This document shows, piece after piece, positions 1 through 64,000 of a stretch of 64,000 bases of DNA; within the stretch, counting starts at the first letter, position 1; each line of letters opens with the position of its first letter. The translations under genes and the position numbers were made by a program. Origin of the DNA: an uncultured Bacteroidales bacterium (GTDB lineage Bacteria; Bacteroidota; Bacteroidia; Bacteroidales; Paludibacteraceae); assembly GCA_902784585.1 (NCBI GenBank), contig CACZVM010000007.1, positions 1-64,000 of the forward strand, written 5' to 3'. Under the pieces are notes generated by a model. It had not been told where the DNA came from, ran no database searches, and saw only the letters and a list, made by a program, of their open reading frames with translations.

Positions 1-91
1 AACTAAAATTGAAAATGAGCCCGGTACAATACCGAACTCACTTTCAAAATCAAGTCAAATAGATTTAATAATCTGTCCAACTTTTTGGGGT

Positions 92-115
92 CACCTCATA
101 CGAGGTGCCTTTTTG
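92..115 (+). terminator. Terminator-like hairpin at left edge
   Basis: A six-base-pair stem (CACCTC / GAGGTG) with an ATAC loop is followed by CCTTTTTG on the plus strand, so it would stop a transcript entering from the left. On the minus strand there is no T-run, so it is a poor terminator for the leftward gene beside it. The remaining bases 1-91 hold no gene that I can see. Confidence 0.55.
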
Positions 116-124
116 TTGGCTTGC

Positions 125-724
125 TCATTTCTCCTTGGGAGCTTCCTCAGGACGCGATCCGCGCGGAGGGAAACCGTCACGTCCACCTGCCGGCATATGC
201 TTGCGGATGGCTTCTTGATGCTTCTCGCATTTCTTGCCCTCATGCTTGCCACATTGCTTGCCGCAGCAATGTTTGCCTCCGAACGGTGCGCGGAATTCCA
301 TGATCTTCTCCACCTGGCGCGCACTCAGGTCCTTGCGGAACTTATCGTAGAACTTCGCTTGCAGATCCGCCAGAGCCTTAAAGCCCTCAAAGCGCTGCTT
401 GGCCAGTTTGTCCAACTCCTTGTCGCTGAGCTCCTTACCCGGCTCAAACTCCTTCTTCGGCATGTTCTTCTCGAAGAGTTGATCGAGTTCCTTGGCATAT
501 TCGCGATAGGTAGCGGCAAACTTCTCTGCCTGTTCATCACTCAAGAGCAGTTCGTGACTCAGACGTTTTACATCCAGTTCCACACGCTCTTCTTTACTTA
601 GCTTCTTGCCTTCAAAATCCTTTTTACACTCCTGTGCACTCAGGTTAGCTACGAAGACGGCGCTCAGCGCCAAAACAAATAACTTTTTCTCTGCCGCAAG
701 GGCGCGATTAATTACATTTTTCAT
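125..724 (-). CDS. Spy/CpxP-like periplasmic protein with a His/Cys-rich tail
   Basis: The 199-residue product starts with a signal peptide (about residues 1-31, ending near LSAQ). A charged, mostly helical body follows, with the spacing seen in Spy/CpxP-type and Bacteroidales DUF4890-type periplasmic proteins (LSxEERxELDVKRLSHELLL, then a second helical pair). Residues 152-176 form a His/Cys-rich stretch (KHCCGKQCGKH, then C166, H169 and H176) that could bind metal. The C-terminus is rich in Pro, Gly and Arg. The signal peptide closely resembles that of PotD in this window. Spy-family members act as periplasmic chaperones or stress proteins, but the family assignment here rests only on general pattern. 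No convincing promoter was found upstream. Confidence 0.7.
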   Translation of the reverse strand: MKNVINRALAAEKKLFVLALSAVFVANLSAQECKKDFEGKKLSKEERVELDVKRLSHELLLSDEQAEKFAATYREYAKELDQLFEKNMPKKEFEPGKELSDKELDKLAKQRFEGFKALADLQAKFYDKFRKDLSARQVEKIMEFRAPFGGKHCCGKQCGKHEGKKCEKHQEAIRKHMPAGGRDGFPPRGSRPEEAPKEK

Positions 725-807
725 AACAAATACTATTTAAAAAACAAACAATCATCTTACACTTTGCAAATACCGTGCCAAAAAAAATTCACCCCCTTTC
801 GTTTTTT

Positions 808-839
808 CTTGCATATTTCGAAAAAAAGCTGTAATTTTG
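808..839 (+). promoter_or_regulatory. Bacteroidota-type promoter for mgtC and amylase
   Basis: The -7 box TAATTTTG (832-839) matches TAnnTTTG and lies 20 nt after CTTG (808-811), which fits the -33 position. Transcription would begin near 846, about 15 nt before the mgtC start codon. Confidence 0.65.
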
Positions 840-860
840 CGGCAAAAATAGCAATCTGAC

Positions 861-1313
861 ATGGAAACAATTCTGCAAACAGACTGGCTGTCGCTGCTCA
901 CCAAACTCGTGCTGGCGATGGCACTGGGTTACCTGATCGGCCTCGAGCGCGAGTGGCACGGCAAGGTGGTAGGTACGCGCACCATTTCGCTGATCGCCAT
1001 CGGTAGTACCCTCTACGTGCTGATGTCGCCCTCAATCATCGGCGGAGACAACTCACGTATCATCGCCCAAGTTGTATCCGGCATTGGTTTCTTAGGTGCC
1101 GGTATTATCTTCAAGCACGGCGACACCGTTAAGGGTCTGACCACAGCAGCCACCGTTTGGTGTGCCGCCGCCATCGGATGTCTGTGCGGCTATGGTATGT
1201 TCGCCGAAGCGATCGCAGGCACCGCCGCGGTCATGACCGTCAACCTGCTCTTCAAGCATGTCCGTCCGGAAAAGCGGCAAGCGGACAACACGGATCAACA
1301 AGACAAACAATAA
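861..1313 (+). CDS. MgtC/SapB family inner-membrane protein
   Basis: The 150-residue protein is almost entirely hydrophobic helices and carries the family signature near the N-terminus: GYLIGLEREWHGK at about 23-35, followed by VGTRTISLIAIGS. A Gly-rich stretch (GIGFLGAGIIF) and TTAATVW follow, as in MgtC/SapB proteins. The length matches the membrane part of the family; the C-terminal soluble domain of Salmonella MgtC is absent, and only a short charged tail follows. MgtC proteins are linked to low-magnesium growth and to regulation of ATPase or phosphate uptake, but SapB-like members are poorly characterised. The amylase start codon lies 8 nt after the stop, so the two are probably co-transcribed, though the functions show no obvious link. 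Confidence 0.88.
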   Translation: METILQTDWLSLLTKLVLAMALGYLIGLEREWHGKVVGTRTISLIAIGSTLYVLMSPSIIGGDNSRIIAQVVSGIGFLGAGIIFKHGDTVKGLTTAATVWCAAAIGCLCGYGMFAEAIAGTAAVMTVNLLFKHVRPEKRQADNTDQQDKQ

Positions 1314-1321
1314 GACAAGCC

Positions 1322-3853
1322 ATGAAACGAACATCCATCCTGCTAACGGGTCTGATCATGACCCTTGTGCCCATGCTGGCCGACACGTTCTTCCCCTCTC
1401 GCACCGACTTCCGGGACGAGCAGATCTATTTTGTGATCACGACGCGCTTCTACGACGGCGATCCGGGCAACAACGTACAATGCTGGGAGAACCAAGCCAA
1501 GAATGCCGGCGATCCGGCGTGGCGAGGCGATTTCAAGGGGCTCATTGAGAAACTCGATTATATCAAGGCACTGGGTTTTACCGCCATCTGGATTACCCCG
1601 GTAGTGGAGAACGCATCGGGATATGATTATCACGGCTATCATGCACATGATTTCTCCAAGGTAGATCATCGCTATGAGTCGGAGGATGTCAGCTTCCAAT
1701 CGCTCATCAATGCCGCGCACGCCAAGGGAATGAAGATCATCCTTGACATCGTGCTCAACCACACCGGTAATTTCGGTGAGGCCAACCTCTGCAAACTCTT
1801 CACCCGCGATTGGACTAAAGACCAGAGTCAGCTGGACGAGTGTATGGTCCCCTACACCCAATCAGCAGGCGGCAAGTTGCCCGACAACTACGCCTCTCTG
1901 CCCGGCAGCCAACAGTATCAGGCGCGCTTGAGCCAGATGAAAAGTACAGCCGACACCCATAACTACTGGCATCACTACGGCAATTTCAACTGGGATGACC
2001 CCAACCGCTGGTTTGCCCAGATAGCAGGCGATTGTGTAGATCTGAACACAGAGAACCCTGCCGTGTACAACTACCTCGTACAGTGCTACACGACGTTTAT
2101 CAACATGGGTGTGGACGGATTTCGAATTGACACTGGCGGTCATATCGCCCGTTTGGCCTTCAACAAAGCGTTCATTCCGGCCTTCAAGGCAGCCGGTGAG
2201 GCAGCAGCCGATATGCGCGGCGGGACGCCATTCTATATGTTCGCAGAGGTGTGCGCACGCTACAATAGTATCCTCTACCGCGACCACTCTTGTCTGAGTC
2301 CGTTCTACTACACCTGGGCAGAGAACCGCTCGTACGCGTGGGACACCAACGCCTCGTCGTGGAACAGCCTGAGTGAACCCGAGGGGTCGCCCTGCACGTC
2401 GCACCCCAACTGGCAGGCATGCTGGCTGCAGGCCACGGACGACGGCGGCGGACTGAGTGGTCAGCGCACCTCGCAGAACGCCTTGCTCAATGGCAACAAC
2501 TACCATACACCCGACTATTCGCAAGCATCGGGACTGCACGTGATTGACTTCACCGAACACTGGAATTTTACCACGGCCGCTGAGGCATGGAACATAGCCA
2601 AACCATCGAACGACAAATACTATAACGATGCTACCTGGAACGTAGTGTACGTCGATTCGCATGACTATGCCCCTGATCATGCACCGCAGGAGAAGCGTTT
2701 TAGCGGCAGTCAGGACACATGGGCGGAGAACCTGAGTCTGATGTTCACCCATCGCGGTATTCCGTGTCTGTACTATGGTTCGGAAGTGGAGTTTCAGAAA
2801 GGCAAGTTGATTGACCAAGGCACCAACATATCGCTGTATGAGTCGGGGCGCGCCTATTTCGGCGGATATATCAAAGGAACGGTCAACACCACGGACTTTG
2901 CGGAGTACAACTCCGCTACCGGCAACCTGGCAGCCTCTCTCTCCCACCCGCTGGCGCAACATATTCAGCGCCTGAGCAAGATTAGAATGGCCGTGCCCGC
3001 GCTGCGTAAAGGACAATATTCCGTGGACGGATGCAGCGGTTCGTTCGCCTTCAAACGCCGCTATACGGACGACACGACGGATAGTTATGCGCTCGTATGC
3101 ATCTCCGGCGGAGCTACGTTCAGCAGCATTCCTAATGGCACGTACACCGACTGCGTGACAGGTGATGTAAAGACCGTAAGCAACGGTTCGCTGAGTGTGA
3201 GTTGCAGCGGCAAGGGCAACCTCCGCGTCTATGTGCTCTCAACCGGCAAGACCCCTGCTCCGGGCAAGATAGGCAACGACGGCAAATATATCTACACCTC
3301 TACAGCCCGTAACATCCCCAACCCCACCTGGGATGGAACAGAGATGGAGAAGACCGAAGAACAGGGCGGCAGCAGCACGGAGCCGGTGGAACCATGTCTG
3401 ACCAACGCCGACGAGCACGCGGTGTTCTTCCACAAATCGAGTGATTTCGGCGGGACTATCTACTGCTATATATGGCACACCGGAACGGGCCAAACCGTAC
3501 AGGTATGCGGCGGCTGGCCGGGCAAGAAAGCCGAGGCCTTGGGCAACGACAACTATAAGTTCACCATTCCATCCGACGCCGGCATCATCAACAACACATG
3601 GAAGATCATATGGAACGACGGCAGCGGCAATCAGACGAACGACCTCAACTATCGCGACCAACACCTCTACAGTGGTGCGAACAAGGGATCTATACAACCC
3701 ACGTCGACCGTCAACACCATATGCAGCCCTGCGCTGGACATCCCGCAGACAGAAGCGGAAACACCGGCAGCACGCAAGATATTACGCAACGGCATACTCT
3801 ATATCCTGCGTGACGGCCATCTCTTCACGCTCGAAGGCCAGCAGGTCAAGTAA
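1322..3853 (+). CDS. Secreted GH13 alpha-amylase with C-terminal starch-binding module and surface-sorting tail
   Basis: I choose the ATG at 1322 (843 residues) because it begins a clear signal peptide (MKRTSILLTGLIMTLVPML). An in-frame start at 1157 would lie inside mgtC and add a basic, non-signal stretch. The GH13 barrel shows its conserved regions: DIVLNH, GFRID with nucleophile D270, FAEV with acid/base E309, and VDSHD with D448. A C-terminal beta domain follows. Residues about 693-785 resemble a starch-binding CBM26-type module (YIWHTG, GGWPGKKAE, WKIIWNDGSGNQT). The last 27 residues (K-I-L-R-N-G ... I-L-R-D-G ... G-Q-Q-V-K) match tails on three other secreted proteins here and suggest export to the surface. 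Expected role: endo-cleavage of starch outside the cell. No SusC/SusD genes lie nearby. Confidence 0.93.
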   Translation: MKRTSILLTGLIMTLVPMLADTFFPSRTDFRDEQIYFVITTRFYDGDPGNNVQCWENQAKNAGDPAWRGDFKGLIEKLDYIKALGFTAIWITPVVENASGYDYHGYHAHDFSKVDHRYESEDVSFQSLINAAHAKGMKIILDIVLNHTGNFGEANLCKLFTRDWTKDQSQLDECMVPYTQSAGGKLPDNYASLPGSQQYQARLSQMKSTADTHNYWHHYGNFNWDDPNRWFAQIAGDCVDLNTENPAVYNYLVQCYTTFINMGVDGFRIDTGGHIARLAFNKAFIPAFKAAGEAAADMRGGTPFYMFAEVCARYNSILYRDHSCLSPFYYTWAENRSYAWDTNASSWNSLSEPEGSPCTSHPNWQACWLQATDDGGGLSGQRTSQNALLNGNNYHTPDYSQASGLHVIDFTEHWNFTTAAEAWNIAKPSNDKYYNDATWNVVYVDSHDYAPDHAPQEKRFSGSQDTWAENLSLMFTHRGIPCLYYGSEVEFQKGKLIDQGTNISLYESGRAYFGGYIKGTVNTTDFAEYNSATGNLAASLSHPLAQHIQRLSKIRMAVPALRKGQYSVDGCSGSFAFKRRYTDDTTDSYALVCISGGATFSSIPNGTYTDCVTGDVKTVSNGSLSVSCSGKGNLRVYVLSTGKTPAPGKIGNDGKYIYTSTARNIPNPTWDGTEMEKTEEQGGSSTEPVEPCLTNADEHAVFFHKSSDFGGTIYCYIWHTGTGQTVQVCGGWPGKKAEALGNDNYKFTIPSDAGIINNTWKIIWNDGSGNQTNDLNYRDQHLYSGANKGSIQPTSTVNTICSPALDIPQTEAETPAARKILRNGILYILRDGHLFTLEGQQVK

Positions 3854-3873
3854 GCCGACAACCAACAGACAGG

Positions 3874-3910
3874 AAAAATCGCTCTTCGGGGCGATTTTTC
3901 TCTTTTTTAT
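3874..3910 (+). terminator. Rho-independent terminator after amylase
   Basis: A nine-base-pair stem (AAAAATCGC / GCGATTTTT) with loop TCTTCGGG is followed by CTCTTTTTT. It closes the mgtC-amylase unit and separates it from the pot operon. Confidence 0.85.
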
Positions 3911-3920
3911 TCTAAAATCC

Positions 3921-3951
3921 TTGTGTATTCCAAATATTTGTAGTAATTTTG
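3921..3951 (+). promoter_or_regulatory. Promoter of the potABCD operon
   Basis: TAATTTTG (3944-3951) is the -7 box and TTG (3921-3923) the -33 box, 20 nt apart. The leader, from about 3958 to 4003, contains TGCGCA twice and the perfect palindrome GCACACGTGTGC, so it may fold. Confidence 0.65.
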
Positions 3952-4003
3952 CCGCCAAATTGCGCATTGCGCACCTACGCACACGTGTGCACACCAACAA
4001 GAA

Positions 4004-5470
4004 ATGGCAAAAACGGATTTTATCATCGAAGTGAACCACGTCTCGAAGCAGTTCGAAGACGGCAAGTATGCCCTGAACGACGTAAGTCTCCAGGTCAAGA
4101 AAGGTGAGTTTGTGACCATCCTCGGCCCATCGGGCTGCGGCAAGACAACTTTGCTGCGCTGCATCGCCGGTTTTCAGGTAGCCTCCTCAGGCGTCATCCT
4201 CCTCAAGGGAGAAGACGTGACACAGACACCACCCTACAAACGTCCCGTGAACACGGTGTTTCAGAAATACGCCCTGTTCCCCCACCTGAACGTATTCAAC
4301 AACGTAGCCTTTGGTCTGAAACTGAAGAAAGAGGCCCCGGAGACTATCAAGAAGAAAGTGCGCCGCGCCCTAAAGATGGCCAACCTGACGGGATACGAAG
4401 AACGTGAAGTGGACACCCTCAGCGGTGGCCAACAACAACGTGTAGCCATCGCCCGAGCCATCGTCAACGAACCGGAGGTGCTGCTGCTCGACGAACCGCT
4501 GTCGGCACTCGACCTGAAGATGCGTCATGACATGCAGATCGAGCTGAAGGAACTGCATGAGAAACTGGGCATCACCTTCATCTATGTCACCCACGATCAG
4601 GAGGAGGCGCTCACGCTGAGCGATCGCGTAGTGGTGATGAATGAAGGCAAAATCCAGCAGATAGGTACACCCACCGATATCTACAACGAGCCGCAGAACT
4701 GCTTTGTAGCCGACTTCATCGGCGAGAGCAACATCCTAAGCGGTACGATGATACGCGACAAGCGCGTGGAGTTCTGCGGACAGGAGTTCGACTGCATCGA
4801 CACCGGATTCGGAGAGAACAACCCCGTGGAAGTGGTAATCCGCCCCGAAGATATCTACGTTTGGCGCAGAGAAGACGAGAAACGCGGCAAAATTCTGGGG
4901 CAGGAAGATGACGACTATGAGGACCGCGTACCGAAGGGCAAGTTCACCAAGTGGTATGGCGAAGTACAGACTTGTATCTTCAAGGGTGTGCACTATGAAA
5001 TGCGTGTACTGACCCCCGACGGCTATGAGTTCCTCATCCAGGACTACCATGAGTTTCTGCCCGGTACAGAAGTAGGCATGTTGGTCCGGCCGGAGGATAT
5101 TCAGATCATGCGCAAGGAGCACTATATATACAACTACTTCGAGGGTGAAGTGATGAAGAACGGCAAGGTGCGCTTCCTGGAAGCCGAGTGGGATGTAGAA
5201 GAGAAGCAACTCGAGGGATTTGAAGCCGGCGAAAAAGTACAGGTACGCGTGAAGTTCCGCGACATCGACCTGCAGGACTATGAGGAAGAGGGAACGCTCT
5301 CCGGCGAGGTACATTTCATCCTCTACAAGGGCAACCACTACCACCTGACCATCCGCACAGACGAGGGCTATGACCTCTACGTAAATACCGACGACGTCTG
5401 GGACGACGGCGACCGAGTGGGCATTGTCATTCCGAAGAATAAGATTCGGATTGATAAAATTACGAATTAA
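4004..5470 (+). CDS. potA: Spermidine/putrescine ABC transporter ATP-binding protein
   Basis: This ATPase drives polyamine import together with the PotB/PotC permeases and PotD. The nucleotide-binding domain is complete: Walker [10 protein letters not shown] (about 41-49), signature [14 protein letters not shown], Walker [13 protein letters not shown] (about 159-170) and the switch histidine in THDQEEA. At 488 residues it is longer than the roughly 370 of E. coli PotA. The extra length is C-terminal and looks like two or more TOBE-type beta domains (about 245-488, with [10 protein letters not shown] and a similar [10 protein letters not shown]), where substrate-linked regulation occurs in this family. 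The final codons and stop fall inside an AATTAA-type repeat array that runs into potB. Confidence 0.93.
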
Positions 5471-5500
5471 AAATTAAAAATTAAGAATTAAAAATTCGTA
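5464..5500. repeat. AATTAAAA-type short tandem array at potA/potB junction
   Basis: Imperfect 7-8 nt units (AATTAAAA, AATTAAGA) run through the potA stop codon up to the potB start. The ends (TTACGAATT and AATTCGTAA) are inverted copies of each other, so a hairpin is possible. It is one of many junction arrays in this window. Confidence 0.85.
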
Positions 5501-6295
5501 ATGAGCAAACTTGTTCAGATATTCTCTTCACGGCGGACGTGGGCATGGCCCTACGTGCTCTTCATGGCGTTATTCGTCATACTGCCGCTGATCTTGGTGG
5601 GAGTATATGCCCTGACCGATATCGACGGTCATTTCACGCTGCATAACTTCGCGAAGTTCTTCACCCATAGCGAGGCCATACAGACCTTTCTGTATTCGCT
5701 GATGATTGCAGTGCTCAACACCCTGATCTGCCTGCTCTTGGGTTATCCGGCCGCATATATCATGGCTACGGCGGATTTTCGTACGCCCAAGGTGATGGCA
5801 ATGTTGTTTATCCTACCTATGTGGATCAACTTCCTGCTGCGTACCGTAGCCACCGTAGAACTATTTAACATGTGCGGACTGCCGCTGGGCGAAGGTGCCC
5901 TGCTGTTTGGTCTGTGCTACGACTACCTCCCCTTCATGATCTACCCCATCTACAACACTCTGCAGAAGATGGACACCTCGCTGGTGGAGGCAGCGCAGGA
6001 CTTGGGAGCCAGCCGCTGGCAGAGTTTCTGGAAAGTGATCGTGCCCCTCTCCATGCCGGGTGTGTACAGCGGTATTGTGATGGTGTTCATGCCTACCGTT
6101 TCGACTTTCGCTATCGCCGAGTTGCTGACGCATAACAACATCAAGCTCTTCGGTAGTCTCATTCAGGACTATATCACCACCACGGATTTGTTGAACTACG
6201 GAGCTGTACTCAGCCTCGTGCTGCTGATTATCATCGGCCTCACGTCGTTCTTCGGCGACCATGACGCGAAAGAGGAAGGAGGGGGATTGGTATGA
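5501..6295 (+). CDS. potB: Spermidine/putrescine ABC transporter permease, PotB type
   Basis: The 264-residue inner-membrane protein has about six hydrophobic helices and the permease EAA loop (EAAQDLGASRWQSFWKVIVP, in the second half), where the ATPase docks. Length and order fit PotB. The stop overlaps the potC start as ATGA (6292-6295), which indicates translational coupling. Upstream potA is 30 nt away across the repeat array. Confidence 0.93.
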   Translation: MSKLVQIFSSRRTWAWPYVLFMALFVILPLILVGVYALTDIDGHFTLHNFAKFFTHSEAIQTFLYSLMIAVLNTLICLLLGYPAAYIMATADFRTPKVMAMLFILPMWINFLLRTVATVELFNMCGLPLGEGALLFGLCYDYLPFMIYPIYNTLQKMDTSLVEAAQDLGASRWQSFWKVIVPLSMPGVYSGIVMVFMPTVSTFAIAELLTHNNIKLFGSLIQDYITTTDLLNYGAVLSLVLLIIIGLTSFFGDHDAKEEGGGLV

Positions 6296-7653
6296 GAAGA
6301 CTATTGGTCATTTGTCATTTGTCGTTGGTCGTTTGTCTCGCTGCTTTCGCCCAGTCGCAGGTCAACTATAATCTGCGGGTGGGTACCACAGGAGAGGTGA
6401 AAGTACTGCAAAACTTCCCGGAAACGTATGCCGGGGAGAAAGTCAATGTGAGCATTCAGCACTCGGCATTCACCATTGTGCCCGCAGATGGTCTGCCGTA
6501 TCTGGAGCAGCTGGATTATGTCTTTGCCGATCAACCGGTATATGAGTTGGGCATCTGGGGTGACAGTATCTATAGTTATACGGATGAATCGGAGGTCCGT
6601 TGGACACTCTGGCGGAATCATAGGGAAATCAAGAACCGCGCCCAGCGTGTCCGTGCGGCGAACGCCTACAAGACTTTTGAGAGCTATGTACGCACGCATA
6701 CTTCCGTTGCCAAACGGAGTACGGGATGGATATGGTTGGTGTTTGCCGGCATGCTGCTGGCAGCCGGTATCGTCTATGCTGTCGTTCTCATCCTGCAGCG
6801 TCGCAAAGAGAAGTGTCTCACCCCTGTCGAGCAGGAGATGCTACGCCGCAAGCGCGTCAGCCTACGTCGGCATATCGGTTCGCAAGCCTATCTATGGCTA
6901 CTGATGGTGGTGCTCTACGCGCCGATCGCACTGATAGCCGTGTTCTCATTCACGGAGAGCAAGATCTTGGGTAACTGGACGGGCTTCTCGTTCCAACTCT
7001 ACGCCAACCTCTTCTCCGGCAAAGCCGATGCAGGCCTCAACAGTGCCATCATCTATACCGTAGTCATCGCCCTGATAGCCGCCGTCTGCTCCACGCTGCT
7101 CGGCACTCTGGCTGCCATCGGACTCTATAACATGCGGGCACGTCAGCGCAAGATAGTCAGTTTCCTCAACTCGGTGCCGATGATCAACCCTGACATCATT
7201 ACGGGTATATCGCTCTTCCTATTGTTCGTAGCCCTGGGTTTCAGTCAAGGACTGGCCACCGTCTGCATTGCCCATGTGGTGTTCTGTACGCCCTATGTGG
7301 TGCTGAGTGTACTCCCACGCCTGAGCAGAATGAACCCCAACACCTACGAGGCAGCACTCGACCTGGGTGCCACGCCTGCGCAGGCACTGCGCATGGTGAT
7401 GCTACCCGAACTATGGCCCGGCATGCTGAGCGGCTTCATATTGGCCCTCACCCTCTCCGTGGATGACTTCGGCGTGACATTCTTCACCAAGGGAAGCGGC
7501 GGACTGGAGACACTGAGTACGTTTATCTATTCGGACGCACGCAAGGGCGGACTGACGCCGGAACTGCGTCCGCTCTTCACCATCATCCTGATGGTCATGC
7601 TGGCTGTATTAATCTACATCAATATACGTAATAAAAAACAAGAAGAAAAATGA
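6292..7653 (+). CDS. potC: PotC-type polyamine permease fused to an N-terminal secreted/periplasmic domain
   Basis: The C-terminal part, from about residue 199, is a standard PotC permease: first helix YLWLLMVVLYAPIALIAVFSF and the EAA loop YEAALDLGATPAQALRMVML at about 351-370. Before it lie about 195 residues not found in ordinary PotC, which is near 260 residues in total. These are a signal peptide (1-20), a soluble region of about 120 residues, a membrane helix (about 144-168) and a basic cytoplasmic linker. This topology leaves the permease start in the cytoplasm, as it should be. I do not recognise the soluble domain. The reading frame is open throughout, and the ATGA overlap with potB makes the long start the natural one. 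Codons 3-15 lie in a GGTCATTTGT-like repeat array. Confidence 0.88.
   Translation: MRRLLVICHLSLVVCLAAFAQSQVNYNLRVGTTGEVKVLQNFPETYAGEKVNVSIQHSAFTIVPADGLPYLEQLDYVFADQPVYELGIWGDSIYSYTDESEVRWTLWRNHREIKNRAQRVRAANAYKTFESYVRTHTSVAKRSTGWIWLVFAGMLLAAGIVYAVVLILQRRKEKCLTPVEQEMLRRKRVSLRRHIGSQAYLWLLMVVLYAPIALIAVFSFTESKILGNWTGFSFQLYANLFSGKADAGLNSAIIYTVVIALIAAVCSTLLGTLAAIGLYNMRARQRKIVSFLNSVPMINPDIITGISLFLLFVALGFSQGLATVCIAHVVFCTPYVVLSVLPRLSRMNPNTYEAALDLGATPAQALRMVMLPELWPGMLSGFILALTLSVDDFGVTFFTKGSGGLETLSTFIYSDARKGGLTPELRPLFTIILMVMLAVLIYINIRNKKQEEK
6303..6345. repeat. TTGGTCATTTGTC short tandem array encoding the PotC signal-peptide core
   Basis: Repeats of the 7-nt unit CATTTGT and its variant CGTTGGT cover codons 4-18 of potC and encode the hydrophobic run ICHLSLVVCL. 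The same unit recurs in cysS at about 14606-14648. Confidence 0.8.
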
Positions 7654-8924
7654 GTAATCAGATTTATCGTGCCCTTGTGGCTAAGAAAAATTTAATTGTA
7701 TTGGCTCTGGCAGCCATGATTTTGAGTGCATGCGGCGGTGCTGACCGCGCGCACCAACTCAAGGTGCTCAACTGGGCCGACTACATCAACGAGGATGTGA
7801 AAGCCGATTTCGAGAAATGGTATTTCGAGCAGACAGGCGAGAAGGTGGAGATCGTCTATGAGACCTTCGACATCAACGAGACCGCACTCACCAAGATCGA
7901 AGTAGGTCATGAGGACTACGACGTGTTCTGTCCGTCGGAGTACATCATCGAACGCATGCTGAAGAAGGACCTACTGCTGCCGATACAGAAAGAACTGATT
8001 GCTGATAGCATCTGGTATTTCGACAACATCTCTCCGTTCGTTCTGGACAAGTTCCAGCAGATGTCACCCGGTGCAGACCTGAAGGTGAGCGACTACACCG
8101 TAGGTTATATGTGGGGCACGACGGGCTTCATCTACAACCCACAATATGTCAACGCAGACGACCTGCACAGCTGGGGAGCAGTGCTTGATCCGAAATTTGA
8201 GAACCGCATCCTGATGAAGGACGCCTTCCGCGACGTCTATTCGGTGCTCGTGCTCTACGCTTTCCGCGAGGAGCTGGAAGCCGGTACGGTGAACCGTGAC
8301 GAGCTGGTACGTAACATCACCCGCGAGCGCGTGGAGGCCGTGAAAGAGGTGCTGCTGCAAGCCAAGAAGCAGATATGCGGATGGGAAGTGGACTTCGGTA
8401 AGGAAGAGATGACCAAAGGCAAAGCATGGCTCAACCTGAGCTGGTCGGGCGATGCCCAATTTGCCATCGAAGAGGCTGAAGAGATGGGAGTGCTGCTTGA
8501 CTATATCGTACCCGAAGAAGGTTCGAATGTGTGGTTTGACGGCTGGGTGATCCCCAAGTACGCCAAGAACGTGAAAGCAGCCACTTACTTCATCGATTAT
8601 ATGTGCCGTGCCGACAATGCGCTGGCTAACATGGATGAGATCGGCTATGTATCCTGCGTAGGCGGACGTAACGCTGCTGCAGAAATACTGGACGAACTGA
8701 ACGACGATGAGGAGTGGCCGGACGCTGTAGATGCGAGCTATTTCTTCGGCGACGAACCGATCGCCACAGACGACGGCGAGATGCTTGACACGCACGCATT
8801 ACACCTCAACCCCGTCTATTATCCCGACCTGAGCACCATCCGTCGATGCGCTCTGATGCATGACGCAGGCGACGCACAAGAGATGCTACTGGAGATGTGG
8901 AATGAGGTCAAGCTGGCACGATAA
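7650..8924 (+). CDS. potD: Polyamine-binding lipoprotein of the potABCD importer
   Basis: This 424-residue solute-binding protein captures spermidine or putrescine in the periplasm. A lipobox (LSAC, lipidated C28) shows it is membrane-anchored, unlike soluble E. coli PotD. The mature start LKVLNWADYINEDV is the classic PotD/PotF opening, and family motifs such as YEVFDVFCPSEY-like EDYDVFCPSEY, YMWGTTGFIYN and NLSWSGDAQFA follow. It is somewhat longer than E. coli PotD (about 350 residues), with an acidic insert near 340-375. Its start overlaps the potC stop (ATGA at 7650-7653), completing four tightly packed genes. Confidence 0.94.
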   Translation: MSNQIYRALVAKKNLIVLALAAMILSACGGADRAHQLKVLNWADYINEDVKADFEKWYFEQTGEKVEIVYETFDINETALTKIEVGHEDYDVFCPSEYIIERMLKKDLLLPIQKELIADSIWYFDNISPFVLDKFQQMSPGADLKVSDYTVGYMWGTTGFIYNPQYVNADDLHSWGAVLDPKFENRILMKDAFRDVYSVLVLYAFREELEAGTVNRDELVRNITRERVEAVKEVLLQAKKQICGWEVDFGKEEMTKGKAWLNLSWSGDAQFAIEEAEEMGVLLDYIVPEEGSNVWFDGWVIPKYAKNVKAATYFIDYMCRADNALANMDEIGYVSCVGGRNAAAEILDELNDDEEWPDAVDASYFFGDEPIATDDGEMLDTHALHLNPVYYPDLSTIRRCALMHDAGDAQEMLLEMWNEVKLAR

Positions 8925-8935
8925 GCCGATTGGGA

Positions 8936-8998
8936 ATTAAAGATTAAGAATTAAAAATTAAGAATTATGACGTCATTACGTAATTACGTAATTACGAT
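8936..8998. repeat. Two adjoining short arrays before and inside the TPR gene start
   Basis: AATTAAAGA/AATTAAGA units (8936-8965) run up to the ATG at 8967. They are followed by three 8-nt units ATTACGTA (about 8974-8997) that encode the start of the signal peptide (LRNYVITI). Confidence 0.8.
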
Positions 8999-11903
8999 TT
9001 TGGCCTTTCTGAGTCTCAGCGCTTATGCCCAGACGACGGCGATGGAGCAAGACTACAACGCCCTGGCGGCACGCTTTCCGAAGAGGGACAAACAGCTGCA
9101 GGCTGATCTGAAGACCTACCTGCAGACCTATCCCTACACCACCTTTGAGGACGAAGTAAAGCTGATGCAAGGTATATTACAGGTGGAGAAAGGGCATTAC
9201 AAGCAGGCTCTGAAGATCATGGAGCCGATAGACGTGAAGGCACTGAGCCGCAGCCATAGCGACGACTACTCGTTCTATCGCGGCTACGCCTACCTGATGC
9301 AACAGGAGTACCAACGTGCCTCCATCTACTTTGCACTGCTCAGCAAGCAGGACAACCGCTACCGCACACGTGCGGCCTACTACTACGCCTACTGTATGTA
9401 CAAGCAGGGGCACTACGAGAAGGCACTGCCGGCCTTGCTGCAACTACAAGATGTAGCGGAATACAAGAAGACTATCCCCTACTACCTCACGCAGATCTAT
9501 TTTGCCCAAGGCGAGTATGACGAGGTGGAGACGCGCGCCAAGGCACTGCTGAGCGAACAACCGGAGAACCTCGGCAACACAGAACTGTACAGAATGCTGG
9601 GTGAGATCTATTTCGCACGCAAGGACTACGGCCAGGCCGTGACCTACCTGAGCAAGTATCAGAAGATCGCGAAGGAGCAAGGCGAAGAGTTGCTGCGCAA
9701 CGACATGTACATGATGGGTGCGGCGCAGTACCAAATGGGCGACTACCAAGAGGCGATAGCCGCTCTCAAGCAGGTCAAGCTGGCACCAGACACCTTGTCG
9801 GAAGCCACCTGCATGACGCTGGGTAACGCCTACGTCAAGACCGGTCAGCCCGAACAGGCCAAACTCTCGTATCAAGCCGCAGCCAACTTCCGTCTGACAC
9901 CGGCTATCACCGAGGAGGCGAGCTACAACTACACGCTCTGCACATACCAGTCGTCGAGTGCACTGGGCGAATCGGCCAAGGCTTTCAACGACTTCCTGCG
10001 CTCGTTCCCCGGTTCGAAATACGAACCGAAGATCTATCGTCTGCTGACCGACGCACTCATGCAGAGCAAGAACTACGCTGCCGCTATCGCGACGCTCGAC
10101 TCGCTGGACCATCCTACGCCGAAGATGCTGGAGACCAAACAGTACCTGCGTTACCAACTCGGTGCCGACTGCTTCCTGCAGGGCAAGATGCAACCCGCGA
10201 CCGAATGGATGACCCAAGTGATCGACCATGCCAACGAGTCGGACCTATATACCACCGAAGCCTACTACGTACGTGCGGAGGCGGCATATCGTCTGAAAGC
10301 CTACGAGGCCTGCGAACGCGACCTGAGCCGCTTCTTCGCCCGCGTGGATGCGAAGCATTCGGACAACTACACCCTCGCGCTCTATCTACAGGGCTACTGC
10401 GCTTTCTCGCAGGGCAAATACGAGCAGGCACGCGAGGCATTCATCACCTATATCGATGCTGCTCTCGCGACCGAGCCGACCTATCCCGATGCACTCAACC
10501 GCATCGGTGACTGCTACTTCAACAGCCGCAGCTTCCCGCAGGCCATCGCCTACTATTCGCAAGTAAGCAACATGCAGGCAGCCGGTGCGGACTACGCTCT
10601 GTTCCAACGCGCCTACGCACTGGGACTGCAGCATAAGTACGGAGAGAAAATCTCTGTACTCCGTTCGCTGGCAAGCCGCTATCCCAAGTCGGACTATGCC
10701 GACGACGGCCTATACGAGATTGCCCGTGCCCAACTGCAGCAGGACGACGAGCGCGGTGCCATCGTGACCTACGAACAGCTGCTCAACAGCTATCCTCACT
10801 CGACCCTGGCACGCAAGGCGTCGCTGGAGCGCGCCATGCTCTACCGTAATCTGCGACAGACAGACGAGGCCATCGCCGCTTACCGGCGTACCATCGAGAA
10901 ATATCCGGCTACGGAAGAGGCCTATACCGCGCTGGAGGCACTGCAGGCACTCTATGTGGAGCAGGGACGCGTGGATGAATACCTGAGTTATACGAAGAAC
11001 CTCGCGAAGATAAACATGACCGTCACCACTCAGGAGGATAGTCTGCTCTTCGCTGCCGCAGAGATGCAATACATGCAGTCGGCCTACCAGAAGGCTACGG
11101 TGTCGCTGAGCAACTATATCAGCCAATATTGCATCGGCGGACGCTACTGCACCACCGCACATTACTTCCTGGCAGACTCGTATTACCGTCTGGGCAAGAC
11201 CAGCGAGGCGCTCGGCCAATACATGATTCTGGCAGAGGCCAATGCCAACCCGTACCAGGAAGAAGCGTCGATGCGCGTAGCGGAGATAAGCTACGACAAG
11301 GGCGACTACAACACTGCGCTGGAAGCCTTCTACCGCCTGAACGCCCTGGCCTCCAACAACGAGCACGCAACGATGGCACGTCTCGGCATACTGCGCTGCA
11401 GCGCCGAGCTCAAGCGTCATCAGGCTACTATCGACATCGCCGATCAGATACTAGGTGACAGCTCAACCGACGAACAGACGCGCATCGAGGCGCAGTACAA
11501 CCGCGCCAAGGCGTACGTCAGTCTAAGCCAATGGCAGAAGGCGCAAGCCGACCTGAAAGCCCTGAGCAAAGAGGTGCGTACGGCACAGGGAGCCGAAGCC
11601 GAATACCTGTTGGCTCAGAGCTACATGGAACTGGGCCAAGCGGACGAAGCAGAAGCCGAGGTGATGCGCTTCACGCAGATGAACACGCAACAACAGTACT
11701 GGCTGGCCCGTGCACTCATCCTGCTGAGCGACATCTACCGTCAGCGCGGCGAGACCTTCCAGGCCCGTCAGTACCTGCTTGTATTGCAGCAGAACTACCT
11801 GCAGAAGGGCGATGATATCCCTGCCCGCGTAGCGGAACGGCTGCAGCAGCTCGACCTATTAGAACAACCCGTTGAAAAAGAGGAGGTGGATGATGAAGAG
11901 TAA
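8967..11903 (+). CDS. Large secreted tetratricopeptide-repeat protein
   Basis: The 978-residue protein begins with a signal peptide ending near AYAQ and then consists almost wholly of TPR-type helical pairs. Repeated patterns are easy to see (YEKALPALLQL, YGQAVTYLSKY, YQEAIAALKQV, YEQAREAFITY, DEAIAAYRRTIEKYP, ALEAFYRLNALA). TPR superhelices scaffold protein complexes, and in Bacteroidota such exported proteins are often found with envelope or outer-membrane assembly factors. The end is acidic (EKEEVDDEE). It overlaps the following outer-membrane barrel gene by 11 nt, so the pair is probably translated together and may work together. I cannot give a specific function. Confidence 0.85.
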   Translation: MTSLRNYVITILAFLSLSAYAQTTAMEQDYNALAARFPKRDKQLQADLKTYLQTYPYTTFEDEVKLMQGILQVEKGHYKQALKIMEPIDVKALSRSHSDDYSFYRGYAYLMQQEYQRASIYFALLSKQDNRYRTRAAYYYAYCMYKQGHYEKALPALLQLQDVAEYKKTIPYYLTQIYFAQGEYDEVETRAKALLSEQPENLGNTELYRMLGEIYFARKDYGQAVTYLSKYQKIAKEQGEELLRNDMYMMGAAQYQMGDYQEAIAALKQVKLAPDTLSEATCMTLGNAYVKTGQPEQAKLSYQAAANFRLTPAITEEASYNYTLCTYQSSSALGESAKAFNDFLRSFPGSKYEPKIYRLLTDALMQSKNYAAAIATLDSLDHPTPKMLETKQYLRYQLGADCFLQGKMQPATEWMTQVIDHANESDLYTTEAYYVRAEAAYRLKAYEACERDLSRFFARVDAKHSDNYTLALYLQGYCAFSQGKYEQAREAFITYIDAALATEPTYPDALNRIGDCYFNSRSFPQAIAYYSQVSNMQAAGADYALFQRAYALGLQHKYGEKISVLRSLASRYPKSDYADDGLYEIARAQLQQDDERGAIVTYEQLLNSYPHSTLARKASLERAMLYRNLRQTDEAIAAYRRTIEKYPATEEAYTALEALQALYVEQGRVDEYLSYTKNLAKINMTVTTQEDSLLFAAAEMQYMQSAYQKATVSLSNYISQYCIGGRYCTTAHYFLADSYYRLGKTSEALGQYMILAEANANPYQEEASMRVAEISYDKGDYNTALEAFYRLNALASNNEHATMARLGILRCSAELKRHQATIDIADQILGDSSTDEQTRIEAQYNRAKAYVSLSQWQKAQADLKALSKEVRTAQGAEAEYLLAQSYMELGQADEAEAEVMRFTQMNTQQQYWLARALILLSDIYRQRGETFQARQYLLVLQQNYLQKGDDIPARVAERLQQLDLLEQPVEKEEVDDEE

Positions 11904-13689
11904 TAATACTATCCTACGAATCACTTTAATCTATGGTCTACTGTCCATTATCCTTTGTCCTCTGCAAGCGCAGAACGAGAACGACAGCGCGCTGAACCGC
12001 AGCGTGACCGTAGAACGTGATTTCCAACCGGTGATACAAGCGGCAGGCAAGATTGCCACGAAGCCTGCGGTGGTGGAGACGAAGATGGAACCTGCGCCGA
12101 TTGAATACTCCGACTATCAAGCGGAGGTTCAACCGACAGCAGAAGTTCACTCGATGCTATCACAGCCCACGCGCTTCCAGAACGGCCAGCCGTACCACGG
12201 CTACGTACGCGGAGGTCTGGGCCACGCCAACACACTCTTCGACTTCGGTTATCATCTGGACGACGGCAAGCAGAGCATCCTCGACGTCTATGCCCATCAC
12301 CATGCCCAATGGGGACTGCGTGCACTGAGCCGCACCAAGCTGGGCATGACGTTCACGCACCCCTTCAGCACTTGTGATCTGTATTTCGGCGTGAACGGCG
12401 CGAATATCTACTATCATAAGTACGGCCATTTCTATGACTACTACAACGGCAGCAACAGCTATCTGAACCCATCGTGGGGCTCAAGAGACGTAACTTCGCT
12501 CTGGACCATCGAGGCCTATGTGGGCGTAAAGGCCAATGCCAAACAGGACGTGCTCTACCGCGTGCAGACGGGCTATAAGCTCTTCAGCAAACCAGGTGCC
12601 GTGAGTGAACACCAGATACGTACACACGGTGACTTCGACTGGCATAGCGACGCACACCATGTGGGTGCACATCTGTATGTGCAGAACAACATCCTGCAAC
12701 TCGCTTCGCTGGGCGACGTCATCCCCGACTCGCTCTACAGCAGCCGTCACAACATACGGATGGAACCCTACTACGAGTACCGCGGACGACGCATCCAACT
12801 GCACGTGGGGGTTAATATAGACATGAACATCGGTCAGACACCCCATCACCATCTATCCGGTATGGAAAACATCAGTTTTGCGCCATCACCGCATATCAAA
12901 CTCGAGGCACAGGTGGCCAAGAAATGGATGACCGTCTATGCCGACGTGGTAGGTCATATGGGCGTACACTCGCTGCAGGAATACATGGAGGAGAACCGTT
13001 ACAGTCTGATCCACAGCGGCATCACCCATCCTTGTGCGGGATACACGCCTATCGATGCGGAACTCGGACTGCATATACGTCCCCACCGTGACCTGCTGAT
13101 TGAACTGCACGGAGGCTACGCCTACATGCTGGATGAAGACTACCTGATCGCCACAGCGGACTCGATCACTCCGGTAGAAAAACTGAGCATCAAAAGACCG
13201 GTGGGTGATTTTGTACACCAGCACACCAACTACCAGCGCGGAAAGATAGGCGGACAGATCAACTACCACTACCGCGACATCGTGCGTGTCAATCTTTACG
13301 GTGACGCTTATTTCTGGAGCGGCGATACCACCGTGTATGATCGTTCCGGCTGGGAACTTGGTCTGCGTGTGGACGGCCGCATCGACCAACACTGGTCGCT
13401 CTACTCGGACAACTACTTCGCAGGCTCCCGCAAGGCACTGGCCACGGACGGCGAGCACAGCCTTGCACCTACCGTGCAACTGAACCTGGGACTGCAATAT
13501 GAGATGTGGGTAGGCAGTGCAGCCAAGGCACTGAGCGCGGACAAGGGCACGAACGTACGTCCGCTGCCTGAACCGAACCTGACGCTGTTCTTCCAGCTGA
13601 ACAACTTCATCCACCGTAAGAATGATATCTACTACGGTTATAACTCGGAGGGCATCAACTTCCTGTTAGGAGCCACCTTCCGTTTCTAA
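11893..13689 (+). CDS. Outer-membrane beta-barrel protein (TonB-receptor-like barrel without a recognised plug)
   Basis: I choose the ATG at 11893 (598 residues). AGGAGG lies just ahead, and a signal peptide ending near LQAQ starts there; a TTG at 11872 and an ATG at 11890 are also in frame. The mature N-terminus (VERDFQPVIQ, about 115 residues up to YVRGGLG) is a short soluble region. The rest is alternating beta strands rich in aromatic residues, ending in F (LLGATFRF), a typical outer-membrane barrel signature. No TonB plug motif is visible. The gene overlaps the TPR gene, and co-expression suggests a periplasmic-TPR/outer-membrane partnership. The function is unknown. Confidence 0.75.
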   Translation: MKSNNTILRITLIYGLLSIILCPLQAQNENDSALNRSVTVERDFQPVIQAAGKIATKPAVVETKMEPAPIEYSDYQAEVQPTAEVHSMLSQPTRFQNGQPYHGYVRGGLGHANTLFDFGYHLDDGKQSILDVYAHHHAQWGLRALSRTKLGMTFTHPFSTCDLYFGVNGANIYYHKYGHFYDYYNGSNSYLNPSWGSRDVTSLWTIEAYVGVKANAKQDVLYRVQTGYKLFSKPGAVSEHQIRTHGDFDWHSDAHHVGAHLYVQNNILQLASLGDVIPDSLYSSRHNIRMEPYYEYRGRRIQLHVGVNIDMNIGQTPHHHLSGMENISFAPSPHIKLEAQVAKKWMTVYADVVGHMGVHSLQEYMEENRYSLIHSGITHPCAGYTPIDAELGLHIRPHRDLLIELHGGYAYMLDEDYLIATADSITPVEKLSIKRPVGDFVHQHTNYQRGKIGGQINYHYRDIVRVNLYGDAYFWSGDTTVYDRSGWELGLRVDGRIDQHWSLYSDNYFAGSRKALATDGEHSLAPTVQLNLGLQYEMWVGSAAKALSADKGTNVRPLPEPNLTLFFQLNNFIHRKNDIYYGYNSEGINFLLGATFRF

Positions 13690-13709
13690 GCGAGAATAGC
13701 AGAAGCAAA

Positions 13710-13740
13710 GAGAAAAGCGCCGTTTGGCGCTTTTTTTTAT
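13710..13740. terminator. Bidirectional terminator between convergent units
   Basis: A nine-base-pair stem (AAAAGCGCC / GGCGCTTTT) with loop GTTT is flanked by A and T runs on the two sides, so it can stop both the plus-strand barrel transcript and the minus-strand transcript ending in the DUF5715 gene. Confidence 0.88.
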
Positions 13741-14453
13741 TGTCGGACTGTGATGTGGAAGCAAGACTGCTTGGCCTCGTATTTGACGAATATGCGCCCT
13801 GCGCGTTGATGGTTGAGCAGTACTTGTCCGAGCACAAGTTTGAGATTGTCCTCGTGCATATAGTCGCGCGTGCGCGTTACCTTATCATAACGCATGTACG
13901 CGAGGTCGAAGGTAGTACCGTAGCAGTGGCAGGACTGGGTGACAGAATTGACATTTCCGCTGCGCTGCAGAAAACGGATGTCCTCCTGCGTGCGGAGCAC
14001 CGAGGTGACATAGAAGCGATAGTGCGGCAGCTCGTTGCGGCTCAGTATGTCCGCCCACTCCGCGCCGATGGCATCCAACTCGCGCTTGGCGGAAGGGATG
14101 AGATAAGGAACCGAATGGGTGAGGCTGTCCACGATATAGTTGTCGGTCGTCTTAATCTCCACCAGTTGCTTGCGCATAGACGCTGCGTCTGCACGGTTCT
14201 TCGGCGGGCGCGGCAGTCCGATGGCCGAAGCCACAGCATGCTGCTTGGACTGCAGGTCGTTGAACTTGAGCTTGTAGTTGAACGTGCGTCCGGGATACCA
14301 AACGAGACTGTCTTCTGCAATGACCGCCTCTTGCGCCTGACGGCCGCAAGAGACTAAAGGAATAAAGAATAAGGAATAAAGACTTACATGCATCAGTAGA
14401 CACAAATAAGTCTTTACTCTTTGAGCGTAGCGGTCGTTACTCTTTATTCTCAT
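13737..14453 (-). CDS. DUF5715-type lipoprotein
   Basis: I choose the ATG ending at 14453, giving an ATGA overlap with the cysS stop; an ATG at 14462 is also in frame. The product has about 238 residues. A hydrophobic run ends in a lipobox-like LVSC (C36), so it is probably a lipoprotein. The body contains [19 protein letters not shown], then [13 protein letters not shown]. This resembles the His/Asp arrangement of M15/LAS-type peptidoglycan peptidases and the Bacteroides family I recall as DUF5715. An internal ATG at residue 21 could also give a signal peptide ([13 protein letters not shown]). The first 30 codons consist of repeat-array sequence containing an inverted repeat. An envelope or cell-wall role is inferred only. 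Confidence 0.7.
14361..14450. repeat. GAATAAAG-type array with inverted repeat in the DUF5715 N-terminus
   Basis: Units such as GAATAAAG, GGAATAAAG and ACTCTTTATTCT cover the region encoding the signal segment. AATAAAGACTTA (14375-14386) pairs with TAAGTCTTTACT (14407-14418) with one mismatch across a 20-nt loop. Confidence 0.75.
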
Positions 14454-15937
14454 ATGCTCCATTCAAAGCCGTCTTTGGTGTCTTTGATTTGGAATCCGAG
14501 TTCGGTGAGTCGATTACGGATCTTATCGCTGGTGGGCCAGTCTTTGTTCTGCTTGGCCTGCAAGCGGATGCCTAATAGCAGATCTACTGCGCCATGGAAA
14601 GCCTTCTGCTTATTGGTCATTTGTGATTGGTCATTGGTCATTTCTTCCTCCAGTCGGAGGCCGAGGATGTCGATGGCGTAGGTCTTCCAGACCTCAAGCA
14701 GTTCGTTGAGGTCGGCTTCGGAGATCGTACCCTTGCCGTCCCAGACGGTGTTGATGGCGCGGGCCGAATCGAAGAGGGCGGCAATGACAAAGGGCGTGTT
14801 CAGATCGTCGTCCATAGCTTCGGAACAGCGGTCCCGAAGGTTTGTAATCGTTTGAAGATCGTTTGACGTTGTTTGAGATGGTTGGATCTTCAGCAATCTT
14901 GCGTACGCTTCCTGCAAACGCTGGAGGCCCTTTTCGGCTGCCTCGAGGGCTTCGGACGAGAAATCGGCCGTAGAACGGTAGTGCGCCTGAAGGATGAAGA
15001 AGCGGATGACCATCGGGCCGAAGGGCTTGCTGAGCAGCGGATGGCTGCCGCTGAAGAACTGCTCGAGGGTGATGAAGTTGTTGTAAGACTTACCCATCTT
15101 CTTGCCCGCGATAGTGATCATGTTGTTGTGCATCCAATAGTGGACACTCTCCTTGCCGAGCGCAGCACAACTCTGCGCGATCTCCGCCTCATGGTGCGGG
15201 AAGATCAGGTCGAGGCCGCCGCCATGGATGTCAAACTGCTCGCCGAGGTACTTCGTACCCATCGTAGAGCACTCCATATGCCATCCGGGGAAGCCTTCGG
15301 ACCAAGGGCTGGGCCAATGCATGATATGTTCGGGCGAGGCTTTCTTCCAGAGGGCAAAGTCGTAGCTATGCTTCTTCTCGGCCTGTCCGTCGAGCTCGCG
15401 TGTCTCGGCGATGATGTCATTGAGATTGCGTCCGGAGAGCTTGCCGTAAGGATAGTCCTTGGCATACTTCTCCACGTCCATATAGACCGAGCCGTTCGAC
15501 ACATAAGCATAGCCGCGGTCGAGGATCTTCTGGACGAAGGCGATCTGCTCGATGATATGTCCCGAGGCGTGCGGCTCGATAGAGGGCGGCAGCACATTGA
15601 GCGCGGCCATATCGCGATGGTAGCGGTTGGTATAGAACTGGACGACCTCCATCGGTTCGAGCTGCTCGAGACGTGCCTTCTTGGCTATCTTGTCCTCGCC
15701 CTCATCCGCATCGTGCTCCAGGTGGCCTACGTCGGTGATGTTACGCACATAGCGCACCTTGTAGCCGAGGTGCAGCAGATAGCGGTAGAGCACATCGAAG
15801 GTGATGGCCGGACGGGCATGTCCAAGATGGGCGTCGCCGTAGACGGTAGGTCCGCAGACATACATGCCTACGTGTCCTTCGTGCAGCGGACGGAAAGTCT
15901 CTTTTAGTCGTGTAAGAGAATTATAGATTTCTAACAT
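14450..15937 (-). CDS. cysS: Cysteinyl-tRNA synthetase
   Basis: This is the class I synthetase that charges tRNA-Cys. It shows the HIGH-type motif HLGH (37-40), the zinc ligand C28 in CGPTVYG with further ligands in WHMECSTM and [11 protein letters not shown], and the KMSKS-type motif KMGKS (280-284). The length of 495 residues is normal. Two linkers toward the C-terminus are unusual. Around [15 protein letters not shown] and around [14 protein letters not shown], the DNA is made of short repeats (CAAAC-based and GGTCATT-based) of the kind otherwise seen at gene junctions. The stop overlaps the downstream DUF5715 gene. Confidence 0.96.
14606..14648. repeat. GGTCATT-type array inside cysS
   Basis: Repeats ATTGGTCATTTGTG / ATTGGTCATTGGTC encode the linker TNDQSQMTN of cysteinyl-tRNA synthetase. 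The same unit forms the potC signal-peptide array at 6303-6345. Confidence 0.85.
14836..14884. repeat. GTTTG-based array inside cysS
   Basis: GTTTG recurs at intervals of about 8-11 nt (GTTTGTAATC, GTTTGAAGATC, GTTTGACGTT, GTTTGAGATG), encoding the linker [15 protein letters not shown] similar array occurs in glgB at about 18936-18992. Confidence 0.75.
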
Positions 15938-15975
15938 TAAGGGTTAGAGAATTAGAGGGTTAGAGGGTTAGAGGA
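15938..15975. repeat. GGGTTAGA array at nagB/cysS junction
   Basis: Units GGGTTAGAGAATTAGA / GGGTTAGA fill the gap between the cysS start and the nagB stop and extend into the last nagB codons. Confidence 0.85.
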
Positions 15976-16777
15976 GCGTCTTGGGATCCAAGTTGTTCTT
16001 CTCGATGTCCTTGAAGTACTTGAACGTACCGAGCTTGAGTTCCTCGCAGGCAGCTTCGTCGCAGACGATGATACCATGCTGGTGCATCTGGAGCATCGAG
16101 ACAGTCCACATATGGCTGATAGGCTCCTCGATAGCATGCTGCAGCGCACGTGCCTTGCCGTGGCCATTGACCATGATGAGCACTTCCTTGGCATCCATGA
16201 CAGTACCTACACCAACGGTGAGGGCCGTCTTGGGCACCAGGTTGACATCATTGTCGAAGAAACGGCTGTTGGCGATGATGGTGTCGGTGGTCAGCTCTTT
16301 CTTGCGAGTGCGGCTGGTGAGCGACGAGCCCGGTTCGTTGAAGGCGATATGACCATCGGGTCCGATACCACCAAGGAACAGATTGATACCACCGATATTC
16401 TTGATCTTCTCCTCATAACGTGCGCACTCAGCCGCGAGGTCGGACGCGTTACCGTTGAGGATGTTGACATTCTCCTTGCGGATATCAATATGGCTGAAGA
16501 AATTATTCCACATGAAGCTGTGATAGCTCTCCGGGTGCTCTTCGGGCAGATTGACGTACTCGTCCATATTGAAAGTCACCACGTTGCGGAAAGACACTTT
16601 ACCAGCCTGGTTGAGCTTGATCAGTTCACGGTACATACCGAGAGGCGACGAGCCGGTCGGAAGTCCCAACACGAAGGGCTTACTCTCTTTGGGATCAAAC
16701 TCATTGATTCGTTTTGCTACGTAGTTTGCAGCCCATTGGCTCAGCAAATCGTAAGAAGGTTCGATAATTACTCGCAT
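15968..16777 (-). CDS. nagB: Glucosamine-6-phosphate deaminase
   Basis: The enzyme converts glucosamine-6-phosphate to fructose-6-phosphate and ammonia, linking amino-sugar use to glycolysis. The active-site residues fall at the same numbers as in E. coli NagB: D72 in FNMDEYV, and D141, H143 and E148 in [14 protein letters not shown]. Length is 269 residues against 266 in E. coli. It lies between the thioredoxin-like lipoprotein and cysS with no promoter I can see in either gap, so it is probably part of the glgB transcript. No nagA or nagE is adjacent. Confidence 0.96.
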
Positions 16778-16779
16778 AA

Positions 16780-16812
16780 AATCAATTTATAATTTATAAT
16801 TCACAATTATTT
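16780..16812. repeat. TTTATAATTTATAATTCA array at the nagB start
   Basis: A-T-rich 9-nt units (TTTATAATT) occupy the short gap between the thioredoxin-like gene and nagB, ending at the nagB start codon. Confidence 0.75.
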
Positions 16813-17317
16813 ATTCGCCGAAGAGGATCTGCTCGAGTTCAGACTCGTCGGGGTTGAGGGCGACGATATGTCCCTCGCGGTCGATGAGCACGGTGAAGGG
16901 GATGTACTGTACCTGGTAGTGCTCGGAGCATACGTGGCGTTCGTCCTCGCGCATCTGCGGCCAAGGCATCTGCTCCTCCTCGAGCGCGTCGCGCCACATC
17001 TGCTCGTCCTGATCGACCGAGCAGCTGAGTATCTGCAGGTGCTCGCGTGAATGCGAGGCATAGATCTCCTTGAGTACAGGAATCAGACGGCGGCATGGTC
17101 CGCACCAGCTGGCCCAGAAATCCACCAGCACATAGTCGCTCTTACCCACCAGTTCGCTCACAGCCAACTCCCGGCCTTCCGGCGTCACGGCGGTAAAATC
17201 GATGTACATATTCTCATCAGCAGGCGCCTCGGCAGGCTTCTCCGCCTTCTTGCCGCAGCCAACGAGGGACATTAAGGCAATTAAAAATGAAAAATTAAGA
17301 ATTAAGAATTTTTTCAT
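16811..17317 (-). CDS. TlpA/ResA-like thioredoxin-fold lipoprotein
   Basis: The 168-residue protein has a lipobox (LVGC, C21) followed by a Lys/Glu/Pro linker and a thioredoxin fold with the active site WCGPC (C72, C75) in DFWASWCGPCRRLIPVL. A later IPFTVLIDREGHIVA strand carries the cis-proline loop. TlpA/ResA-type proteins reduce periplasmic disulfides, for example for cytochrome maturation, but no cytochrome genes lie nearby. The first 14 codons (MKKFLILNFSFLIA) come from an ATTCTTA-type repeat array. It follows glgB by 60 nt on the same strand. Confidence 0.88.
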   Translation of the reverse strand: MKKFLILNFSFLIALMSLVGCGKKAEKPAEAPADENMYIDFTAVTPEGRELAVSELVGKSDYVLVDFWASWCGPCRRLIPVLKEIYASHSREHLQILSCSVDQDEQMWRDALEEEQMPWPQMREDERHVCSEHYQVQYIPFTVLIDREGHIVALNPDESELEQILFGE

Positions 17318-17376
17318 TGCTGTTATTGTTTTTTCGAGACCTCGAGATCTCGAGACGTCGAGATGTCAAGAGGTCA
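17277..17376. repeat. Two junction arrays between glgB and the thioredoxin-like gene
   Basis: Units AATTAAAAATG / AATTAAGA (17277-17312) encode the signal peptide of the lipoprotein. Units CGAGACCT, CGAGATCT, CGAGACGT and CGAGATGT (about 17334-17375) fill the gap before it; several contain the palindromic hexamer CTCGAG. Confidence 0.85.
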
Positions 17377-17377
17377 A

Positions 17378-19465
17378 TTAATCTTTTCTTTGTAAAACGA
17401 CTGCACTGCGTGCGGGAAGATACATCTTAAGCCAGCCCTTGCCGTCCTTGGCATAAAGCTCGTCATGCTCGGTGAAGTGCGCTACCGAGTCGTCGCTCAA
17501 GCCGAAGCCTGCGAACTCCTTGGCATCGGTGTTGAGTACCACCTCGTACTTGCCTTCGGGCACCAGCATGCCATAGTCGGTGAACGACTTCTGGCCGTTC
17601 CAGTTGAAGATGAAGAGCAGGTCGCCACGCGAATAAGCCACCACCTGGTCGCCCTCGTTGTCCCACCACTTCATCACCCAAGGCAGGTGTTTGCCCACGT
17701 TGTATTTCTTCTCCTCTGCCGTCGGATTCTGGGTGAGGATATGCTGCTTGAGCAGATGGATCATCGCCCGGTCGAAGCGATTGAGGTCGGCGAAGAAATA
17801 GTTGGGGTTGTCCACCAGACTCCACTGACGACGGGCGTACTTGTAGCTCCAGCCGTTGCCCTCGCGCGGGAAATCGATCCACTCAGGATGGCCGAACTCA
17901 TTGCCCATGAAGGTGAGGTAGCCGCCGTTGATGGTGGAGGCGGTGATGAGACGGATCATCTTATGGAGCGCTATACCGCGATCGGCCATATAGGTGGAAT
18001 GGCCATGCTCGAAATGCCAGTACATATCGGAATCGACGAGGCGGAAGATGATGGTCTTGTCGCCCACCAGCGCCTGGTCGTGACTCTCGGCATAGGAGAT
18101 CGTCTTCTCATCCTCGCGGCGGTTGGTCATCTCGAAGAGGATATGACCGGCCTTCCAGTCTTCGTCCTTGACCTCCTTGATATACTTAATCCAGAAATCG
18201 GGAATACCCATCGCCAGACGATAGTCGAAGCCCACGCCGCCGTCTTCGATAGAGGCTGCGAGACCCGGCATACCGGACATCTCCTCGGCGATGGTGATCG
18301 CCTCGGGCTTGACCTCGTGGATGACCTTGTTGGCCAGCGTCAGATACATCAGCGCGTCGCCATCCTCGTTGCCGTTGAAATAACTGGGATAACCGTTGAA
18401 ATCCTCGCCCAGGCCGTGGCTGCGGTAGATCATCGAAGTCACGCCATCGAAGCGGAAGCCGTCGAAGTCGTATTCGTCGAGCCAGAACTTGCAGTTGGAG
18501 AGCAGGAAATGAAGCACCTCATTCTTGCCGTAGTTGAAGCAGAGGCTGTCCCAAGCGGGGTGCTCGCGGCGCGGGCCGTCGTGGAAATACTGATAGCCGG
18601 TGCCATCGAAATTGCCGAGACCCTCCAGTTCGTTCTTCACCGCATGGCTGTGCACCAGATCCATGATGACATGCATGCCGCGACCATGGGCATCGTCGAT
18701 GAGTGCCTTGAGTTCGTTAGGCGTACCGAAACGGCTGCTGGCCGCGAAGAAATTGCTGACATGATAGCCAAAAGAGCCATAGTAGGGGTGCTCCTGAATA
18801 GCCATGATCTGCACGCAGTTGTAGCCCAACTCGGCGATACGCGGCAGGACGTCGCGACGGAACTCCTCGTAGGAATTGACCTTCTCCTGCTCGGAGGACA
18901 TACCTATATGACACTCGTAGATATAAAGCGCTTCGCTGTTTGCGCGGCTTTGCCGCTTGTTTGAAGGTTTGGTAGTTTGACGATTTTTCCACTGGTATTC
19001 GGGTTCGTTCCAGACCTGTGCAGAGAAGATCTTGGTCTGCTCGTCCTGTACAACGCGGCGTGCATAGGAGGGGATACGCTCTCCGTAGCCGCCCTGCCAC
19101 TCCACGAGCAGCTTATACATCTGGCCGTGCGCCATAGCGCGCTCCGGCAGGTTGATCTCCCATACACCGTTGCCAACCGGCTGCAAACGATAGTGCTCGT
19201 TCTTCTCCCAAGAGTTCATGTCACCCTTGATATAGATAGCCGTGGCATTGGGCGCCCACTCGCGCAGCACCCATCCCTTGTCGGTATGATGCAATCCGAA
19301 ATAGAGATAACCACTCGCCCACTCTGCCAGCGGCTTGCCGCCGGTGAGCTCTTTCTCCTTGTTGACCGCATAGTCGTAGCGTCCTTGCAAGGCACCCTCG
19401 TAGGGTTGCAGATACGGATCACGCTCTACGAGCTTGAGATGTTTTGCTTTCTTACATGTAGCCAT
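17378..19465 (-). CDS. glgB: 1,4-alpha-glucan branching enzyme (GH13_8 type)
   Basis: The enzyme makes alpha-1,6 branches in glycogen. An N-terminal CBM48-type beta domain (about 45-150) precedes the GH13 barrel. Catalytic residues are D340 in GFRFDGVTS, E394 in TIAEEMSG and D463 in AESHDQ. Its length (695 residues) and motifs match the eukaryote-like GH13_8 branching enzymes of Bacteroidota rather than E. coli GlgB. The linker before the barrel (about 166-184, NRQTTKPSNKRQSRANSEA) is encoded by a CAAAC-type repeat array containing GCGGCAAAGCCGC, which looks like inserted junction sequence. It is the first gene of a probable five-gene unit ending in the DUF5715 gene. Confidence 0.95.
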   Translation of the reverse strand: MATCKKAKHLKLVERDPYLQPYEGALQGRYDYAVNKEKELTGGKPLAEWASGYLYFGLHHTDKGWVLREWAPNATAIYIKGDMNSWEKNEHYRLQPVGNGVWEINLPERAMAHGQMYKLLVEWQGGYGERIPSYARRVVQDEQTKIFSAQVWNEPEYQWKNRQTTKPSNKRQSRANSEALYIYECHIGMSSEQEKVNSYEEFRRDVLPRIAELGYNCVQIMAIQEHPYYGSFGYHVSNFFAASSRFGTPNELKALIDDAHGRGMHVIMDLVHSHAVKNELEGLGNFDGTGYQYFHDGPRREHPAWDSLCFNYGKNEVLHFLLSNCKFWLDEYDFDGFRFDGVTSMIYRSHGLGEDFNGYPSYFNGNEDGDALMYLTLANKVIHEVKPEAITIAEEMSGMPGLAASIEDGGVGFDYRLAMGIPDFWIKYIKEVKDEDWKAGHILFEMTNRREDEKTISYAESHDQALVGDKTIIFRLVDSDMYWHFEHGHSTYMADRGIALHKMIRLITASTINGGYLTFMGNEFGHPEWIDFPREGNGWSYKYARRQWSLVDNPNYFFADLNRFDRAMIHLLKQHILTQNPTAEEKKYNVGKHLPWVMKWWDNEGDQVVAYSRGDLLFIFNWNGQKSFTDYGMLVPEGKYEVVLNTDAKEFAGFGLSDDSVAHFTEHDELYAKDGKGWLKMYLPARSAVVLQRKD
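18936..18992. repeat. GTTTG-based array inside glgB
   Basis: GTTTG recurs (GTTTGCGCGG, TTGTTTGAAG, GGTTTGGTAG, TTTGACGATT) together with the palindrome GCGGCTTTGCCGC. It encodes a hydrophilic linker between the CBM48 and catalytic parts of GlgB. Confidence 0.75.
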
Positions 19466-19514
19466 AGTAGTATGTGTTTTTCGTTGATTAGCCGAGTGGT
19501 TTCAAATTTGCGTG

Positions 19515-19545
19515 CAAATTTACAACAAAAAAATGACATACACAA
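19515..19545 (-). promoter_or_regulatory. Promoter of the glgB operon
   Basis: On the minus strand the -7 box is TAAATTTG (19522-19515) and the -33 box TTG (19545-19543), 20 nt apart, giving a leader of about 40 nt before glgB. The -33 box lies inside the loop of the terminator hairpin of the upstream gene. Confidence 0.65.
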
Positions 19546-19560
19546 GTGTATGCCATTCTT
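19525..19560 (-). terminator. Terminator of the four-gene surface operon
   Basis: On the minus strand, AATGGCATACA pairs with TGTATGTCATT (one mismatch) across a CTTG loop, followed by TTTTTTTG. It follows the stop at 19581 and overlaps the glgB promoter. Confidence 0.82.
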
Positions 19561-19580
19561 TTTTCAAATTTTTCTGCGAC

Positions 19581-22500
19581 TTACTTCACGAGTACAGGGT
19601 GGATAGAACGGTTGTTGCCGCTGCGCAGTTCCACCAGATAATAGCCGGTAATGGCAGGCGCCGTGATATAGGAGTTGTCGTAGGAATCGGAATGATGGAG
19701 TCGTCCGAGCGTGTCGTACCAGTAGGCCGTACCGCGTCCGCTGACAGGCATCTGCGCCGCCGCATTGACGAGCGTGCGGAGTTGGGGAACATCCGTGTAG
19801 CCGGACACTTCTTCGGGCAGGCAAGCACAGGTGAAGACCTGAGCGCCATCGCGCTTGCGGGTCAACAGCGCCGTGTACTCATGACCATACAGCAGGTGCT
19901 GGCCTACGCCGGTATAGTAGTTGAACTGGGTAGCGCCCTCGATAGGCTGTCCGTCCAGATACCACTGCACAGCAGAGAAGTCATAATCGTAGCCGCGATG
20001 GCCGAGCGTATCCTTGACGGCAGCATCGTTGCGGATAGCCAGGACGTCGTTCCAGCGTTGCGCGATCAGCGCAGACGAATAATGGATAGCGAGCGAGAAC
20101 GGCACCGTGACATTAAACTCCGGCTTGGCGTCTTCGAAATAGAGTACACCGCTATACATATCCGGCTCCATGTTCGGGTCGATGGGCACATTGAATGAAT
20201 AGTGGCCCTTCTTCTCCTCCACGGTAGAGAGCGGGTGCTTGACAGCATCGATGAAACTATACCAAGCGCTCTGGCTACGGCCGCGATAGACATCATACTC
20301 GAGCGTGAGCGAATCGGCTCCCTCGCAGAGGGAATAGAAGGTTGTCGGAGTAATACCGATCGGTTCGTACACCTCAAAATTGAGTACCCAAGTACTATCG
20401 CAGGTCGTGGGGAACGGGATGGTATCGATCATCGTCTTCGTGTACTCGCGTCCATGGAAATGGAACGGCAGCGAGTCGGTGAGCACCATGGTATCGACAT
20501 AGATACGATAGGGCTCTACGAGTTCAAGACGAATAACGCTGTCGCAGGTGGTAATCTCGTTCATGAGCACCACTGAGTCGAGCAGACCATATGTCTTATA
20601 GAGCGTATCGATGCGCTCTGCCCATACAAAACCTGTCTTGCGTACATCATCGCAGAGGGTGAACGTTTGCGTCTCATGAGTGGGCCCAAGAGGCTCCAGA
20701 CGCAGCGTGTCGTAAACCACCGACTCGCACGTACCACAAGTGGTACGCAAGGAATAGGGGAACACACCACCCTCGGCCGGCAAGTCGAAGGTAGGAGTCG
20801 GTTCGTCGGACCAACCGTGAGGCAATCCCTCAACATTCCACTCGTAGGTTTCAATATGATAGTTCTTATTCTTAAGCGTATCATGAGTGACGTGGTCGAT
20901 CTCCTGTACCCATGAGTCAGAGCCATCGAGCTTCACCTTATAGACACCCTCGGTACAATGACGGAGTATCTGCGGCTGCTGAATGACCGATATCGGGTTG
21001 GTAGCCAGCGTGGACGCATAGAGCGAGAAATAGCACGTACTATCTTGCACAAACATACAATCTACTACGTAGAGGGTATCATCGTGGAAACCTGCTTCCA
21101 CTGTTTGAGTACGCCATTTGACGTACTTTTCGTCAATAGAGCCGTCTTGATGGCGGTACTGCTCATCCTCTGCCTTGATCCAACGATAGTTGAAACCGTC
21201 CGGTGCTATAAAGGTCGGGTTGATCTGACCGCACTTCATATCCTTGAACTTTCCATCGGAACAACCGAGAGTGAAATACGCATAGCCGAAGTGACCATCC
21301 CACGTACAATCATGGGTAGTCAAGCGTGCCGTGATAGTCTGGCCCTGACCGGCATATTGTTTGAGGTTAACACCCACCGTAGTCCAGTCTTTCCATACTA
21401 TAGGCTTTGGATAGCTGGTATTCGTAGGTGTGTAAACATGCCATCCTTGCGCTTCTGCACCCGGTTTAAGCGAACTACCGGTCCATACATCAAGGCAGGT
21501 GAAGTCTGCATGGCCACACGGGATAGCGGTATTGCCCACAATAATATCCAACTTGAAACGCGGGTCATCCTGAACACCATGTCCGGGAGCCTCCAAGATA
21601 GGCAAATACTTGAGTAGCAGCACCGGATACTTGATCGTATCTACCTCGAAGGAGAACTCGATACGCTCAGCTTCATTTCCGTTATCCCAGTTACCCAGAC
21701 GTACGGATGCCAACTCTCCTTGTGGCACAGTCTTTGCCATGTTACCCGTGTTTGGATCTAACTCCGTTCGATCAAAATGGACCACATGACGACTATCGAT
21801 GCTCGATGGACCATGATCCACCGGGCGCACCACCTTGAAGTCTTCAAAGTTGCTGGCATCCGAAGGCGAAGAATTGTTGATATAGCATACCGCATTATTC
21901 AGATTGAGATAATCCACACACATCTGATCCGGATAGTAGATGAGTTTGGATACGATGGTCTTTAGGCTATAGAAATCCATGTCACATTTCGCACGGACAA
22001 TGAAGTCGGTTTGTCCAATAGGAAGACCAGTGAAACTGGTGGCATTGCCTGTCACTAATTTCGGTCCCGCCCATGTGTCTGCATCGTAAGAATAAGCACT
22101 CACCTCATACTCGGTAGCCGTGCCATTCCAAGTAAGCGATACCGTTGTTCCATTAGGCGTAACCTCGAGATTGGTAGGCGCATCGCAAGGCTTATTGTCA
22201 GTAATATTGATATTATCCACCATTGCAGCAGGTTGCTGAGGCAAGAGTGAACCGTTGGTCCACACAAATGCCAAATAGTGGGGTGTACCATCACAATCAT
22301 CGCCGGGGATAGTAGCTGCGCACTGACGCCATGTGGCCGTACCGCCAAGGTAGTCTATATTGGAACGGGGCTGCAATTGGACGACATAGTCTTCATATTG
22401 ACTCGGAATAGAACTACTGGAGAACGCAATAGAACGCACCTTGATGGAGTCTCCATTCGGCTTCGTCATCGGAATCCAGAGCAGATATAAGCCATCAAAA

Positions 22501-22868
22501 TCGCTTGCCACATTACCCATTGCACACCAGTCGAAATAGACCGTATAGTCGTCACCAGAAGCCAATTGCTCCAGCGATATAGTATCATACGCGAAGTTCC
22601 AACAACCGGTACTCTCATACTGGGCATCGACACCGTCATTATTGGAGATATAGAGACCATAATGACCGTTCTTGTCATTATTACCCGGTTCGCCAATATA
22701 CCACTTGTTTTTCAACGAAGACGCAATTGTAGCATTTGCCGTAGGGTTCATCACCCAGCGATTGCGCGCCGCTTCGGACTCGAAATCACAGTTATAGTGT
22801 CTTACCGCCTGGGTCGGGAGTGCTATCAAGAGCAACGTCCACAACGCAAATATATTAATCTTCTTCAT
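19581..22868 (-). CDS. Secreted T9SS surface protein, paralogue of the upstream gene
   Basis: The 1,095-residue protein has a signal peptide (about 1-21, ending TQA), a MAM/anchor-J-like beta domain, and a fibronectin III domain (about 230-310, PTNLEVTPNGTTVSLTWNG). A large module shared with the upstream gene follows (DSRHVVHFDRTELDP, ASVRLGNW, WKDWTTVGVNL, HFGYAYFTLGC). Next come TCDS-type repeats and an Ig-like unit (RWNDVLAIRN, VQWYLDGQPIEGAT). The end (ITGYYLVELRSGNNRSIHPV, then LVK) fits a T9SS type A tail. The gene overlaps the upstream paralogue by 14 nt. An adhesin or matrix role is inferred; no catalytic motif is seen. Confidence 0.82.
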   Translation of the reverse strand: MKKINIFALWTLLLIALPTQAVRHYNCDFESEAARNRWVMNPTANATIASSLKNKWYIGEPGNNDKNGHYGLYISNNDGVDAQYESTGCWNFAYDTISLEQLASGDDYTVYFDWCAMGNVASDFDGLYLLWIPMTKPNGDSIKVRSIAFSSSSIPSQYEDYVVQLQPRSNIDYLGGTATWRQCAATIPGDDCDGTPHYLAFVWTNGSLLPQQPAAMVDNINITDNKPCDAPTNLEVTPNGTTVSLTWNGTATEYEVSAYSYDADTWAGPKLVTGNATSFTGLPIGQTDFIVRAKCDMDFYSLKTIVSKLIYYPDQMCVDYLNLNNAVCYINNSSPSDASNFEDFKVVRPVDHGPSSIDSRHVVHFDRTELDPNTGNMAKTVPQGELASVRLGNWDNGNEAERIEFSFEVDTIKYPVLLLKYLPILEAPGHGVQDDPRFKLDIIVGNTAIPCGHADFTCLDVWTGSSLKPGAEAQGWHVYTPTNTSYPKPIVWKDWTTVGVNLKQYAGQGQTITARLTTHDCTWDGHFGYAYFTLGCSDGKFKDMKCGQINPTFIAPDGFNYRWIKAEDEQYRHQDGSIDEKYVKWRTQTVEAGFHDDTLYVVDCMFVQDSTCYFSLYASTLATNPISVIQQPQILRHCTEGVYKVKLDGSDSWVQEIDHVTHDTLKNKNYHIETYEWNVEGLPHGWSDEPTPTFDLPAEGGVFPYSLRTTCGTCESVVYDTLRLEPLGPTHETQTFTLCDDVRKTGFVWAERIDTLYKTYGLLDSVVLMNEITTCDSVIRLELVEPYRIYVDTMVLTDSLPFHFHGREYTKTMIDTIPFPTTCDSTWVLNFEVYEPIGITPTTFYSLCEGADSLTLEYDVYRGRSQSAWYSFIDAVKHPLSTVEEKKGHYSFNVPIDPNMEPDMYSGVLYFEDAKPEFNVTVPFSLAIHYSSALIAQRWNDVLAIRNDAAVKDTLGHRGYDYDFSAVQWYLDGQPIEGATQFNYYTGVGQHLLYGHEYTALLTRKRDGAQVFTCACLPEEVSGYTDVPQLRTLVNAAAQMPVSGRGTAYWYDTLGRLHHSDSYDNSYITAPAITGYYLVELRSGNNRSIHPVLVK

Positions 22869-25800
22869 AACGAATGATGTATATGCCTGCCTGTGCAGGA
22901 GTTTGGAACACAGCGTCGCCGGTCATCAAGACATAGGAATTGACGAGTTGGCCGACTGCCGAATAGATGTATGCTTTGGTTGGTTTATCCACATGGATAC
23001 GTACTGCCTGACCGCCCGTTACAATAGTGGGATAATCAGACTGCTGCGGGCGATAAACCGGTTGGATTGGACAAGTAGCCATGCTGACACCATCTTCGCG
23101 GGTTACTACTACGTAGTAGGTAGCGGTAGTATCGAGCGGCTGGTAGAGATACGAGCGGGTCTCACCCTCGAGCGGCATACCATCTTTGTACCACTGGAAT
23201 GCCGTGAACTCATATCCGCCGTTGTACTTCGGATTAATCAGCGTGAGCACATCGTTCCACTTCTGCTCGACGATCGAACTGCGATAGCGAATGTCGATGT
23301 CGCGTTCCTCCACATGGAGACCGCAGCAGAACTGATAGAACGTGAGCGTAGCCGTATAGTGTCCGGGCAGGATATCGGCCGGATACGGGATGGCAATGCT
23401 GGATACGTAGGGATCATAGATCATTGTATCGCGCAGCAGCGGCGTAGAGAACGCTACCTGCAGACTATCATACTCACCGGCGGATATGTCGTAGTCCAGA
23501 TAGAACACCTCTTTGTCCGCACAAGCATAGCCGGGTTGGTCTACTGCCACCTGCAGCCGCTCGTTGACCGTCAGAGTGAGATAGATGGCACTATCGCAAC
23601 CATGGACAGTATGCATCATGATCAGATAGTTATCCAAAGGCTGATTGTAGGCAACACCGTTGATGATGACGCTCTGGTCGGAGCAGATCGAATCGTGACG
23701 ATGTATGTCTTCTGCCTTAGGATAAACATGGAGATACAAGGTGGAGAGGGAGTCGCAGCCCGCCTTATTGAGGAAATGTCCCACGTAGACCGTATCACGA
23801 TCGAACCACTGGCCATCGAAATGAACGGGTTCCTCGGGGCATCGCTGATAATGGAATTCCGTCGGTTCGGAGTAGATATTGGGTACCACGACAGTATCCA
23901 CACGCGTACTATCGCACGCATTGTTGGCACCTATATACGTAGTATAGGTTATCTCAATAGAATCCCCCTCCGGGCGGCACTGATAAGTAGGCGCCCAATA
24001 GGTAGATATATCCGTGCGACCGGTAATCAAACTCCGGAACACCCAGCGACCTTCATTACACAACTCACCGAAATTATGAGTTTCTGTCCCTTCCCACTTA
24101 TGCATGACATGCGAGGTATTGGTGAAATTCAACTTACTCTCACAATTGCCCAGCACATTTTCATAGGAGTATGCCGGTACCGGGAAACGTGGAGCGGAGA
24201 CGGTGCTTATCTCAAAGTAGCAATCGGGTTCTTCGATAAAGCTTACCTTGCAGGTATAGGTATGGAGGCCTGCATCCACCGTAAACTCTCGTTCGTGGCT
24301 CCAGATCACGTTGTTCTCGTCACGCCACTCATAGGCGAATCCCTCCGGCGCGACACAAGTCAGAGATGCATCGTTACCGCAGTTCTCGGTCTCGATATGT
24401 GCATTGGCGCAATCGAGCACGAAGTAAGCATATCCGTAGTGACCACCTGCACCACAGTCGTTGGTTGTGAAACGCACCTTAAGCGTACGACCATGGAAGC
24501 CCATGAGGTTGATACCCACAGTGGTCCAGTCTTTCCAAGCCACATCGTCTTTTCCGGGTTTATCCACTCTGTTCCATCCAGCCTCGACAGCCGAGGAATA
24601 AGAGAAATCCGCCTTACCGCAGAAGCCTCCTACTTCCTGGCCCTGCTCATCAAGGATGACCATATTGAAGCCCGGATCACCGCAAGAGGATCCCGGATGC
24701 TCCAAAACCACCGCATACTTAACAATCAAGATACCTTGAGAAGCTGTATCCACCGTAATATCATATGTGATTGACTCAGCCTCTCCACTGACATTCCAAT
24801 TGCCCAGACGCACAGAAGCCATGGCTCCGGGCGGTACGGTATGGAGCAAACTATCGGTACGCGGGTCTACCTCCGTCGGATCGACGTGAATCGTATGACG
24901 ACTGTCGCGGGAATCCGGACCGAAGTCAATGATACCAATGTTATCATACGGTGTGGAACCTTGATGATAGTTGTAGCGATGACCGTAGGTGCAAACCACC
25001 TTGGTAGTATCGTATATATTGAGATAATTAATACAGTGGTTCTCGGGGCAATAGACGAGGATATTGGTTTGATAGACATAATTCGTTCTCAGTTCTCCCG
25101 TTTCGGAGTCGGAATATCTACCGCGGATACGGACATCGTAACTACCCTCGAGTATCTTCTTAAGCGAATAGGAATAGATGCCAGTCGTAATATCGTGTGT
25201 GTAGCCATCCGGACCTTCAGAGATGCCCGTCACGCCACGTACCCAATCGGACTCACCTACCTTACGATACTGGATATCAAACACATTCGCAATATCATCT
25301 TGAGACTTCCACGTGACAAGCATTGTCGAATCGACGCACTGCGGATAAACCGCCAAGTCTATCGGCTTCTTAATTGCATTGGTATTGATCTGGAAATTAT
25401 CGATAGCAATACTGGTGCGATACACATCTTCTGAACTATTCTCATTGGCCCAGATAAAGACGAACACGAAGTCTTTCTTGGAATTAGAAGAGCTAACGCT
25501 GACCTCATTGGTAAACGACACATTCTGCCATGCTTCGCTACCGCACACAAACTTCTCGCCCGACTCACCAAGGGATTGGCAAGCAGCCACTTGTGCATTG
25601 GATAAACGCGCATTGGGCTGACTGAGAATAGCCTGAAGATTCGTCGCTCCTGCCGCAGTCAAGTCCTGCTCTCGGCAGAAGAGCACGTAGAGTTTGGATG
25701 TAGCGGAATCGCCCACTCCCTTCCAATCGAAACTGACATCATAATGTTGGGTATTCGTTGCCTGCGGGAAACGATAGCGCAACATCGTAACGACAATATT

Positions 25801-26055
25801 TGGATGGTTGCCGTAAACAGGATTTTGGCCATCAGAGGAGACATAGAGTGCCTTACGTCCCTCGCTATGGACGGCCGCACCTACCACCCACTGGTCGGTA
25901 GTACCGGAGGTGCCGTAGTTGAACGTCCAGCCCGTCATGGGGTCTCGATCCTCGAAACCACATTCATAGGGGAGGCCGGAAGCCACAATGGAACCTTGCG
26001 ACCAAGCCAGGACGCTGAAGAGTAAAATTATATGTAAGAGGATAATTTTCCTCAT
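22855..26055 (-). CDS. Secreted T9SS surface protein, paralogue of the downstream gene
   Basis: The 1,066-residue protein has a signal peptide ending near AWSQ, a MAM/anchor-J-like domain (about 28-220), and a fibronectin-like domain. The same large module as its neighbour follows (DSRHTIHVDPTEVDP, ASVRLGNW, WKDWTTVGINL, HYGYAYFVLDC), then GCDS repeats (AGCDSLSTLYLHV, HGCDSAIYLTLTV) and the WNDVL ... FQWYKDGMPLEG unit. The tail (AYIYSAVGQLVNSYVL ... AGIYIIRYEED) begins like a T9SS type A domain but stops about ten residues early, where the next gene's start codon overlaps it. Tandem duplication is the simplest origin of the pair. Confidence 0.82.
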   Translation of the reverse strand: MRKIILLHIILLFSVLAWSQGSIVASGLPYECGFEDRDPMTGWTFNYGTSGTTDQWVVGAAVHSEGRKALYVSSDGQNPVYGNHPNIVVTMLRYRFPQATNTQHYDVSFDWKGVGDSATSKLYVLFCREQDLTAAGATNLQAILSQPNARLSNAQVAACQSLGESGEKFVCGSEAWQNVSFTNEVSVSSSNSKKDFVFVFIWANENSSEDVYRTSIAIDNFQINTNAIKKPIDLAVYPQCVDSTMLVTWKSQDDIANVFDIQYRKVGESDWVRGVTGISEGPDGYTHDITTGIYSYSLKKILEGSYDVRIRGRYSDSETGELRTNYVYQTNILVYCPENHCINYLNIYDTTKVVCTYGHRYNYHQGSTPYDNIGIIDFGPDSRDSRHTIHVDPTEVDPRTDSLLHTVPPGAMASVRLGNWNVSGEAESITYDITVDTASQGILIVKYAVVLEHPGSSCGDPGFNMVILDEQGQEVGGFCGKADFSYSSAVEAGWNRVDKPGKDDVAWKDWTTVGINLMGFHGRTLKVRFTTNDCGAGGHYGYAYFVLDCANAHIETENCGNDASLTCVAPEGFAYEWRDENNVIWSHEREFTVDAGLHTYTCKVSFIEEPDCYFEISTVSAPRFPVPAYSYENVLGNCESKLNFTNTSHVMHKWEGTETHNFGELCNEGRWVFRSLITGRTDISTYWAPTYQCRPEGDSIEITYTTYIGANNACDSTRVDTVVVPNIYSEPTEFHYQRCPEEPVHFDGQWFDRDTVYVGHFLNKAGCDSLSTLYLHVYPKAEDIHRHDSICSDQSVIINGVAYNQPLDNYLIMMHTVHGCDSAIYLTLTVNERLQVAVDQPGYACADKEVFYLDYDISAGEYDSLQVAFSTPLLRDTMIYDPYVSSIAIPYPADILPGHYTATLTFYQFCCGLHVEERDIDIRYRSSIVEQKWNDVLTLINPKYNGGYEFTAFQWYKDGMPLEGETRSYLYQPLDTTATYYVVVTREDGVSMATCPIQPVYRPQQSDYPTIVTGGQAVRIHVDKPTKAYIYSAVGQLVNSYVLMTGDAVFQTPAQAGIYIIRYEED

Positions 26056-26100
26056 TTATGATTTATGATTTATGATTGCAAATTTATGATTTATGATTTA
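26053..26100. repeat. ATTTATG array spanning start and stop codons
   Basis: About six ATTTATG units (CATAAAT on the minus strand) fill the gap between the OmpA-type gene and the next gene. They supply both the TAA stop of the first and the ATG start of the second. Confidence 0.9.
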
Positions 26101-28545
26101 GAAGATCTGCTTAATATCTTTGTCGCCGGTGCCGGTGATGACGAACTCTACACGACGGTTGAGTTGGCGTCCCTCTTCGGTATCGTTGTCAGCCACATGT
26201 TCGCGTTCACCGCGACCTTCGGCGGTCATACGCTCGGCGGCTACGCCACGTTTGATCAGGTCAGCACGCACGGCATTGGCACGTCCCTCGGAGAGGATCT
26301 GGTTGGCCTCGTCGGTACCTACAGCATCGGTGTGACCGATGATATGGATCGTCACGCTGGGGTTCTCGAGCAAGAACTGCGCCAGATCGGACATCGCCTG
26401 CTCAGACTGCGGCAGGATATACGTCTTGTTGGTTGCGAAGAAGAGGTTCTCTATCTTAACCTTGATACCCTCCTTGATATGCTGCAGATATACATCGGCT
26501 GTATCGCGTACGAAGCGGATGGTGTCATCCTTCGGCATATAGCCCGTTGCACTCAGGTGAGCAATATAATTGCCCTCGGTGAGCGGCGTCTCGATGAAGC
26601 CGTCGTCGGACGACTGAGCGGCATAGAGCACCGTGGTATCGGAGAGAGCGGTCAGACGCACAGCAGCCTCGATCGGCTCGCGAGTGTCCACATCATATAT
26701 ATTCATACAGAGCGTATATACAATAGGCGCAGGAATGCGCTCCAAAGCCAGACGCAGGGTGTCGAACGAGAAATCTTCCACCGACTGAATGACTGTATCC
26801 GAAGGATAATAGCCATTCTTGGTAGCCGATACGCGGTACTGACCCGTCGCAAAACGGCCCTGCAACAGACCCTGACGGTTGGTATTCTTCTGCATGCGCT
26901 TGCCGGTCTCCACACTGGTGATCTCAACAGCCGCACCACCCAACGCAAGGGCAGAGTTCTCGTCGTATAGATAGACACCCATACGCGGCGTCGGCTTCTT
27001 CGGATATTCGCGTGTAGCTTTCTGCTTGCGCGGCAGGTTGAACCATACAGCCACCTTGGCTCCTACGAGGAAGGGATTTACCTTGGCATTAGCTGCCGAG
27101 GTGGTAGCCAGCGCAGAGGTGGAAGAATAATCCAGAGGATTAGCCGACGACATGAGCACCGCAGGTATATCCTGGGTAGCCTCGGGCCATCCGGCAATCG
27201 CCTCCGGCACCTGATACTTAAGCACATTGAGGAAACCGTAGTCCACAAAGACCGAAGCACGCACCTTCGCCTTGGACTTAACCCACTGATCGAGGTTAAC
27301 GCCGATCTCTGCGTGCGCAGCGGCATTGATGCCCCACTTGACAGAAGAAGAGGAACTATTCATCGCCTGATCGGTAACGAGCGTATGACTGAACATCTGC
27401 TCGAGGTCGGTGGTGAGTTCGGTATCGGTGATCGATGTGGTGAGACTGCCGCTGACGGACGACTGGCCCATCACGCCAAGACCCACCTTGACACCCGCCT
27501 GCCAGAACAGAGGAATGTTCTTCAGTTCCATACCGAACAAGACAGGAACTTGCACGAAGCCTCCTATCAGCTTGTCCTTCATCGAACGGAAAGCATAATG
27601 GTAGGTCATACGATCGGCATAAGGATCCATACCGAACGAGCGCGTGAGCGTACCCTCATCGTTGTTAGAGATGCCCATCTGTGAATTATAGAACGTGAAC
27701 TCCACGCCGGTGGTGAAGAGCATCTGCTTGTAGCGCAGCTGGTAGCCCAGGCCGAGGCCGCCGCCCACGAAACCGTTGTCTTTGTTCTTGAATCCCAGCG
27801 GATTAGCTCCTAGCGCAGCGGAATTGTCGTAGTTGATACCGGATGTAAAGAGGTTGCTATACCCCACCATTCCCCAGAAACCGAGACGATGGTCGATATC
27901 ACGATTGTTGTATGCTTCGGCGCGGGCATTTGCCTTGTCGATCGCCTCCACTTGCGCCATATACTGCGCTTTCTCCTCGGCGGCAGAAAGCTGGGGAGCG
28001 GGTGCTGCCTTGGCTACCTGCTTGGTTGACTTAGAAGACTGCTTCTTCTTAGCCTGAGTTTTGGATTGCTTTGCCTTCTGCTGAGCGGCCTTCTCCTTCT
28101 GCTGAGCTGCTTTAGCCTGCTGTTTCTCGCGATCGGCTTGCTGCTTGGCTTGCTGTTTCTCGCGATCAGCCTGCTGTTTAGCCTGCTGTTTCTCGCGATC
28201 GGCTTGCTGCTTGGCTTGCTGTTTCTCACGATCAGCCTGCTGCTTAGCTTGCTGTTTCTCGCGATCGGCTTGTTGCTTGGCTTGCTGTTTCTCACGCTCG
28301 GCTTTGGCCTTCGCCTGCTCTTTGGCGCGCTGCTCGCGTTCGCGTTGCTGCTGTGCCTTGGCTTTCTCACGCTCACGCTGCTGCTGCGCTTTCGCCTTCT
28401 CGCGATCGCGTTGCTGCTTAGTCTTCGCCTTATCGTCAGCAGAATAAACCACTGCTACCGAATTGTCCACTATAGAAGCCAGCGGGGCAATCATCGTCAT
28501 GCCCATTGCCAAAAGGAGTATGTAAAGGATTCGTTTCATCTTCAT
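26098..28545 (-). CDS. OmpA-family protein with Lys/Gln coiled repeats, outer-membrane barrel and two carboxypeptidase-regulatory-like domains
   Basis: The 815-residue protein has four parts. After a signal peptide (cleavage perhaps near 35), residues about 38-180 form a highly charged repeat, mostly the 11-residue unit REKQQAKQQAD, likely a long helix. Residues about 205-490 form a beta barrel similar to two other barrel proteins here. Two beta-sandwich units with carboxypeptidase-regulatory/PEGA-type look follow (VYLYDENSALALGGAAVEIT and NIYDVDTREPIEAAVRLTAL). The C-terminal OmpA domain (INGHTD-like IIGHTDAVGT, then GEREHVADNDTEEGRQLNRR) binds peptidoglycan. The start forms a TGATG overlap with the upstream barrel gene. 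It could anchor or help export the two secreted proteins encoded downstream; that is inference. Confidence 0.85.
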   Translation of the reverse strand: MKMKRILYILLLAMGMTMIAPLASIVDNSVAVVYSADDKAKTKQQRDREKAKAQQQREREKAKAQQQREREQRAKEQAKAKAEREKQQAKQQADREKQQAKQQADREKQQAKQQADREKQQAKQQADREKQQAKQQADREKQQAKAAQQKEKAAQQKAKQSKTQAKKKQSSKSTKQVAKAAPAPQLSAAEEKAQYMAQVEAIDKANARAEAYNNRDIDHRLGFWGMVGYSNLFTSGINYDNSAALGANPLGFKNKDNGFVGGGLGLGYQLRYKQMLFTTGVEFTFYNSQMGISNNDEGTLTRSFGMDPYADRMTYHYAFRSMKDKLIGGFVQVPVLFGMELKNIPLFWQAGVKVGLGVMGQSSVSGSLTTSITDTELTTDLEQMFSHTLVTDQAMNSSSSSVKWGINAAAHAEIGVNLDQWVKSKAKVRASVFVDYGFLNVLKYQVPEAIAGWPEATQDIPAVLMSSANPLDYSSTSALATTSAANAKVNPFLVGAKVAVWFNLPRKQKATREYPKKPTPRMGVYLYDENSALALGGAAVEITSVETGKRMQKNTNRQGLLQGRFATGQYRVSATKNGYYPSDTVIQSVEDFSFDTLRLALERIPAPIVYTLCMNIYDVDTREPIEAAVRLTALSDTTVLYAAQSSDDGFIETPLTEGNYIAHLSATGYMPKDDTIRFVRDTADVYLQHIKEGIKVKIENLFFATNKTYILPQSEQAMSDLAQFLLENPSVTIHIIGHTDAVGTDEANQILSEGRANAVRADLIKRGVAAERMTAEGRGEREHVADNDTEEGRQLNRRVEFVITGTGDKDIKQIF
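28111..28302. repeat. 33-nt coding tandem repeat (5-6 copies)
   Basis: Near-identical 33-nt units encode REKQQAKQQAD repeats of the OmpA-type protein. Copies differ at a few silent positions (GCGATCGGC versus ACGATCAGC), in an alternating pattern that hints at expansion of a two-unit block. Looser QQREREKAKA repeats continue to about 28430. Confidence 0.92.
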
Positions 28546-29504
28546 CAGTCTTTAATAGATTGGTTACCCAAGCGCTTACGATAGCCGCGCTGGTTCTTTT
28601 GGTTGTCGTAGATATAGGATTTGGCCTTGATCGGCATCTCAAATGCAATCGTATACTTGATACCCACACTCATATTACGCACCACTGCAGCATTGGAGAG
28701 GTTGCTGAGCATAAGGGGTTGAACGAAGAACTTCACGCCCTGATCGGTCTCGCGATACTCGAACGGCGGGAGTCCGCTTCCGCCTGTATGGATATTGAGC
28801 AGACCGAAATCCAGATATGCCGCCAGATACATACGCTTCTTGTCGGGATTGCGACGGAAGACCTGATAGAACGTGGTCTTATCGATACGCACACCCAATT
28901 CGGCATGCGCCATCAGCTGGAAGTTCCACTTAAGCGGCAGGGTACCGCTTCCCATATACTGGTTGGACTCAAACTGATGGTTCGGCATATCGAAGAAAGG
29001 ATCGTACGGACGTTCGTACTCGCCATACGTCGTGAAATGTGCGCCGGAGGATGTAGCACCATAGAGATTGATCGACATCTTCGGACCCACCATAAAATAG
29101 AAGCGTTTCCATTCGCCGCCCAGCAGAATCGGGATGTTGAGATTGATCATATGGGTCAAATCGCGCGCCTTATCCACCTGGACATGCATATCAAACAGCT
29201 CACCCTCGGTATCCATCATCGGCAGATAGAAGTCGAGCGAATTGATGCGATTGGCATGCAACTCGTAGAGAAACTCCGCACCGAAGGAGAAGATAAAATC
29301 GTTGTAGAAGACGCGATAGTCCGCACCCAGATTCAGGTTGAGGCCGGAAGCCGGCTGATAACCCTGGATGTCATGCAGCAAGGCCGAATAGCCCAAATCG
29401 GCATGTGTCGTCACGAAATGACGCAACTCCGGAGCCAAGCGTGTATGTGCGCTAGCGCACACGCTAGACACCACCCAACATAATATGAGGATATACCTTT
29501 TCAC
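28545..29504 (-). CDS. Outer-membrane beta-barrel protein, first gene of the surface operon
   Basis: The 319-residue protein has a signal peptide (MKRYILILCWVVSSVCASA) and then alternating beta strands of a small outer-membrane barrel. A core stretch, NIPILLGGEWKRFYFMVGPK at about 115-134, has clear counterparts in the OmpA-type protein (VPVLFGMELK) and in the barrel at 53417-54421 (VPLMVGVQHRRFYMLAGMK). These three are therefore paralogues. The C-terminal 30 residues are basic. Its stop and the next start share TGATG, showing coupling. PorT- or PorP/SprF-type roles in export are possible but not shown. The signal-peptide end contains a 14-bp perfect palindrome (29447-29460). Confidence 0.78.
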   Translation of the reverse strand: MKRYILILCWVVSSVCASAHTRLAPELRHFVTTHADLGYSALLHDIQGYQPASGLNLNLGADYRVFYNDFIFSFGAEFLYELHANRINSLDFYLPMMDTEGELFDMHVQVDKARDLTHMINLNIPILLGGEWKRFYFMVGPKMSINLYGATSSGAHFTTYGEYERPYDPFFDMPNHQFESNQYMGSGTLPLKWNFQLMAHAELGVRIDKTTFYQVFRRNPDKKRMYLAAYLDFGLLNIHTGGSGLPPFEYRETDQGVKFFVQPLMLSNLSNAAVVRNMSVGIKYTIAFEMPIKAKSYIYDNQKNQRGYRKRLGNQSIKD

Positions 29505-29538
29505 AGACTATATGTAGCCATTTTGCCAAATTAGGCGG

Positions 29539-29570
29539 CAAAATTACAAAAAATATCCCAATTGTGCAAG
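29539..29570 (-). promoter_or_regulatory. Promoter of the four-gene surface operon
   Basis: On the minus strand the -7 box TAATTTTG (29546-29539) lies 20 nt after CTTG (29570-29567). The leader is about 30 nt. A TGACAAAATG element lies about 30 nt upstream of the -33 box. Confidence 0.7.
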
Positions 29571-29631
29571 TTTTTGCGCATTTTTTTATTCATTTTCCCT
29601 CATTTTGTCAACTCAACATGATAATTTGCAT

Positions 29632-29662
29632 ACAAAAAGGGCTACCTTGCGGCAGCCCCTTT
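29632..29662 (-). terminator. Terminator of the 3,129-residue protein gene
   Basis: On the minus strand, GGGCTGCC pairs with GGTAGCCC (one mismatch) across a GCAA tetraloop, followed by TTTTTG. Confidence 0.85.
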
Positions 29663-29663
29663 C

Positions 29664-29700
29664 GTATGTACAGTGTACGAATGTACGATGTACGAGAGTG
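29664..29700. repeat. TGTACGA short array after the 3,129-residue protein gene
   Basis: Units TGTACAG, TGTACGAA, TGTACGA and TGTACGAG lie between the stop codon and the terminator. Confidence 0.75.
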
Positions 29701-29701
29701 A

Positions 29702-32700
29702 TTATTTTACTTCCACTTTCTGGCCGGTGATGTTGTAAACAACGCCGTTGATGAGGATGTAAACCTGGTTGTTGCGGATGAACTTAACAGCCTTGCTGCC
29801 AATGTTCGAATCAGCGTTCTCAAAGTCAGTCGGGTAATCCAGGTGCTTGATCAACAAGTTGTCGATAGCAGCCGGAGCACCATCGGAATCTGCATCATCG
29901 TTGGTCCAAACGAAGACGAGGCGATGGAGACCCGCAGCAATAGTCGGCGTAACAGCACTCTTGAGAGTCCAAGCAGCCTGCGATACAAGTGCTTGAGCGC
30001 CATCCAGTGCAATCCATTCCGCCGGCAGCGTAGTGCTGGTCAAACCAGCAGCGAGCACACCTGCTGTTAGTTCGACATCCGCCGGGATGAGAGCAACTCG
30101 CATGTAATCAAGTGCACCATCTTCCTCGTTGTACTCACCAACGCACTTATAGTCGTACGAAATAGTGAAGGTACCATCAACGGTGAAGTCGAAGAGCTTG
30201 GTTGCATAGGATACAGACGTAGCCTCATCATCGTAAGCATAAGCAGCACCATTGTTGGAGATATAGAGGGCATTGCTTTCCTCTGCAGCAGCACTGCCAA
30301 TCATCCAAGCGTTGGTCTGATCGCCATTGATAAACTTCCATCCAGCAGCGGACTCGAACTCATCGCTGTATTCGAACGATACAACCTGAGCGAACTCAAG
30401 CGTACTGAACTCGATAGAAACTGCTTCGCTATTGCCATCCTCACCACAAGCTCTACGCAGGTAGAAGATGTAGTCGGTGGACTCAGCAAGGCCGGTTACT
30501 ACAATAGAGTTAGCATCTGCAGGAACAGCGATGTAGTCAGGCAACAACTCCATGTTCGCCTGAACAACCGCGTACTCCCACGAAGCGCCAGCAACAGCCT
30601 TCCAAGTGAAGGTAGCACCATCATAGGTTTCGTCAGAAACAGCCAGGTGTTTCGGGTTCGGGCAAGCCGGACCTACGCCAGGAGCGTACTCAATCGTCAT
30701 CTTCGGCAAGAAGTTACGTTGAGCAAAGCTGGTACCGGTACCATAGCCACCCATAGAAGCACCTGTTGTAGTAACACCGTACCAGTTGCAACCAGCCCAA
30801 GTACCAGCGACGGTCTGCTTGATACCAATCATGAGGTTACCTCCTTCATATTGGAACGGTTGATCGAACGTAACTACCATCTTTTCGTCCACAATAGACA
30901 GGCTTGCAGCTGTCATGACTTGTGTCATTGCATCCCAATCAGCCTCTGCAGCGAGAGTGGCTTCGGGAGCCTCAGCTACGTAAACCTCGAAGAGCGCATC
31001 GCCCCAGGAAGTTCTAGTAGTACTCGTATATTTACCGTAGAAGGTCAGCGACTTGATCGAATCCCACTCCAACTCTTCCAGAGCAGTCTCCGGAATGATG
31101 AACTGGCTACGTTGAGAAGCATAATCCACATTAGATCCATTCACAGGTACATAACCGTTGGTAGCAGTACCATCGTTTACAGTGATCTGGTATGCTGCAG
31201 TCGGCTTGAAGGAGATAACAGCGCTATAGAGGCTCTTACCATCCAGTTCACCGCAGTCAGCCTTAACGCGAGCGTAGTAGGTAGTCTCAGCGGTCAGACC
31301 CGTGAGATCGAGCGTAGCAGAATCGCTTACCAATGCCACGATCGAATCGGACATATTGGCATTCTCACTATACTCAACAACCCAAGCCTGTTCGTCACCA
31401 CCGGCAACCCAGTTGAGGGTAGCAACGTTACCGTTACCCGGCGTGAGGACAGCAGCCAAACCGGTCGGAGCCGGGCAAGCAACAGTTGTCGTGAAGGACT
31501 TAGCGTCGGTCCACTTGCTGAAGCCGTCTTGCTCGCCGCAGTTAGCGCGCACGTATACATAATAGGTGTGCTCAGGCAATAGGTTAGCCAATACGTACGG
31601 ATTGTCGGTTACATCCAAGATGTTAGCCAATGTATCCGGACGGCTGGTAGCGATGGTATCATAAGCAATCTGCCATGCATCCTGGCCCTCAGCGGTCCAA
31701 GCCACCTTAGCGGTATGTGCCTTGATCTCAGAGATGTTCAGGCCGGTCGGCTTGATACAGCTCGGTACGAGGTCGATGAGCACATTGTCGATATGGAGGT
31801 TGTTGTCCGCATTGGTAACAGTAGACTCACCATAGAATGCCACCTTGATAGACTGACCGTTGTAAGCAGCGAGGCTGATAGCCACTTGCTCACCGGTAGC
31901 AGAACATGCGATGTTGTTGTAAACATACTCAGAGCTATCGTTATCCCATTGACGGAGGATCGTCCAGGTAGCTGCGTTATCCGTAGAAACGAGTACCACA
32001 AACTTGTCGTCTGTACCGGTGGTTGCCGGAGCACCCAGCGTACCAGAGAAAGCCGTCAATGCGAGATCGAAGGTCAGCTGTACATCACCATCAACAAATA
32101 CCGACGGAGTCTCCAACCAGTGGTAGCGAGCTGTTCCATAGATATTGATACGTGCGTGGTTGTCGAATACGCCATTGTTGGTACCGAAATACCATAAAGA
32201 TGCAGAAGTACGAGCTGTACCATTGAGCACATTGCTCAACAAACCGGCGTACTGGCTCCAATCAGTCGGAAGCGCTGTTCCGAACTTCTCCTCGAACGGA
32301 ACACCGTAAGCGGTCTTGAAGATCTGTTGCTGCGACCAAGCGTCCGAGCAAGCAGCTTGCACCTTCACGCTGTAGGAGGTATTAGTAGTAAGACCTTCGA
32401 GCAGATACGGGCTGCTGACATTATAGATTGTATCAGCATTCGCACCATCCGAATAAGTCAGGTTGAAGCCTGTCTGACCGTAGGTATTCCAGCTAATCAA
32501 CAACGAAGTAGGCGTAATGCTATCGGCCTGAAGATCACTCGGTGTCTGGCAGAGACTTGCAGTATGGAAGGTGAAGAGTTCACTCCACATACTATAGTCT
32601 TCGTTCTCGCCTTCGCTACAGTTCGCACGTACATACACGTGGTATAAGGTATCGGTTGCGAGTTCAGCGATTGCATACGGGAGAGCCGTTACATCGTGAA

Positions 32701-35700
32701 TATCCTCTGCCGTTACATTAGCAAGATCGAATGCCGGATCAGCCGAGTAAACGACTTGCCATGCATGCTGATCCTCTGTACCCTTCGTCCAGTTGAGAAC
32801 AGCCGAAGAAGAGGTGATATCAGAAACAGCGATGTTCTTCACCACGAAGCAGGTAGGCATCTCACCATGAACATGGTCAATCTTCACCTTCGGGTTGAAG
32901 TTACTCTTCGATGCAGCATTGGAACTATACTGATACATAGAGTTACCGGATACACCCGACTTACCATACCAAGAGCAAGATACATCCGTACCTGTTACAG
33001 TTTGCTTGAAGCCAATCAAGAGGTTACCGCCTTGGTACTGGAACGGTTTATCCAGGGTAACTTCCATCTGCTTGTTGGCAAGTTCGAGATGCTTCGAGTT
33101 CACAACTTTCTGCATGTCCGTCCATGCAACCATTGCAGAAAGAACCGTGTCATTCGTTTCAGCTACGTATACATCAAATTGAGCACCTTCCCAAGTTGCC
33201 GTAGTCGTGCTGGAGAAGAATGTCAGTTTTGTGATAGAATCCCACTGGATAGTAGCAATCTCTTTCTCCGGAATGATGAACTGGCTATTAGTTCCCATAT
33301 CTGCGTAGTATCCGTAGAACGGAACATAGCTACCGGTAGTTGTACCATCGTTGATGATGATAGCGTTCATCGGTGTGAAGGAGATCACATTAGACCACTC
33401 ACTCTCTTCTGTCTCACTACAAATTGCTTTTACGCGAGCGTAATAGGTAGAATCAGAGATGAGACCGGTGAGACTGAGTGTCGGCTCGGTTACATTCGCT
33501 GTGATAGCGTCTGCAAACTTAGGATCCATACCATATTGTACCTCCCAAGCGGAAGCAGCACCGGCAGCCCATTTGAGGGTAGCAATCGAACCTTGACCCT
33601 TCGTCAGAACAGCTGTTAAGCTATCCGGCTCGAGGCAGTTCGGAATCGAGTCAATCACGATGTCGTCAATATGAACACCCTTATAGGAAGAAGTAGGTGC
33701 ATCCATCTTGATAGCGATATACTTCGCTCCGCCTTCGTACGCATTGAACAATACTCTAAACGGCTCATAGGTTGCAGCCGAAGGAGTAATAGTATCCAAA
33801 GCCACATAAGTAGAAGCGTCAGCCGGATCGGACATGACACCTACCGTAAACGTAGCATTATACGAAGCAGAGTATTTACGCGCGTTGAAACGCATACGCA
33901 ATGCGCTGATACCCTCCATTTCCGGAAGAACAGCGTACTGATCCGTAACAGCTCCTGCAGTACTACTATAATATGCATAGAACTTCAAGCTGTTCAGGCC
34001 GGAGTTAGCATACGTAGCACCCTTGTATACCATCGGATAGGAGTTATACGAGGTGTTCGTACCGGTATTGATCTGGCTCCAGCAGAGCGGCAGGTTCTTA
34101 CCAGTAGTCTTACCCTCCATGATATCGAAGTTCTCGCTGTACGGGAATTCCGAAACAAGTGCACAACCGGTATGGATTGTAATCGGGATTGAATACTCGG
34201 AAGTATCCGTAGCACCACAGAGCGCTGCGACTTGTACATCGTAATAGGTAGCGGCTTTGAGACCGTCAATGACGAAGGCAGAGTCATTATCTGCAGCGAT
34301 AGTGGTCCAAACGGAATCAGTAGCCTCTTTGTACTGAACAGCCCAAGCTGTTTCGGAACCTTGTGCCTCCCATTTCAGAAGTACAGAGGAAGCCGTAGCA
34401 AGGCTGTCAACAGCCTCTACGTTCTCCGGTTTCTGACAATCCGGGATGTAGGAGATCTTGATATCATCGATACAGCAGGTATACTGGCCGCTATAGTTCC
34501 AGCGGAATACCAGACGATAAGCCTCGTCCGGAATCGTATCCAGTTTCGTCTCACGATAAGACATCGCTCCATTACTGCGTTCGTACGCAACCAAGTCATG
34601 GTAATACGCAGCCGTATCTATATATCCCAGATACAAAGTACCGTTGGTAGCACTCTCTGTTTGCATCCAGAATCCGATCTGCAAGAACTTGAGCGAATCA
34701 GCCAATTCCGGTAATGCAGCCAAGCAGTCACCCTTACCATGGAAGGTTAAGGCATTTGTTCCCTCATGCACGTAAGCGTACGAGGTACTCTTTGTCTTAT
34801 CCAAAATATGCGGGTAAACGGTTGCGCCATTAGCAATAGCTGCATCCCAACAAACAGGAACTACACCAGCAGCAGCATAGGTTGTACCCTCATAATCTTC
34901 AAAGCCTTCAATGAAGTCACCCTTCGTAGCAATAGAGTACGGCTCGCAAAGGGTAGCGATGGTGATCGGAGCGGTATACTCGCTGATAGCAGTCGAGTCT
35001 GCGGTATTACACCAAGCAGCTACGCGAACGTCGTAGATATTAGCAGCCTCCAAACCGGCAAGAACCAATGTATCGGACAATACAGAATCCGGAACGAGGG
35101 TCCAAACAGAGTCTGCAGTCTTCTTATACTGAACGAACCAGTTGGTTTCATTGAGACCCGGTGTCCAAGTGATCGTAGCCGAAGTGGTAGTGGTAAGACT
35201 ATCAATAACAGCCAAATCAGTCGGCTTCATACAAGACGGCAGCGCCTTCACTTCTACGTCATCCAAATACAAGTATGCATCACCGCTACCATAGTTACTG
35301 GTACCCTTGAAGTAGATAGTTACAATCTGACCGGTGTAATCAGAGAGGTTAATCTCATATGTAGACCAAGCAGAAATGCCTGCCAAATCGGTCTTCAATG
35401 GGATGCGATTCTCACCACCATCTTCAGAGATCAGCACCTCGCCTGCACCACCGGTAGGATTCTTCCAGCGGAAGGAAAGAACTGCATTCTCAGACAAGTT
35501 GATACGCGGCGTAGCCAAAACATTGGTGTTACCATTGCTATTTGAATACGAGTTGAAACGGAGGCATGTATCACCATTCGAAACATAACGATTCCATTTG
35601 TAGGTAGCACTAGTCGTTGTACCTTCTGAGTTGTCCCAATACTCGGGAATACCACTTGCGAGTCCGTTGAAGTTCTCGCTCCAAGGCATAGCCAGCGGCA

Positions 35701-38700
35701 ACGGCAAGGTCTTGAACTGGAGGCTGATAGCATCACTATTACCATCCTCACCACCACAAGCTTTGCGAACGAAGAACTTATAGAAAGTCTTCTCCGTGAG
35801 GCCGGTGAGTTGGATAGAGTTCTCCATATTCGGTACCTCAATGTAGTCGGAATCTGCCGGAACAGCAAAAGCACCTACTGAATCAGCAGCAACGAGTGCG
35901 TATTCGAACGACACACCCTCTACCTCATCCCAGTTGAACGTTACGCTCTCTGCGGTTAGGTCTGCATAAAGCAGGTTGGTTGGTTTCGGGCAAAGGATAC
36001 GCGCAATCTTGATGTTATCTACTGCAGCGGGAGGATTCTTTCCGCTGGTATACGTGTAGTTTCTCCATGCGAATACCATTTGATAGTAACCTACTTCCTC
36101 GATTGCCAGCTCAATGAGTTTGTGATTCCAAGCCGCACTATCCAGATTGAGTTTGCTACCGCCATCAAGTGCTACCCAACCGTCGGGTAACGTAGTAGTA
36201 CCAAATCCACTCAGAACCGTAGTAGCAGCTTCGAGCTCTACATCTGCAGGAATCAAAGCTACACGGAGGTAATCATTGGTACTGTAACCCCAGCATTTCC
36301 AATCATACTGGAAGGAATACATACCCGTTTGGTCGAAGTAGAAGGTCTTGGTAGCATATACCATAGCAGCCATACCTGTACCCTTCGAGTAAGCATAGGT
36401 ACCAAAGTTGTCATTGGAGATATAGAGTGCCTTAGAACCGTCAGCAGTTGCGCCATCACTCCAAACCCAGTGGTTCTCGAGGTCACCGTTGATCAGCATC
36501 CATCCGTTGCCGGCCTCAAAGTTGTGGTCGTACGGCAGGTTGGTCGGAGTCTGGATAGTAGCGAACTCTTTGACGAGCGTCTCGCTGTATTCGTTCTCAC
36601 CACAAACGCGACGAACGAAGAACAGATAATGGGTAGTCTCGGTAAGTTCGGTCATGGCGAAGGTAGTCTCGGTAGTAGTACCCATGAAGAGGGTGTCTGC
36701 CGGGACAAACTCACCAGCCGGTTTAACTACGTAGCCATACTGCCACGTACCATCCTCGTCAGCCTCCCATACTGCAGTTGCAGTTGTGCCTTGGATACCG
36801 GTGACATTCAGACTGGTTGCCTTTGCGCAAGCAGGGATGTCATCGATCTTCACATTGGCAATGTGGAGGTTGTTGCTTGCATCGGTTGCAACCGTCGATT
36901 CGCCATAGAAAGCGAGTTGGATACTATTGGCAGCATATGCGCTCATGTCAATCTTAGCCAACTGACCTTCGGTATTGATCTGATCCAACGAGAATCCTTC
37001 ACCACTATTGGTCCATTGAGCCAAAATAGTCCAAGAAGCACCACCGTTGGTAGTAACGAATACGTAGAACTTCTGCGAATTCTGCTTACCAGCTTCAACA
37101 GCCTGCTTATTACCCTCAGCCTTGGTAAATGCCAAGTCGAAAGTAAGCTGTTGATCCGCTTCCATCTCAATCGTCGGACCTACAATCCAGTATTTGGAAG
37201 TAGAGTCTTTGAGGTTGAGCACGAGGTGATGATCAGCAGAAGTGAAAATACTGTTGACAGCAGCCACATTCCAACCATTCTTAGTCGGCTCAAGGGCTGC
37301 ACCCTCGTTGATCACATCGCTAAGGAGTGCTTCATAACGCACCCACTCGCTAACCATTGTAGCCGTGTCAAAACTCTGAACAAACGGAACGCCCGAAGCT
37401 GTCTTGAAGGAGATTGCCTTGCAGAACTTGCTGGTGCCATCCTCTGCATCCGAGCACTTACCAGCCACGCGTACGTTGTACTCCGTAAAATCGAGGAGAC
37501 CGGTCAGCGTGTAAGGTTTCTCGGTAATGTTGAGCGTGGTATAGTTCTCGTCCGAAGCCTTCTTGTACTCGAGAATCCAAGCGGTTTCACCGCTCTTTGC
37601 ATTCCAGTCGAGTTTAGCCGAAGTCTTAGTAGTAAAACCAGGAACGAGCGTCAAACTATCCGGTGTCATACACGACGGTGCATTGTCGATAAGCACATGA
37701 CCCACGTGGATATCATTATCACCACCGGAAACGGTAGATTCACCGTAGAAGGCGATTTGGATCTCCTGACCGGCATATGCGCTCAGGTCAATCTCTACTT
37801 CTTCGCCAGCAACCGGAATCTCGTTGTACACATAGGACGAACCCTGGTTGTCCCATTGCTGGAGGATAGACCATGTCTGGCAGCTGTCCGTAGAAATGAG
37901 TACCACCAACTTGTCGTCTTGCTGTGAGGTAGGATTCTCAATCGGATCCTCGTTGTTGTAATCCGTTAAAGCCACCTGATAGGTAAGCACATAATTGCCA
38001 CCTTCCGGCAGCGGAATCATCGGACTGATAATCCAATGCTTGCAAGAGGTACCATAGAGGTTCATGTAAGCGTGCGGACCACCGAGAATATTCGGTTGAC
38101 CGCCGCGTGCGCCGAAGTACCATGAACCACCTGATGTAAGCGGAGTGGTGCCTGCCATCACTTGATCCAGCAGACCTGTTGCTTTGGTCCAGTCGCCTTG
38201 CGTGGCAAGAGCATCTGCATACGGAATACCGATCAGCGTCTTGAACGAAGCGCTCTTGTAGCCACTGGTGTTTTCGCCACACACACTCTGTACGCGAACT
38301 TGGTAGGAAGTGTAAGGAGTGAGGTTTGCCAAAGGAATAGCAGTCAAAGTGGTGTTCTTTACCAGGAACGTCCAATCTTCATAACTACCGCCCTTGATCT
38401 CGACGTTGTAGGTACCACTACCACCAGCCACGTTCAGCGTAGCACTGTTGGCAGTCACATCCGTGATGTCGACTGTCTCAGGCTTGTCGCAGACAACGAC
38501 CGGGCCACCACCAGGAGTGTACTCAAAGGTACATTTCGGGAGATAAGCCACTACGCTACCAGCTGCAGAGCTACTGTTACGATAGCGACTTGCGCCGGCC
38601 AAAGATACGCAGTAGAACGATGCGCTCTTGTAGTTGCCTGCGGTCGTAACCAGCCAGTCGAACACAAGATTGCCACCATTGTAGGTGTACCCGTCTTCGA

Positions 38701-39091
38701 AGACAACTGTCAATGTTGTGCCTGTGGCATCCATTGCACCGGAGTAAACCGCAGTCAGGTCTGTGTCGATGAATCCTCCGGACAATGATGTCTCTTCGGT
38801 CTCACCGATGCTAACCTGGAACGTACCGGTCCATGCAGCCGCAGCAGGAGAAGACAGATAGAATGTCATCTGCGAGATGGTACCGCCATTCATAGCAGTC
38901 AACGAATCTGCCGGATAGATACACTGTGAACGTGCACCCTGGGTATCCGCATACAGACCGTATGTCGGGACATTACTACTCGTAGACGTACCATCAGCCA
39001 CAGTTAATTCACTCTGTGCCTTTACCTGCAAACTTACACAACATAGCATTACCATCATGAGGCATGCTAGTTTTTGAGTAAATTTTCTCAT
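29702..39091 (-). CDS. Giant secreted modular surface protein (3,129 residues)
   Basis: A signal peptide ending KAQ is followed by a repeating architecture. A module of about 165 residues with an NDGT-like opening occurs three times, starting near residues 27, 1908 and 2634 (ADGTSTSSNVPTYGLY, NDGTTTGSYVPFYGYY, NDGTATNGYVPV). About eight choice-of-anchor-J/MAM-like beta domains start near 285, 566, 854, 1136, 1387, 1649, 2261 and 2904. About twelve fibronectin III domains sit between them (for example ATITWTPGLNETNWFVQYKK). Such beta-sandwich strings occur in adhesins and glycan- or matrix-binding proteins. The last 30 residues (K-F-I-R-N-N ... I-L-I-N-G ... G-Q-K-V) match the tail of the amylase. 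No catalytic motif was seen. It appears monocistronic. Confidence 0.85.
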   Translation of the reverse strand: MRKFTQKLACLMMVMLCCVSLQVKAQSELTVADGTSTSSNVPTYGLYADTQGARSQCIYPADSLTAMNGGTISQMTFYLSSPAAAAWTGTFQVSIGETEETSLSGGFIDTDLTAVYSGAMDATGTTLTVVFEDGYTYNGGNLVFDWLVTTAGNYKSASFYCVSLAGASRYRNSSSAAGSVVAYLPKCTFEYTPGGGPVVVCDKPETVDITDVTANSATLNVAGGSGTYNVEIKGGSYEDWTFLVKNTTLTAIPLANLTPYTSYQVRVQSVCGENTSGYKSASFKTLIGIPYADALATQGDWTKATGLLDQVMAGTTPLTSGGSWYFGARGGQPNILGGPHAYMNLYGTSCKHWIISPMIPLPEGGNYVLTYQVALTDYNNEDPIENPTSQQDDKLVVLISTDSCQTWSILQQWDNQGSSYVYNEIPVAGEEVEIDLSAYAGQEIQIAFYGESTVSGGDNDIHVGHVLIDNAPSCMTPDSLTLVPGFTTKTSAKLDWNAKSGETAWILEYKKASDENYTTLNITEKPYTLTGLLDFTEYNVRVAGKCSDAEDGTSKFCKAISFKTASGVPFVQSFDTATMVSEWVRYEALLSDVINEGAALEPTKNGWNVAAVNSIFTSADHHLVLNLKDSTSKYWIVGPTIEMEADQQLTFDLAFTKAEGNKQAVEAGKQNSQKFYVFVTTNGGASWTILAQWTNSGEGFSLDQINTEGQLAKIDMSAYAANSIQLAFYGESTVATDASNNLHIANVKIDDIPACAKATSLNVTGIQGTTATAVWEADEDGTWQYGYVVKPAGEFVPADTLFMGTTTETTFAMTELTETTHYLFFVRRVCGENEYSETLVKEFATIQTPTNLPYDHNFEAGNGWMLINGDLENHWVWSDGATADGSKALYISNDNFGTYAYSKGTGMAAMVYATKTFYFDQTGMYSFQYDWKCWGYSTNDYLRVALIPADVELEAATTVLSGFGTTTLPDGWVALDGGSKLNLDSAAWNHKLIELAIEEVGYYQMVFAWRNYTYTSGKNPPAAVDNIKIARILCPKPTNLLYADLTAESVTFNWDEVEGVSFEYALVAADSVGAFAVPADSDYIEVPNMENSIQLTGLTEKTFYKFFVRKACGGEDGNSDAISLQFKTLPLPLAMPWSENFNGLASGIPEYWDNSEGTTTSATYKWNRYVSNGDTCLRFNSYSNSNGNTNVLATPRINLSENAVLSFRWKNPTGGAGEVLISEDGGENRIPLKTDLAGISAWSTYEINLSDYTGQIVTIYFKGTSNYGSGDAYLYLDDVEVKALPSCMKPTDLAVIDSLTTTTSATITWTPGLNETNWFVQYKKTADSVWTLVPDSVLSDTLVLAGLEAANIYDVRVAAWCNTADSTAISEYTAPITIATLCEPYSIATKGDFIEGFEDYEGTTYAAAGVVPVCWDAAIANGATVYPHILDKTKSTSYAYVHEGTNALTFHGKGDCLAALPELADSLKFLQIGFWMQTESATNGTLYLGYIDTAAYYHDLVAYERSNGAMSYRETKLDTIPDEAYRLVFRWNYSGQYTCCIDDIKISYIPDCQKPENVEAVDSLATASSVLLKWEAQGSETAWAVQYKEATDSVWTTIAADNDSAFVIDGLKAATYYDVQVAALCGATDTSEYSIPITIHTGCALVSEFPYSENFDIMEGKTTGKNLPLCWSQINTGTNTSYNSYPMVYKGATYANSGLNSLKFYAYYSSTAGAVTDQYAVLPEMEGISALRMRFNARKYSASYNATFTVGVMSDPADASTYVALDTITPSAATYEPFRVLFNAYEGGAKYIAIKMDAPTSSYKGVHIDDIVIDSIPNCLEPDSLTAVLTKGQGSIATLKWAAGAASAWEVQYGMDPKFADAITANVTEPTLSLTGLISDSTYYARVKAICSETEESEWSNVISFTPMNAIIINDGTTTGSYVPFYGYYADMGTNSQFIIPEKEIATIQWDSITKLTFFSSTTTATWEGAQFDVYVAETNDTVLSAMVAWTDMQKVVNSKHLELANKQMEVTLDKPFQYQGGNLLIGFKQTVTGTDVSCSWYGKSGVSGNSMYQYSSNAASKSNFNPKVKIDHVHGEMPTCFVVKNIAVSDITSSSAVLNWTKGTEDQHAWQVVYSADPAFDLANVTAEDIHDVTALPYAIAELATDTLYHVYVRANCSEGENEDYSMWSELFTFHTASLCQTPSDLQADSITPTSLLISWNTYGQTGFNLTYSDGANADTIYNVSSPYLLEGLTTNTSYSVKVQAACSDAWSQQQIFKTAYGVPFEEKFGTALPTDWSQYAGLLSNVLNGTARTSASLWYFGTNNGVFDNHARINIYGTARYHWLETPSVFVDGDVQLTFDLALTAFSGTLGAPATTGTDDKFVVLVSTDNAATWTILRQWDNDSSEYVYNNIACSATGEQVAISLAAYNGQSIKVAFYGESTVTNADNNLHIDNVLIDLVPSCIKPTGLNISEIKAHTAKVAWTAEGQDAWQIAYDTIATSRPDTLANILDVTDNPYVLANLLPEHTYYVYVRANCGEQDGFSKWTDAKSFTTTVACPAPTGLAAVLTPGNGNVATLNWVAGGDEQAWVVEYSENANMSDSIVALVSDSATLDLTGLTAETTYYARVKADCGELDGKSLYSAVISFKPTAAYQITVNDGTATNGYVPVNGSNVDYASQRSQFIIPETALEELEWDSIKSLTFYGKYTSTTRTSWGDALFEVYVAEAPEATLAAEADWDAMTQVMTAASLSIVDEKMVVTFDQPFQYEGGNLMIGIKQTVAGTWAGCNWYGVTTTGASMGGYGTGTSFAQRNFLPKMTIEYAPGVGPACPNPKHLAVSDETYDGATFTWKAVAGASWEYAVVQANMELLPDYIAVPADANSIVVTGLAESTDYIFYLRRACGEDGNSEAVSIEFSTLEFAQVVSFEYSDEFESAAGWKFINGDQTNAWMIGSAAAEESNALYISNNGAAYAYDDEATSVSYATKLFDFTVDGTFTISYDYKCVGEYNEEDGALDYMRVALIPADVELTAGVLAAGLTSTTLPAEWIALDGAQALVSQAAWTLKSAVTPTIAAGLHRLVFVWTNDDADSDGAPAAIDNLLIKHLDYPTDFENADSNIGSKAVKFIRNNQVYILINGVVYNITGQKVEVK

Positions 39092-39169
39092 ACGTTTTTG
39101 AATTAGTTAAACAATAAAATAAACAAACTATAGATATACTATATTGTGCATACTATACAATTTGCGCAG

Positions 39170-39201
39170 CAAAATTATAAAAAGTTTTCGACATGAACAA
39201 A
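39170..39201 (-). promoter_or_regulatory. Promoter of the 3,129-residue protein gene
   Basis: On the minus strand the -7 box TAATTTTG (39177-39170) lies 20 nt after TTTTG (39202-39198). The leader is about 70 nt. Upstream, at 39221-39276, is an imperfect hairpin built from TTTTGTCA and TTGCAAA half-sites. Confidence 0.72.
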
Positions 39202-39303
39202 AATTTTGGCAAAAAATAACCATTTTGTCACAAAATTGCAAAGTAGAGTTTGCAAAATGACAAAACAACTGTATGGAGAGGGTGTGTGGCTCTCCTATTA
39301 ATC

Positions 39304-39375
39304 ACCTACTAATAACCTACTAATAACCTACTAATAACCTACTAATAACCTACTAATAACCTACTAATCACATAC
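39304..39375. repeat. CCTACTAATAA tandem array (11-nt unit, about 6 copies)
   Basis: The unit CCTACTAATAA repeats almost perfectly about six times, with degenerate copies at each end (CCTATTAATCA before it, CTACTAATCACATACTAAG after it). Confidence 0.95.
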
Positions 39376-39405
39376 TAAGGTCAGTACAGTTTTAGTAATT
39401 GTATT

Positions 39406-39506
<101 letters not shown>

Positions 39507-39512
39507 GCAATC

Positions 39513-39548
39513 AAAAAAAGCGTTCGCGGGGAAGCGAACGCCTTTTTG
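39513..39548 (-). terminator. Terminator of the 3,333-residue protein gene
   Basis: A perfect eight-base-pair stem (GCGTTCGC / GCGAACGC) around a six-base loop is followed on the minus strand by TTTTTTTG. Plus-strand T-runs make it potentially bidirectional. Confidence 0.9.
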
Positions 39549-39565
39549 ATGAAAGCGGGAGCGGA

Positions 39566-42500
39566 TTATCGACGCGGATCAGCCACTCGTTGGCCGGCAG
39601 CGTTGTACCACTCATCGCCCAGGATGATGTACATCCGGTCGCGATAGATAAACTTCTGTGCGCCGCGTCCCTCGGCATCAATCTGCTCAACACCCTCCGG
39701 ATAATGGATGGTGAGGGTATGAACGAGCAGATTAAGACATGCGTCACCTACGATACGTACGGTATCTACATACACGCCTGCAGGAGTGCCGACCGGATAG
39801 AAGATCGGGGCTTGTCCCTCGGCATAGATATAGAGCGGGTTCGTGTAAGTGAACGGCAGGTCTTGGGTAGAGATAGTGGTGGCATCGTAATCGTAAACAG
39901 TAGATCCCGCATTGTAGGATACGATGAGCGTCATGACACTATCGCAACCCAGCGACGATACCAAGGTATCGCGGAAGATACCGGCACGATTGTAGATATG
40001 ACCATTCCACGTGTAGGTCTCGCCACGGCAGATAGCTACCTCCTCATCCGGCGCATATTGGGTCGGGATGACGTACAGATCGAGCGTAACGGTACTATCA
40101 CAGCCATGCTCAACTGACTGGAGCTTACGATGGTAGATACCAGTCTGCGTCTTCGGACGGAAGTCGAACTGCGCATATGTCTCACCCTCGCAGATTGTAT
40201 CACTGATAAAGGTCTCTTGCGCCGGGAAGATCTCAATCTCCAGCTGGAAGACGCTATCGCGTTTGCCAGCTCGCGCTTGCTCATCCGTTGCATAGAAGCA
40301 GGTAGGATAAGCGTGGATACCCGGGTTGGTATCATCACCGGAGATATGGATGTCGCCCACATTGATATCCTCGTACTGGCAACCGGAAGCATAATCACGG
40401 GTCTTATCGAAATAGCCCAAGCGGACATTATCGACATGGACTACCATACCTGTGTTGGAGGTAGTACGTGCTTCGCGATAGAGACCAATACGTACGTTCT
40501 TACCGGCATACGGCGCGAGGCTATAGCGGACCTTCTGTCCGGTGGACGAGATGTCACGCAGCTGCTGACCGGCCGGGTTGGTGTTCTGCCATTTAGCAAG
40601 GATATTCTCGCTCTTCCAAGTCTGACCGCCATCGTCGGAGATGATGATCATGAAATAGTAGTCGTCCTTGACATCATTATCCGTAATCGGGTTGCTGGTA
40701 GCCAGATGCGCCGTGTTGCAAGCCGTGAGCGCCAGATCCATCGAGAAATGAACGCTGTCGTCCTCGGGCAAGTAGAAATTAGGCGTGATCATCCAATGGT
40801 AGTCCGCATTGTAGCCGATAGCAGCATAATGCGGTCCAGGCAGACCGATATTGTCGGTCTTACGTGTGAAGCTCCAGTTGTCGACGCCACGTGGGATGGT
40901 ACCCGTAGTATCCACCACATTGTCGGCGTGTGCCTTGCTGAACGTCCACTCGTTGGCGCTGACCGTAGTAGTGAACTCCTCGAGGAAATACGGGCTACGC
41001 GAGGTCCTGAAGGTAGCCTTTTGAGAGAAGCTACTCTCGCCCCAGCGCTCACCGCAGATTGCCTGTACGCGCCATACATATGTAGTCAGCGGTTGCAGAC
41101 CCTTAACAGTACAAGTGCTGGTAGCAACCTCGGCATTGAAGATCATCTCATCCTCCTTGGAGAAGAACGGATCAGTAGAAACCTGAACGAGATACGTACC
41201 GGCCGAGTCAATACCATTCCAGCTGAGGACAGCGTGGTAGGTACCTATCTGCAGTTCGGTCAGATCCGTGGGATCCTTACACTCCTGACGATGTTCGAAA
41301 GAGATATTATCAATCCACACATAATCACCTGTCTTCTGAGTCTTACCACCCTTCTCGGCAAACGAGGTCATGAGGGCGATATAGGGTCCGGTAGCACCTG
41401 CCAACTCGACCTTCATCTGCTGGAAGAGGTAGTCGTTGGCAGCAGTGGCCTCATCCGCCACGGAGAGCGTACCATCGTAGGTGACCGTATCAATGGGCAC
41501 AAAGGTAGCCGCATTGGCAGGATCGGTCATTGTACCGACGATGATAGACTTAGAATACGAAGAACCCGTGTAGGCCATGATGACAGAATCCGTCGATGCC
41601 GACACATAAGCCGGACGCATCCAGAACATCACCTGCAAGGTATCGTAGGCAGCCACATCCATAGCCGGCATTACGATATAGGGCTGATAGGTAGCGCGAG
41701 CGCTAGTAGCAGCACGCATCATCACCGCATTATTACCCGCATAGCTATAGGTATAATCTTTGGTGTTTGCCTGGTTGAACGGATCGTATGTAGCATTGGT
41801 CCAAACACCTTGTGCGGCATCGCTATAGGTCCAGCAAAGTGTCTGCGTATAGTTCTTCTGTCCCTCGATAGTCATCCATCCCTCGGCAGGCTCGAATCCG
41901 CAGGTATAAGCCGGCGTGATTGCGACGCACTCGGTATTGAAGCTGATCGGCTTGGTAGCAGGCGACTGAGCGTCCTCACGCGTCTGGAAGACATACCACT
42001 CGTAACGCATAGAGGGGTTCAGACCAGTCAGTTGGCATGATGTGCCGGTGACCGAAGTACGCGACACCTCTTGGCCTGAGCCATCGAGGAGTACAACCAC
42101 CGTTGTGAGTTCGGGATGATGCGTATTCCAAGCCAAAGTAGCAGATGTAGCGGTGACATCCACCGTACGGGGACTGGTGGGTGCAAACAGCGTGTTGCCC
42201 ACCGGTTTGACAGCCAGATCGTCGACGAAGAACAGACCCGGAGTCGGCTGGAAGAGCACGATATACTTGCCCTGAGCAAACTCCAACGGCATCTGCTTCA
42301 ACTCCCAATAGCGGAGTCCAGCAGGATCGTCGTTGACATTGTCATTCACCGTCAAGTCAGTCTGCGTATAGGTCAGCGTATCCAACACATGCAAGGTGGA
42401 GAAGTCACTCGGATCGGTGAGCGTACCTACCACAATCGACTGGCTGTAAGCATCGCCCAGGAAGGTAGCATCCACTATCTTACCGCGGTTGGCGGCCGTA

Positions 42501-45500
42501 ACATGGGTCTGGTCGTAATTAGCAAAGCAACGTCCATAGAACTCGAGCATCATAGTATCGAGTCGGCAGTTGAGTTCCGGAAGGACGATATAGGAATTGT
42601 AGTTGGCCTCGGAGGTGCTGATACGGAGCGACTGGCTGTCGTTGCGTCCTACTTCGTAATGTCTGGATGCATTGTAGGCAGTCATCGGACCATAATACTC
42701 GTAACCCTTGCGCTGGATGAGCCACTGATAGCCGTTGACGGGCTCATCATAAGTGAGGCCCACCTGGAAGCACGAAGGCTTGAAATAGAGCGAGTCGGAT
42801 GCATCGCCTGCGAGGACGTCATTAGCATCCCACTCGTAACGATTGTTGAAATTCCATACAAAATCAGTACCACTCTGATTCGGTTCCATCGGCATACACA
42901 ACGTACGGAAGGCCATCTTATCGGTCGTAATGAAGTTCTTTACTCCGGCCGGCAGCGAAGCTGCAGACAAATAGGCGATATAATCCGTTTGCGGATCCAG
43001 ATTCTCGACCAGCTGCTCGGTTACTCCGCTCAGATTAGCATAGGAAGCCACCAGCGTACCTGTCTTGGTCTTGATATCCAAATTCCAGGGCCCGCCTATA
43101 TTCTCCCACTCAACGAGAGCACGGGTTCCTTCGGCCACCACCTTCTTGAGTGCCACGAAGCTATATCCCTTGGGCTCACCCATGATCACAGAGTCGATAC
43201 AGAGATACGTGCTGTCAGACGGCTGTTTCGGCATATGGAGCACCACTTGCTTGGTGGCCATTGTAGCCGAATCAAGGTCGAGCGTATAGAAGCTATAGAG
43301 ATAGTTCTTCTTAGAGGTAGCACGCGTATTCGGATCGAGTGCGTCAAGACGGAGAGATGCCATAGGCTTGTAAGTATCGAAGCTCTTATCCTTGTCGATC
43401 GTACCAATCTCCAACACAGCGTCAGTAGATGCCTGCGGGAGTTGCGAGGTGACATCCAAATAACCCGGACGCACCTTAAACTCGAACGAACGAGCTTGCG
43501 GAGCACTCACGGCAGGGAAGATAACATATCCGCCGAAGTAATCACCGCGCGCATGCATCATGAGAGCACCTTCGCCCTTAAGTGCATACGCATAGTCGTC
43601 GTCCACGGTGCGGCAATGGGGATAATAGATAAAGGCCTGCGTAGTAGCACCCAGCGAATCGCGATCGGCAACCAAGGCCGGATGGATATAATAGGTACCG
43701 CTGGAGGAATACTTGCTATTGACATGCAGTTCGGAACGCTCGAATCCGAAAGTATAGGAATCTACATAATAGAACTTAGTACTGAAATTCAACGGATTGC
43801 GCGACCAGGTACTCTTTTCTTCTTTGCCACAGATCGTACGAGCAAAGACATAGTAGGACGTCGCATCCTGCAGACCGGTGAGAATGACATGCGTCGAATC
43901 CTGGATGATATTGGGCAAGGTCTCGAGGTATTGCGCCAAGTTACCAATATTATTGTATTCCGACTCACGAATAACCGCAATCTCCCAGAGACTATCTGTT
44001 GCCAGAATCGGGAGGAGCTTGAGTTCAGCACTATTAAACGACGTACCTATCAACTTCATACGCGGTGCCGTACAACTTGCCTCCAACTCAACTGACACAT
44101 TGTCCAGATAGATATCCGCAGACGAAGTAGTCCCCAGACCGGAGGTAAAAGCAATACGATCGTACGGGAGATCATATTCGCCAAGCAACATCTCGTAATG
44201 CGAGAAGTCGGTAGAAGCCGTCAGCGTGAACTGTGCCAATTGGAAGAAGGTAGAAAGATCCTCGGGATCAGCTATCACACCCACATTGAGCACCGGCGTA
44301 GCGGTAGTAGAGGTACTCCACGTACGTGCATCGAAGGAGAGCTTCAGATCCGACAAGTTGGCATCAATAGCGGGCACTACCATCCAGGAACGAGAAGTGG
44401 CAGAACTGGAGTAGAGGTCAACCGCCTTGGTATCCAGGTTCGATACATTCTCCACCCTCGGATAATCACTGCTGGCGCTAAGATTGCGGAACAACCAGCA
44501 ACCCACCTCTGATTTACCCAGAGGGTAGTCCTCGAAGCCGTCAAAGAACGGCACAGGCGAACCGCCCTCAGTAGGACAAAGCGTGCGGAAAGTTGCATAG
44601 GTAACAGAAATAGCCGTGCTGTCACCACCCTCGCATATACCTTGTGCATAGACATAGTAGTTAGAGGTAGGCTGCAGATTGGTAAGGAGCACATTGTCGG
44701 AATGCGTCACCATCGTGTCGAGCAAGTAGTGATAAACAGGCTTCTGTTCTTCCGTGAGCAACTTGTCCGCCACCAAGAGCCGATAGGTATCTTGATAGCC
44801 CTTCCAGCTGACAATAGCCGCTGATTCGCCTACACTATCTACCGTAAAGGATTGAACCGAACGGCAGCGCGGAATCAGATCGACAGAGATCTCTGATATA
44901 TAAGCATAGTTGGTCACACCAAAGTCAGAAAGGAACATGATGTTGCGTCCCAGATCGCCCATATAGTCACCCTCATAGTGCTCAAAGCCTACACTATACG
45001 GATCCCAACCTGTATGGCTGAGATTGAGCGTATCGATGGCCACAAAGGTATTTAGATCGGACGGGTCGGTTACAACACCCACAATAATCTGGCTATTGTA
45101 GGAAGAGGTGCTATAACCACGTCCCCAGAAATTAACCTGATACTTGCGGATAGAATCGACATTCAATTCCGGCATGATAGCATACGCGCCCACAGTGCTT
45201 GAAGACGACGAAACATTGTCGTAGAAATAGAGATAGTTGTTGCCATTATGCCTATACGAAGACGTATTGTTGACATATGGGATATAGGAAGAAGAAGCCG
45301 ATTGTGTCTTACTACCTACCGTCCAACACGGTTTCTCACCGCCTGTTCCAGTCTCGAAGCCCTCATCCTCGCTGAAGGTAATGGTTCCCATTTCCTCCGG
45401 AGCAAAGGCGTTACAAGGTGTAGTGAACGAGATGGTGTTCCATTGCGACATCGTAGCCGAGTCGCACAAAGCCGCTGTATAGACGTAGTACTTGGTTTGC

Positions 45501-48500
45501 GCCGAAAGGCCGAAGACCTCGTGAGAACGACGACTGATGGTGTCGCGATAAACCAGTTGGCTAGCAGGAACCTTGTAGTTCTCATCGGCCAAATGGGCAT
45601 CGGAGATAGGCGTATTGGTCAACATCAGTATCCATTTGTCGTTTGTACGCAGACCACTGCTGACGCGTACACTCTCCGTAGTCAGATCGGAGATGCTCGG
45701 CTTGGTGAGCGGACATACCACCGACACAAAGGATACATCATCCAAATAGGCATAAGAAGTGAGTTCATACGGCGTACGCCAAGCGAAATAGCGAGCGGTA
45801 TTCGGGATAAGAGAGGCGTACTCACTCAGATCATACGAGTATTGCGCACTCTCGCCACGCCCCTGGACAGAGTCGATCACCACAAACGTACTGAGATCCT
45901 CCGGGTCGGTCATCACACCGCATAGCCACGAATAGGACGAAGAGGCATACATATAGAACGTCACCGCTATCTGGCTCAAACTATCGCAGTTGATTTCAGG
46001 CGACACCACATATGCAGGCGTATAATCGTAATATGCATAGCCGTACATACGGAATGTGTTGGAGCCCGAATTGGCGTAGGTAGAAGAACTATAGATATAG
46101 GGGATATAGCTAGACGTAGCATCCGGCGCACCATTTCCCACATACCAACAATTAGGCACCGAACCGACACCAGAGGCATAGGTATCAAAGGTCTCCTTGT
46201 TGGCCTTGTGCGGATCAAGCAGTTCGCAAGTAGTCTGCGCCTGCGTCATAATCCACGTACTATCACCACAAAGCGCACGGACATAGACATAGTAGGTCTT
46301 CAAAGCCTGCAGACCCTCCGCATGGAAACTCTTGCCGGCAAAAACAGTGTCACCCACAACCGTCAACGACTGATTGTATGTACCATTTTTAACAGCATTG
46401 ATGCTAACTTTGGAACTCAGCATGAGCAATTCCCATTGGTCGGCATCAGAAATACCACTCCATGTCAGATCAATAGAGTGAGGAGCCATGTTGGTTTGCA
46501 CGAAATCATAGGGATCGATACACGTCGGATCTCTGAGTTCCACATTGTCAATCAACACATCGCTATTCATGATCAGACTACTGCCCAAACCGGATGTGAT
46601 AGCTATATTGTCATAAGTCAACTGATAATTGGAGAGAATGAAACGCTCTTTTTTGAAATCTGTTCCGCCAACATATACTGTATCAAACGGCACAAAACTG
46701 CTTTGGTCTTCAATATCACCCATTGTACCCACAATGATCACACCAGAGGAGGCTTCTGTACCTGCCGCCGTACGCACATCGAAGGTCAACAAGCGAGAAG
46801 AGAGACTGCCCTCAACAGCCGGCAGGATAGCCACCGAGCGGTGGATAGTACCGGATGAAAAGAGATTCAATACCTTCTCCGGGGAACCGGCTGTACCGAC
46901 ATTCACAATCTTAGGATAACCCACGCCCATATAGTCGGCTACTTGCCAACAACCGATGGTCGTGCTTTCGATATTGTAGTTCTCGAAGTTCTCCTTGTAC
47001 GGATAAGTCTCCTCTCGGCAAGGCGTAGTAAAACTCATCTCACTCCACCAGTCCATATCGCAAGTGGCACGCACATAGAGATAGTAGGTGGCATGCGGAG
47101 TGAGGCCACCGAAGCCAAAGACAGGCGTAGAAGCGGGATTGTTCCACTCCAGCGAATCAGCCAGCACTACACCGCGCATGGCGCGAATATCAGCCATCGT
47201 CTTATGCACACGATCCGACTCACTCAGTGGCGAACGAGACAAGAAGAACTCCCATATATCCCAGGACGAAACGCCCCAGCTAACCGTTAGGGAATCTGAC
47301 TCTACTTGCAATTCGATATTGGTAGGCGGCACGCAATCCGACAACTTCTCAACAATAATCTCGTCGATATAGTTGATCGTGTTCTGGCTCATACGCATCA
47401 CGTCATCCCACACGATGGCGATAACACCATCCGGACCATTGTAATCAACAAAGTTGGCATAACAACGTGTGTAACCCGTTGTATTCAATGTAAAGTGAGA
47501 AACCGGGATAAAGGTATTTATATCCATCGGATTGGTCATCACACCCACCGTAGCGTGCGCCTGGTTGTAGGTATTGCTACCACTTAGATAAAACTTCACC
47601 TGCACACTATCCAAGTTCTCCACCGGAGGCAGCGTGATCCATGTATCAGCACCACCACGTTTACTCATAAACAAGCAGCCCAAGCCGGCATAACTATACT
47701 TCGAGTCGGTAAGAACAGCCGGATAGGTGGTTCCGTTATTACCGAACACACCCAGACCGGTTGCAAACTGACCGGTCATACCAGGAATAGTATATTTGGT
47801 AGTAGTAGACACCTCAAAATCAAACATATAAGGTATCTCACGCTGCGGCGCAATCGTCACAAACGGATAGCGGTAACTCCACTCCGTACCGGCCGCCTTA
47901 ACATACACATAGTAAGGACGATTCCAGCTATGATTCGCCTCCAGCGAATTGCAACGATAGGTATTCGCACTAACCATCGCCTGATCAACAATGGCGCTTG
48001 TCTCCGGATTAGCCGGATCGACCTCCGCATTGGTGATGAGCACGTTGTAGGACACAGCGTTGCCCTCCCAAGAGATAGTAGCATAGGTGTCACGCGGATT
48101 GACGTTGATCTTCGTCACCTTGTTGACCGCCTTGCGGTACTCTATCGTCAAATTGTCTAGATAGAATAAATTCTGTCGATCGAAATCACTCACAAAAGCG
48201 ATGTATGCACCTGTGCCGGTATAGGAGCCAAGGTCGACAATATTCTCCTGGAAGGTCTTATTACCCCACACTTCTACGGTATCCACCGGAGTGAAAGTAG
48301 TAATATCATCGGGATCATCCATCACACCGACAATGATACTACGGCCGTACTGACGCCCCGTATAGGTATAGACAGTGCTCCAGAAATGTACCTGCAACTG
48401 ATTGATCTTAAAATCCTCATTCAGTGTATCGGCCATTGCCGGCGTAGCCAAATAGACATAGCGATCGGCCGGAACAGCCTGTTCGGGCTTAGAAGTCTCG

Positions 48501-49567
48501 CCGCCAGAGAAAATCACCGAAGGAGTAACATCCGGAGAATACAATGCCCATGCCGTGGCAGAAGCTTTCGAATTGACAAACGGATTGGTGTTTTTAGTAT
48601 TACCACCCCAACTCCAGTCCGCATCACGCAACACACCGGAGGGATAATTGAAGTTCTCAGTGAACGGCACTTGCTTCACCGTACGCACCTTGAAACCAAA
48701 AGGAATCCCCTCTGTCAACTCATGACTCCACACACTATTCTCCTCTTCGCACAACGAACGTACATATACGAGATACTCATTTCCAGCCACCAAGTTCAGA
48801 TCCTTATTGGTCACATCACTCACCAAACCATGATATGCAATCTTCTCAGGCGTCTCGTGCTCTATCTCCTCAATCAGATCCGGGTCAATTGTATCGTTGG
48901 CTACAATCAGCTCGAAGAAATCCGCATCGAAACTGGCTTCCCATGCAATATTCACTTTGCCCGCACCTTTGTTGGTCACCATAATGTCATGCGGGACAGT
49001 ACACTCAGGAGCAGACTGCAATTTAATACTATCCAACACAATACCACGACCGAGGTTATCGGTTCCCTCAAAGGCGATCTGGTAGGTTTTACCTATCTCC
49101 GGCAGTGACAATTTGACACGCTGCCAATCAGATTGAGCCTCGCTATACTCTGCCAATACCTTCCAAGGATTATTGGAACCGGTACCGGTACGATAGAGTA
49201 CGCGCAAGGTATCACGATCTGCGCCCCAGCGGGCATTAGCATACCAGAATGTCAATTGCGGCATGTATACCACTGTCGGACGAAGGTCCATTACCTTACT
49301 AACCAGACGCGTCTTATAACCAAGCGTCTCACCTGTGTTATTGCGCAGATAAGCGCGATGGGTGCCTTGAACAACAGTAGAAGGCCATGTCAGATGATCC
49401 TCCACACTCTCAACCGCCCAAGGCATGTTACCTACAGGATGTTCCTGCGTCCAGACGTCCTCGGAAATACCATTCTCAAAGCCCTCATCAATAAGCACAA
49501 TACGGGCATTGAGGCTCATTGTAGCAACCGTCAAGGCTGCAAACAACATGAGTAGATGTTTCTTCAT
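39566..49567 (-). CDS. Giant secreted modular surface protein (about 3,333 residues)
   Basis: I choose the ATG ending at 49567 because a signal peptide (MKKHLLMLFAALTVATMSLNA) starts there; an in-frame ATG at 49597 adds ten residues ahead of it. The body alternates fibronectin III and choice-of-anchor-J domains with a period of about 265-320 residues. Nine copies of a VGVMTDPxDxxTF-xxIDT signature fall near residues 410, 675, 945, 1215, 1495, 1762, 2053, 2376 and 2673. Near the C-terminus are two CDS repeats (EHGCDSTVTLDLYV, SLGCDSVMTLIV), as in the 19.6-26 kb proteins. The last 30 residues carry the shared sorting-like tail in divergent form (K-F-I-Y-R-D ... I-I-L-G-D ... G-Q-R-V). An adhesin or matrix role is inferred. 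Confidence 0.86.
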   Translation of the reverse strand: MKKHLLMLFAALTVATMSLNARIVLIDEGFENGISEDVWTQEHPVGNMPWAVESVEDHLTWPSTVVQGTHRAYLRNNTGETLGYKTRLVSKVMDLRPTVVYMPQLTFWYANARWGADRDTLRVLYRTGTGSNNPWKVLAEYSEAQSDWQRVKLSLPEIGKTYQIAFEGTDNLGRGIVLDSIKLQSAPECTVPHDIMVTNKGAGKVNIAWEASFDADFFELIVANDTIDPDLIEEIEHETPEKIAYHGLVSDVTNKDLNLVAGNEYLVYVRSLCEEENSVWSHELTEGIPFGFKVRTVKQVPFTENFNYPSGVLRDADWSWGGNTKNTNPFVNSKASATAWALYSPDVTPSVIFSGGETSKPEQAVPADRYVYLATPAMADTLNEDFKINQLQVHFWSTVYTYTGRQYGRSIIVGVMDDPDDITTFTPVDTVEVWGNKTFQENIVDLGSYTGTGAYIAFVSDFDRQNLFYLDNLTIEYRKAVNKVTKINVNPRDTYATISWEGNAVSYNVLITNAEVDPANPETSAIVDQAMVSANTYRCNSLEANHSWNRPYYVYVKAAGTEWSYRYPFVTIAPQREIPYMFDFEVSTTTKYTIPGMTGQFATGLGVFGNNGTTYPAVLTDSKYSYAGLGCLFMSKRGGADTWITLPPVENLDSVQVKFYLSGSNTYNQAHATVGVMTNPMDINTFIPVSHFTLNTTGYTRCYANFVDYNGPDGVIAIVWDDVMRMSQNTINYIDEIIVEKLSDCVPPTNIELQVESDSLTVSWGVSSWDIWEFFLSRSPLSESDRVHKTMADIRAMRGVVLADSLEWNNPASTPVFGFGGLTPHATYYLYVRATCDMDWWSEMSFTTPCREETYPYKENFENYNIESTTIGCWQVADYMGVGYPKIVNVGTAGSPEKVLNLFSSGTIHRSVAILPAVEGSLSSRLLTFDVRTAAGTEASSGVIIVGTMGDIEDQSSFVPFDTVYVGGTDFKKERFILSNYQLTYDNIAITSGLGSSLIMNSDVLIDNVELRDPTCIDPYDFVQTNMAPHSIDLTWSGISDADQWELLMLSSKVSINAVKNGTYNQSLTVVGDTVFAGKSFHAEGLQALKTYYVYVRALCGDSTWIMTQAQTTCELLDPHKANKETFDTYASGVGSVPNCWYVGNGAPDATSSYIPYIYSSSTYANSGSNTFRMYGYAYYDYTPAYVVSPEINCDSLSQIAVTFYMYASSSYSWLCGVMTDPEDLSTFVVIDSVQGRGESAQYSYDLSEYASLIPNTARYFAWRTPYELTSYAYLDDVSFVSVVCPLTKPSISDLTTESVRVSSGLRTNDKWILMLTNTPISDAHLADENYKVPASQLVYRDTISRRSHEVFGLSAQTKYYVYTAALCDSATMSQWNTISFTTPCNAFAPEEMGTITFSEDEGFETGTGGEKPCWTVGSKTQSASSSYIPYVNNTSSYRHNGNNYLYFYDNVSSSSSTVGAYAIMPELNVDSIRKYQVNFWGRGYSTSSYNSQIIVGVVTDPSDLNTFVAIDTLNLSHTGWDPYSVGFEHYEGDYMGDLGRNIMFLSDFGVTNYAYISEISVDLIPRCRSVQSFTVDSVGESAAIVSWKGYQDTYRLLVADKLLTEEQKPVYHYLLDTMVTHSDNVLLTNLQPTSNYYVYAQGICEGGDSTAISVTYATFRTLCPTEGGSPVPFFDGFEDYPLGKSEVGCWLFRNLSASSDYPRVENVSNLDTKAVDLYSSSATSRSWMVVPAIDANLSDLKLSFDARTWSTSTTATPVLNVGVIADPEDLSTFFQLAQFTLTASTDFSHYEMLLGEYDLPYDRIAFTSGLGTTSSADIYLDNVSVELEASCTAPRMKLIGTSFNSAELKLLPILATDSLWEIAVIRESEYNNIGNLAQYLETLPNIIQDSTHVILTGLQDATSYYVFARTICGKEEKSTWSRNPLNFSTKFYYVDSYTFGFERSELHVNSKYSSSGTYYIHPALVADRDSLGATTQAFIYYPHCRTVDDDYAYALKGEGALMMHARGDYFGGYVIFPAVSAPQARSFEFKVRPGYLDVTSQLPQASTDAVLEIGTIDKDKSFDTYKPMASLRLDALDPNTRATSKKNYLYSFYTLDLDSATMATKQVVLHMPKQPSDSTYLCIDSVIMGEPKGYSFVALKKVVAEGTRALVEWENIGGPWNLDIKTKTGTLVASYANLSGVTEQLVENLDPQTDYIAYLSAASLPAGVKNFITTDKMAFRTLCMPMEPNQSGTDFVWNFNNRYEWDANDVLAGDASDSLYFKPSCFQVGLTYDEPVNGYQWLIQRKGYEYYGPMTAYNASRHYEVGRNDSQSLRISTSEANYNSYIVLPELNCRLDTMMLEFYGRCFANYDQTHVTAANRGKIVDATFLGDAYSQSIVVGTLTDPSDFSTLHVLDTLTYTQTDLTVNDNVNDDPAGLRYWELKQMPLEFAQGKYIVLFQPTPGLFFVDDLAVKPVGNTLFAPTSPRTVDVTATSATLAWNTHHPELTTVVVLLDGSGQEVSRTSVTGTSCQLTGLNPSMRYEWYVFQTREDAQSPATKPISFNTECVAITPAYTCGFEPAEGWMTIEGQKNYTQTLCWTYSDAAQGVWTNATYDPFNQANTKDYTYSYAGNNAVMMRAATSARATYQPYIVMPAMDVAAYDTLQVMFWMRPAYVSASTDSVIMAYTGSSYSKSIIVGTMTDPANAATFVPIDTVTYDGTLSVADEATAANDYLFQQMKVELAGATGPYIALMTSFAEKGGKTQKTGDYVWIDNISFEHRQECKDPTDLTELQIGTYHAVLSWNGIDSAGTYLVQVSTDPFFSKEDEMIFNAEVATSTCTVKGLQPLTTYVWRVQAICGERWGESSFSQKATFRTSRSPYFLEEFTTTVSANEWTFSKAHADNVVDTTGTIPRGVDNWSFTRKTDNIGLPGPHYAAIGYNADYHWMITPNFYLPEDDSVHFSMDLALTACNTAHLATSNPITDNDVKDDYYFMIIISDDGGQTWKSENILAKWQNTNPAGQQLRDISSTGQKVRYSLAPYAGKNVRIGLYREARTTSNTGMVVHVDNVRLGYFDKTRDYASGCQYEDINVGDIHISGDDTNPGIHAYPTCFYATDEQARAGKRDSVFQLEIEIFPAQETFISDTICEGETYAQFDFRPKTQTGIYHRKLQSVEHGCDSTVTLDLYVIPTQYAPDEEVAICRGETYTWNGHIYNRAGIFRDTLVSSLGCDSVMTLIVSYNAGSTVYDYDATTISTQDLPFTYTNPLYIYAEGQAPIFYPVGTPAGVYVDTVRIVGDACLNLLVHTLTIHYPEGVEQIDAEGRGAQKFIYRDRMYIILGDEWYNAAGQRVADPRR

Positions 49568-49627
49568 AAACTTTAATTCTTTATATACTAAAAACAATTA
49601 TTGCCGCAAATATACAAAATTAGGGCA

Positions 49628-49658
49628 CAAAATTACATAAAAAAATGTAGATATGCAA
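49628..49658 (-). promoter_or_regulatory. Promoter of the 3,333-residue protein gene
   Basis: On the minus strand TAATTTTG (49635-49628) lies 20 nt after TTG (49658-49656). Two other CAAAnnTA matches (49607, 49615) lie closer to the start but lack a -33 box at the right distance. TGCAAAATG lies about 31 nt upstream of the -33 box. Confidence 0.6.
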
Positions 49659-49710
49659 CTTTTTGACAGAAAAACACCCAATTTTTCTTCATTTTGCAAA
49701 CTGGAGTTTA

Positions 49711-49746
49711 CACAAGAACGCGGCCTCCGGAGAGGTCGCGTTCCTA
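49711..49746 (-). terminator. Hairpin after gcvH, probable terminator
   Basis: On the minus strand, GAACGCG(A)CCTC pairs with GAGG(C)CGCGTTC across TCCG, with one internal mismatch. Only a short TTGT follows, so the terminator is weak. Confidence 0.6.
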
Positions 49747-49772
49747 TTAAATAACGCGTACGCGTACGTAAA

Positions 49773-50147
49773 TTAGAGAGTAGCCTGGTAGGCCGCAGCG
49801 TCCATCAGGTTGTCGAGCTCAGCCGCATCCTTGAGGGCAATACGGATGATCCAGCCCTCGCCATACGGATCGTTGTTGACCAACTCGGGTTGCGCATCCA
49901 GCGCACCGTTAACCTCCAGCACCTCACCGGTAGCAGGCATATTCAGGTCGCTCACGGTCTTAACGGCCTCGATCGAACCGAACACCTCACCCTGACCAAC
50001 GGTCTCGCCTACAGTGGGTACGTCCACAAACACGATTTCGCCCAACTCAGATTGTGCATAATCGGTGATGCCTACATAGGCCTCGTCGCCCTCCACACGA
50101 ATCCACTCGTGCTCGGCGGTATACTTGATATTATTCGGAAAATTCAT
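49773..50147 (-). CDS. gcvH: Glycine cleavage system H protein
   Basis: This 124-residue carrier shuttles the aminomethyl group of glycine on a lipoyl arm between the P, T and L proteins. The lipoylated lysine is K63 in [15 protein letters not shown]. The length and the ends are typical. The other gcv genes are not in the window. It lies 28 nt after gldJ on the same strand, so it probably shares that transcript, although the functions are unrelated. Alternating CGCGTACGCGTACG sequence lies just past its stop. Confidence 0.96.
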
Positions 50148-50175
50148 ATCTGTTTAACTTTTTCTCTCTTCAGTT

Positions 50176-51774
50176 TTACTTAACCGGCGTTCCGGGGATC
50201 TGGTCGCCCAGCGTCGACATAGCGCAACGGAAACCGATCTTCGATGAGCACTGGTCCTGGTCGAGATAACGACGGTTAGACGGGTTGAGCCAGTAGATAC
50301 GATCGGCCCACGAACCACCCTTGTAGACGCGGCTCTTCTTGGTCACACGCGGAGCGAGGATGTCGGTCGGGTCGGTCTTAACGGCAGCCAGGTTCTCTAC
50401 ACCTACGGTATCCAACGGATAGTCGGTGTCGATCAGGCTGGCGAAGTCGCCGTCCAATACGTCACGCTTATCGTCCTCTTTACCCCAGCTGATCTTGATA
50501 CGACCTACCGAGTCAACACCGAACTTACCATTCTCATCCAATACCGGATGGCTGAAAATATTACCACGATACGAGTTGTACTCGGTCATGTCCTGATAGC
50601 TGGTCTCACGATATACATCCATCACCCACTCGTTGACGTTGCCGGCCATGTTGTACAGACCGAAATCGTTCGGAGCAAAAGCATCCACGGGGTTGGTAAC
50701 CACATAACGGTCGTTGAGCGCACCGCTCACACCCATCATATCGCCGCGACCGCGGACGAAGTTGGCCTGCATCTGGCCCACATTCTTCTTGCTCATATCA
50801 CGCGGATGGTAGCCCGACCAAGGATATACCTTACCCTCTATCGTCAGGCCGTCCTCACCCGCCACAGGTGCATACGCAGCGAACTCCCACTCTACCTCGG
50901 TCGGCAGACGGTAGCCCGTCACGAAGATACCATCGGCGATGCTCACCTTACGCTCTGCACCGTAGCTATCCAATTGCGGATGACGGCCATACTCAGGCAC
51001 GTAGCTATCGTCCATCAGGTATTTCTCGGTATTGAAGACGAACTTATCGCGGATCCACTCGTAGCTCGGACGATACATCGTCACCGTCTGCTCCGGATCC
51101 TCCGGGCTAACCTCCTCGTAGGAAGTCATCTCATAACCCGTCTGCTGCTCCCACTCGTCCTTGTAGGCCTCGTCATCGGTAGGCTGCAGGTCTGCGAACG
51201 GCGGCACCACGATCGCACCGGCGTTGATCAACGCCATCTCATTCACGCGGTCGGTACGCCACTGGCAGTAATCCATCGCCTGCTCCCAGGTCACACCCAC
51301 TACGGGATAGAACGAGAAAGCCGGGTGCTCGAAGTAGTTGTCCTCATACGGATCGTTGTAGGCCAAGTCGTCACGCCAAACCTTGTGGTTCGGACGAGCC
51401 TGATCCACCAGCTCCGGAGCTACCGCACCGAACACGAACTCCAACCAATGCAGATACTCGTTCCAGTTGAGGTTGGTCACCTCATACTTGTCCATGTAGA
51501 ACGAGCTAACGGTCAGGCTACGCGTCTCGTTGTTGCGGGGAGCCGTCACAAACTCATCTTTCTCACCTACGGTAAACGTACCACCCTGGATAGGCACCAT
51601 ACCTACCGGATTGACATTACCCACGCCTTCGTTGGCCTGGAAGTTGGTAGTCTTCTGGTCGAAATAGTTCCAACCTGTCGTGTTGCTCACGCGGGTATTC
51701 AACTCACGCTGGTTGCACGATGCAGCCGACACGGCCACCACTACCATCAACAGATACTTAAATACGTTCTTCAT
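50176..51774 (-). CDS. gldJ: GldJ-like T9SS/gliding lipoprotein with FGE-sulfatase fold
   Basis: The 532-residue lipoprotein has a lipobox (AASC, C20), and the mature start contains SNTTGWNYFDQKTTNF, a pattern I associate with GldJ. The rest is a formylglycine-generating-enzyme-like (SUMF1) fold: VPIQGGTFTVG, YEVTNLNWNEYLHW, GYRLPTEVEWEFAA, GLYNMAGNVNEWVMD, KGGSWADR and SSKIGFRCA. The catalytic cysteines of true FGE are missing at the usual place after GGS. That fits a structural role, as for GldJ/GldK/PorK, which form part of the type IX secretion apparatus. GldK/PorK identity is an alternative. No other T9SS core gene lies in the window. Confidence 0.82.
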   Translation of the reverse strand: MKNVFKYLLMVVVAVSAASCNQRELNTRVSNTTGWNYFDQKTTNFQANEGVGNVNPVGMVPIQGGTFTVGEKDEFVTAPRNNETRSLTVSSFYMDKYEVTNLNWNEYLHWLEFVFGAVAPELVDQARPNHKVWRDDLAYNDPYEDNYFEHPAFSFYPVVGVTWEQAMDYCQWRTDRVNEMALINAGAIVVPPFADLQPTDDEAYKDEWEQQTGYEMTSYEEVSPEDPEQTVTMYRPSYEWIRDKFVFNTEKYLMDDSYVPEYGRHPQLDSYGAERKVSIADGIFVTGYRLPTEVEWEFAAYAPVAGEDGLTIEGKVYPWSGYHPRDMSKKNVGQMQANFVRGRGDMMGVSGALNDRYVVTNPVDAFAPNDFGLYNMAGNVNEWVMDVYRETSYQDMTEYNSYRGNIFSHPVLDENGKFGVDSVGRIKISWGKEDDKRDVLDGDFASLIDTDYPLDTVGVENLAAVKTDPTDILAPRVTKKSRVYKGGSWADRIYWLNPSNRRYLDQDQCSSKIGFRCAMSTLGDQIPGTPVK

Positions 51775-51844
51775 ATGCTTTAACTAATAGTATTTTTTTG
51801 TCCTTTTTTCCTTGTTTATGCACACGCGTACATAATTCAGCCTG

Positions 51845-51876
51845 CAAATGTACTGCTTTTTTTGCATATACGCAAA
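51845..51876 (-). promoter_or_regulatory. Promoter of gldJ-gcvH
   Basis: On the minus strand the -7 box TACATTTG (51852-51845) lies 20 nt after TTTG (51876-51873). The whole 40-bp region is almost identical to the promoter at 54462-54493. Confidence 0.75.
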
Positions 51877-51892
51877 TTTTTGTTAGTTTTTT

Positions 51893-51923
51893 TTTGTTAT
51901 TTGCATTTTTTTTAGTAATTTTG
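51893..51923 (+). promoter_or_regulatory. Promoter of folP-dacA
   Basis: TTTG (51893-51896), 19 nt, then TAATTTTG (51916-51923). Transcription would start near 51930, which bears on the choice of folP start codon. Confidence 0.7.
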
Positions 51924-51927
51924 CAGC

Positions 51928-52656
51928 GTGAAAGTGCGAATAATGGCCATAGGCAACGTCACGCCGGACAGTTTTTATGCCGGTTCGCGTCTTGCCGACG
52001 AAACGCAGATCACGGCCTGGGCGCGACAGGCACTCAGCGACGGAGCCGACCTGCTGGATATAGGCGGTTGCTCTACCCGTCCGAACGCCCCGCTTGCCAC
52101 GGCCGAAGAGGAATGGCAACGTGTCGAACCCGCCCTAGATATACTCCGAAGAGAAGTGCCAGAAGCACAACTCTCGCTCGATACGTTCCGGCCCGAGATA
52201 GCCCGTCGTGCCTTGCAGCAGTTCGGCCCCATGACCATCAACGATGTGTCTGGCGGTTGCGAGCAGATGTACGCCCTAATTCGCGAATGGCAAGTGCCCT
52301 ATGTATTCACCTGTTGCCAAACCGGAGTGAACGAGACACTAACGAGACAACTACGAGACATTCACGAGTTGATTCTGGATCCCGGATTCGGATTTCTGGG
52401 CGGCGTAGCACAGGATTACGAGCGGTTGCGCCAATTGGATGAATTCCGTCAATACGGCCGGCCGATACTCGTAGGATTAAGCCGTAAGTCGATGATCTAC
52501 AGGCCATTAGGACTCACACCGGAGACCAGCCTGATACCTACGCAAGCACTTCATCTCTACGCCCTGGAGCACGGCGCTACCATCCTACGCGTACACGATG
52601 TGAAAGAAGCGGCACAAACCGTCACGCTCTATGAGCGTCTCACCAATTACCAATAA
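51928..52656 (+). CDS. folP: Dihydropteroate synthase
   Basis: The enzyme condenses p-aminobenzoate with dihydropterin pyrophosphate in folate synthesis. Family motifs are NVTPDSFY, LLDIGGCSTRP, TINDVSGG, DPGFGFLG and VGLSRKSM. The GTG at 51928 gives 242 residues, but the -7 box ends only 5 nt earlier, so the mRNA may begin after this GTG. The ATG at 51943 (starting MAIGNVTPDSF, 237 residues) is then the better start, in a nearly leaderless message. The protein is short at the N-terminus compared with most DHPS. The stop codon lies in the CCAATTACCAATAA array before dacA. Confidence 0.92.
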   Translation: MKVRIMAIGNVTPDSFYAGSRLADETQITAWARQALSDGADLLDIGGCSTRPNAPLATAEEEWQRVEPALDILRREVPEAQLSLDTFRPEIARRALQQFGPMTINDVSGGCEQMYALIREWQVPYVFTCCQTGVNETLTRQLRDIHELILDPGFGFLGGVAQDYERLRQLDEFRQYGRPILVGLSRKSMIYRPLGLTPETSLIPTQALHLYALEHGATILRVHDVKEAAQTVTLYERLTNYQ

Positions 52657-52681
52657 CCAATTACCAATAACCATTACCATG
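52641..52681. repeat. CCAATTACCAATAA array at folP/dacA junction
   Basis: Two 14-nt copies of CCAATTACCAATAA and a partial CCATTACC carry the folP stop codon (first TAA) and end at the dacA ATG. Confidence 0.92.
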
Positions 52682-53455
52682 CATTTATTGGCCTTTTCGT
52701 TCGGATTCAAGGATGTGATTGACATCTTGCTGGTGGCCGTCATCCTATATGAAGCATATCGCCTACTGCGCAAGACAGGAGCTTCCAACCTCTTCTGGGG
52801 CATACTGGCGTTTATCATAGTATGGTTTATGGTCAGCTTTGTATTCCAACTCGAGTTGACCGGAGCACTCTTCGACCGCATCATCTCGGTGGGTGCCATC
52901 GCACTCATCGTAATCTTCCAGGAGGAGATACGTACGTTCTTCTACCGCGTGGGAGCGCGCTTCTCGTCGATGAAACTGCTGCGCCGCCGCGCCGCTCAAG
53001 AGGACGTCGCTACCCAGCAGCAGATCCAGGAAGTGAACCAAGCCTGCCGCCATATGGCCAAGACCAAGACCGGCGCTCTCATCGTACTGGCCGGCGAGAT
53101 GAACCTGAAGGAATATACCGATACGGGCGAACGATTGGACGCACAGGTGTCGGCCCGACTGATAGAAAATATTTTCTTCAAGAACACCCCGCTACACGAT
53201 GGCGCACTCATCCTGCGTAACGGACGTATGCTGGCCGCCGCATGTATCCTGCCGGTCAGTCACAATCTGGAGATACCCCAACACTACGGCCTGCGTCACC
53301 GCGCCGCGCTGGGACTGACAGAAAAAACGGACGCGACCTGCATAGTCGTGTCCGAAGAAACCGGGCAAATATCCGTTGCCCAAGAGGGTACTATTCGCGA
53401 GGTGACCGAAGATGACTTATTCCTCGTACTTCATGCGCGATCGGCTGCCGCCTGA
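52679..53455 (+). CDS. dacA: Membrane diadenylate cyclase (c-di-AMP synthase)
   Basis: I choose the ATG at 52679 (258 residues). An in-frame ATG at 52631 would translate the repeat array. Three N-terminal membrane helices (about 10-85) precede the DAC domain. Its active-site motifs are D174-G175-A176 in PLHDGALIL and R206-H207-R208 in YGLRHRAALG. The enzyme makes c-di-AMP from two ATP, a signal tied to osmolyte and cell-wall control. The folP-dacA order is usual in Bacteroidota, unlike the cdaA-cdaR-glmM order of Firmicutes. Its last 39 nt overlap the end of the convergent barrel gene, with no terminator between them. Confidence 0.94.
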   Translation: MHLLAFSFGFKDVIDILLVAVILYEAYRLLRKTGASNLFWGILAFIIVWFMVSFVFQLELTGALFDRIISVGAIALIVIFQEEIRTFFYRVGARFSSMKLLRRRAAQEDVATQQQIQEVNQACRHMAKTKTGALIVLAGEMNLKEYTDTGERLDAQVSARLIENIFFKNTPLHDGALILRNGRMLAAACILPVSHNLEIPQHYGLRHRAALGLTEKTDATCIVVSEETGQISVAQEGTIREVTEDDLFLVLHARSAAA

Positions 53456-54421
53456 GCCTACCGTGCGGCGGTAGTTCTCGTTGCAGAGAACACAACCGCG
53501 GGCATCCGGCATACGGAAGAGCACCGTGAATTTCAATCCTATCGTCATACTGCGTACCGCCGAGGCGAAGCCTGCGGTGGACATGATGTCGTTCATGTGC
53601 AGTCCGTCTATCATCGTGTGGGCTCCATACGCCTCCTGGGCATCGTACCTATCCGGCATCGTCAGCGCCATATTCGTTCCGGCCTTGTGGATGTCGGTCA
53701 GTCCGAAATCAAAGAATCCCGCCAGGCGGTATTCTATCTTACGGTCGGGCACATCAAAACCGTGCGCATCGTTGATCACACCGATACGGCCACCCACCTC
53801 CAGCGACACATCCAAGTCGATATTCAGATTCGTGCTGTTGCGCGAACTGACACGCTCGTCTTCAAACCACTGATAGAGAGGCATGCCCGTATAGAGCGGA
53901 CTATCCTCATACTTGGCGGCTGTCATCACCGATGCCTTCGACGCGGCCTGCGTCCAGGCATTGATGCCGATCTTCATACCCGCCAACATATAGAAACGGC
54001 GGTGCTGCACACCTACCATCAGCGGGACTTGTACCGCCAGGTTGCTATAGTTGTCCTTACGACCCGAAAGCTCATAGATGAAATCAAAGGATTCGCCCTG
54101 CAGGTCATACTGCTTGCCGGGTATCTGGAAACGCTCCTTCTGGCCCACCGAGAAACTGGTCATTCCGCCCCAAGCTCCTATGCCTACATCCAACAGGAAA
54201 GCAGTAGGACTGTATTTGGGCGCTATCTGCAACTCCACGACGCCTCCCAGGCCGCCGGCTACACCGAAGCTCGGACTATAGTCGCTACCACTGGGCAGCA
54301 ACGACCATTCGCCTATCTGACCGTACGCGCCTACATAAGTGGAGACACGCGCTTGCAGCGGCGCTACGCAGAGCAAGGCGACCAATAAAAAGCAGGTATT
54401 TTTACGTATTTTCTTGCACAT
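53417..54421 (-). CDS. Outer-membrane beta-barrel protein, paralogue of the 28.5-kb barrel
   Basis: The 334-residue protein has a signal peptide (about 1-24, ending LQA), then beta strands. The stretch VPLMVGVQHRRFYMLAGMK (about 130-148) matches the barrel at 28545-29504 and the barrel part of the OmpA-type protein. FFDFGLTDIH and VRSMTIGLKFTVLF near the end also match (DFGLLNIH, VRNMSVGIKYTIAF). It ends with a basic, Gly/Ser-rich tail. The role is unknown; the paralogy suggests a function in the same surface system, although the gene sits apart. Its 3' end overlaps dacA by 39 nt. Confidence 0.78.
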   Translation of the reverse strand: MCKKIRKNTCFLLVALLCVAPLQARVSTYVGAYGQIGEWSLLPSGSDYSPSFGVAGGLGGVVELQIAPKYSPTAFLLDVGIGAWGGMTSFSVGQKERFQIPGKQYDLQGESFDFIYELSGRKDNYSNLAVQVPLMVGVQHRRFYMLAGMKIGINAWTQAASKASVMTAAKYEDSPLYTGMPLYQWFEDERVSSRNSTNLNIDLDVSLEVGGRIGVINDAHGFDVPDRKIEYRLAGFFDFGLTDIHKAGTNMALTMPDRYDAQEAYGAHTMIDGLHMNDIMSTAGFASAVRSMTIGLKFTVLFRMPDARGCVLCNENYRRTVGSGGSRSRMKYEE

Positions 54422-54444
54422 TCGAATTTTTTGTTGTAATTTTG
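54413..54444 (+). promoter_or_regulatory. Possible metG promoter
   Basis: CTTG (54413-54416), 20 nt, TAATTTTG (54437-54444). It faces the minus-strand promoter at 54462-54493. A looser alternative, TTTG at 54476-54479 with TATTTTTTG at 54501-54509, is closer to the start. Confidence 0.5.
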
Positions 54445-54461
54445 CACCCGATTTTGCGACG

Positions 54462-54493
54462 CAAAAGTACTGCTTTTTGCTGACATACGCAAA
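54462..54493 (-). promoter_or_regulatory. Promoter of the barrel gene at 53417-54421
   Basis: On the minus strand the -7 box TACTTTTG (54469-54462) lies 20 nt after TTTG (54493-54490). The leader is about 34 nt. Confidence 0.75.
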
Positions 54494-54528
54494 TTTTTTT
54501 TATTTTTTGACGAAAAAATACATAAAAT

Positions 54529-56604
54529 ATGGCATTTAATCGCACTTTAATTACCGCTGCACTGCCGTATGCCAACGGCCCTGTGCACATCGGTCACCTT
54601 GCCGGCGTGTATGTTCCGGCCGACATCTACGCCCGCTATCTGCGTCTGAAAGGACAGGAAGTGATGTACGTCTGCGGTAGCGACGAACACGGTGTACCTG
54701 TCACTATCCGCGCCCGCAAGGAAGGGATCTCCACCCAGCAGGTCGTAGATCGCTACCACGAACTGATCAAGCGCTCGTTCGCCGAGTTCGGCATATCGTT
54801 CGACATCTATTCGCGTACCACCTCGGCTATCCACCATCAGTTTGCGGCTGACTATTTCCGCGCAATGTATGATGCCCATCAGTTCACCGAAGAGACTACC
54901 GAACAGTTCTACGACCCCGAGACAGGCCATTTCCTCACCGATCGTAACATCCGCGGTGAGTGTCCGCGTTGCCATTCGCTGGGCGCCTACGGCGACCAAT
55001 GCGAGAAATGCGGCGCAACCCTCTCGCCGGATGAACTGATCAACCCCTACAACGCCGAGACGGGTAATGCATTGGCCAAGAAGGCCACCAAGCACTGGTA
55101 CCTGCCACTGGATCAATACCAGAGCTGGCTGGAGGACTGGATACTGAACAACCACAAGGAGTGGCGTCCGAACGTGTACGGACAATGCAAGTCGTGGCTG
55201 GACGGCGGACTCAAGCCCCGCGCCGTGACGCGTGACCTCGACTGGGGAATCCCCGTACCCGTAGAGGGCGCAGAAGGCAAGGTGCTCTACGTATGGTTTG
55301 ATGCACCGATCGGCTATATCAGCAATACGCAGGAGCTCTGCCAGGCGCAACCGGAGAAATACGGCGATTGGACCAAATGGTGGCGTCAGGACGACACCCG
55401 CATGATCCACTTCATCGGCAAGGACAACATCGTCTTCCATTGTATCGTCTTCCCCGCAATGCTCAAGGCCCAAGGCTACAACCTGCCGGACAACGTACCG
55501 AGCAATGAGTTCCTCAATCTGGAGGGCGACAAGATATCCACCAGCCGCAACTGGGCCGTGTGGCTCAACGAGTATCTGGACGATTTTCCCGGCAAGCAGG
55601 ATGTGCTTCGCTATGTGCTCACCGCCAATGCGCCGGAAACCAAGGACAACGACTTCACATGGGCGGACTTCCAGGCTCGTAACAACAACGAACTGGTGGC
55701 TATCTACGGCAACTTCGTCAACCGAGCACTCGTGCTCACCAACAAATATTTCGACGGACACGTACCCGCATGCGGTGAACTCACCGACTACGACCGTCAG
55801 ACCATCGAAGAATTTAAGAATGTCAAGGCAACGCTGGAGGAACTGCTCAACAACTTCCGCTTCCGCGACGCGCAGAAAGAGGCGATGAACCTTGCCCGTA
55901 TCGGCAACAAATACCTAGCCGACACCGAGCCATGGAAACTCGCCAAGACGGATATGCCTCGTACGGCTACCGCACTCCATCTGGCGCTGCAGATTGCCGC
56001 CAACCTGGCTATCGCCTTCGAACCCTTCCTGCCCTTCTCGTCCGAGAAGCTGAAAGGCATGTTGCAGCTCGACGCCTCCATCGGTTGGGACGACCTGGGC
56101 CGCATCGACCTGCTGCCGGAAGGTCAGACGCTGGGCGAAGTGAGTCTGCTCTTTGAGAAGATAGAAGACAGCACCATCCAGGCGCAACTCGATCGTCTGG
56201 CACGTATCAAAGCCGAGAACGAGGAGGCTGCCAAACAGGAGGCACTCAAGAACTGGCGTCCCGAACCCGTGAAAGCACCTACCACCATCGATGAGTTCGA
56301 CAAGGCGGACATCCGCGTGGCAACAGTGCTGGAATGCACGAACGTGAAGAAATCCGACCGTCTGTTGCAGTTCCGTCTGGATGACGGTATGGGCGGACGC
56401 ACGATCCTGAGCGGCATCGCACAGAGTTATCCCGACCCGCAAGTACTGGTGGGCAAGCAGGTGCTCTTCATCGCCAATTTCCCGCCGCGCAAGATGATGG
56501 GTATCGAGAGCCAGGGTATGATCCTCTCGGCCGTAGATGCAGACGGACGACTGGTGGTCACCACCGTCACGGCACCCGTCAAGAACGGCAGTCAGGTAGG
56601 CTGA
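54529..56604 (+). CDS. metG: Methionyl-tRNA synthetase
   Basis: This 691-residue class I synthetase charges initiator and elongator tRNA-Met. It has HIGH at 20-23, the zinc knuckle CPRC ... CEKC from C145 to about C161, and the KMSKS counterpart KISTSR at about 335-340. Residues about 585-691 form the C-terminal EMAP/Trbp111-type tRNA-binding domain ([20 protein letters not shown]), which also dimerises. The length matches E. coli MetG (677). The AT-rich leader of about 80 nt carries the neighbouring barrel promoter. Confidence 0.96.
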
Positions 56605-56643
56605 CAAAAAAGGCCGTCCCGCACAAGCGAGACGGCTTTTTTG
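56605..56643. terminator. Bidirectional terminator between metG and the phosphohexomutase gene
   Basis: A long stem (GGCCGTCCCGC with GCGAGACGGCT, few mismatches) around ACAA is flanked by A6 and T7 runs. Confidence 0.85.
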
Positions 56644-56660
56644 TATTCAGCGTTCAGTTA

Positions 56661-58442
56661 TCAGATACCCAGGCTTGCCTTGATAGCCGGTACGCGGGCA
56701 TCCGCCTCAGCGGTACAACGCTCGTAGTCAGCACCCGTGAACGGCTTGCCGCTCTTCACCGGAATCTCGAAGTAGAACTTGATCTTCGGCTCGGTACCGG
56801 AAGGACGAACGGATACTTTCAGACCACCTTCGGTGAAGTACTGGAGTACATTGCTCGTAGCATTCAACGGCATCTCGATATCAGATTCAACCCACTTGCC
56901 GTCCTTCAATTCCTGTTGCTTGAGGAGCTTGAAGTCTTTGATCTTAACGACCTTCTCGCCGGCGATCTCCTTCGGCGCGTTAGCGCGGTAGTCAACCATC
57001 ATCTTCTGGATCTCCTCTGCACCGCTCTTACCCGGACGAACAACGTTGATCGTGGTCTCCTTCTGGAAGCCGTAGTCCTCGTAGATCTTAAGCAGGTAGT
57101 CATACAGCGTCATACCGTTGTCTTTTGCGTACGCAGCGATCTCGCAGATCAAGCAGATAGCGGAAGGCGAGCATTTATCGCGAACAGCGTCGTACGGCAG
57201 GAAGCCGAAGCTCTCCTCACCGCCGCCGATATATTTGCGTTTGCCTTCCCACATACGGATACGGTTAGCAATCCACTTGAAGCCCGTATATTCATCGGTC
57301 AGCGTTACACCTTGTGCGTCAGCGATCTTGCGGATGAGCTCGGAGGTAACGATGGTCTTGACGATGTACATGTCGGGACGCATCTTACCCAGACGTTTCA
57401 TGTTGTTGATGATGTAATAGTGGTACATGATGTTGGTCTGGTTACCGTTGATAATCACCCACTCGCCCTTGTCGTTGCGGCAGACGATAGCGATACGGTC
57501 AGCGTCCGGGTCAGAAGCAATCACGAGGTCGGCCCCAAGCTTGGTGCCTAACTTCATACCGAGGGTCATAGCCTCAGCGTTCTCCGGGTTCGGGGAAACA
57601 ACGGTCGGGAAGTTACCGTCGATCACCATCTGCTCGGGAACGACGTGGATGTTCTGGAAGCCCCAAGAACGCAAGCACATCGGCACGATCTGACGACCTG
57701 CTCCGTGCATCGGAGTGTAAACGATGTTGAGGTCTTTCTGACGAAGAATAGAGTCTTGGTCGATCATGACTTCCTTCACAGCCATCATGTAGTCGTAGTC
57801 CATCTCGCCGCCGATGATCTCGATCAGGTCATTGTTGGCTTCCCATTTCACGTCAGCGAGGGTCACTTTGTTCACCTCTTCGATGATACCCTGGTCGTGC
57901 GGTTGGAGCACTTGCGAACCATCCTCCCAGTATGCCTTGTAGCCGTTGTACTCTTTCGGGTTGTGGCTGGCAGTTACGTTCACACCGCCTTGGCACTTGA
58001 GGTGACGGATAGCGAAGGAAACCTCCGGTGTCGGGCGCAGGCTCTCAAACAGATACACCTGGATACCGTTGGCCGAGAAGATGTTGGCTACGGTCTCAGC
58101 GAACAGACGACCGTTGTTACGGCAGTCATGACCTACCACAACAGCCACGCGGCCGTTCTGTACGTTCTTGAATCCACCCTCTTTCTGTACCTTCAGGAGA
58201 TAGTTGGCATAACCCTGCGTAGCCATGGCTACGATGTATTTGTTCATGCGGTTCGTACCCGGGCCCATGATACCGCGCAGACCGCCGGTACCGAATTCGA
58301 GGGTACGATAGAAAGCATCGATGAGGTCAGTCTTGTCCTCGGCCTCCATCATCGCTTTCACTTGTGCGCGGGTCTCCGCGTCAAACGGTTCGCGGGTCCA
58401 TACCTCCGCGATCTCCATTACTTTTTTCAATTCTTCATTCAT
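56661..58442 (-). CDS. Phosphoglucomutase/phosphomannomutase (alpha-phosphohexomutase)
   Basis: The enzyme interconverts the 1- and 6-phosphates of glucose or mannose, feeding sugar nucleotides and glycogen. The catalytic phosphoserine is S159 in NVTASHNPKEYNGYK. The metal loop is DPDADRIAIV, the sugar loop is around GGGEESFGF, and the phosphate-binding end is RPSGTEPKIKFYF. At 593 residues it fits the PGM2-like long form (about 580-600) of Bacteroidota, rather than the GlmM or ManB short forms. It is probably co-transcribed with hflX and hpt across a repeat-containing gap of 50 nt. A link with glgB is metabolic only. Confidence 0.93.
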   Translation of the reverse strand: MNEELKKVMEIAEVWTREPFDAETRAQVKAMMEAEDKTDLIDAFYRTLEFGTGGLRGIMGPGTNRMNKYIVAMATQGYANYLLKVQKEGGFKNVQNGRVAVVVGHDCRNNGRLFAETVANIFSANGIQVYLFESLRPTPEVSFAIRHLKCQGGVNVTASHNPKEYNGYKAYWEDGSQVLQPHDQGIIEEVNKVTLADVKWEANNDLIEIIGGEMDYDYMMAVKEVMIDQDSILRQKDLNIVYTPMHGAGRQIVPMCLRSWGFQNIHVVPEQMVIDGNFPTVVSPNPENAEAMTLGMKLGTKLGADLVIASDPDADRIAIVCRNDKGEWVIINGNQTNIMYHYYIINNMKRLGKMRPDMYIVKTIVTSELIRKIADAQGVTLTDEYTGFKWIANRIRMWEGKRKYIGGGEESFGFLPYDAVRDKCSPSAICLICEIAAYAKDNGMTLYDYLLKIYEDYGFQKETTINVVRPGKSGAEEIQKMMVDYRANAPKEIAGEKVVKIKDFKLLKQQELKDGKWVESDIEMPLNATSNVLQYFTEGGLKVSVRPSGTEPKIKFYFEIPVKSGKPFTGADYERCTAEADARVPAIKASLGI

Positions 58443-58478
58443 AATGGTAAAAGTTTTTTTAAAGGTTAATATTGCTTG

Positions 58479-58508
58479 TTAATTTTGAATTCTTAATTCT
58501 TAATCTTA
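58479..58508. repeat. AATTCTTAATTCTTAATCTT array at hpt/phosphohexomutase junction
   Basis: AATTCTTA units cover the hpt stop codon and the bases after it; the last hpt residues (KIKN) are encoded by it. Confidence 0.8.
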
Positions 58509-59035
58509 TATATTGCGTCCAGGTTACGTGCAAAGCCATCCAGATCCAGCCCGTAACCGATAACGAACTCATTGGCTATCTGACGGCCCACATAGTCGGG
58601 TCTCGCATCGTTGTACTCCAGTTTGTCAGGTTTGAAGAGCATTGTGGCTACACGCACCGTGGCCGCGCCTTCGGCCCGCATATGAGCCTTCAGCTGATGA
58701 ATCGTCATACCCGTGTCGACGATGTCCTCTACGATGATCACGTCGCGTCCCTTCACGCTCTGCTGCAGCGGAACGATGAACTGCAACTCTCCCGTTGAGG
58801 CCATGCCCCAATATGAACTGACGCGGAGGAAGGTTACCTCGCAACGCAGGTCATGCAGCCGGCGCAGCAGGTCGGCTGCAAAGACGAACGCACCGTTCAG
58901 CACCACCACAAACAGGGGCACACGGCCCTCGTAGTCGGCTCTGATATGATCTGCCTCCTGTTGTATGTCACTCGCTATCTGTTCGGGGGTCAGCCATTCC
59001 TCAAACACATGGCCTTGTTCTTCAATTGTCCTCAT
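58493..59035 (-). CDS. hpt: Hypoxanthine phosphoribosyltransferase
   Basis: This purine-salvage enzyme joins hypoxanthine (or guanine) to PRPP. The PRPP-binding loop is VIIVEDIVDTGMT (99-111), and VVLNGAFVFAADLLR and RVSSYWGM are further family motifs. Its 180 residues are normal for the family. Its start overlaps the hflX stop by 14 nt. Confidence 0.94.
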   Translation of the reverse strand: MRTIEEQGHVFEEWLTPEQIASDIQQEADHIRADYEGRVPLFVVVLNGAFVFAADLLRRLHDLRCEVTFLRVSSYWGMASTGELQFIVPLQQSVKGRDVIIVEDIVDTGMTIHQLKAHMRAEGAATVRVATMLFKPDKLEYNDARPDYVGRQIANEFVIGYGLDLDGFARNLDAIYKIKN

Positions 59036-60266
59036 AGTTCTGAAACAGAAAATCGTTATACGGATAACGCTTCACGTGGATTGCCTTGATACGCTCATAG
59101 AGCAACGCACGCAACGCGTCTATATTATCTTTGTTCTTCGCCGAGATGAAGATGCTGTCTTCGCCCAAACGGGCTATCCAGGTCTTCCGCAAATCCTCCA
59201 GCGACAAGTTCTCTCTTTGGATCGGCGTCAAGTCATCCTCCTCTTTGGGCACATAATGGAACGCGTCTATCTTATTAAAGACCACCACCGTCGGTTTGTC
59301 TTCTTTGCAGATATCGGCTATCGTCTGCTGTACCACTTCATACTGCTCCTCGAAGTTCGGATGGCTGATGTCCACCACGTGTACCAGCAAGTCGGCCTCG
59401 CGCACCTCGTCCAGCGTCGATTTGAACGACTCCACCAGATGGTGAGGCAACTTACGGATAAATCCAACCGTGTCGCTCAGCAGGAACGGCAAGTTCTCTA
59501 TCGTCACCTTCCGAACTGTGGTGTCGAGTGTCGCAAAGAGCTTGTTCTCCGCGAACACATCGGACTTACTCAGCAGGTTCATTAGCGTGCTCTTACCCAC
59601 GTTGGTATAGCCCACTAGCGCCACGCGCACCATCTTTCCGCGGTGCTGACGTTGCGTCGCCATCTGCTTGTCGATCGTCTTGAGTTGCTCGCGCAGCAGG
59701 GCAATACGCTGACCTATCACCCGCTTGTCCGCCTCTATCTGGGTCTCACCCATACCGCGATTGGTGCCTCCGCCGCCGCGCTGGCGGTCCAGGTGACTCC
59801 ACATGCGCGTCAGACGCGGCAACATATACTGCAGATGCGCCATCTCCACTTGCGTCTTTGCGTAACTCGTCTGCGCGCGTTGAAGGAAAATCTCTAAGAT
59901 GAGTATCGTGCGGTCGATCACCCGCACATTCGCCGGATGCTTCTCGCGCCGGTTGATGGCTTTTTCGAGGTTTCGTATCTGCCGCGGGCTCAACTCGTCA
60001 TCAAAGATGACCACATCAATCGGCTCCTCACCGGCTTCCCTCTCTATGACAAACTGCCGTACTTCCTCCAGTTTTCCTTCTCCTACATAAGTAGTAGAGT
60101 TCGGTTGATCTAATCGCTGCGTAAAACGTTTCACGGGAACGATACCGTGCGTGTCGGCCAGAAAAGCCAACTCGTCCAGGTATTCCTTGGTGCGTTCTTC
60201 CGGCTGATTAGGTGTGATGAGTCCCACCAACACTGCGTGTTCTATGTAGGGTTTGATTTCTATCAT
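59022..60266 (-). CDS. hflX: Ribosome-associated GTPase HflX
   Basis: I choose the ATG ending at 60266 (MIEIKPYIEHAVLVG, 414 residues); a longer frame to 60311 would run upstream of the promoter. The N-terminal HflX domain (TQRLDQPNSTTYVGEGKLEE, VIFDDELSPRQIRNLE) is followed by a coiled linker with QRGGGGTNRGMGETQIE, then the G domain (VALVGYTNVGKST, SDTVGFIRKLPHHLVESFKS, VVFNKID). HflX splits stalled or stressed ribosomes. It heads the hflX-hpt-phosphohexomutase unit. Confidence 0.95.
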   Translation of the reverse strand: MIEIKPYIEHAVLVGLITPNQPEERTKEYLDELAFLADTHGIVPVKRFTQRLDQPNSTTYVGEGKLEEVRQFVIEREAGEEPIDVVIFDDELSPRQIRNLEKAINRREKHPANVRVIDRTILILEIFLQRAQTSYAKTQVEMAHLQYMLPRLTRMWSHLDRQRGGGGTNRGMGETQIEADKRVIGQRIALLREQLKTIDKQMATQRQHRGKMVRVALVGYTNVGKSTLMNLLSKSDVFAENKLFATLDTTVRKVTIENLPFLLSDTVGFIRKLPHHLVESFKSTLDEVREADLLVHVVDISHPNFEEQYEVVQQTIADICKEDKPTVVVFNKIDAFHYVPKEEDDLTPIQRENLSLEDLRKTWIARLGEDSIFISAKNKDNIDALRALLYERIKAIHVKRYPYNDFLFQNYEDN

Positions 60267-60280
60267 CAACTTTTGCGCCG

Positions 60281-60312
60281 CAAAAGTAGTAAAAAAAAAT
60301 GACGTGTGCAAA
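60281..60312 (-). promoter_or_regulatory. Promoter of the hflX operon
   Basis: On the minus strand the -7 box TACTTTTG (60288-60281) lies 20 nt after TTTG (60312-60309). The leader is under 15 nt. The -33 box lies in the loop of the terminator at 60290-60331. Confidence 0.75.
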
Positions 60313-60331
60313 TTTCACGTCATTTTTTTTT
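60290..60331 (-). terminator. Terminator of the upstream surface-protein unit
   Basis: A perfect stem AAAAAAATGACGTG / CACGTCATTTTTTT surrounds a nine-base loop and follows the stop at 60335 on the minus strand. It overlaps the hflX promoter. Confidence 0.88.
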
Positions 60332-60334
60332 GCA

Positions 60335-60766
60335 TTAACCCGCTATTCTGCGCTTATAGCCGATAAAAAGCAATGCGAAGAGCAGCAGTATCAGAGGTTC
60401 ACCCACCGGTGCCGGATCAGGTATGACACCGGTCGGATTATCGTCCGGATCATCCCACGAGTCTCCGTCGTTCGAAGAACCCGGCTCCCAAGAGTCAGTC
60501 CGTCTTGGTTTTGAACCGCCGGGAGCAGCGCAGTACGGCGTATTATAGGTAGTCGCATCGAACATCGAATGACCCACCATCGAATAGCCTACTAAGGAAT
60601 GGCAGGTAGAGGTGGATTGGAACTGATAGATGGGCGCGACCACCTTGTGATAGAACGGTTGGTACCTCGAATTCGTGCTCGTTCGGACAGGCGTAGCACA
60701 GACAGAGGACCCCAAACCTCCGCAAAGCAGCATCAACAGGGCACAAAGCCAAATATGTTTATTCAT
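60335..60766 (-). CDS. Small exported protein with PID-CTERM-like C-terminal sorting segment
   Basis: I choose the ATG ending at 60766 (143 residues, signal peptide MNKHIWLCALLMLLCGGLG...). In-frame ATGs at 60775-60793 overlap the upstream stop, one of them as TGATG. The mature region is low in charge, rich in Ser/Thr/Tyr, then acidic (NDGDSWDDPDDNP). The end, from about residue 120, is PVGEPLILLLFALLFIGYKR and four more residues: a Pro-x-Gly motif, one membrane helix, then a basic end. That layout resembles the PEP-CTERM/PID-CTERM class of sorting signals in Bacteroidota. A plain membrane anchor is the alternative. It is the last gene of a unit with the large protein upstream. Confidence 0.7.
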   Translation of the reverse strand: MNKHIWLCALLMLLCGGLGSSVCATPVRTSTNSRYQPFYHKVVAPIYQFQSTSTCHSLVGYSMVGHSMFDATTYNTPYCAAPGGSKPRRTDSWEPGSSNDGDSWDDPDDNPTGVIPDPAPVGEPLILLLFALLFIGYKRRIAG

Positions 60767-60783
60767 TCGTCTCTCCATAACCA

Positions 60784-63700
60784 TCATCTCCATATTTGTC
60801 CAAACATCGTATATACGTGCCCGTTGCGCATGATCAGTACATGGCCGTCTCGTATCAGTTTACGTGCATCCGAAGCCGCCTCTTGCTCTTCTGCCGGATC
60901 AAAACCGGTCAGGATAGGATTCGTATTCTCCGGCACATAACCGCTGCGGCGGATATAATAGCGCACCTCATGGCTGTTGGCCGGTGTCTCTATCTCCAGA
61001 CATATACCATCGATGATGGTTCGTTCGCTTTGCGTCTGCGCATCGTAGAGCACAAGTTCTCCATCTATCGCATTGACACCTGTGAACCATAGTTGCGTGG
61101 TAGGTGCGAAACTGAGCTTACTCATGTAAAATGAGATAGGTACGTTGACCACAGAGTCCAGCAGGTCTATACTCAATCCGTAGCCGTTCTCTACCGCGTA
61201 GATATTAAACGGCGTAGCCGGATAAGAGGTTGCCGAGTACTTGCTGATATTCACCGTCGTCAGAACCGCATCCTCACCCTTACGGATCGCATTGTCGTAT
61301 CCTTGACCGAGCAGCAGTCGCGTCGTGCAGCGCTGCGAAGCGGCATTGGTAGCCGTCACGGTCATGATACCCTTGCTGCGTCCCGACGCGTTCACGCGTC
61401 TTGGTGCAGGCAAAACAGGCGGAGTGGGTGCTACTGTTACTACACGACTCGTGTTGAGCCGTAGCGTCTTCTCGCTGACGGATGATTTCGCATTCACCAC
61501 CATCGCATGCATTGGCGGCAAGTAGCGCGCCAAAGTGGTGATGGTATCCCGCGTAGCGTCTGCAGTAGCCTTGTTCACTACCCTCCATAGACCCGTTGCA
61601 TCAATATAGCGGAACTCCAGTTCCAGATCATTGTCTGCAATGAAGCCCCATATATCAATATAGCCCATCGTAGGATTACCGAAGACGAAGGTGGTGTTCG
61701 CGTTCGCCTTGGTGATGGTATAGGTCTGCTGCGTGGCTTCACCCGGATAGAACGCCAGTTTACCGGCTGTGGTATCTGGCGACAAGGTAGTTCTCATCGC
61801 GCGCAGGTTATCCTCATAGAGTTCATCTGCACGATCGCCGGAAGCATAGTAATAATAGTATCGGTCATCGCTCTTCGGCAGACGTACAACGGCATCATTA
61901 TTGGCTGCCGTGCGTGTATAGACGGCCCATCCCTGTGCAGGCGGCAGCGAGAGCGTGAGCGCATTGGTCACTTTCGACCAGTCGGATTCGCTCAAGGTAT
62001 CGTTCTCCACATTGCTGCCATTACCTACCTTCACGATGGTGCGGTCGAAGACAGACGGGTAGAACGAAGCATTACCTGTAGTATGCGAACGGCCACTCGC
62101 GTCAAACTCACCTACCGACCACATCTTTGTTTCGCCGGAAAGGTCCGCATTCGCCATAAAGAGGTCGCCGCTGATCATACCCGTCACCGGTGCGGAACGC
62201 AGCGCCCATTTATTATACGGGAGCGTCATATCTACCACAGCCACGTCGTAGGAAAGACGCTGCTGCTGACTGATGGCGGCACCCGGCAAGAAACGGATAT
62301 CATCGCAGATGTTATACGCAAAGCCTACATGCTTAACCGAGTCTTTCGAAGATATACTGCTCGGGTCCGGCAGGTTCGGATACGGCATACCATCTCCTAC
62401 GGCAGAGATGATGATATCGGTGGTAGGCAGCGGAGCAAATCGTCCTATATTAGGTATCGTATCATTATTCACATCAACGCCTATCCAGTTGTTCGGGTTG
62501 TTCCAGCGGTTGTCCTCTGCACTCTGGGGCGCCCAACGCAGATAGTCAGGAACAAGGCCGAGTGTGAATGGTATCGTACCGATAGGGCAGCCGTCCGCAC
62601 CTTCCAGCGAACCCGTCAGACCCTGCATGAGGATACCAAAGGTATAGTGGTATCCCTGACGCATCTGATAGTTGTTGGAGGGGGATGGGTGAAGAACGAT
62701 GTTATGGCCTTTCAGGTAATAGCCCGAGTTGTCGCCTCCGAAGTTATATACTCTGTCCGGCTCCAGGTTCAGTCGGTGAACACCCTCATAATAATCGGGG
62801 TCATCGGTCGAAAGGAGCGTGATCGAATGGAGCGCCGCAGAGGGCATGATGGAGTCGATATAGAGGGAGAACTCACCATTGGCCGTTCGCTCGTTCACCA
62901 GTACCTTGATCGGCATATTCATCTCCGTCGAGTCGCGCTGGATACCGCCGACGATCAAGGGAACGCCGCCACCCAAGGTGGACTTGAGTTTGATCACCAT
63001 CGGCGTAGGACATACCTCCATATGGTTCTTGTATATGTCCTCCGAACCGGTACCCAGAATCGGGAAGATAACATATTGCAAAGAGTCATTTTTCGCAACC
63101 GAGGCGGTTATCTGCGACTGATAGAGCATCAGGAAACCGTTATTCACCAGATGCGACAGAATCACATACGGATCGTAGTGACTTCCGGGCTCCGGCTCGT
63201 GAGTACCGTTGATAGATACCTTCTCACTCTTTTGTGTGAGCAACATGTTATTATGGTTCACCTCCGTCAGACTGCGGGCAAACCGGTTCTGATCGGAAGC
63301 AGCCTCACAACGCAAGATATCCTTGATCACTTTCTTGATATCGCTGTATTTGTAGCCGTAACGCTCCAGGCTGGACACATCCGATGTGTCGCCGTAGAGC
63401 AGCCAGTCGTTAGTACACGAACCGTTCACGTCGAGCGGTGCGATGCTATCCAGGAACAGCGAACCCTTGACGCGCACACTCAGATCGTAGGTGGCGTTGG
63501 CACACAGGTTAGTTACCTTCGGATCCTCCTTCTCTTCATTGTCCAGCATGAGAATCATTCGGTTGGTCACATTCAGATTGCTGGTCATGGCGCACTTGTC
63601 GCTCATCAGGCCTTCGTCTGCAGCCGACAGACGCACCGTGTAGGTGTTATCCGCTGTCATCTTGGCATTATGGATGACGTATAGCACCGGACGAACGACA

Positions 63701-64000
63701 CCGTCCAGGTTCTCGTACAGATAGCCCTTGTTGAAGAACGTACCGGTTTTGGTTTTCTGGTAGTTCGCGAATGTCGTATCAAACCGTGTGACGAAATCAG
63801 ACAGGTTGATGAAGATAGAGTCTTCATCGGTCGGCACGTAGTTGTGCGCCGGCATCGGGATATATCCGAAGATCGTATCCGGTGTCGCCGGCTTGTCATC
63901 TATTGCAGGTTTGCCCGGGCGATTTGCCTCATGCAGATAGCCGTCTATCATCGGCACAAAGGAGATAGCGCCGGCCTTGGTCGTTTGCTGAATGGTATAA
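60784..64000 (-). CDS. Large secreted surface protein, 5' end beyond the window
   Basis: The frame is open to the right edge, so only the last 1,072 or so residues are seen; the GTG and ATG codons near 63950 are internal. Repeating beta-rich regions are visible, including RWNNPNNWIGVDVNND and a segment with WALRSAPVTGMISGDLFM and WAVYTRT. I recognise no enzyme motif. The last 27 residues (K-L-I-R-D-G ... I-M-R-N-G ... F-G-Q) match the tails of the amylase and the two giants. The small CTERM-like gene follows 17 nt on. A surface or matrix protein exported by a T9SS-type route is likely, by inference. Confidence 0.8.
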   Translation of the reverse strand, partial: YTIQQTTKAGAISFVPMIDGYLHEANRPGKPAIDDKPATPDTIFGYIPMPAHNYVPTDEDSIFINLSDFVTRFDTTFANYQKTKTGTFFNKGYLYENLDGVVRPVLYVIHNAKMTADNTYTVRLSAADEGLMSDKCAMTSNLNVTNRMILMLDNEEKEDPKVTNLCANATYDLSVRVKGSLFLDSIAPLDVNGSCTNDWLLYGDTSDVSSLERYGYKYSDIKKVIKDILRCEAASDQNRFARSLTEVNHNNMLLTQKSEKVSINGTHEPEPGSHYDPYVILSHLVNNGFLMLYQSQITASVAKNDSLQYVIFPILGTGSEDIYKNHMEVCPTPMVIKLKSTLGGGVPLIVGGIQRDSTEMNMPIKVLVNERTANGEFSLYIDSIMPSAALHSITLLSTDDPDYYEGVHRLNLEPDRVYNFGGDNSGYYLKGHNIVLHPSPSNNYQMRQGYHYTFGILMQGLTGSLEGADGCPIGTIPFTLGLVPDYLRWAPQSAEDNRWNNPNNWIGVDVNNDTIPNIGRFAPLPTTDIIISAVGDGMPYPNLPDPSSISSKDSVKHVGFAYNICDDIRFLPGAAISQQQRLSYDVAVVDMTLPYNKWALRSAPVTGMISGDLFMANADLSGETKMWSVGEFDASGRSHTTGNASFYPSVFDRTIVKVGNGSNVENDTLSESDWSKVTNALTLSLPPAQGWAVYTRTAANNDAVVRLPKSDDRYYYYYASGDRADELYEDNLRAMRTTLSPDTTAGKLAFYPGEATQQTYTITKANANTTFVFGNPTMGYIDIWGFIADNDLELEFRYIDATGLWRVVNKATADATRDTITTLARYLPPMHAMVVNAKSSVSEKTLRLNTSRVVTVAPTPPVLPAPRRVNASGRSKGIMTVTATNAASQRCTTRLLLGQGYDNAIRKGEDAVLTTVNISKYSATSYPATPFNIYAVENGYGLSIDLLDSVVNVPISFYMSKLSFAPTTQLWFTGVNAIDGELVLYDAQTQSERTIIDGICLEIETPANSHEVRYYIRRSGYVPENTNPILTGFDPAEEQEAASDARKLIRDGHVLIMRNGHVYTMFGQIWR

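Follow-up and report, generated by a model that had tools for sequence, protein, structure and literature searches.

A short C-terminal tail on secreted proteins of a Paludibacteraceae genus that looks like a new, shorter variant of the T9SS signal

The stretch of DNA analysed here (the window; 64,000 nucleotides from an uncultured Bacteroidales bacterium of the family Paludibacteraceae) encodes four secreted proteins that share a short pattern at their C termini, which raises the question of what this ending does. The first-pass annotation had proposed a second class of surface-sorting signal. We recovered the pattern at the same positions in all four proteins, in frame and with a stop codon directly after it, and aligning the four shows no variation at the K, I, G, and Q. 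The tails, the proteins that carry them, and two further secreted proteins lie as follows.

1322..3850, + strand: alpha-amylase with a catalytic domain, CBM26, and a short tail (PF00128, PF16738)
3731..3850, + strand: short alpha-amylase tail, junction by eye between SP and ALDI, running through the last residue; conserved core 3770-3850
19584..22868, - strand: P0004, secreted, with an end that looks like type A by eye only (no model match)
22858..26055, - strand: P0005, secreted, with a weak type A T9SS end (TIGR04183 and the genus type A model)
29705..29827, - strand: short tail of giant 1, junction by eye between PT and DFEN, stop at 29702-29704; tail-model match
29705..39091, - strand: giant 1, 3,129 aa, with a signal peptide, a fibronectin III string (PF00041, 12 stretches), and a short tail
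39569..39694, - strand: short tail of giant 2, junction by eye between PE and GVEQ, stop at 39566-39568; tail-model match
39569..49567, - strand: giant 2, with MAM (PF00629), fibronectin III (PF00041), signal peptide MKKHLLMLFAALTVATMSLNA, and a short tail
60787..60906, - strand: short tail of the right-edge protein, junction by eye between LT and GFDP, stop at 60784-60786; tail-model match
60787..64000, - strand: right-edge protein, C-terminal part; the ORF runs past the window

The amylase tail is assigned on its translation, a match to the tail model, its predicted fold, and the swap among homologs described below. Each of the four proteins had been expected to have a signal peptide or an unseen N terminus, and this was borne out: the whole ORF of the right-edge protein (L050) is 3,359 aa and has a signal peptide in the part outside the window, and the amylase has one by eye, MKRTSILLTGLIMTLVPMLA, that the signal-peptide heuristic overlooked. 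Two parts of the original description needed adjustment. The proteins had been called otherwise unrelated, which does not apply to giants 1 and 2, both of which have fibronectin III domains. The length given, 27 to 31 residues, describes the conserved pattern; the signal itself is probably longer, with a PT/GI-like junction placed by eye 40 to 42 residues from the end. Behind giant 2, at 39416-39565 on the minus strand, there is a low-complexity stretch, one frame of which reads SIYLSIYLSIYLSI.

T9SS cargo is commonly recognised in genomes by the model TIGR04183. When the four tails were compared with Pfam and NCBIfam, no family covered them. They had no match to TIGR04183 or PF18962 at E values up to 10 (HMMER filters drop most matches above 0.1) and no type B (TIGR04131) or type C (ChiA) match in NCBIfam; sub-threshold Pfam matches to Cyt-b5 and S4 were taken as chance. 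Thus, as the first-pass annotation had suspected, no TIGR04183 or other Pfam or NCBIfam model places the four tails within a named T9SS family. The same annotation had assigned type A tails to both proteins between 19.6 and 26 kb. This stands for P0005, whose end scores below the cut-off with TIGR04183 (14.1 bits; cut-off, 23) and reaches 20.5 bits with the genus type A model over residues 1008 to 1064 of 1066. It does not stand for P0004, which matched none of the models tried (family models including TIGR04183, and the genus type A model) and resembles type A by eye only.

To build the tail model, we used the four window tails only, and this profile was searched against six frames of the 1.63-Mb genome that contains the window (G000; 79% complete) at E values up to 10. 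It returned 43 tails, 39 of them beyond the seeds (best nonseed E value, 4.5e-12). All 43 lie 0 to 7 residues from a stop codon, and 36 of the proteins have a signal peptide (35 by the heuristic plus the amylase by eye). The matches sit at the extreme C terminus, mostly on signal-peptide proteins, as had been anticipated. The other seven ORFs comprise six that are short, at a contig edge, or frameshifted looking, plus T39 (T numbers are the tail proteins of this genome; L numbers are fetched loci), for which the heuristic flag was spurious (an internal GTG) and whose hydrophobic start has no basic residue. Because there are 43 matches genome-wide and all are near a stop, a chance resemblance among the four tails was ruled out. 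Another 150 loci came from other genomes (120 picked by a tail-like DNA pattern and 30 type A loci). Of the 143 model matches in them, 142 end 0 to 6 residues before the stop, and the remaining one is a short ORF. A signal peptide was found in 72 of 85 complete tail ORFs from these loci versus 82 of 236 other ORFs with a minimum length of 300 residues, the latter being a crude control that includes nongene frames.

Several other features of these tails were observed. Nine of the 43 tail proteins (T07, T10, T14, T19, T21, T29, T30, T33, and T36) lie on contig C4 of the source genome at ~90 to 124 kb (L053, L054), and some of them have BLAST similarity to the amylase. Orphan or frameshifted-looking tails are present at G000:C14:27645-27716 (L043), G000:C7:82239-82313 (L068), and G000:C15:12708-12818 (L047); one stands behind an ORF that we take to be sugar-kinase-like, and the rest stand behind bodies that continue in another frame. 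The linker ahead of the tail core is sometimes repeat-like (ITNHQSPITN, ITDDQSPKTN, or ITNDQSPITN, at G000:C2:33447, G000:C4:123305, and several L loci), and perhaps a dispersed DNA repeat lies at the junction.

Across 181 tails, the pattern starts with T-[GA]-[IVL]-[ED]-[NED], continues with a variable stretch, and then has the core A-x-K-[VIL]-[LI]-R-N-G-Q-[IL]-[FY]-I-[LI]-R-[GD]-[GDE]-K-x-Y-[TND]-x-x-G-Q-x-V-[KR], in which the columns from N-G-Q to K are inflated because the set was partly chosen by a pattern spanning them. The 43 source-genome tails, which were not selected in this way and belong to different proteins, have the K, the I, and the last G each at least 90% conserved. The chain ends 1 to 8 residues past that last Gly, which closes a motif-B-like Y-x-x-x-G, in 182 of 185 tails. 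Given an alignment of 59 tails and queried with that of the window amylase, AlphaFold2 predicted three strands (20-25, 28-33, and 36-38) with a core pLDDT of 93 to 95 and a mean of 85.4, and none of 183 Foldseek matches of this predicted tail in the PDB reached an E value of 0.001 or better. Ahead of the core, the junction motif [GA][IVL][ED][NEDQ] was present in 18 of 40 source-genome tails (and absent from 22) versus 0.6% of 1,900 background segments, and a looser version was present in 22 of 40 versus 0.7%, both motifs having been composed after the tails were seen. The first motif also fits 70 of 134 tails in the pattern-selected set; among type A ends, it fits 7 of 27 in the general set and 1 of the 5 type A-like ends of amylases. 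Among the window tails, it fits one of four and the looser motif fits three.

The strongest evidence for the proposed T9SS link is the swap between tail and type A domain among homologs. We took the 30 best TIGR04183 loci of five genus genomes, all above the cut-off, which gave 28 usable bodies. For 10 of these 28 type A proteins, a tail-bearing homolog could be aligned up to a point no more than 35 residues from the junction in either protein, and seven different tail proteins account for the 10 pairs. Identity is 38 to 57% in six pairs (L206, L207, L220, L223, L230, and L231); the other four are distant, at 23 to 30% (L218, L225, L228, and L232), and may reflect shared repeat domains. The best swaps pair T19 of the source genome with L220, L223, and L231, at 52 to 57% over ~490 residues. 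The window amylase provides a second case, with matches in 26 of 81 genus genomes. Of the 24 amylase loci that reach the C terminus (the window's own included), 19 end in the short tail (18 by the tail model, and L255 by eye and not by the model) and 5 have a type A-like end. Those five ends score 12.4 to 18.1 bits with the genus type A model, and their best NCBIfam match is TIGR04183, at 15.3 to 17.5 bits, below its cut-off of 23. On a tree of the amylase bodies, well-supported branches force at least four changes of ending, and the endings show no more clustering than permuted labels do (146 of 500 permutations were as low). Tail and TIGR04183 counts in 37 genus genomes are inversely related (Spearman, -0.46, P = 0.004; Pearson, -0.61), a correlation uncorrected for phylogeny. 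Because homologs carry either ending, these results suggest that the tail is functionally equivalent to a type A domain.

The tail may also descend from the domain that it replaces. At maximum sensitivity, the tail model found its best match on 32 type A ends at the mid-domain Y-x-x-x-G (motif B) in 23, located 29 to 49 residues before the end, with 4 best matches in the last 10 residues and 5 elsewhere or nowhere. The scores exceed those of 960 shuffles (P = 1.2e-17) and of 810 body segments (P = 2.8e-16) and are low in absolute terms, with a maximum of 6.1 bits next to 5.9 for the best shuffle. In a profile comparison, 42 columns of the amylase tails aligned collinearly with the type A-like amylase ends (P = 2.7e-4; probability, 42%), and the alignment with the general type A set was weak (13 columns at motif B; probability, 19 to 22%). 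A search for a type A remnant behind the stop, in three frames of 140 genes with the genus type A model, gave nothing significant (best, 4.5 bits). Derivation of the tail from a type A domain by loss of its second half is the simplest interpretation and is moderately supported by these comparisons. In such a derivation, the junction, the NG-x-LYI strand, and motif B (Y-x-x-x-G) would have been kept and the part with motifs D and E would be gone.

We examined which genomes carry the tail and whether they have the T9SS genes. At an E value of 0.01, tails were found in all 37 genus genomes (source genome included), at 9 to 102 each; the 24 genomes sampled from 24 other families of the order had none. 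We also drew 393 genomes across the order (E value, 0.001; no more than 19 candidates scored in each) and found tails in 10, of which 3 belong to this genus and 7 to other families with 1 to 7 tails each; the three genomes in this draw from other genera of the same family had none. Fourteen matches fetched from the seven other-family genomes lie 0 to 8 residues from the stop and include three proteins that are presumably pectate-lyase-like and seven tails of similar sequence from one genome, and SprA was found in all seven genomes. The tail DNA pattern is present in at least 120 public records, and the 80 listed are labelled Bacteroidales, Paludibacteraceae, or (once) Bacteroidia, with many from ruminant guts. 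One genome from another family, G351 (family f30; L192 to L197), has seven proteins whose tails closely resemble one another (KYIENGMLIIEVNGVKYDVTGRVIK and variants), possibly a second, independent short signal.

Within the genus, SprA was found in 35 of 37 genomes, PorU in 36, and a PorV-family match in all 37 (a distant match only in G026), in keeping with the expected co-occurrence of the tails with porU and porV. In the source genome, PorV (C2:93681-94739) comes after PorU (C2:90177-93440), whose own frame ends in a TIGR04183 domain above the cut-off (C2:93186-93389). However, SprA is present in 371 of the 393 genomes of the order, where the T9SS is nearly universal, and its presence is therefore weak evidence alone; tails in 10 of 371 SprA-positive versus 0 of 22 SprA-negative genomes do not make the co-occurrence discriminating. 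An expansion of PorV in the genus was considered and rejected (1 to 5 family matches per genome, pieces included, versus 0 to 6 elsewhere).

How the tail compares with known signals bears on whether it is new. Type A CTDs are 70 to 100 residues long and have a seven-stranded Ig-like fold in which motif B is followed by D and E. The tail resembles this class (TIGR04183, PF18962) in its place on homologs, its motif-B-like Y-x-x-x-G with the preceding strand, and a partly similar junction, but it is about half as long, lacks motifs D and E after B, and has three predicted strands rather than seven. Tail matches outnumber TIGR04183 matches in 35 of 37 genus genomes, at different E limits. Like type B (TIGR04131) and type C (ChiA), the tail would be an alternative C-terminal class of T9SS cargo; it is shorter than these, which have ~100 residues or more according to the available text of two reports (PMC10202324, PMC12618676), and the four tails have no NCBIfam match.

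The closest published signals are those of Prevotella intermedia, for which the available text of Ye et al. (2025, PMC11969387) describes 48 short CTDs of 43 to 55 residues from the cleavage site, with PT/GI cleavage, motifs B, D, and E in order, and three predicted strands. Cleavage and glycosylation were shown experimentally, and that text names P. intermedia as the one species in which long and short CTDs have been reported together (PMC11969387). The present tail would likewise be a short C-terminal signal on diverse proteins beside long type A domains; it has three strands in a single sheet (predicted in both cases) and, in part of the tails, a junction resembling PT/GI. It seems shorter, at 40 to 42 residues in the window from a junction placed by eye versus 43 to 55, and, as far as published descriptions allow comparison, it ends just past the motif-B-like Gly whereas the P. 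intermedia CTDs keep B, D, and E. With regard to the first-pass suggestion that the tail might be a known variant, short T9SS signals have been published, as the available text shows, and those signals appear to be longer and keep D and E (PMC11969387). The literature searched, which covers few subscription papers and few preprints, gave no report of the present tail. On these comparisons, the tail looks like a new, shorter variant of the T9SS signal.

Because the tail and the type A domain alternate at the ends of homologs and the genus has SprA, PorU, and PorV, we consider it likely that the tail is a T9SS sorting signal standing in for type A, probably from its first half. The idea of a second class of surface-sorting signal gains from the C-terminal position, the mostly signal-peptide-bearing proteins, the SprA/PorU/PorV genomes, and the replacement of type A in homologs. 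The tail would probably be read by the same T9SS rather than by a separate system. In this model, the signal peptide, seen by sequence for most of the proteins, would take them to the periplasm (Sec). The tail, with its three predicted strands and then its Y-x-x-x-G-Q-x-V-K end, would pass through SprA and most likely be handed to the PorV shuttle; PorU would cut ~40 residues before the C terminus, at the PT/GI-like junction, leaving the cargo to be anchored on the surface or released. We infer these transport steps (SprA, PorV, PorU, and anchoring or release) from the known T9SS pathway and the genes present. A more specific proposal, that the genus replaced most of its type A domains by a ~40-residue signal ending at motif B without D and E, with a different, smaller recognition code (the known one truncated or even rearranged) for PorV or a barrel of its own, seems to us evenly balanced.

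That proposal depends on where the motifs lie. Sequence matching places motif B last in the tail, but the strands allow another reading, in which strand 1 and the NG would be motif B, G-x-x-Y-I would be D, and the conserved K would be E, making the tail a slightly more compact form of the P. intermedia short CTD. Both signals are short and C-terminal, three strands are predicted for each, and the junction of part of the tails resembles the PT/GI of the available text (PMC11969387); G-x-x-[YF]-I followed by the conserved K is the order expected for D and E. This assignment is nevertheless doubtful in our view, since of 32 type A ends of the genus 23 match the tail model at motif B and 4 within the last 10 residues, and the tail itself stops 1 to 8 residues after the Y-x-x-x-G Gly in 182 of 185. 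The tail might instead be collected by a shuttle other than PorV, such as its own outer-membrane barrel. The genes around the giants matter here.

26101..28545, - strand: OmpA-domain protein, behind the barrel gene (PF00691, 68.1 bits)
28548..29504, - strand: outer-membrane beta-barrel protein, directly behind giant 1 (PF13568, 28.4 bits; cut-off, 27)
50179-51774, - strand: GldJ/GldK-like protein, upstream of giant 2 (TIGR03524, 341 bits, cut-off 458; TIGR03525, 217 bits, cut-off 350)

The barrel is directly behind giant 1, which leaves room for another shuttle, and it is possibly a dedicated partner or shuttle for that protein; together with the OmpA-domain gene, it recalls the adhesin-PorP/SprF pairing of type B in the available text of PMC12618676, where type B signals are read by PorP/SprF and type A domains by PorV. 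The four tails, moreover, match no named T9SS model. Yet the barrel has no PorP/SprF match in NCBIfam or Pfam and belongs to no NCBIfam family, and the ORFs directly behind the amylase and behind the right-edge protein are an ABC-transporter ATPase and an ORF without a family. Homologs that carry either the tail or the PorV-read type A (PMC12618676, available text) also weigh against a separate shuttle, which we consider unlikely. Several other features of this neighbourhood were observed. Barrel, OmpA-domain protein, P0005, and P0004 form a one-strand run behind giant 1 (19584-29504, minus strand) that recalls T9SS adhesin-shuttle cassettes. The OmpA-domain protein is weakly similar to the PorE family of the T9SS (NF052230, 84.2 bits; cut-off, 600). 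The GldJ/GldK-like protein is a relative of a T9SS or gliding lipoprotein below the model cut-offs, and glycine cleavage protein H is also encoded upstream of giant 2.

Two further explanations were considered. As a carbohydrate-binding hairpin, it would hold its protein noncovalently on a surface polysaccharide, and some nonsignificant Foldseek matches are indeed to glucan- or choline-binding structures (best E value, 0.84). The tail has no Pfam family, is nearly always C-terminal, and occupies the place of a T9SS domain, so that a hairpin of this kind is very improbable. We give almost no credence to the idea that the tail is a decayed type A remnant without function. Its resemblance to the first half of type A and the few orphan or frameshifted tails would suit decay, but the K, I, and G each stay at least 90% conserved among the 43 tails, which sit on different proteins of one genome, nothing significant lies behind the stop of 140 genes by the type A model, and there are up to 102 copies per genome.

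The reading of the tail as a T9SS signal in place of type A would have consequences for how this system is understood. According to the available text of two papers (PMC11285876, PMC11969387), export in Porphyromonas requires the C-terminal 22 residues of Hbp35, which include motifs D and E, and likewise the extreme end of RgpB. If the tail is truly without D and E, then the last two strands that carry these motifs would not be needed everywhere for T9SS export, and the Porphyromonas-type requirement would not be general. The natural swaps would offer ready pairs for finding the smallest T9SS signal and the part of it that is read by the shuttle. Across the 37 genus genomes, the tail model has 2,281 matches versus 499 for TIGR04183; therefore, should the tail prove to be a T9SS signal, much of the T9SS cargo in these gut bacteria escapes annotation.
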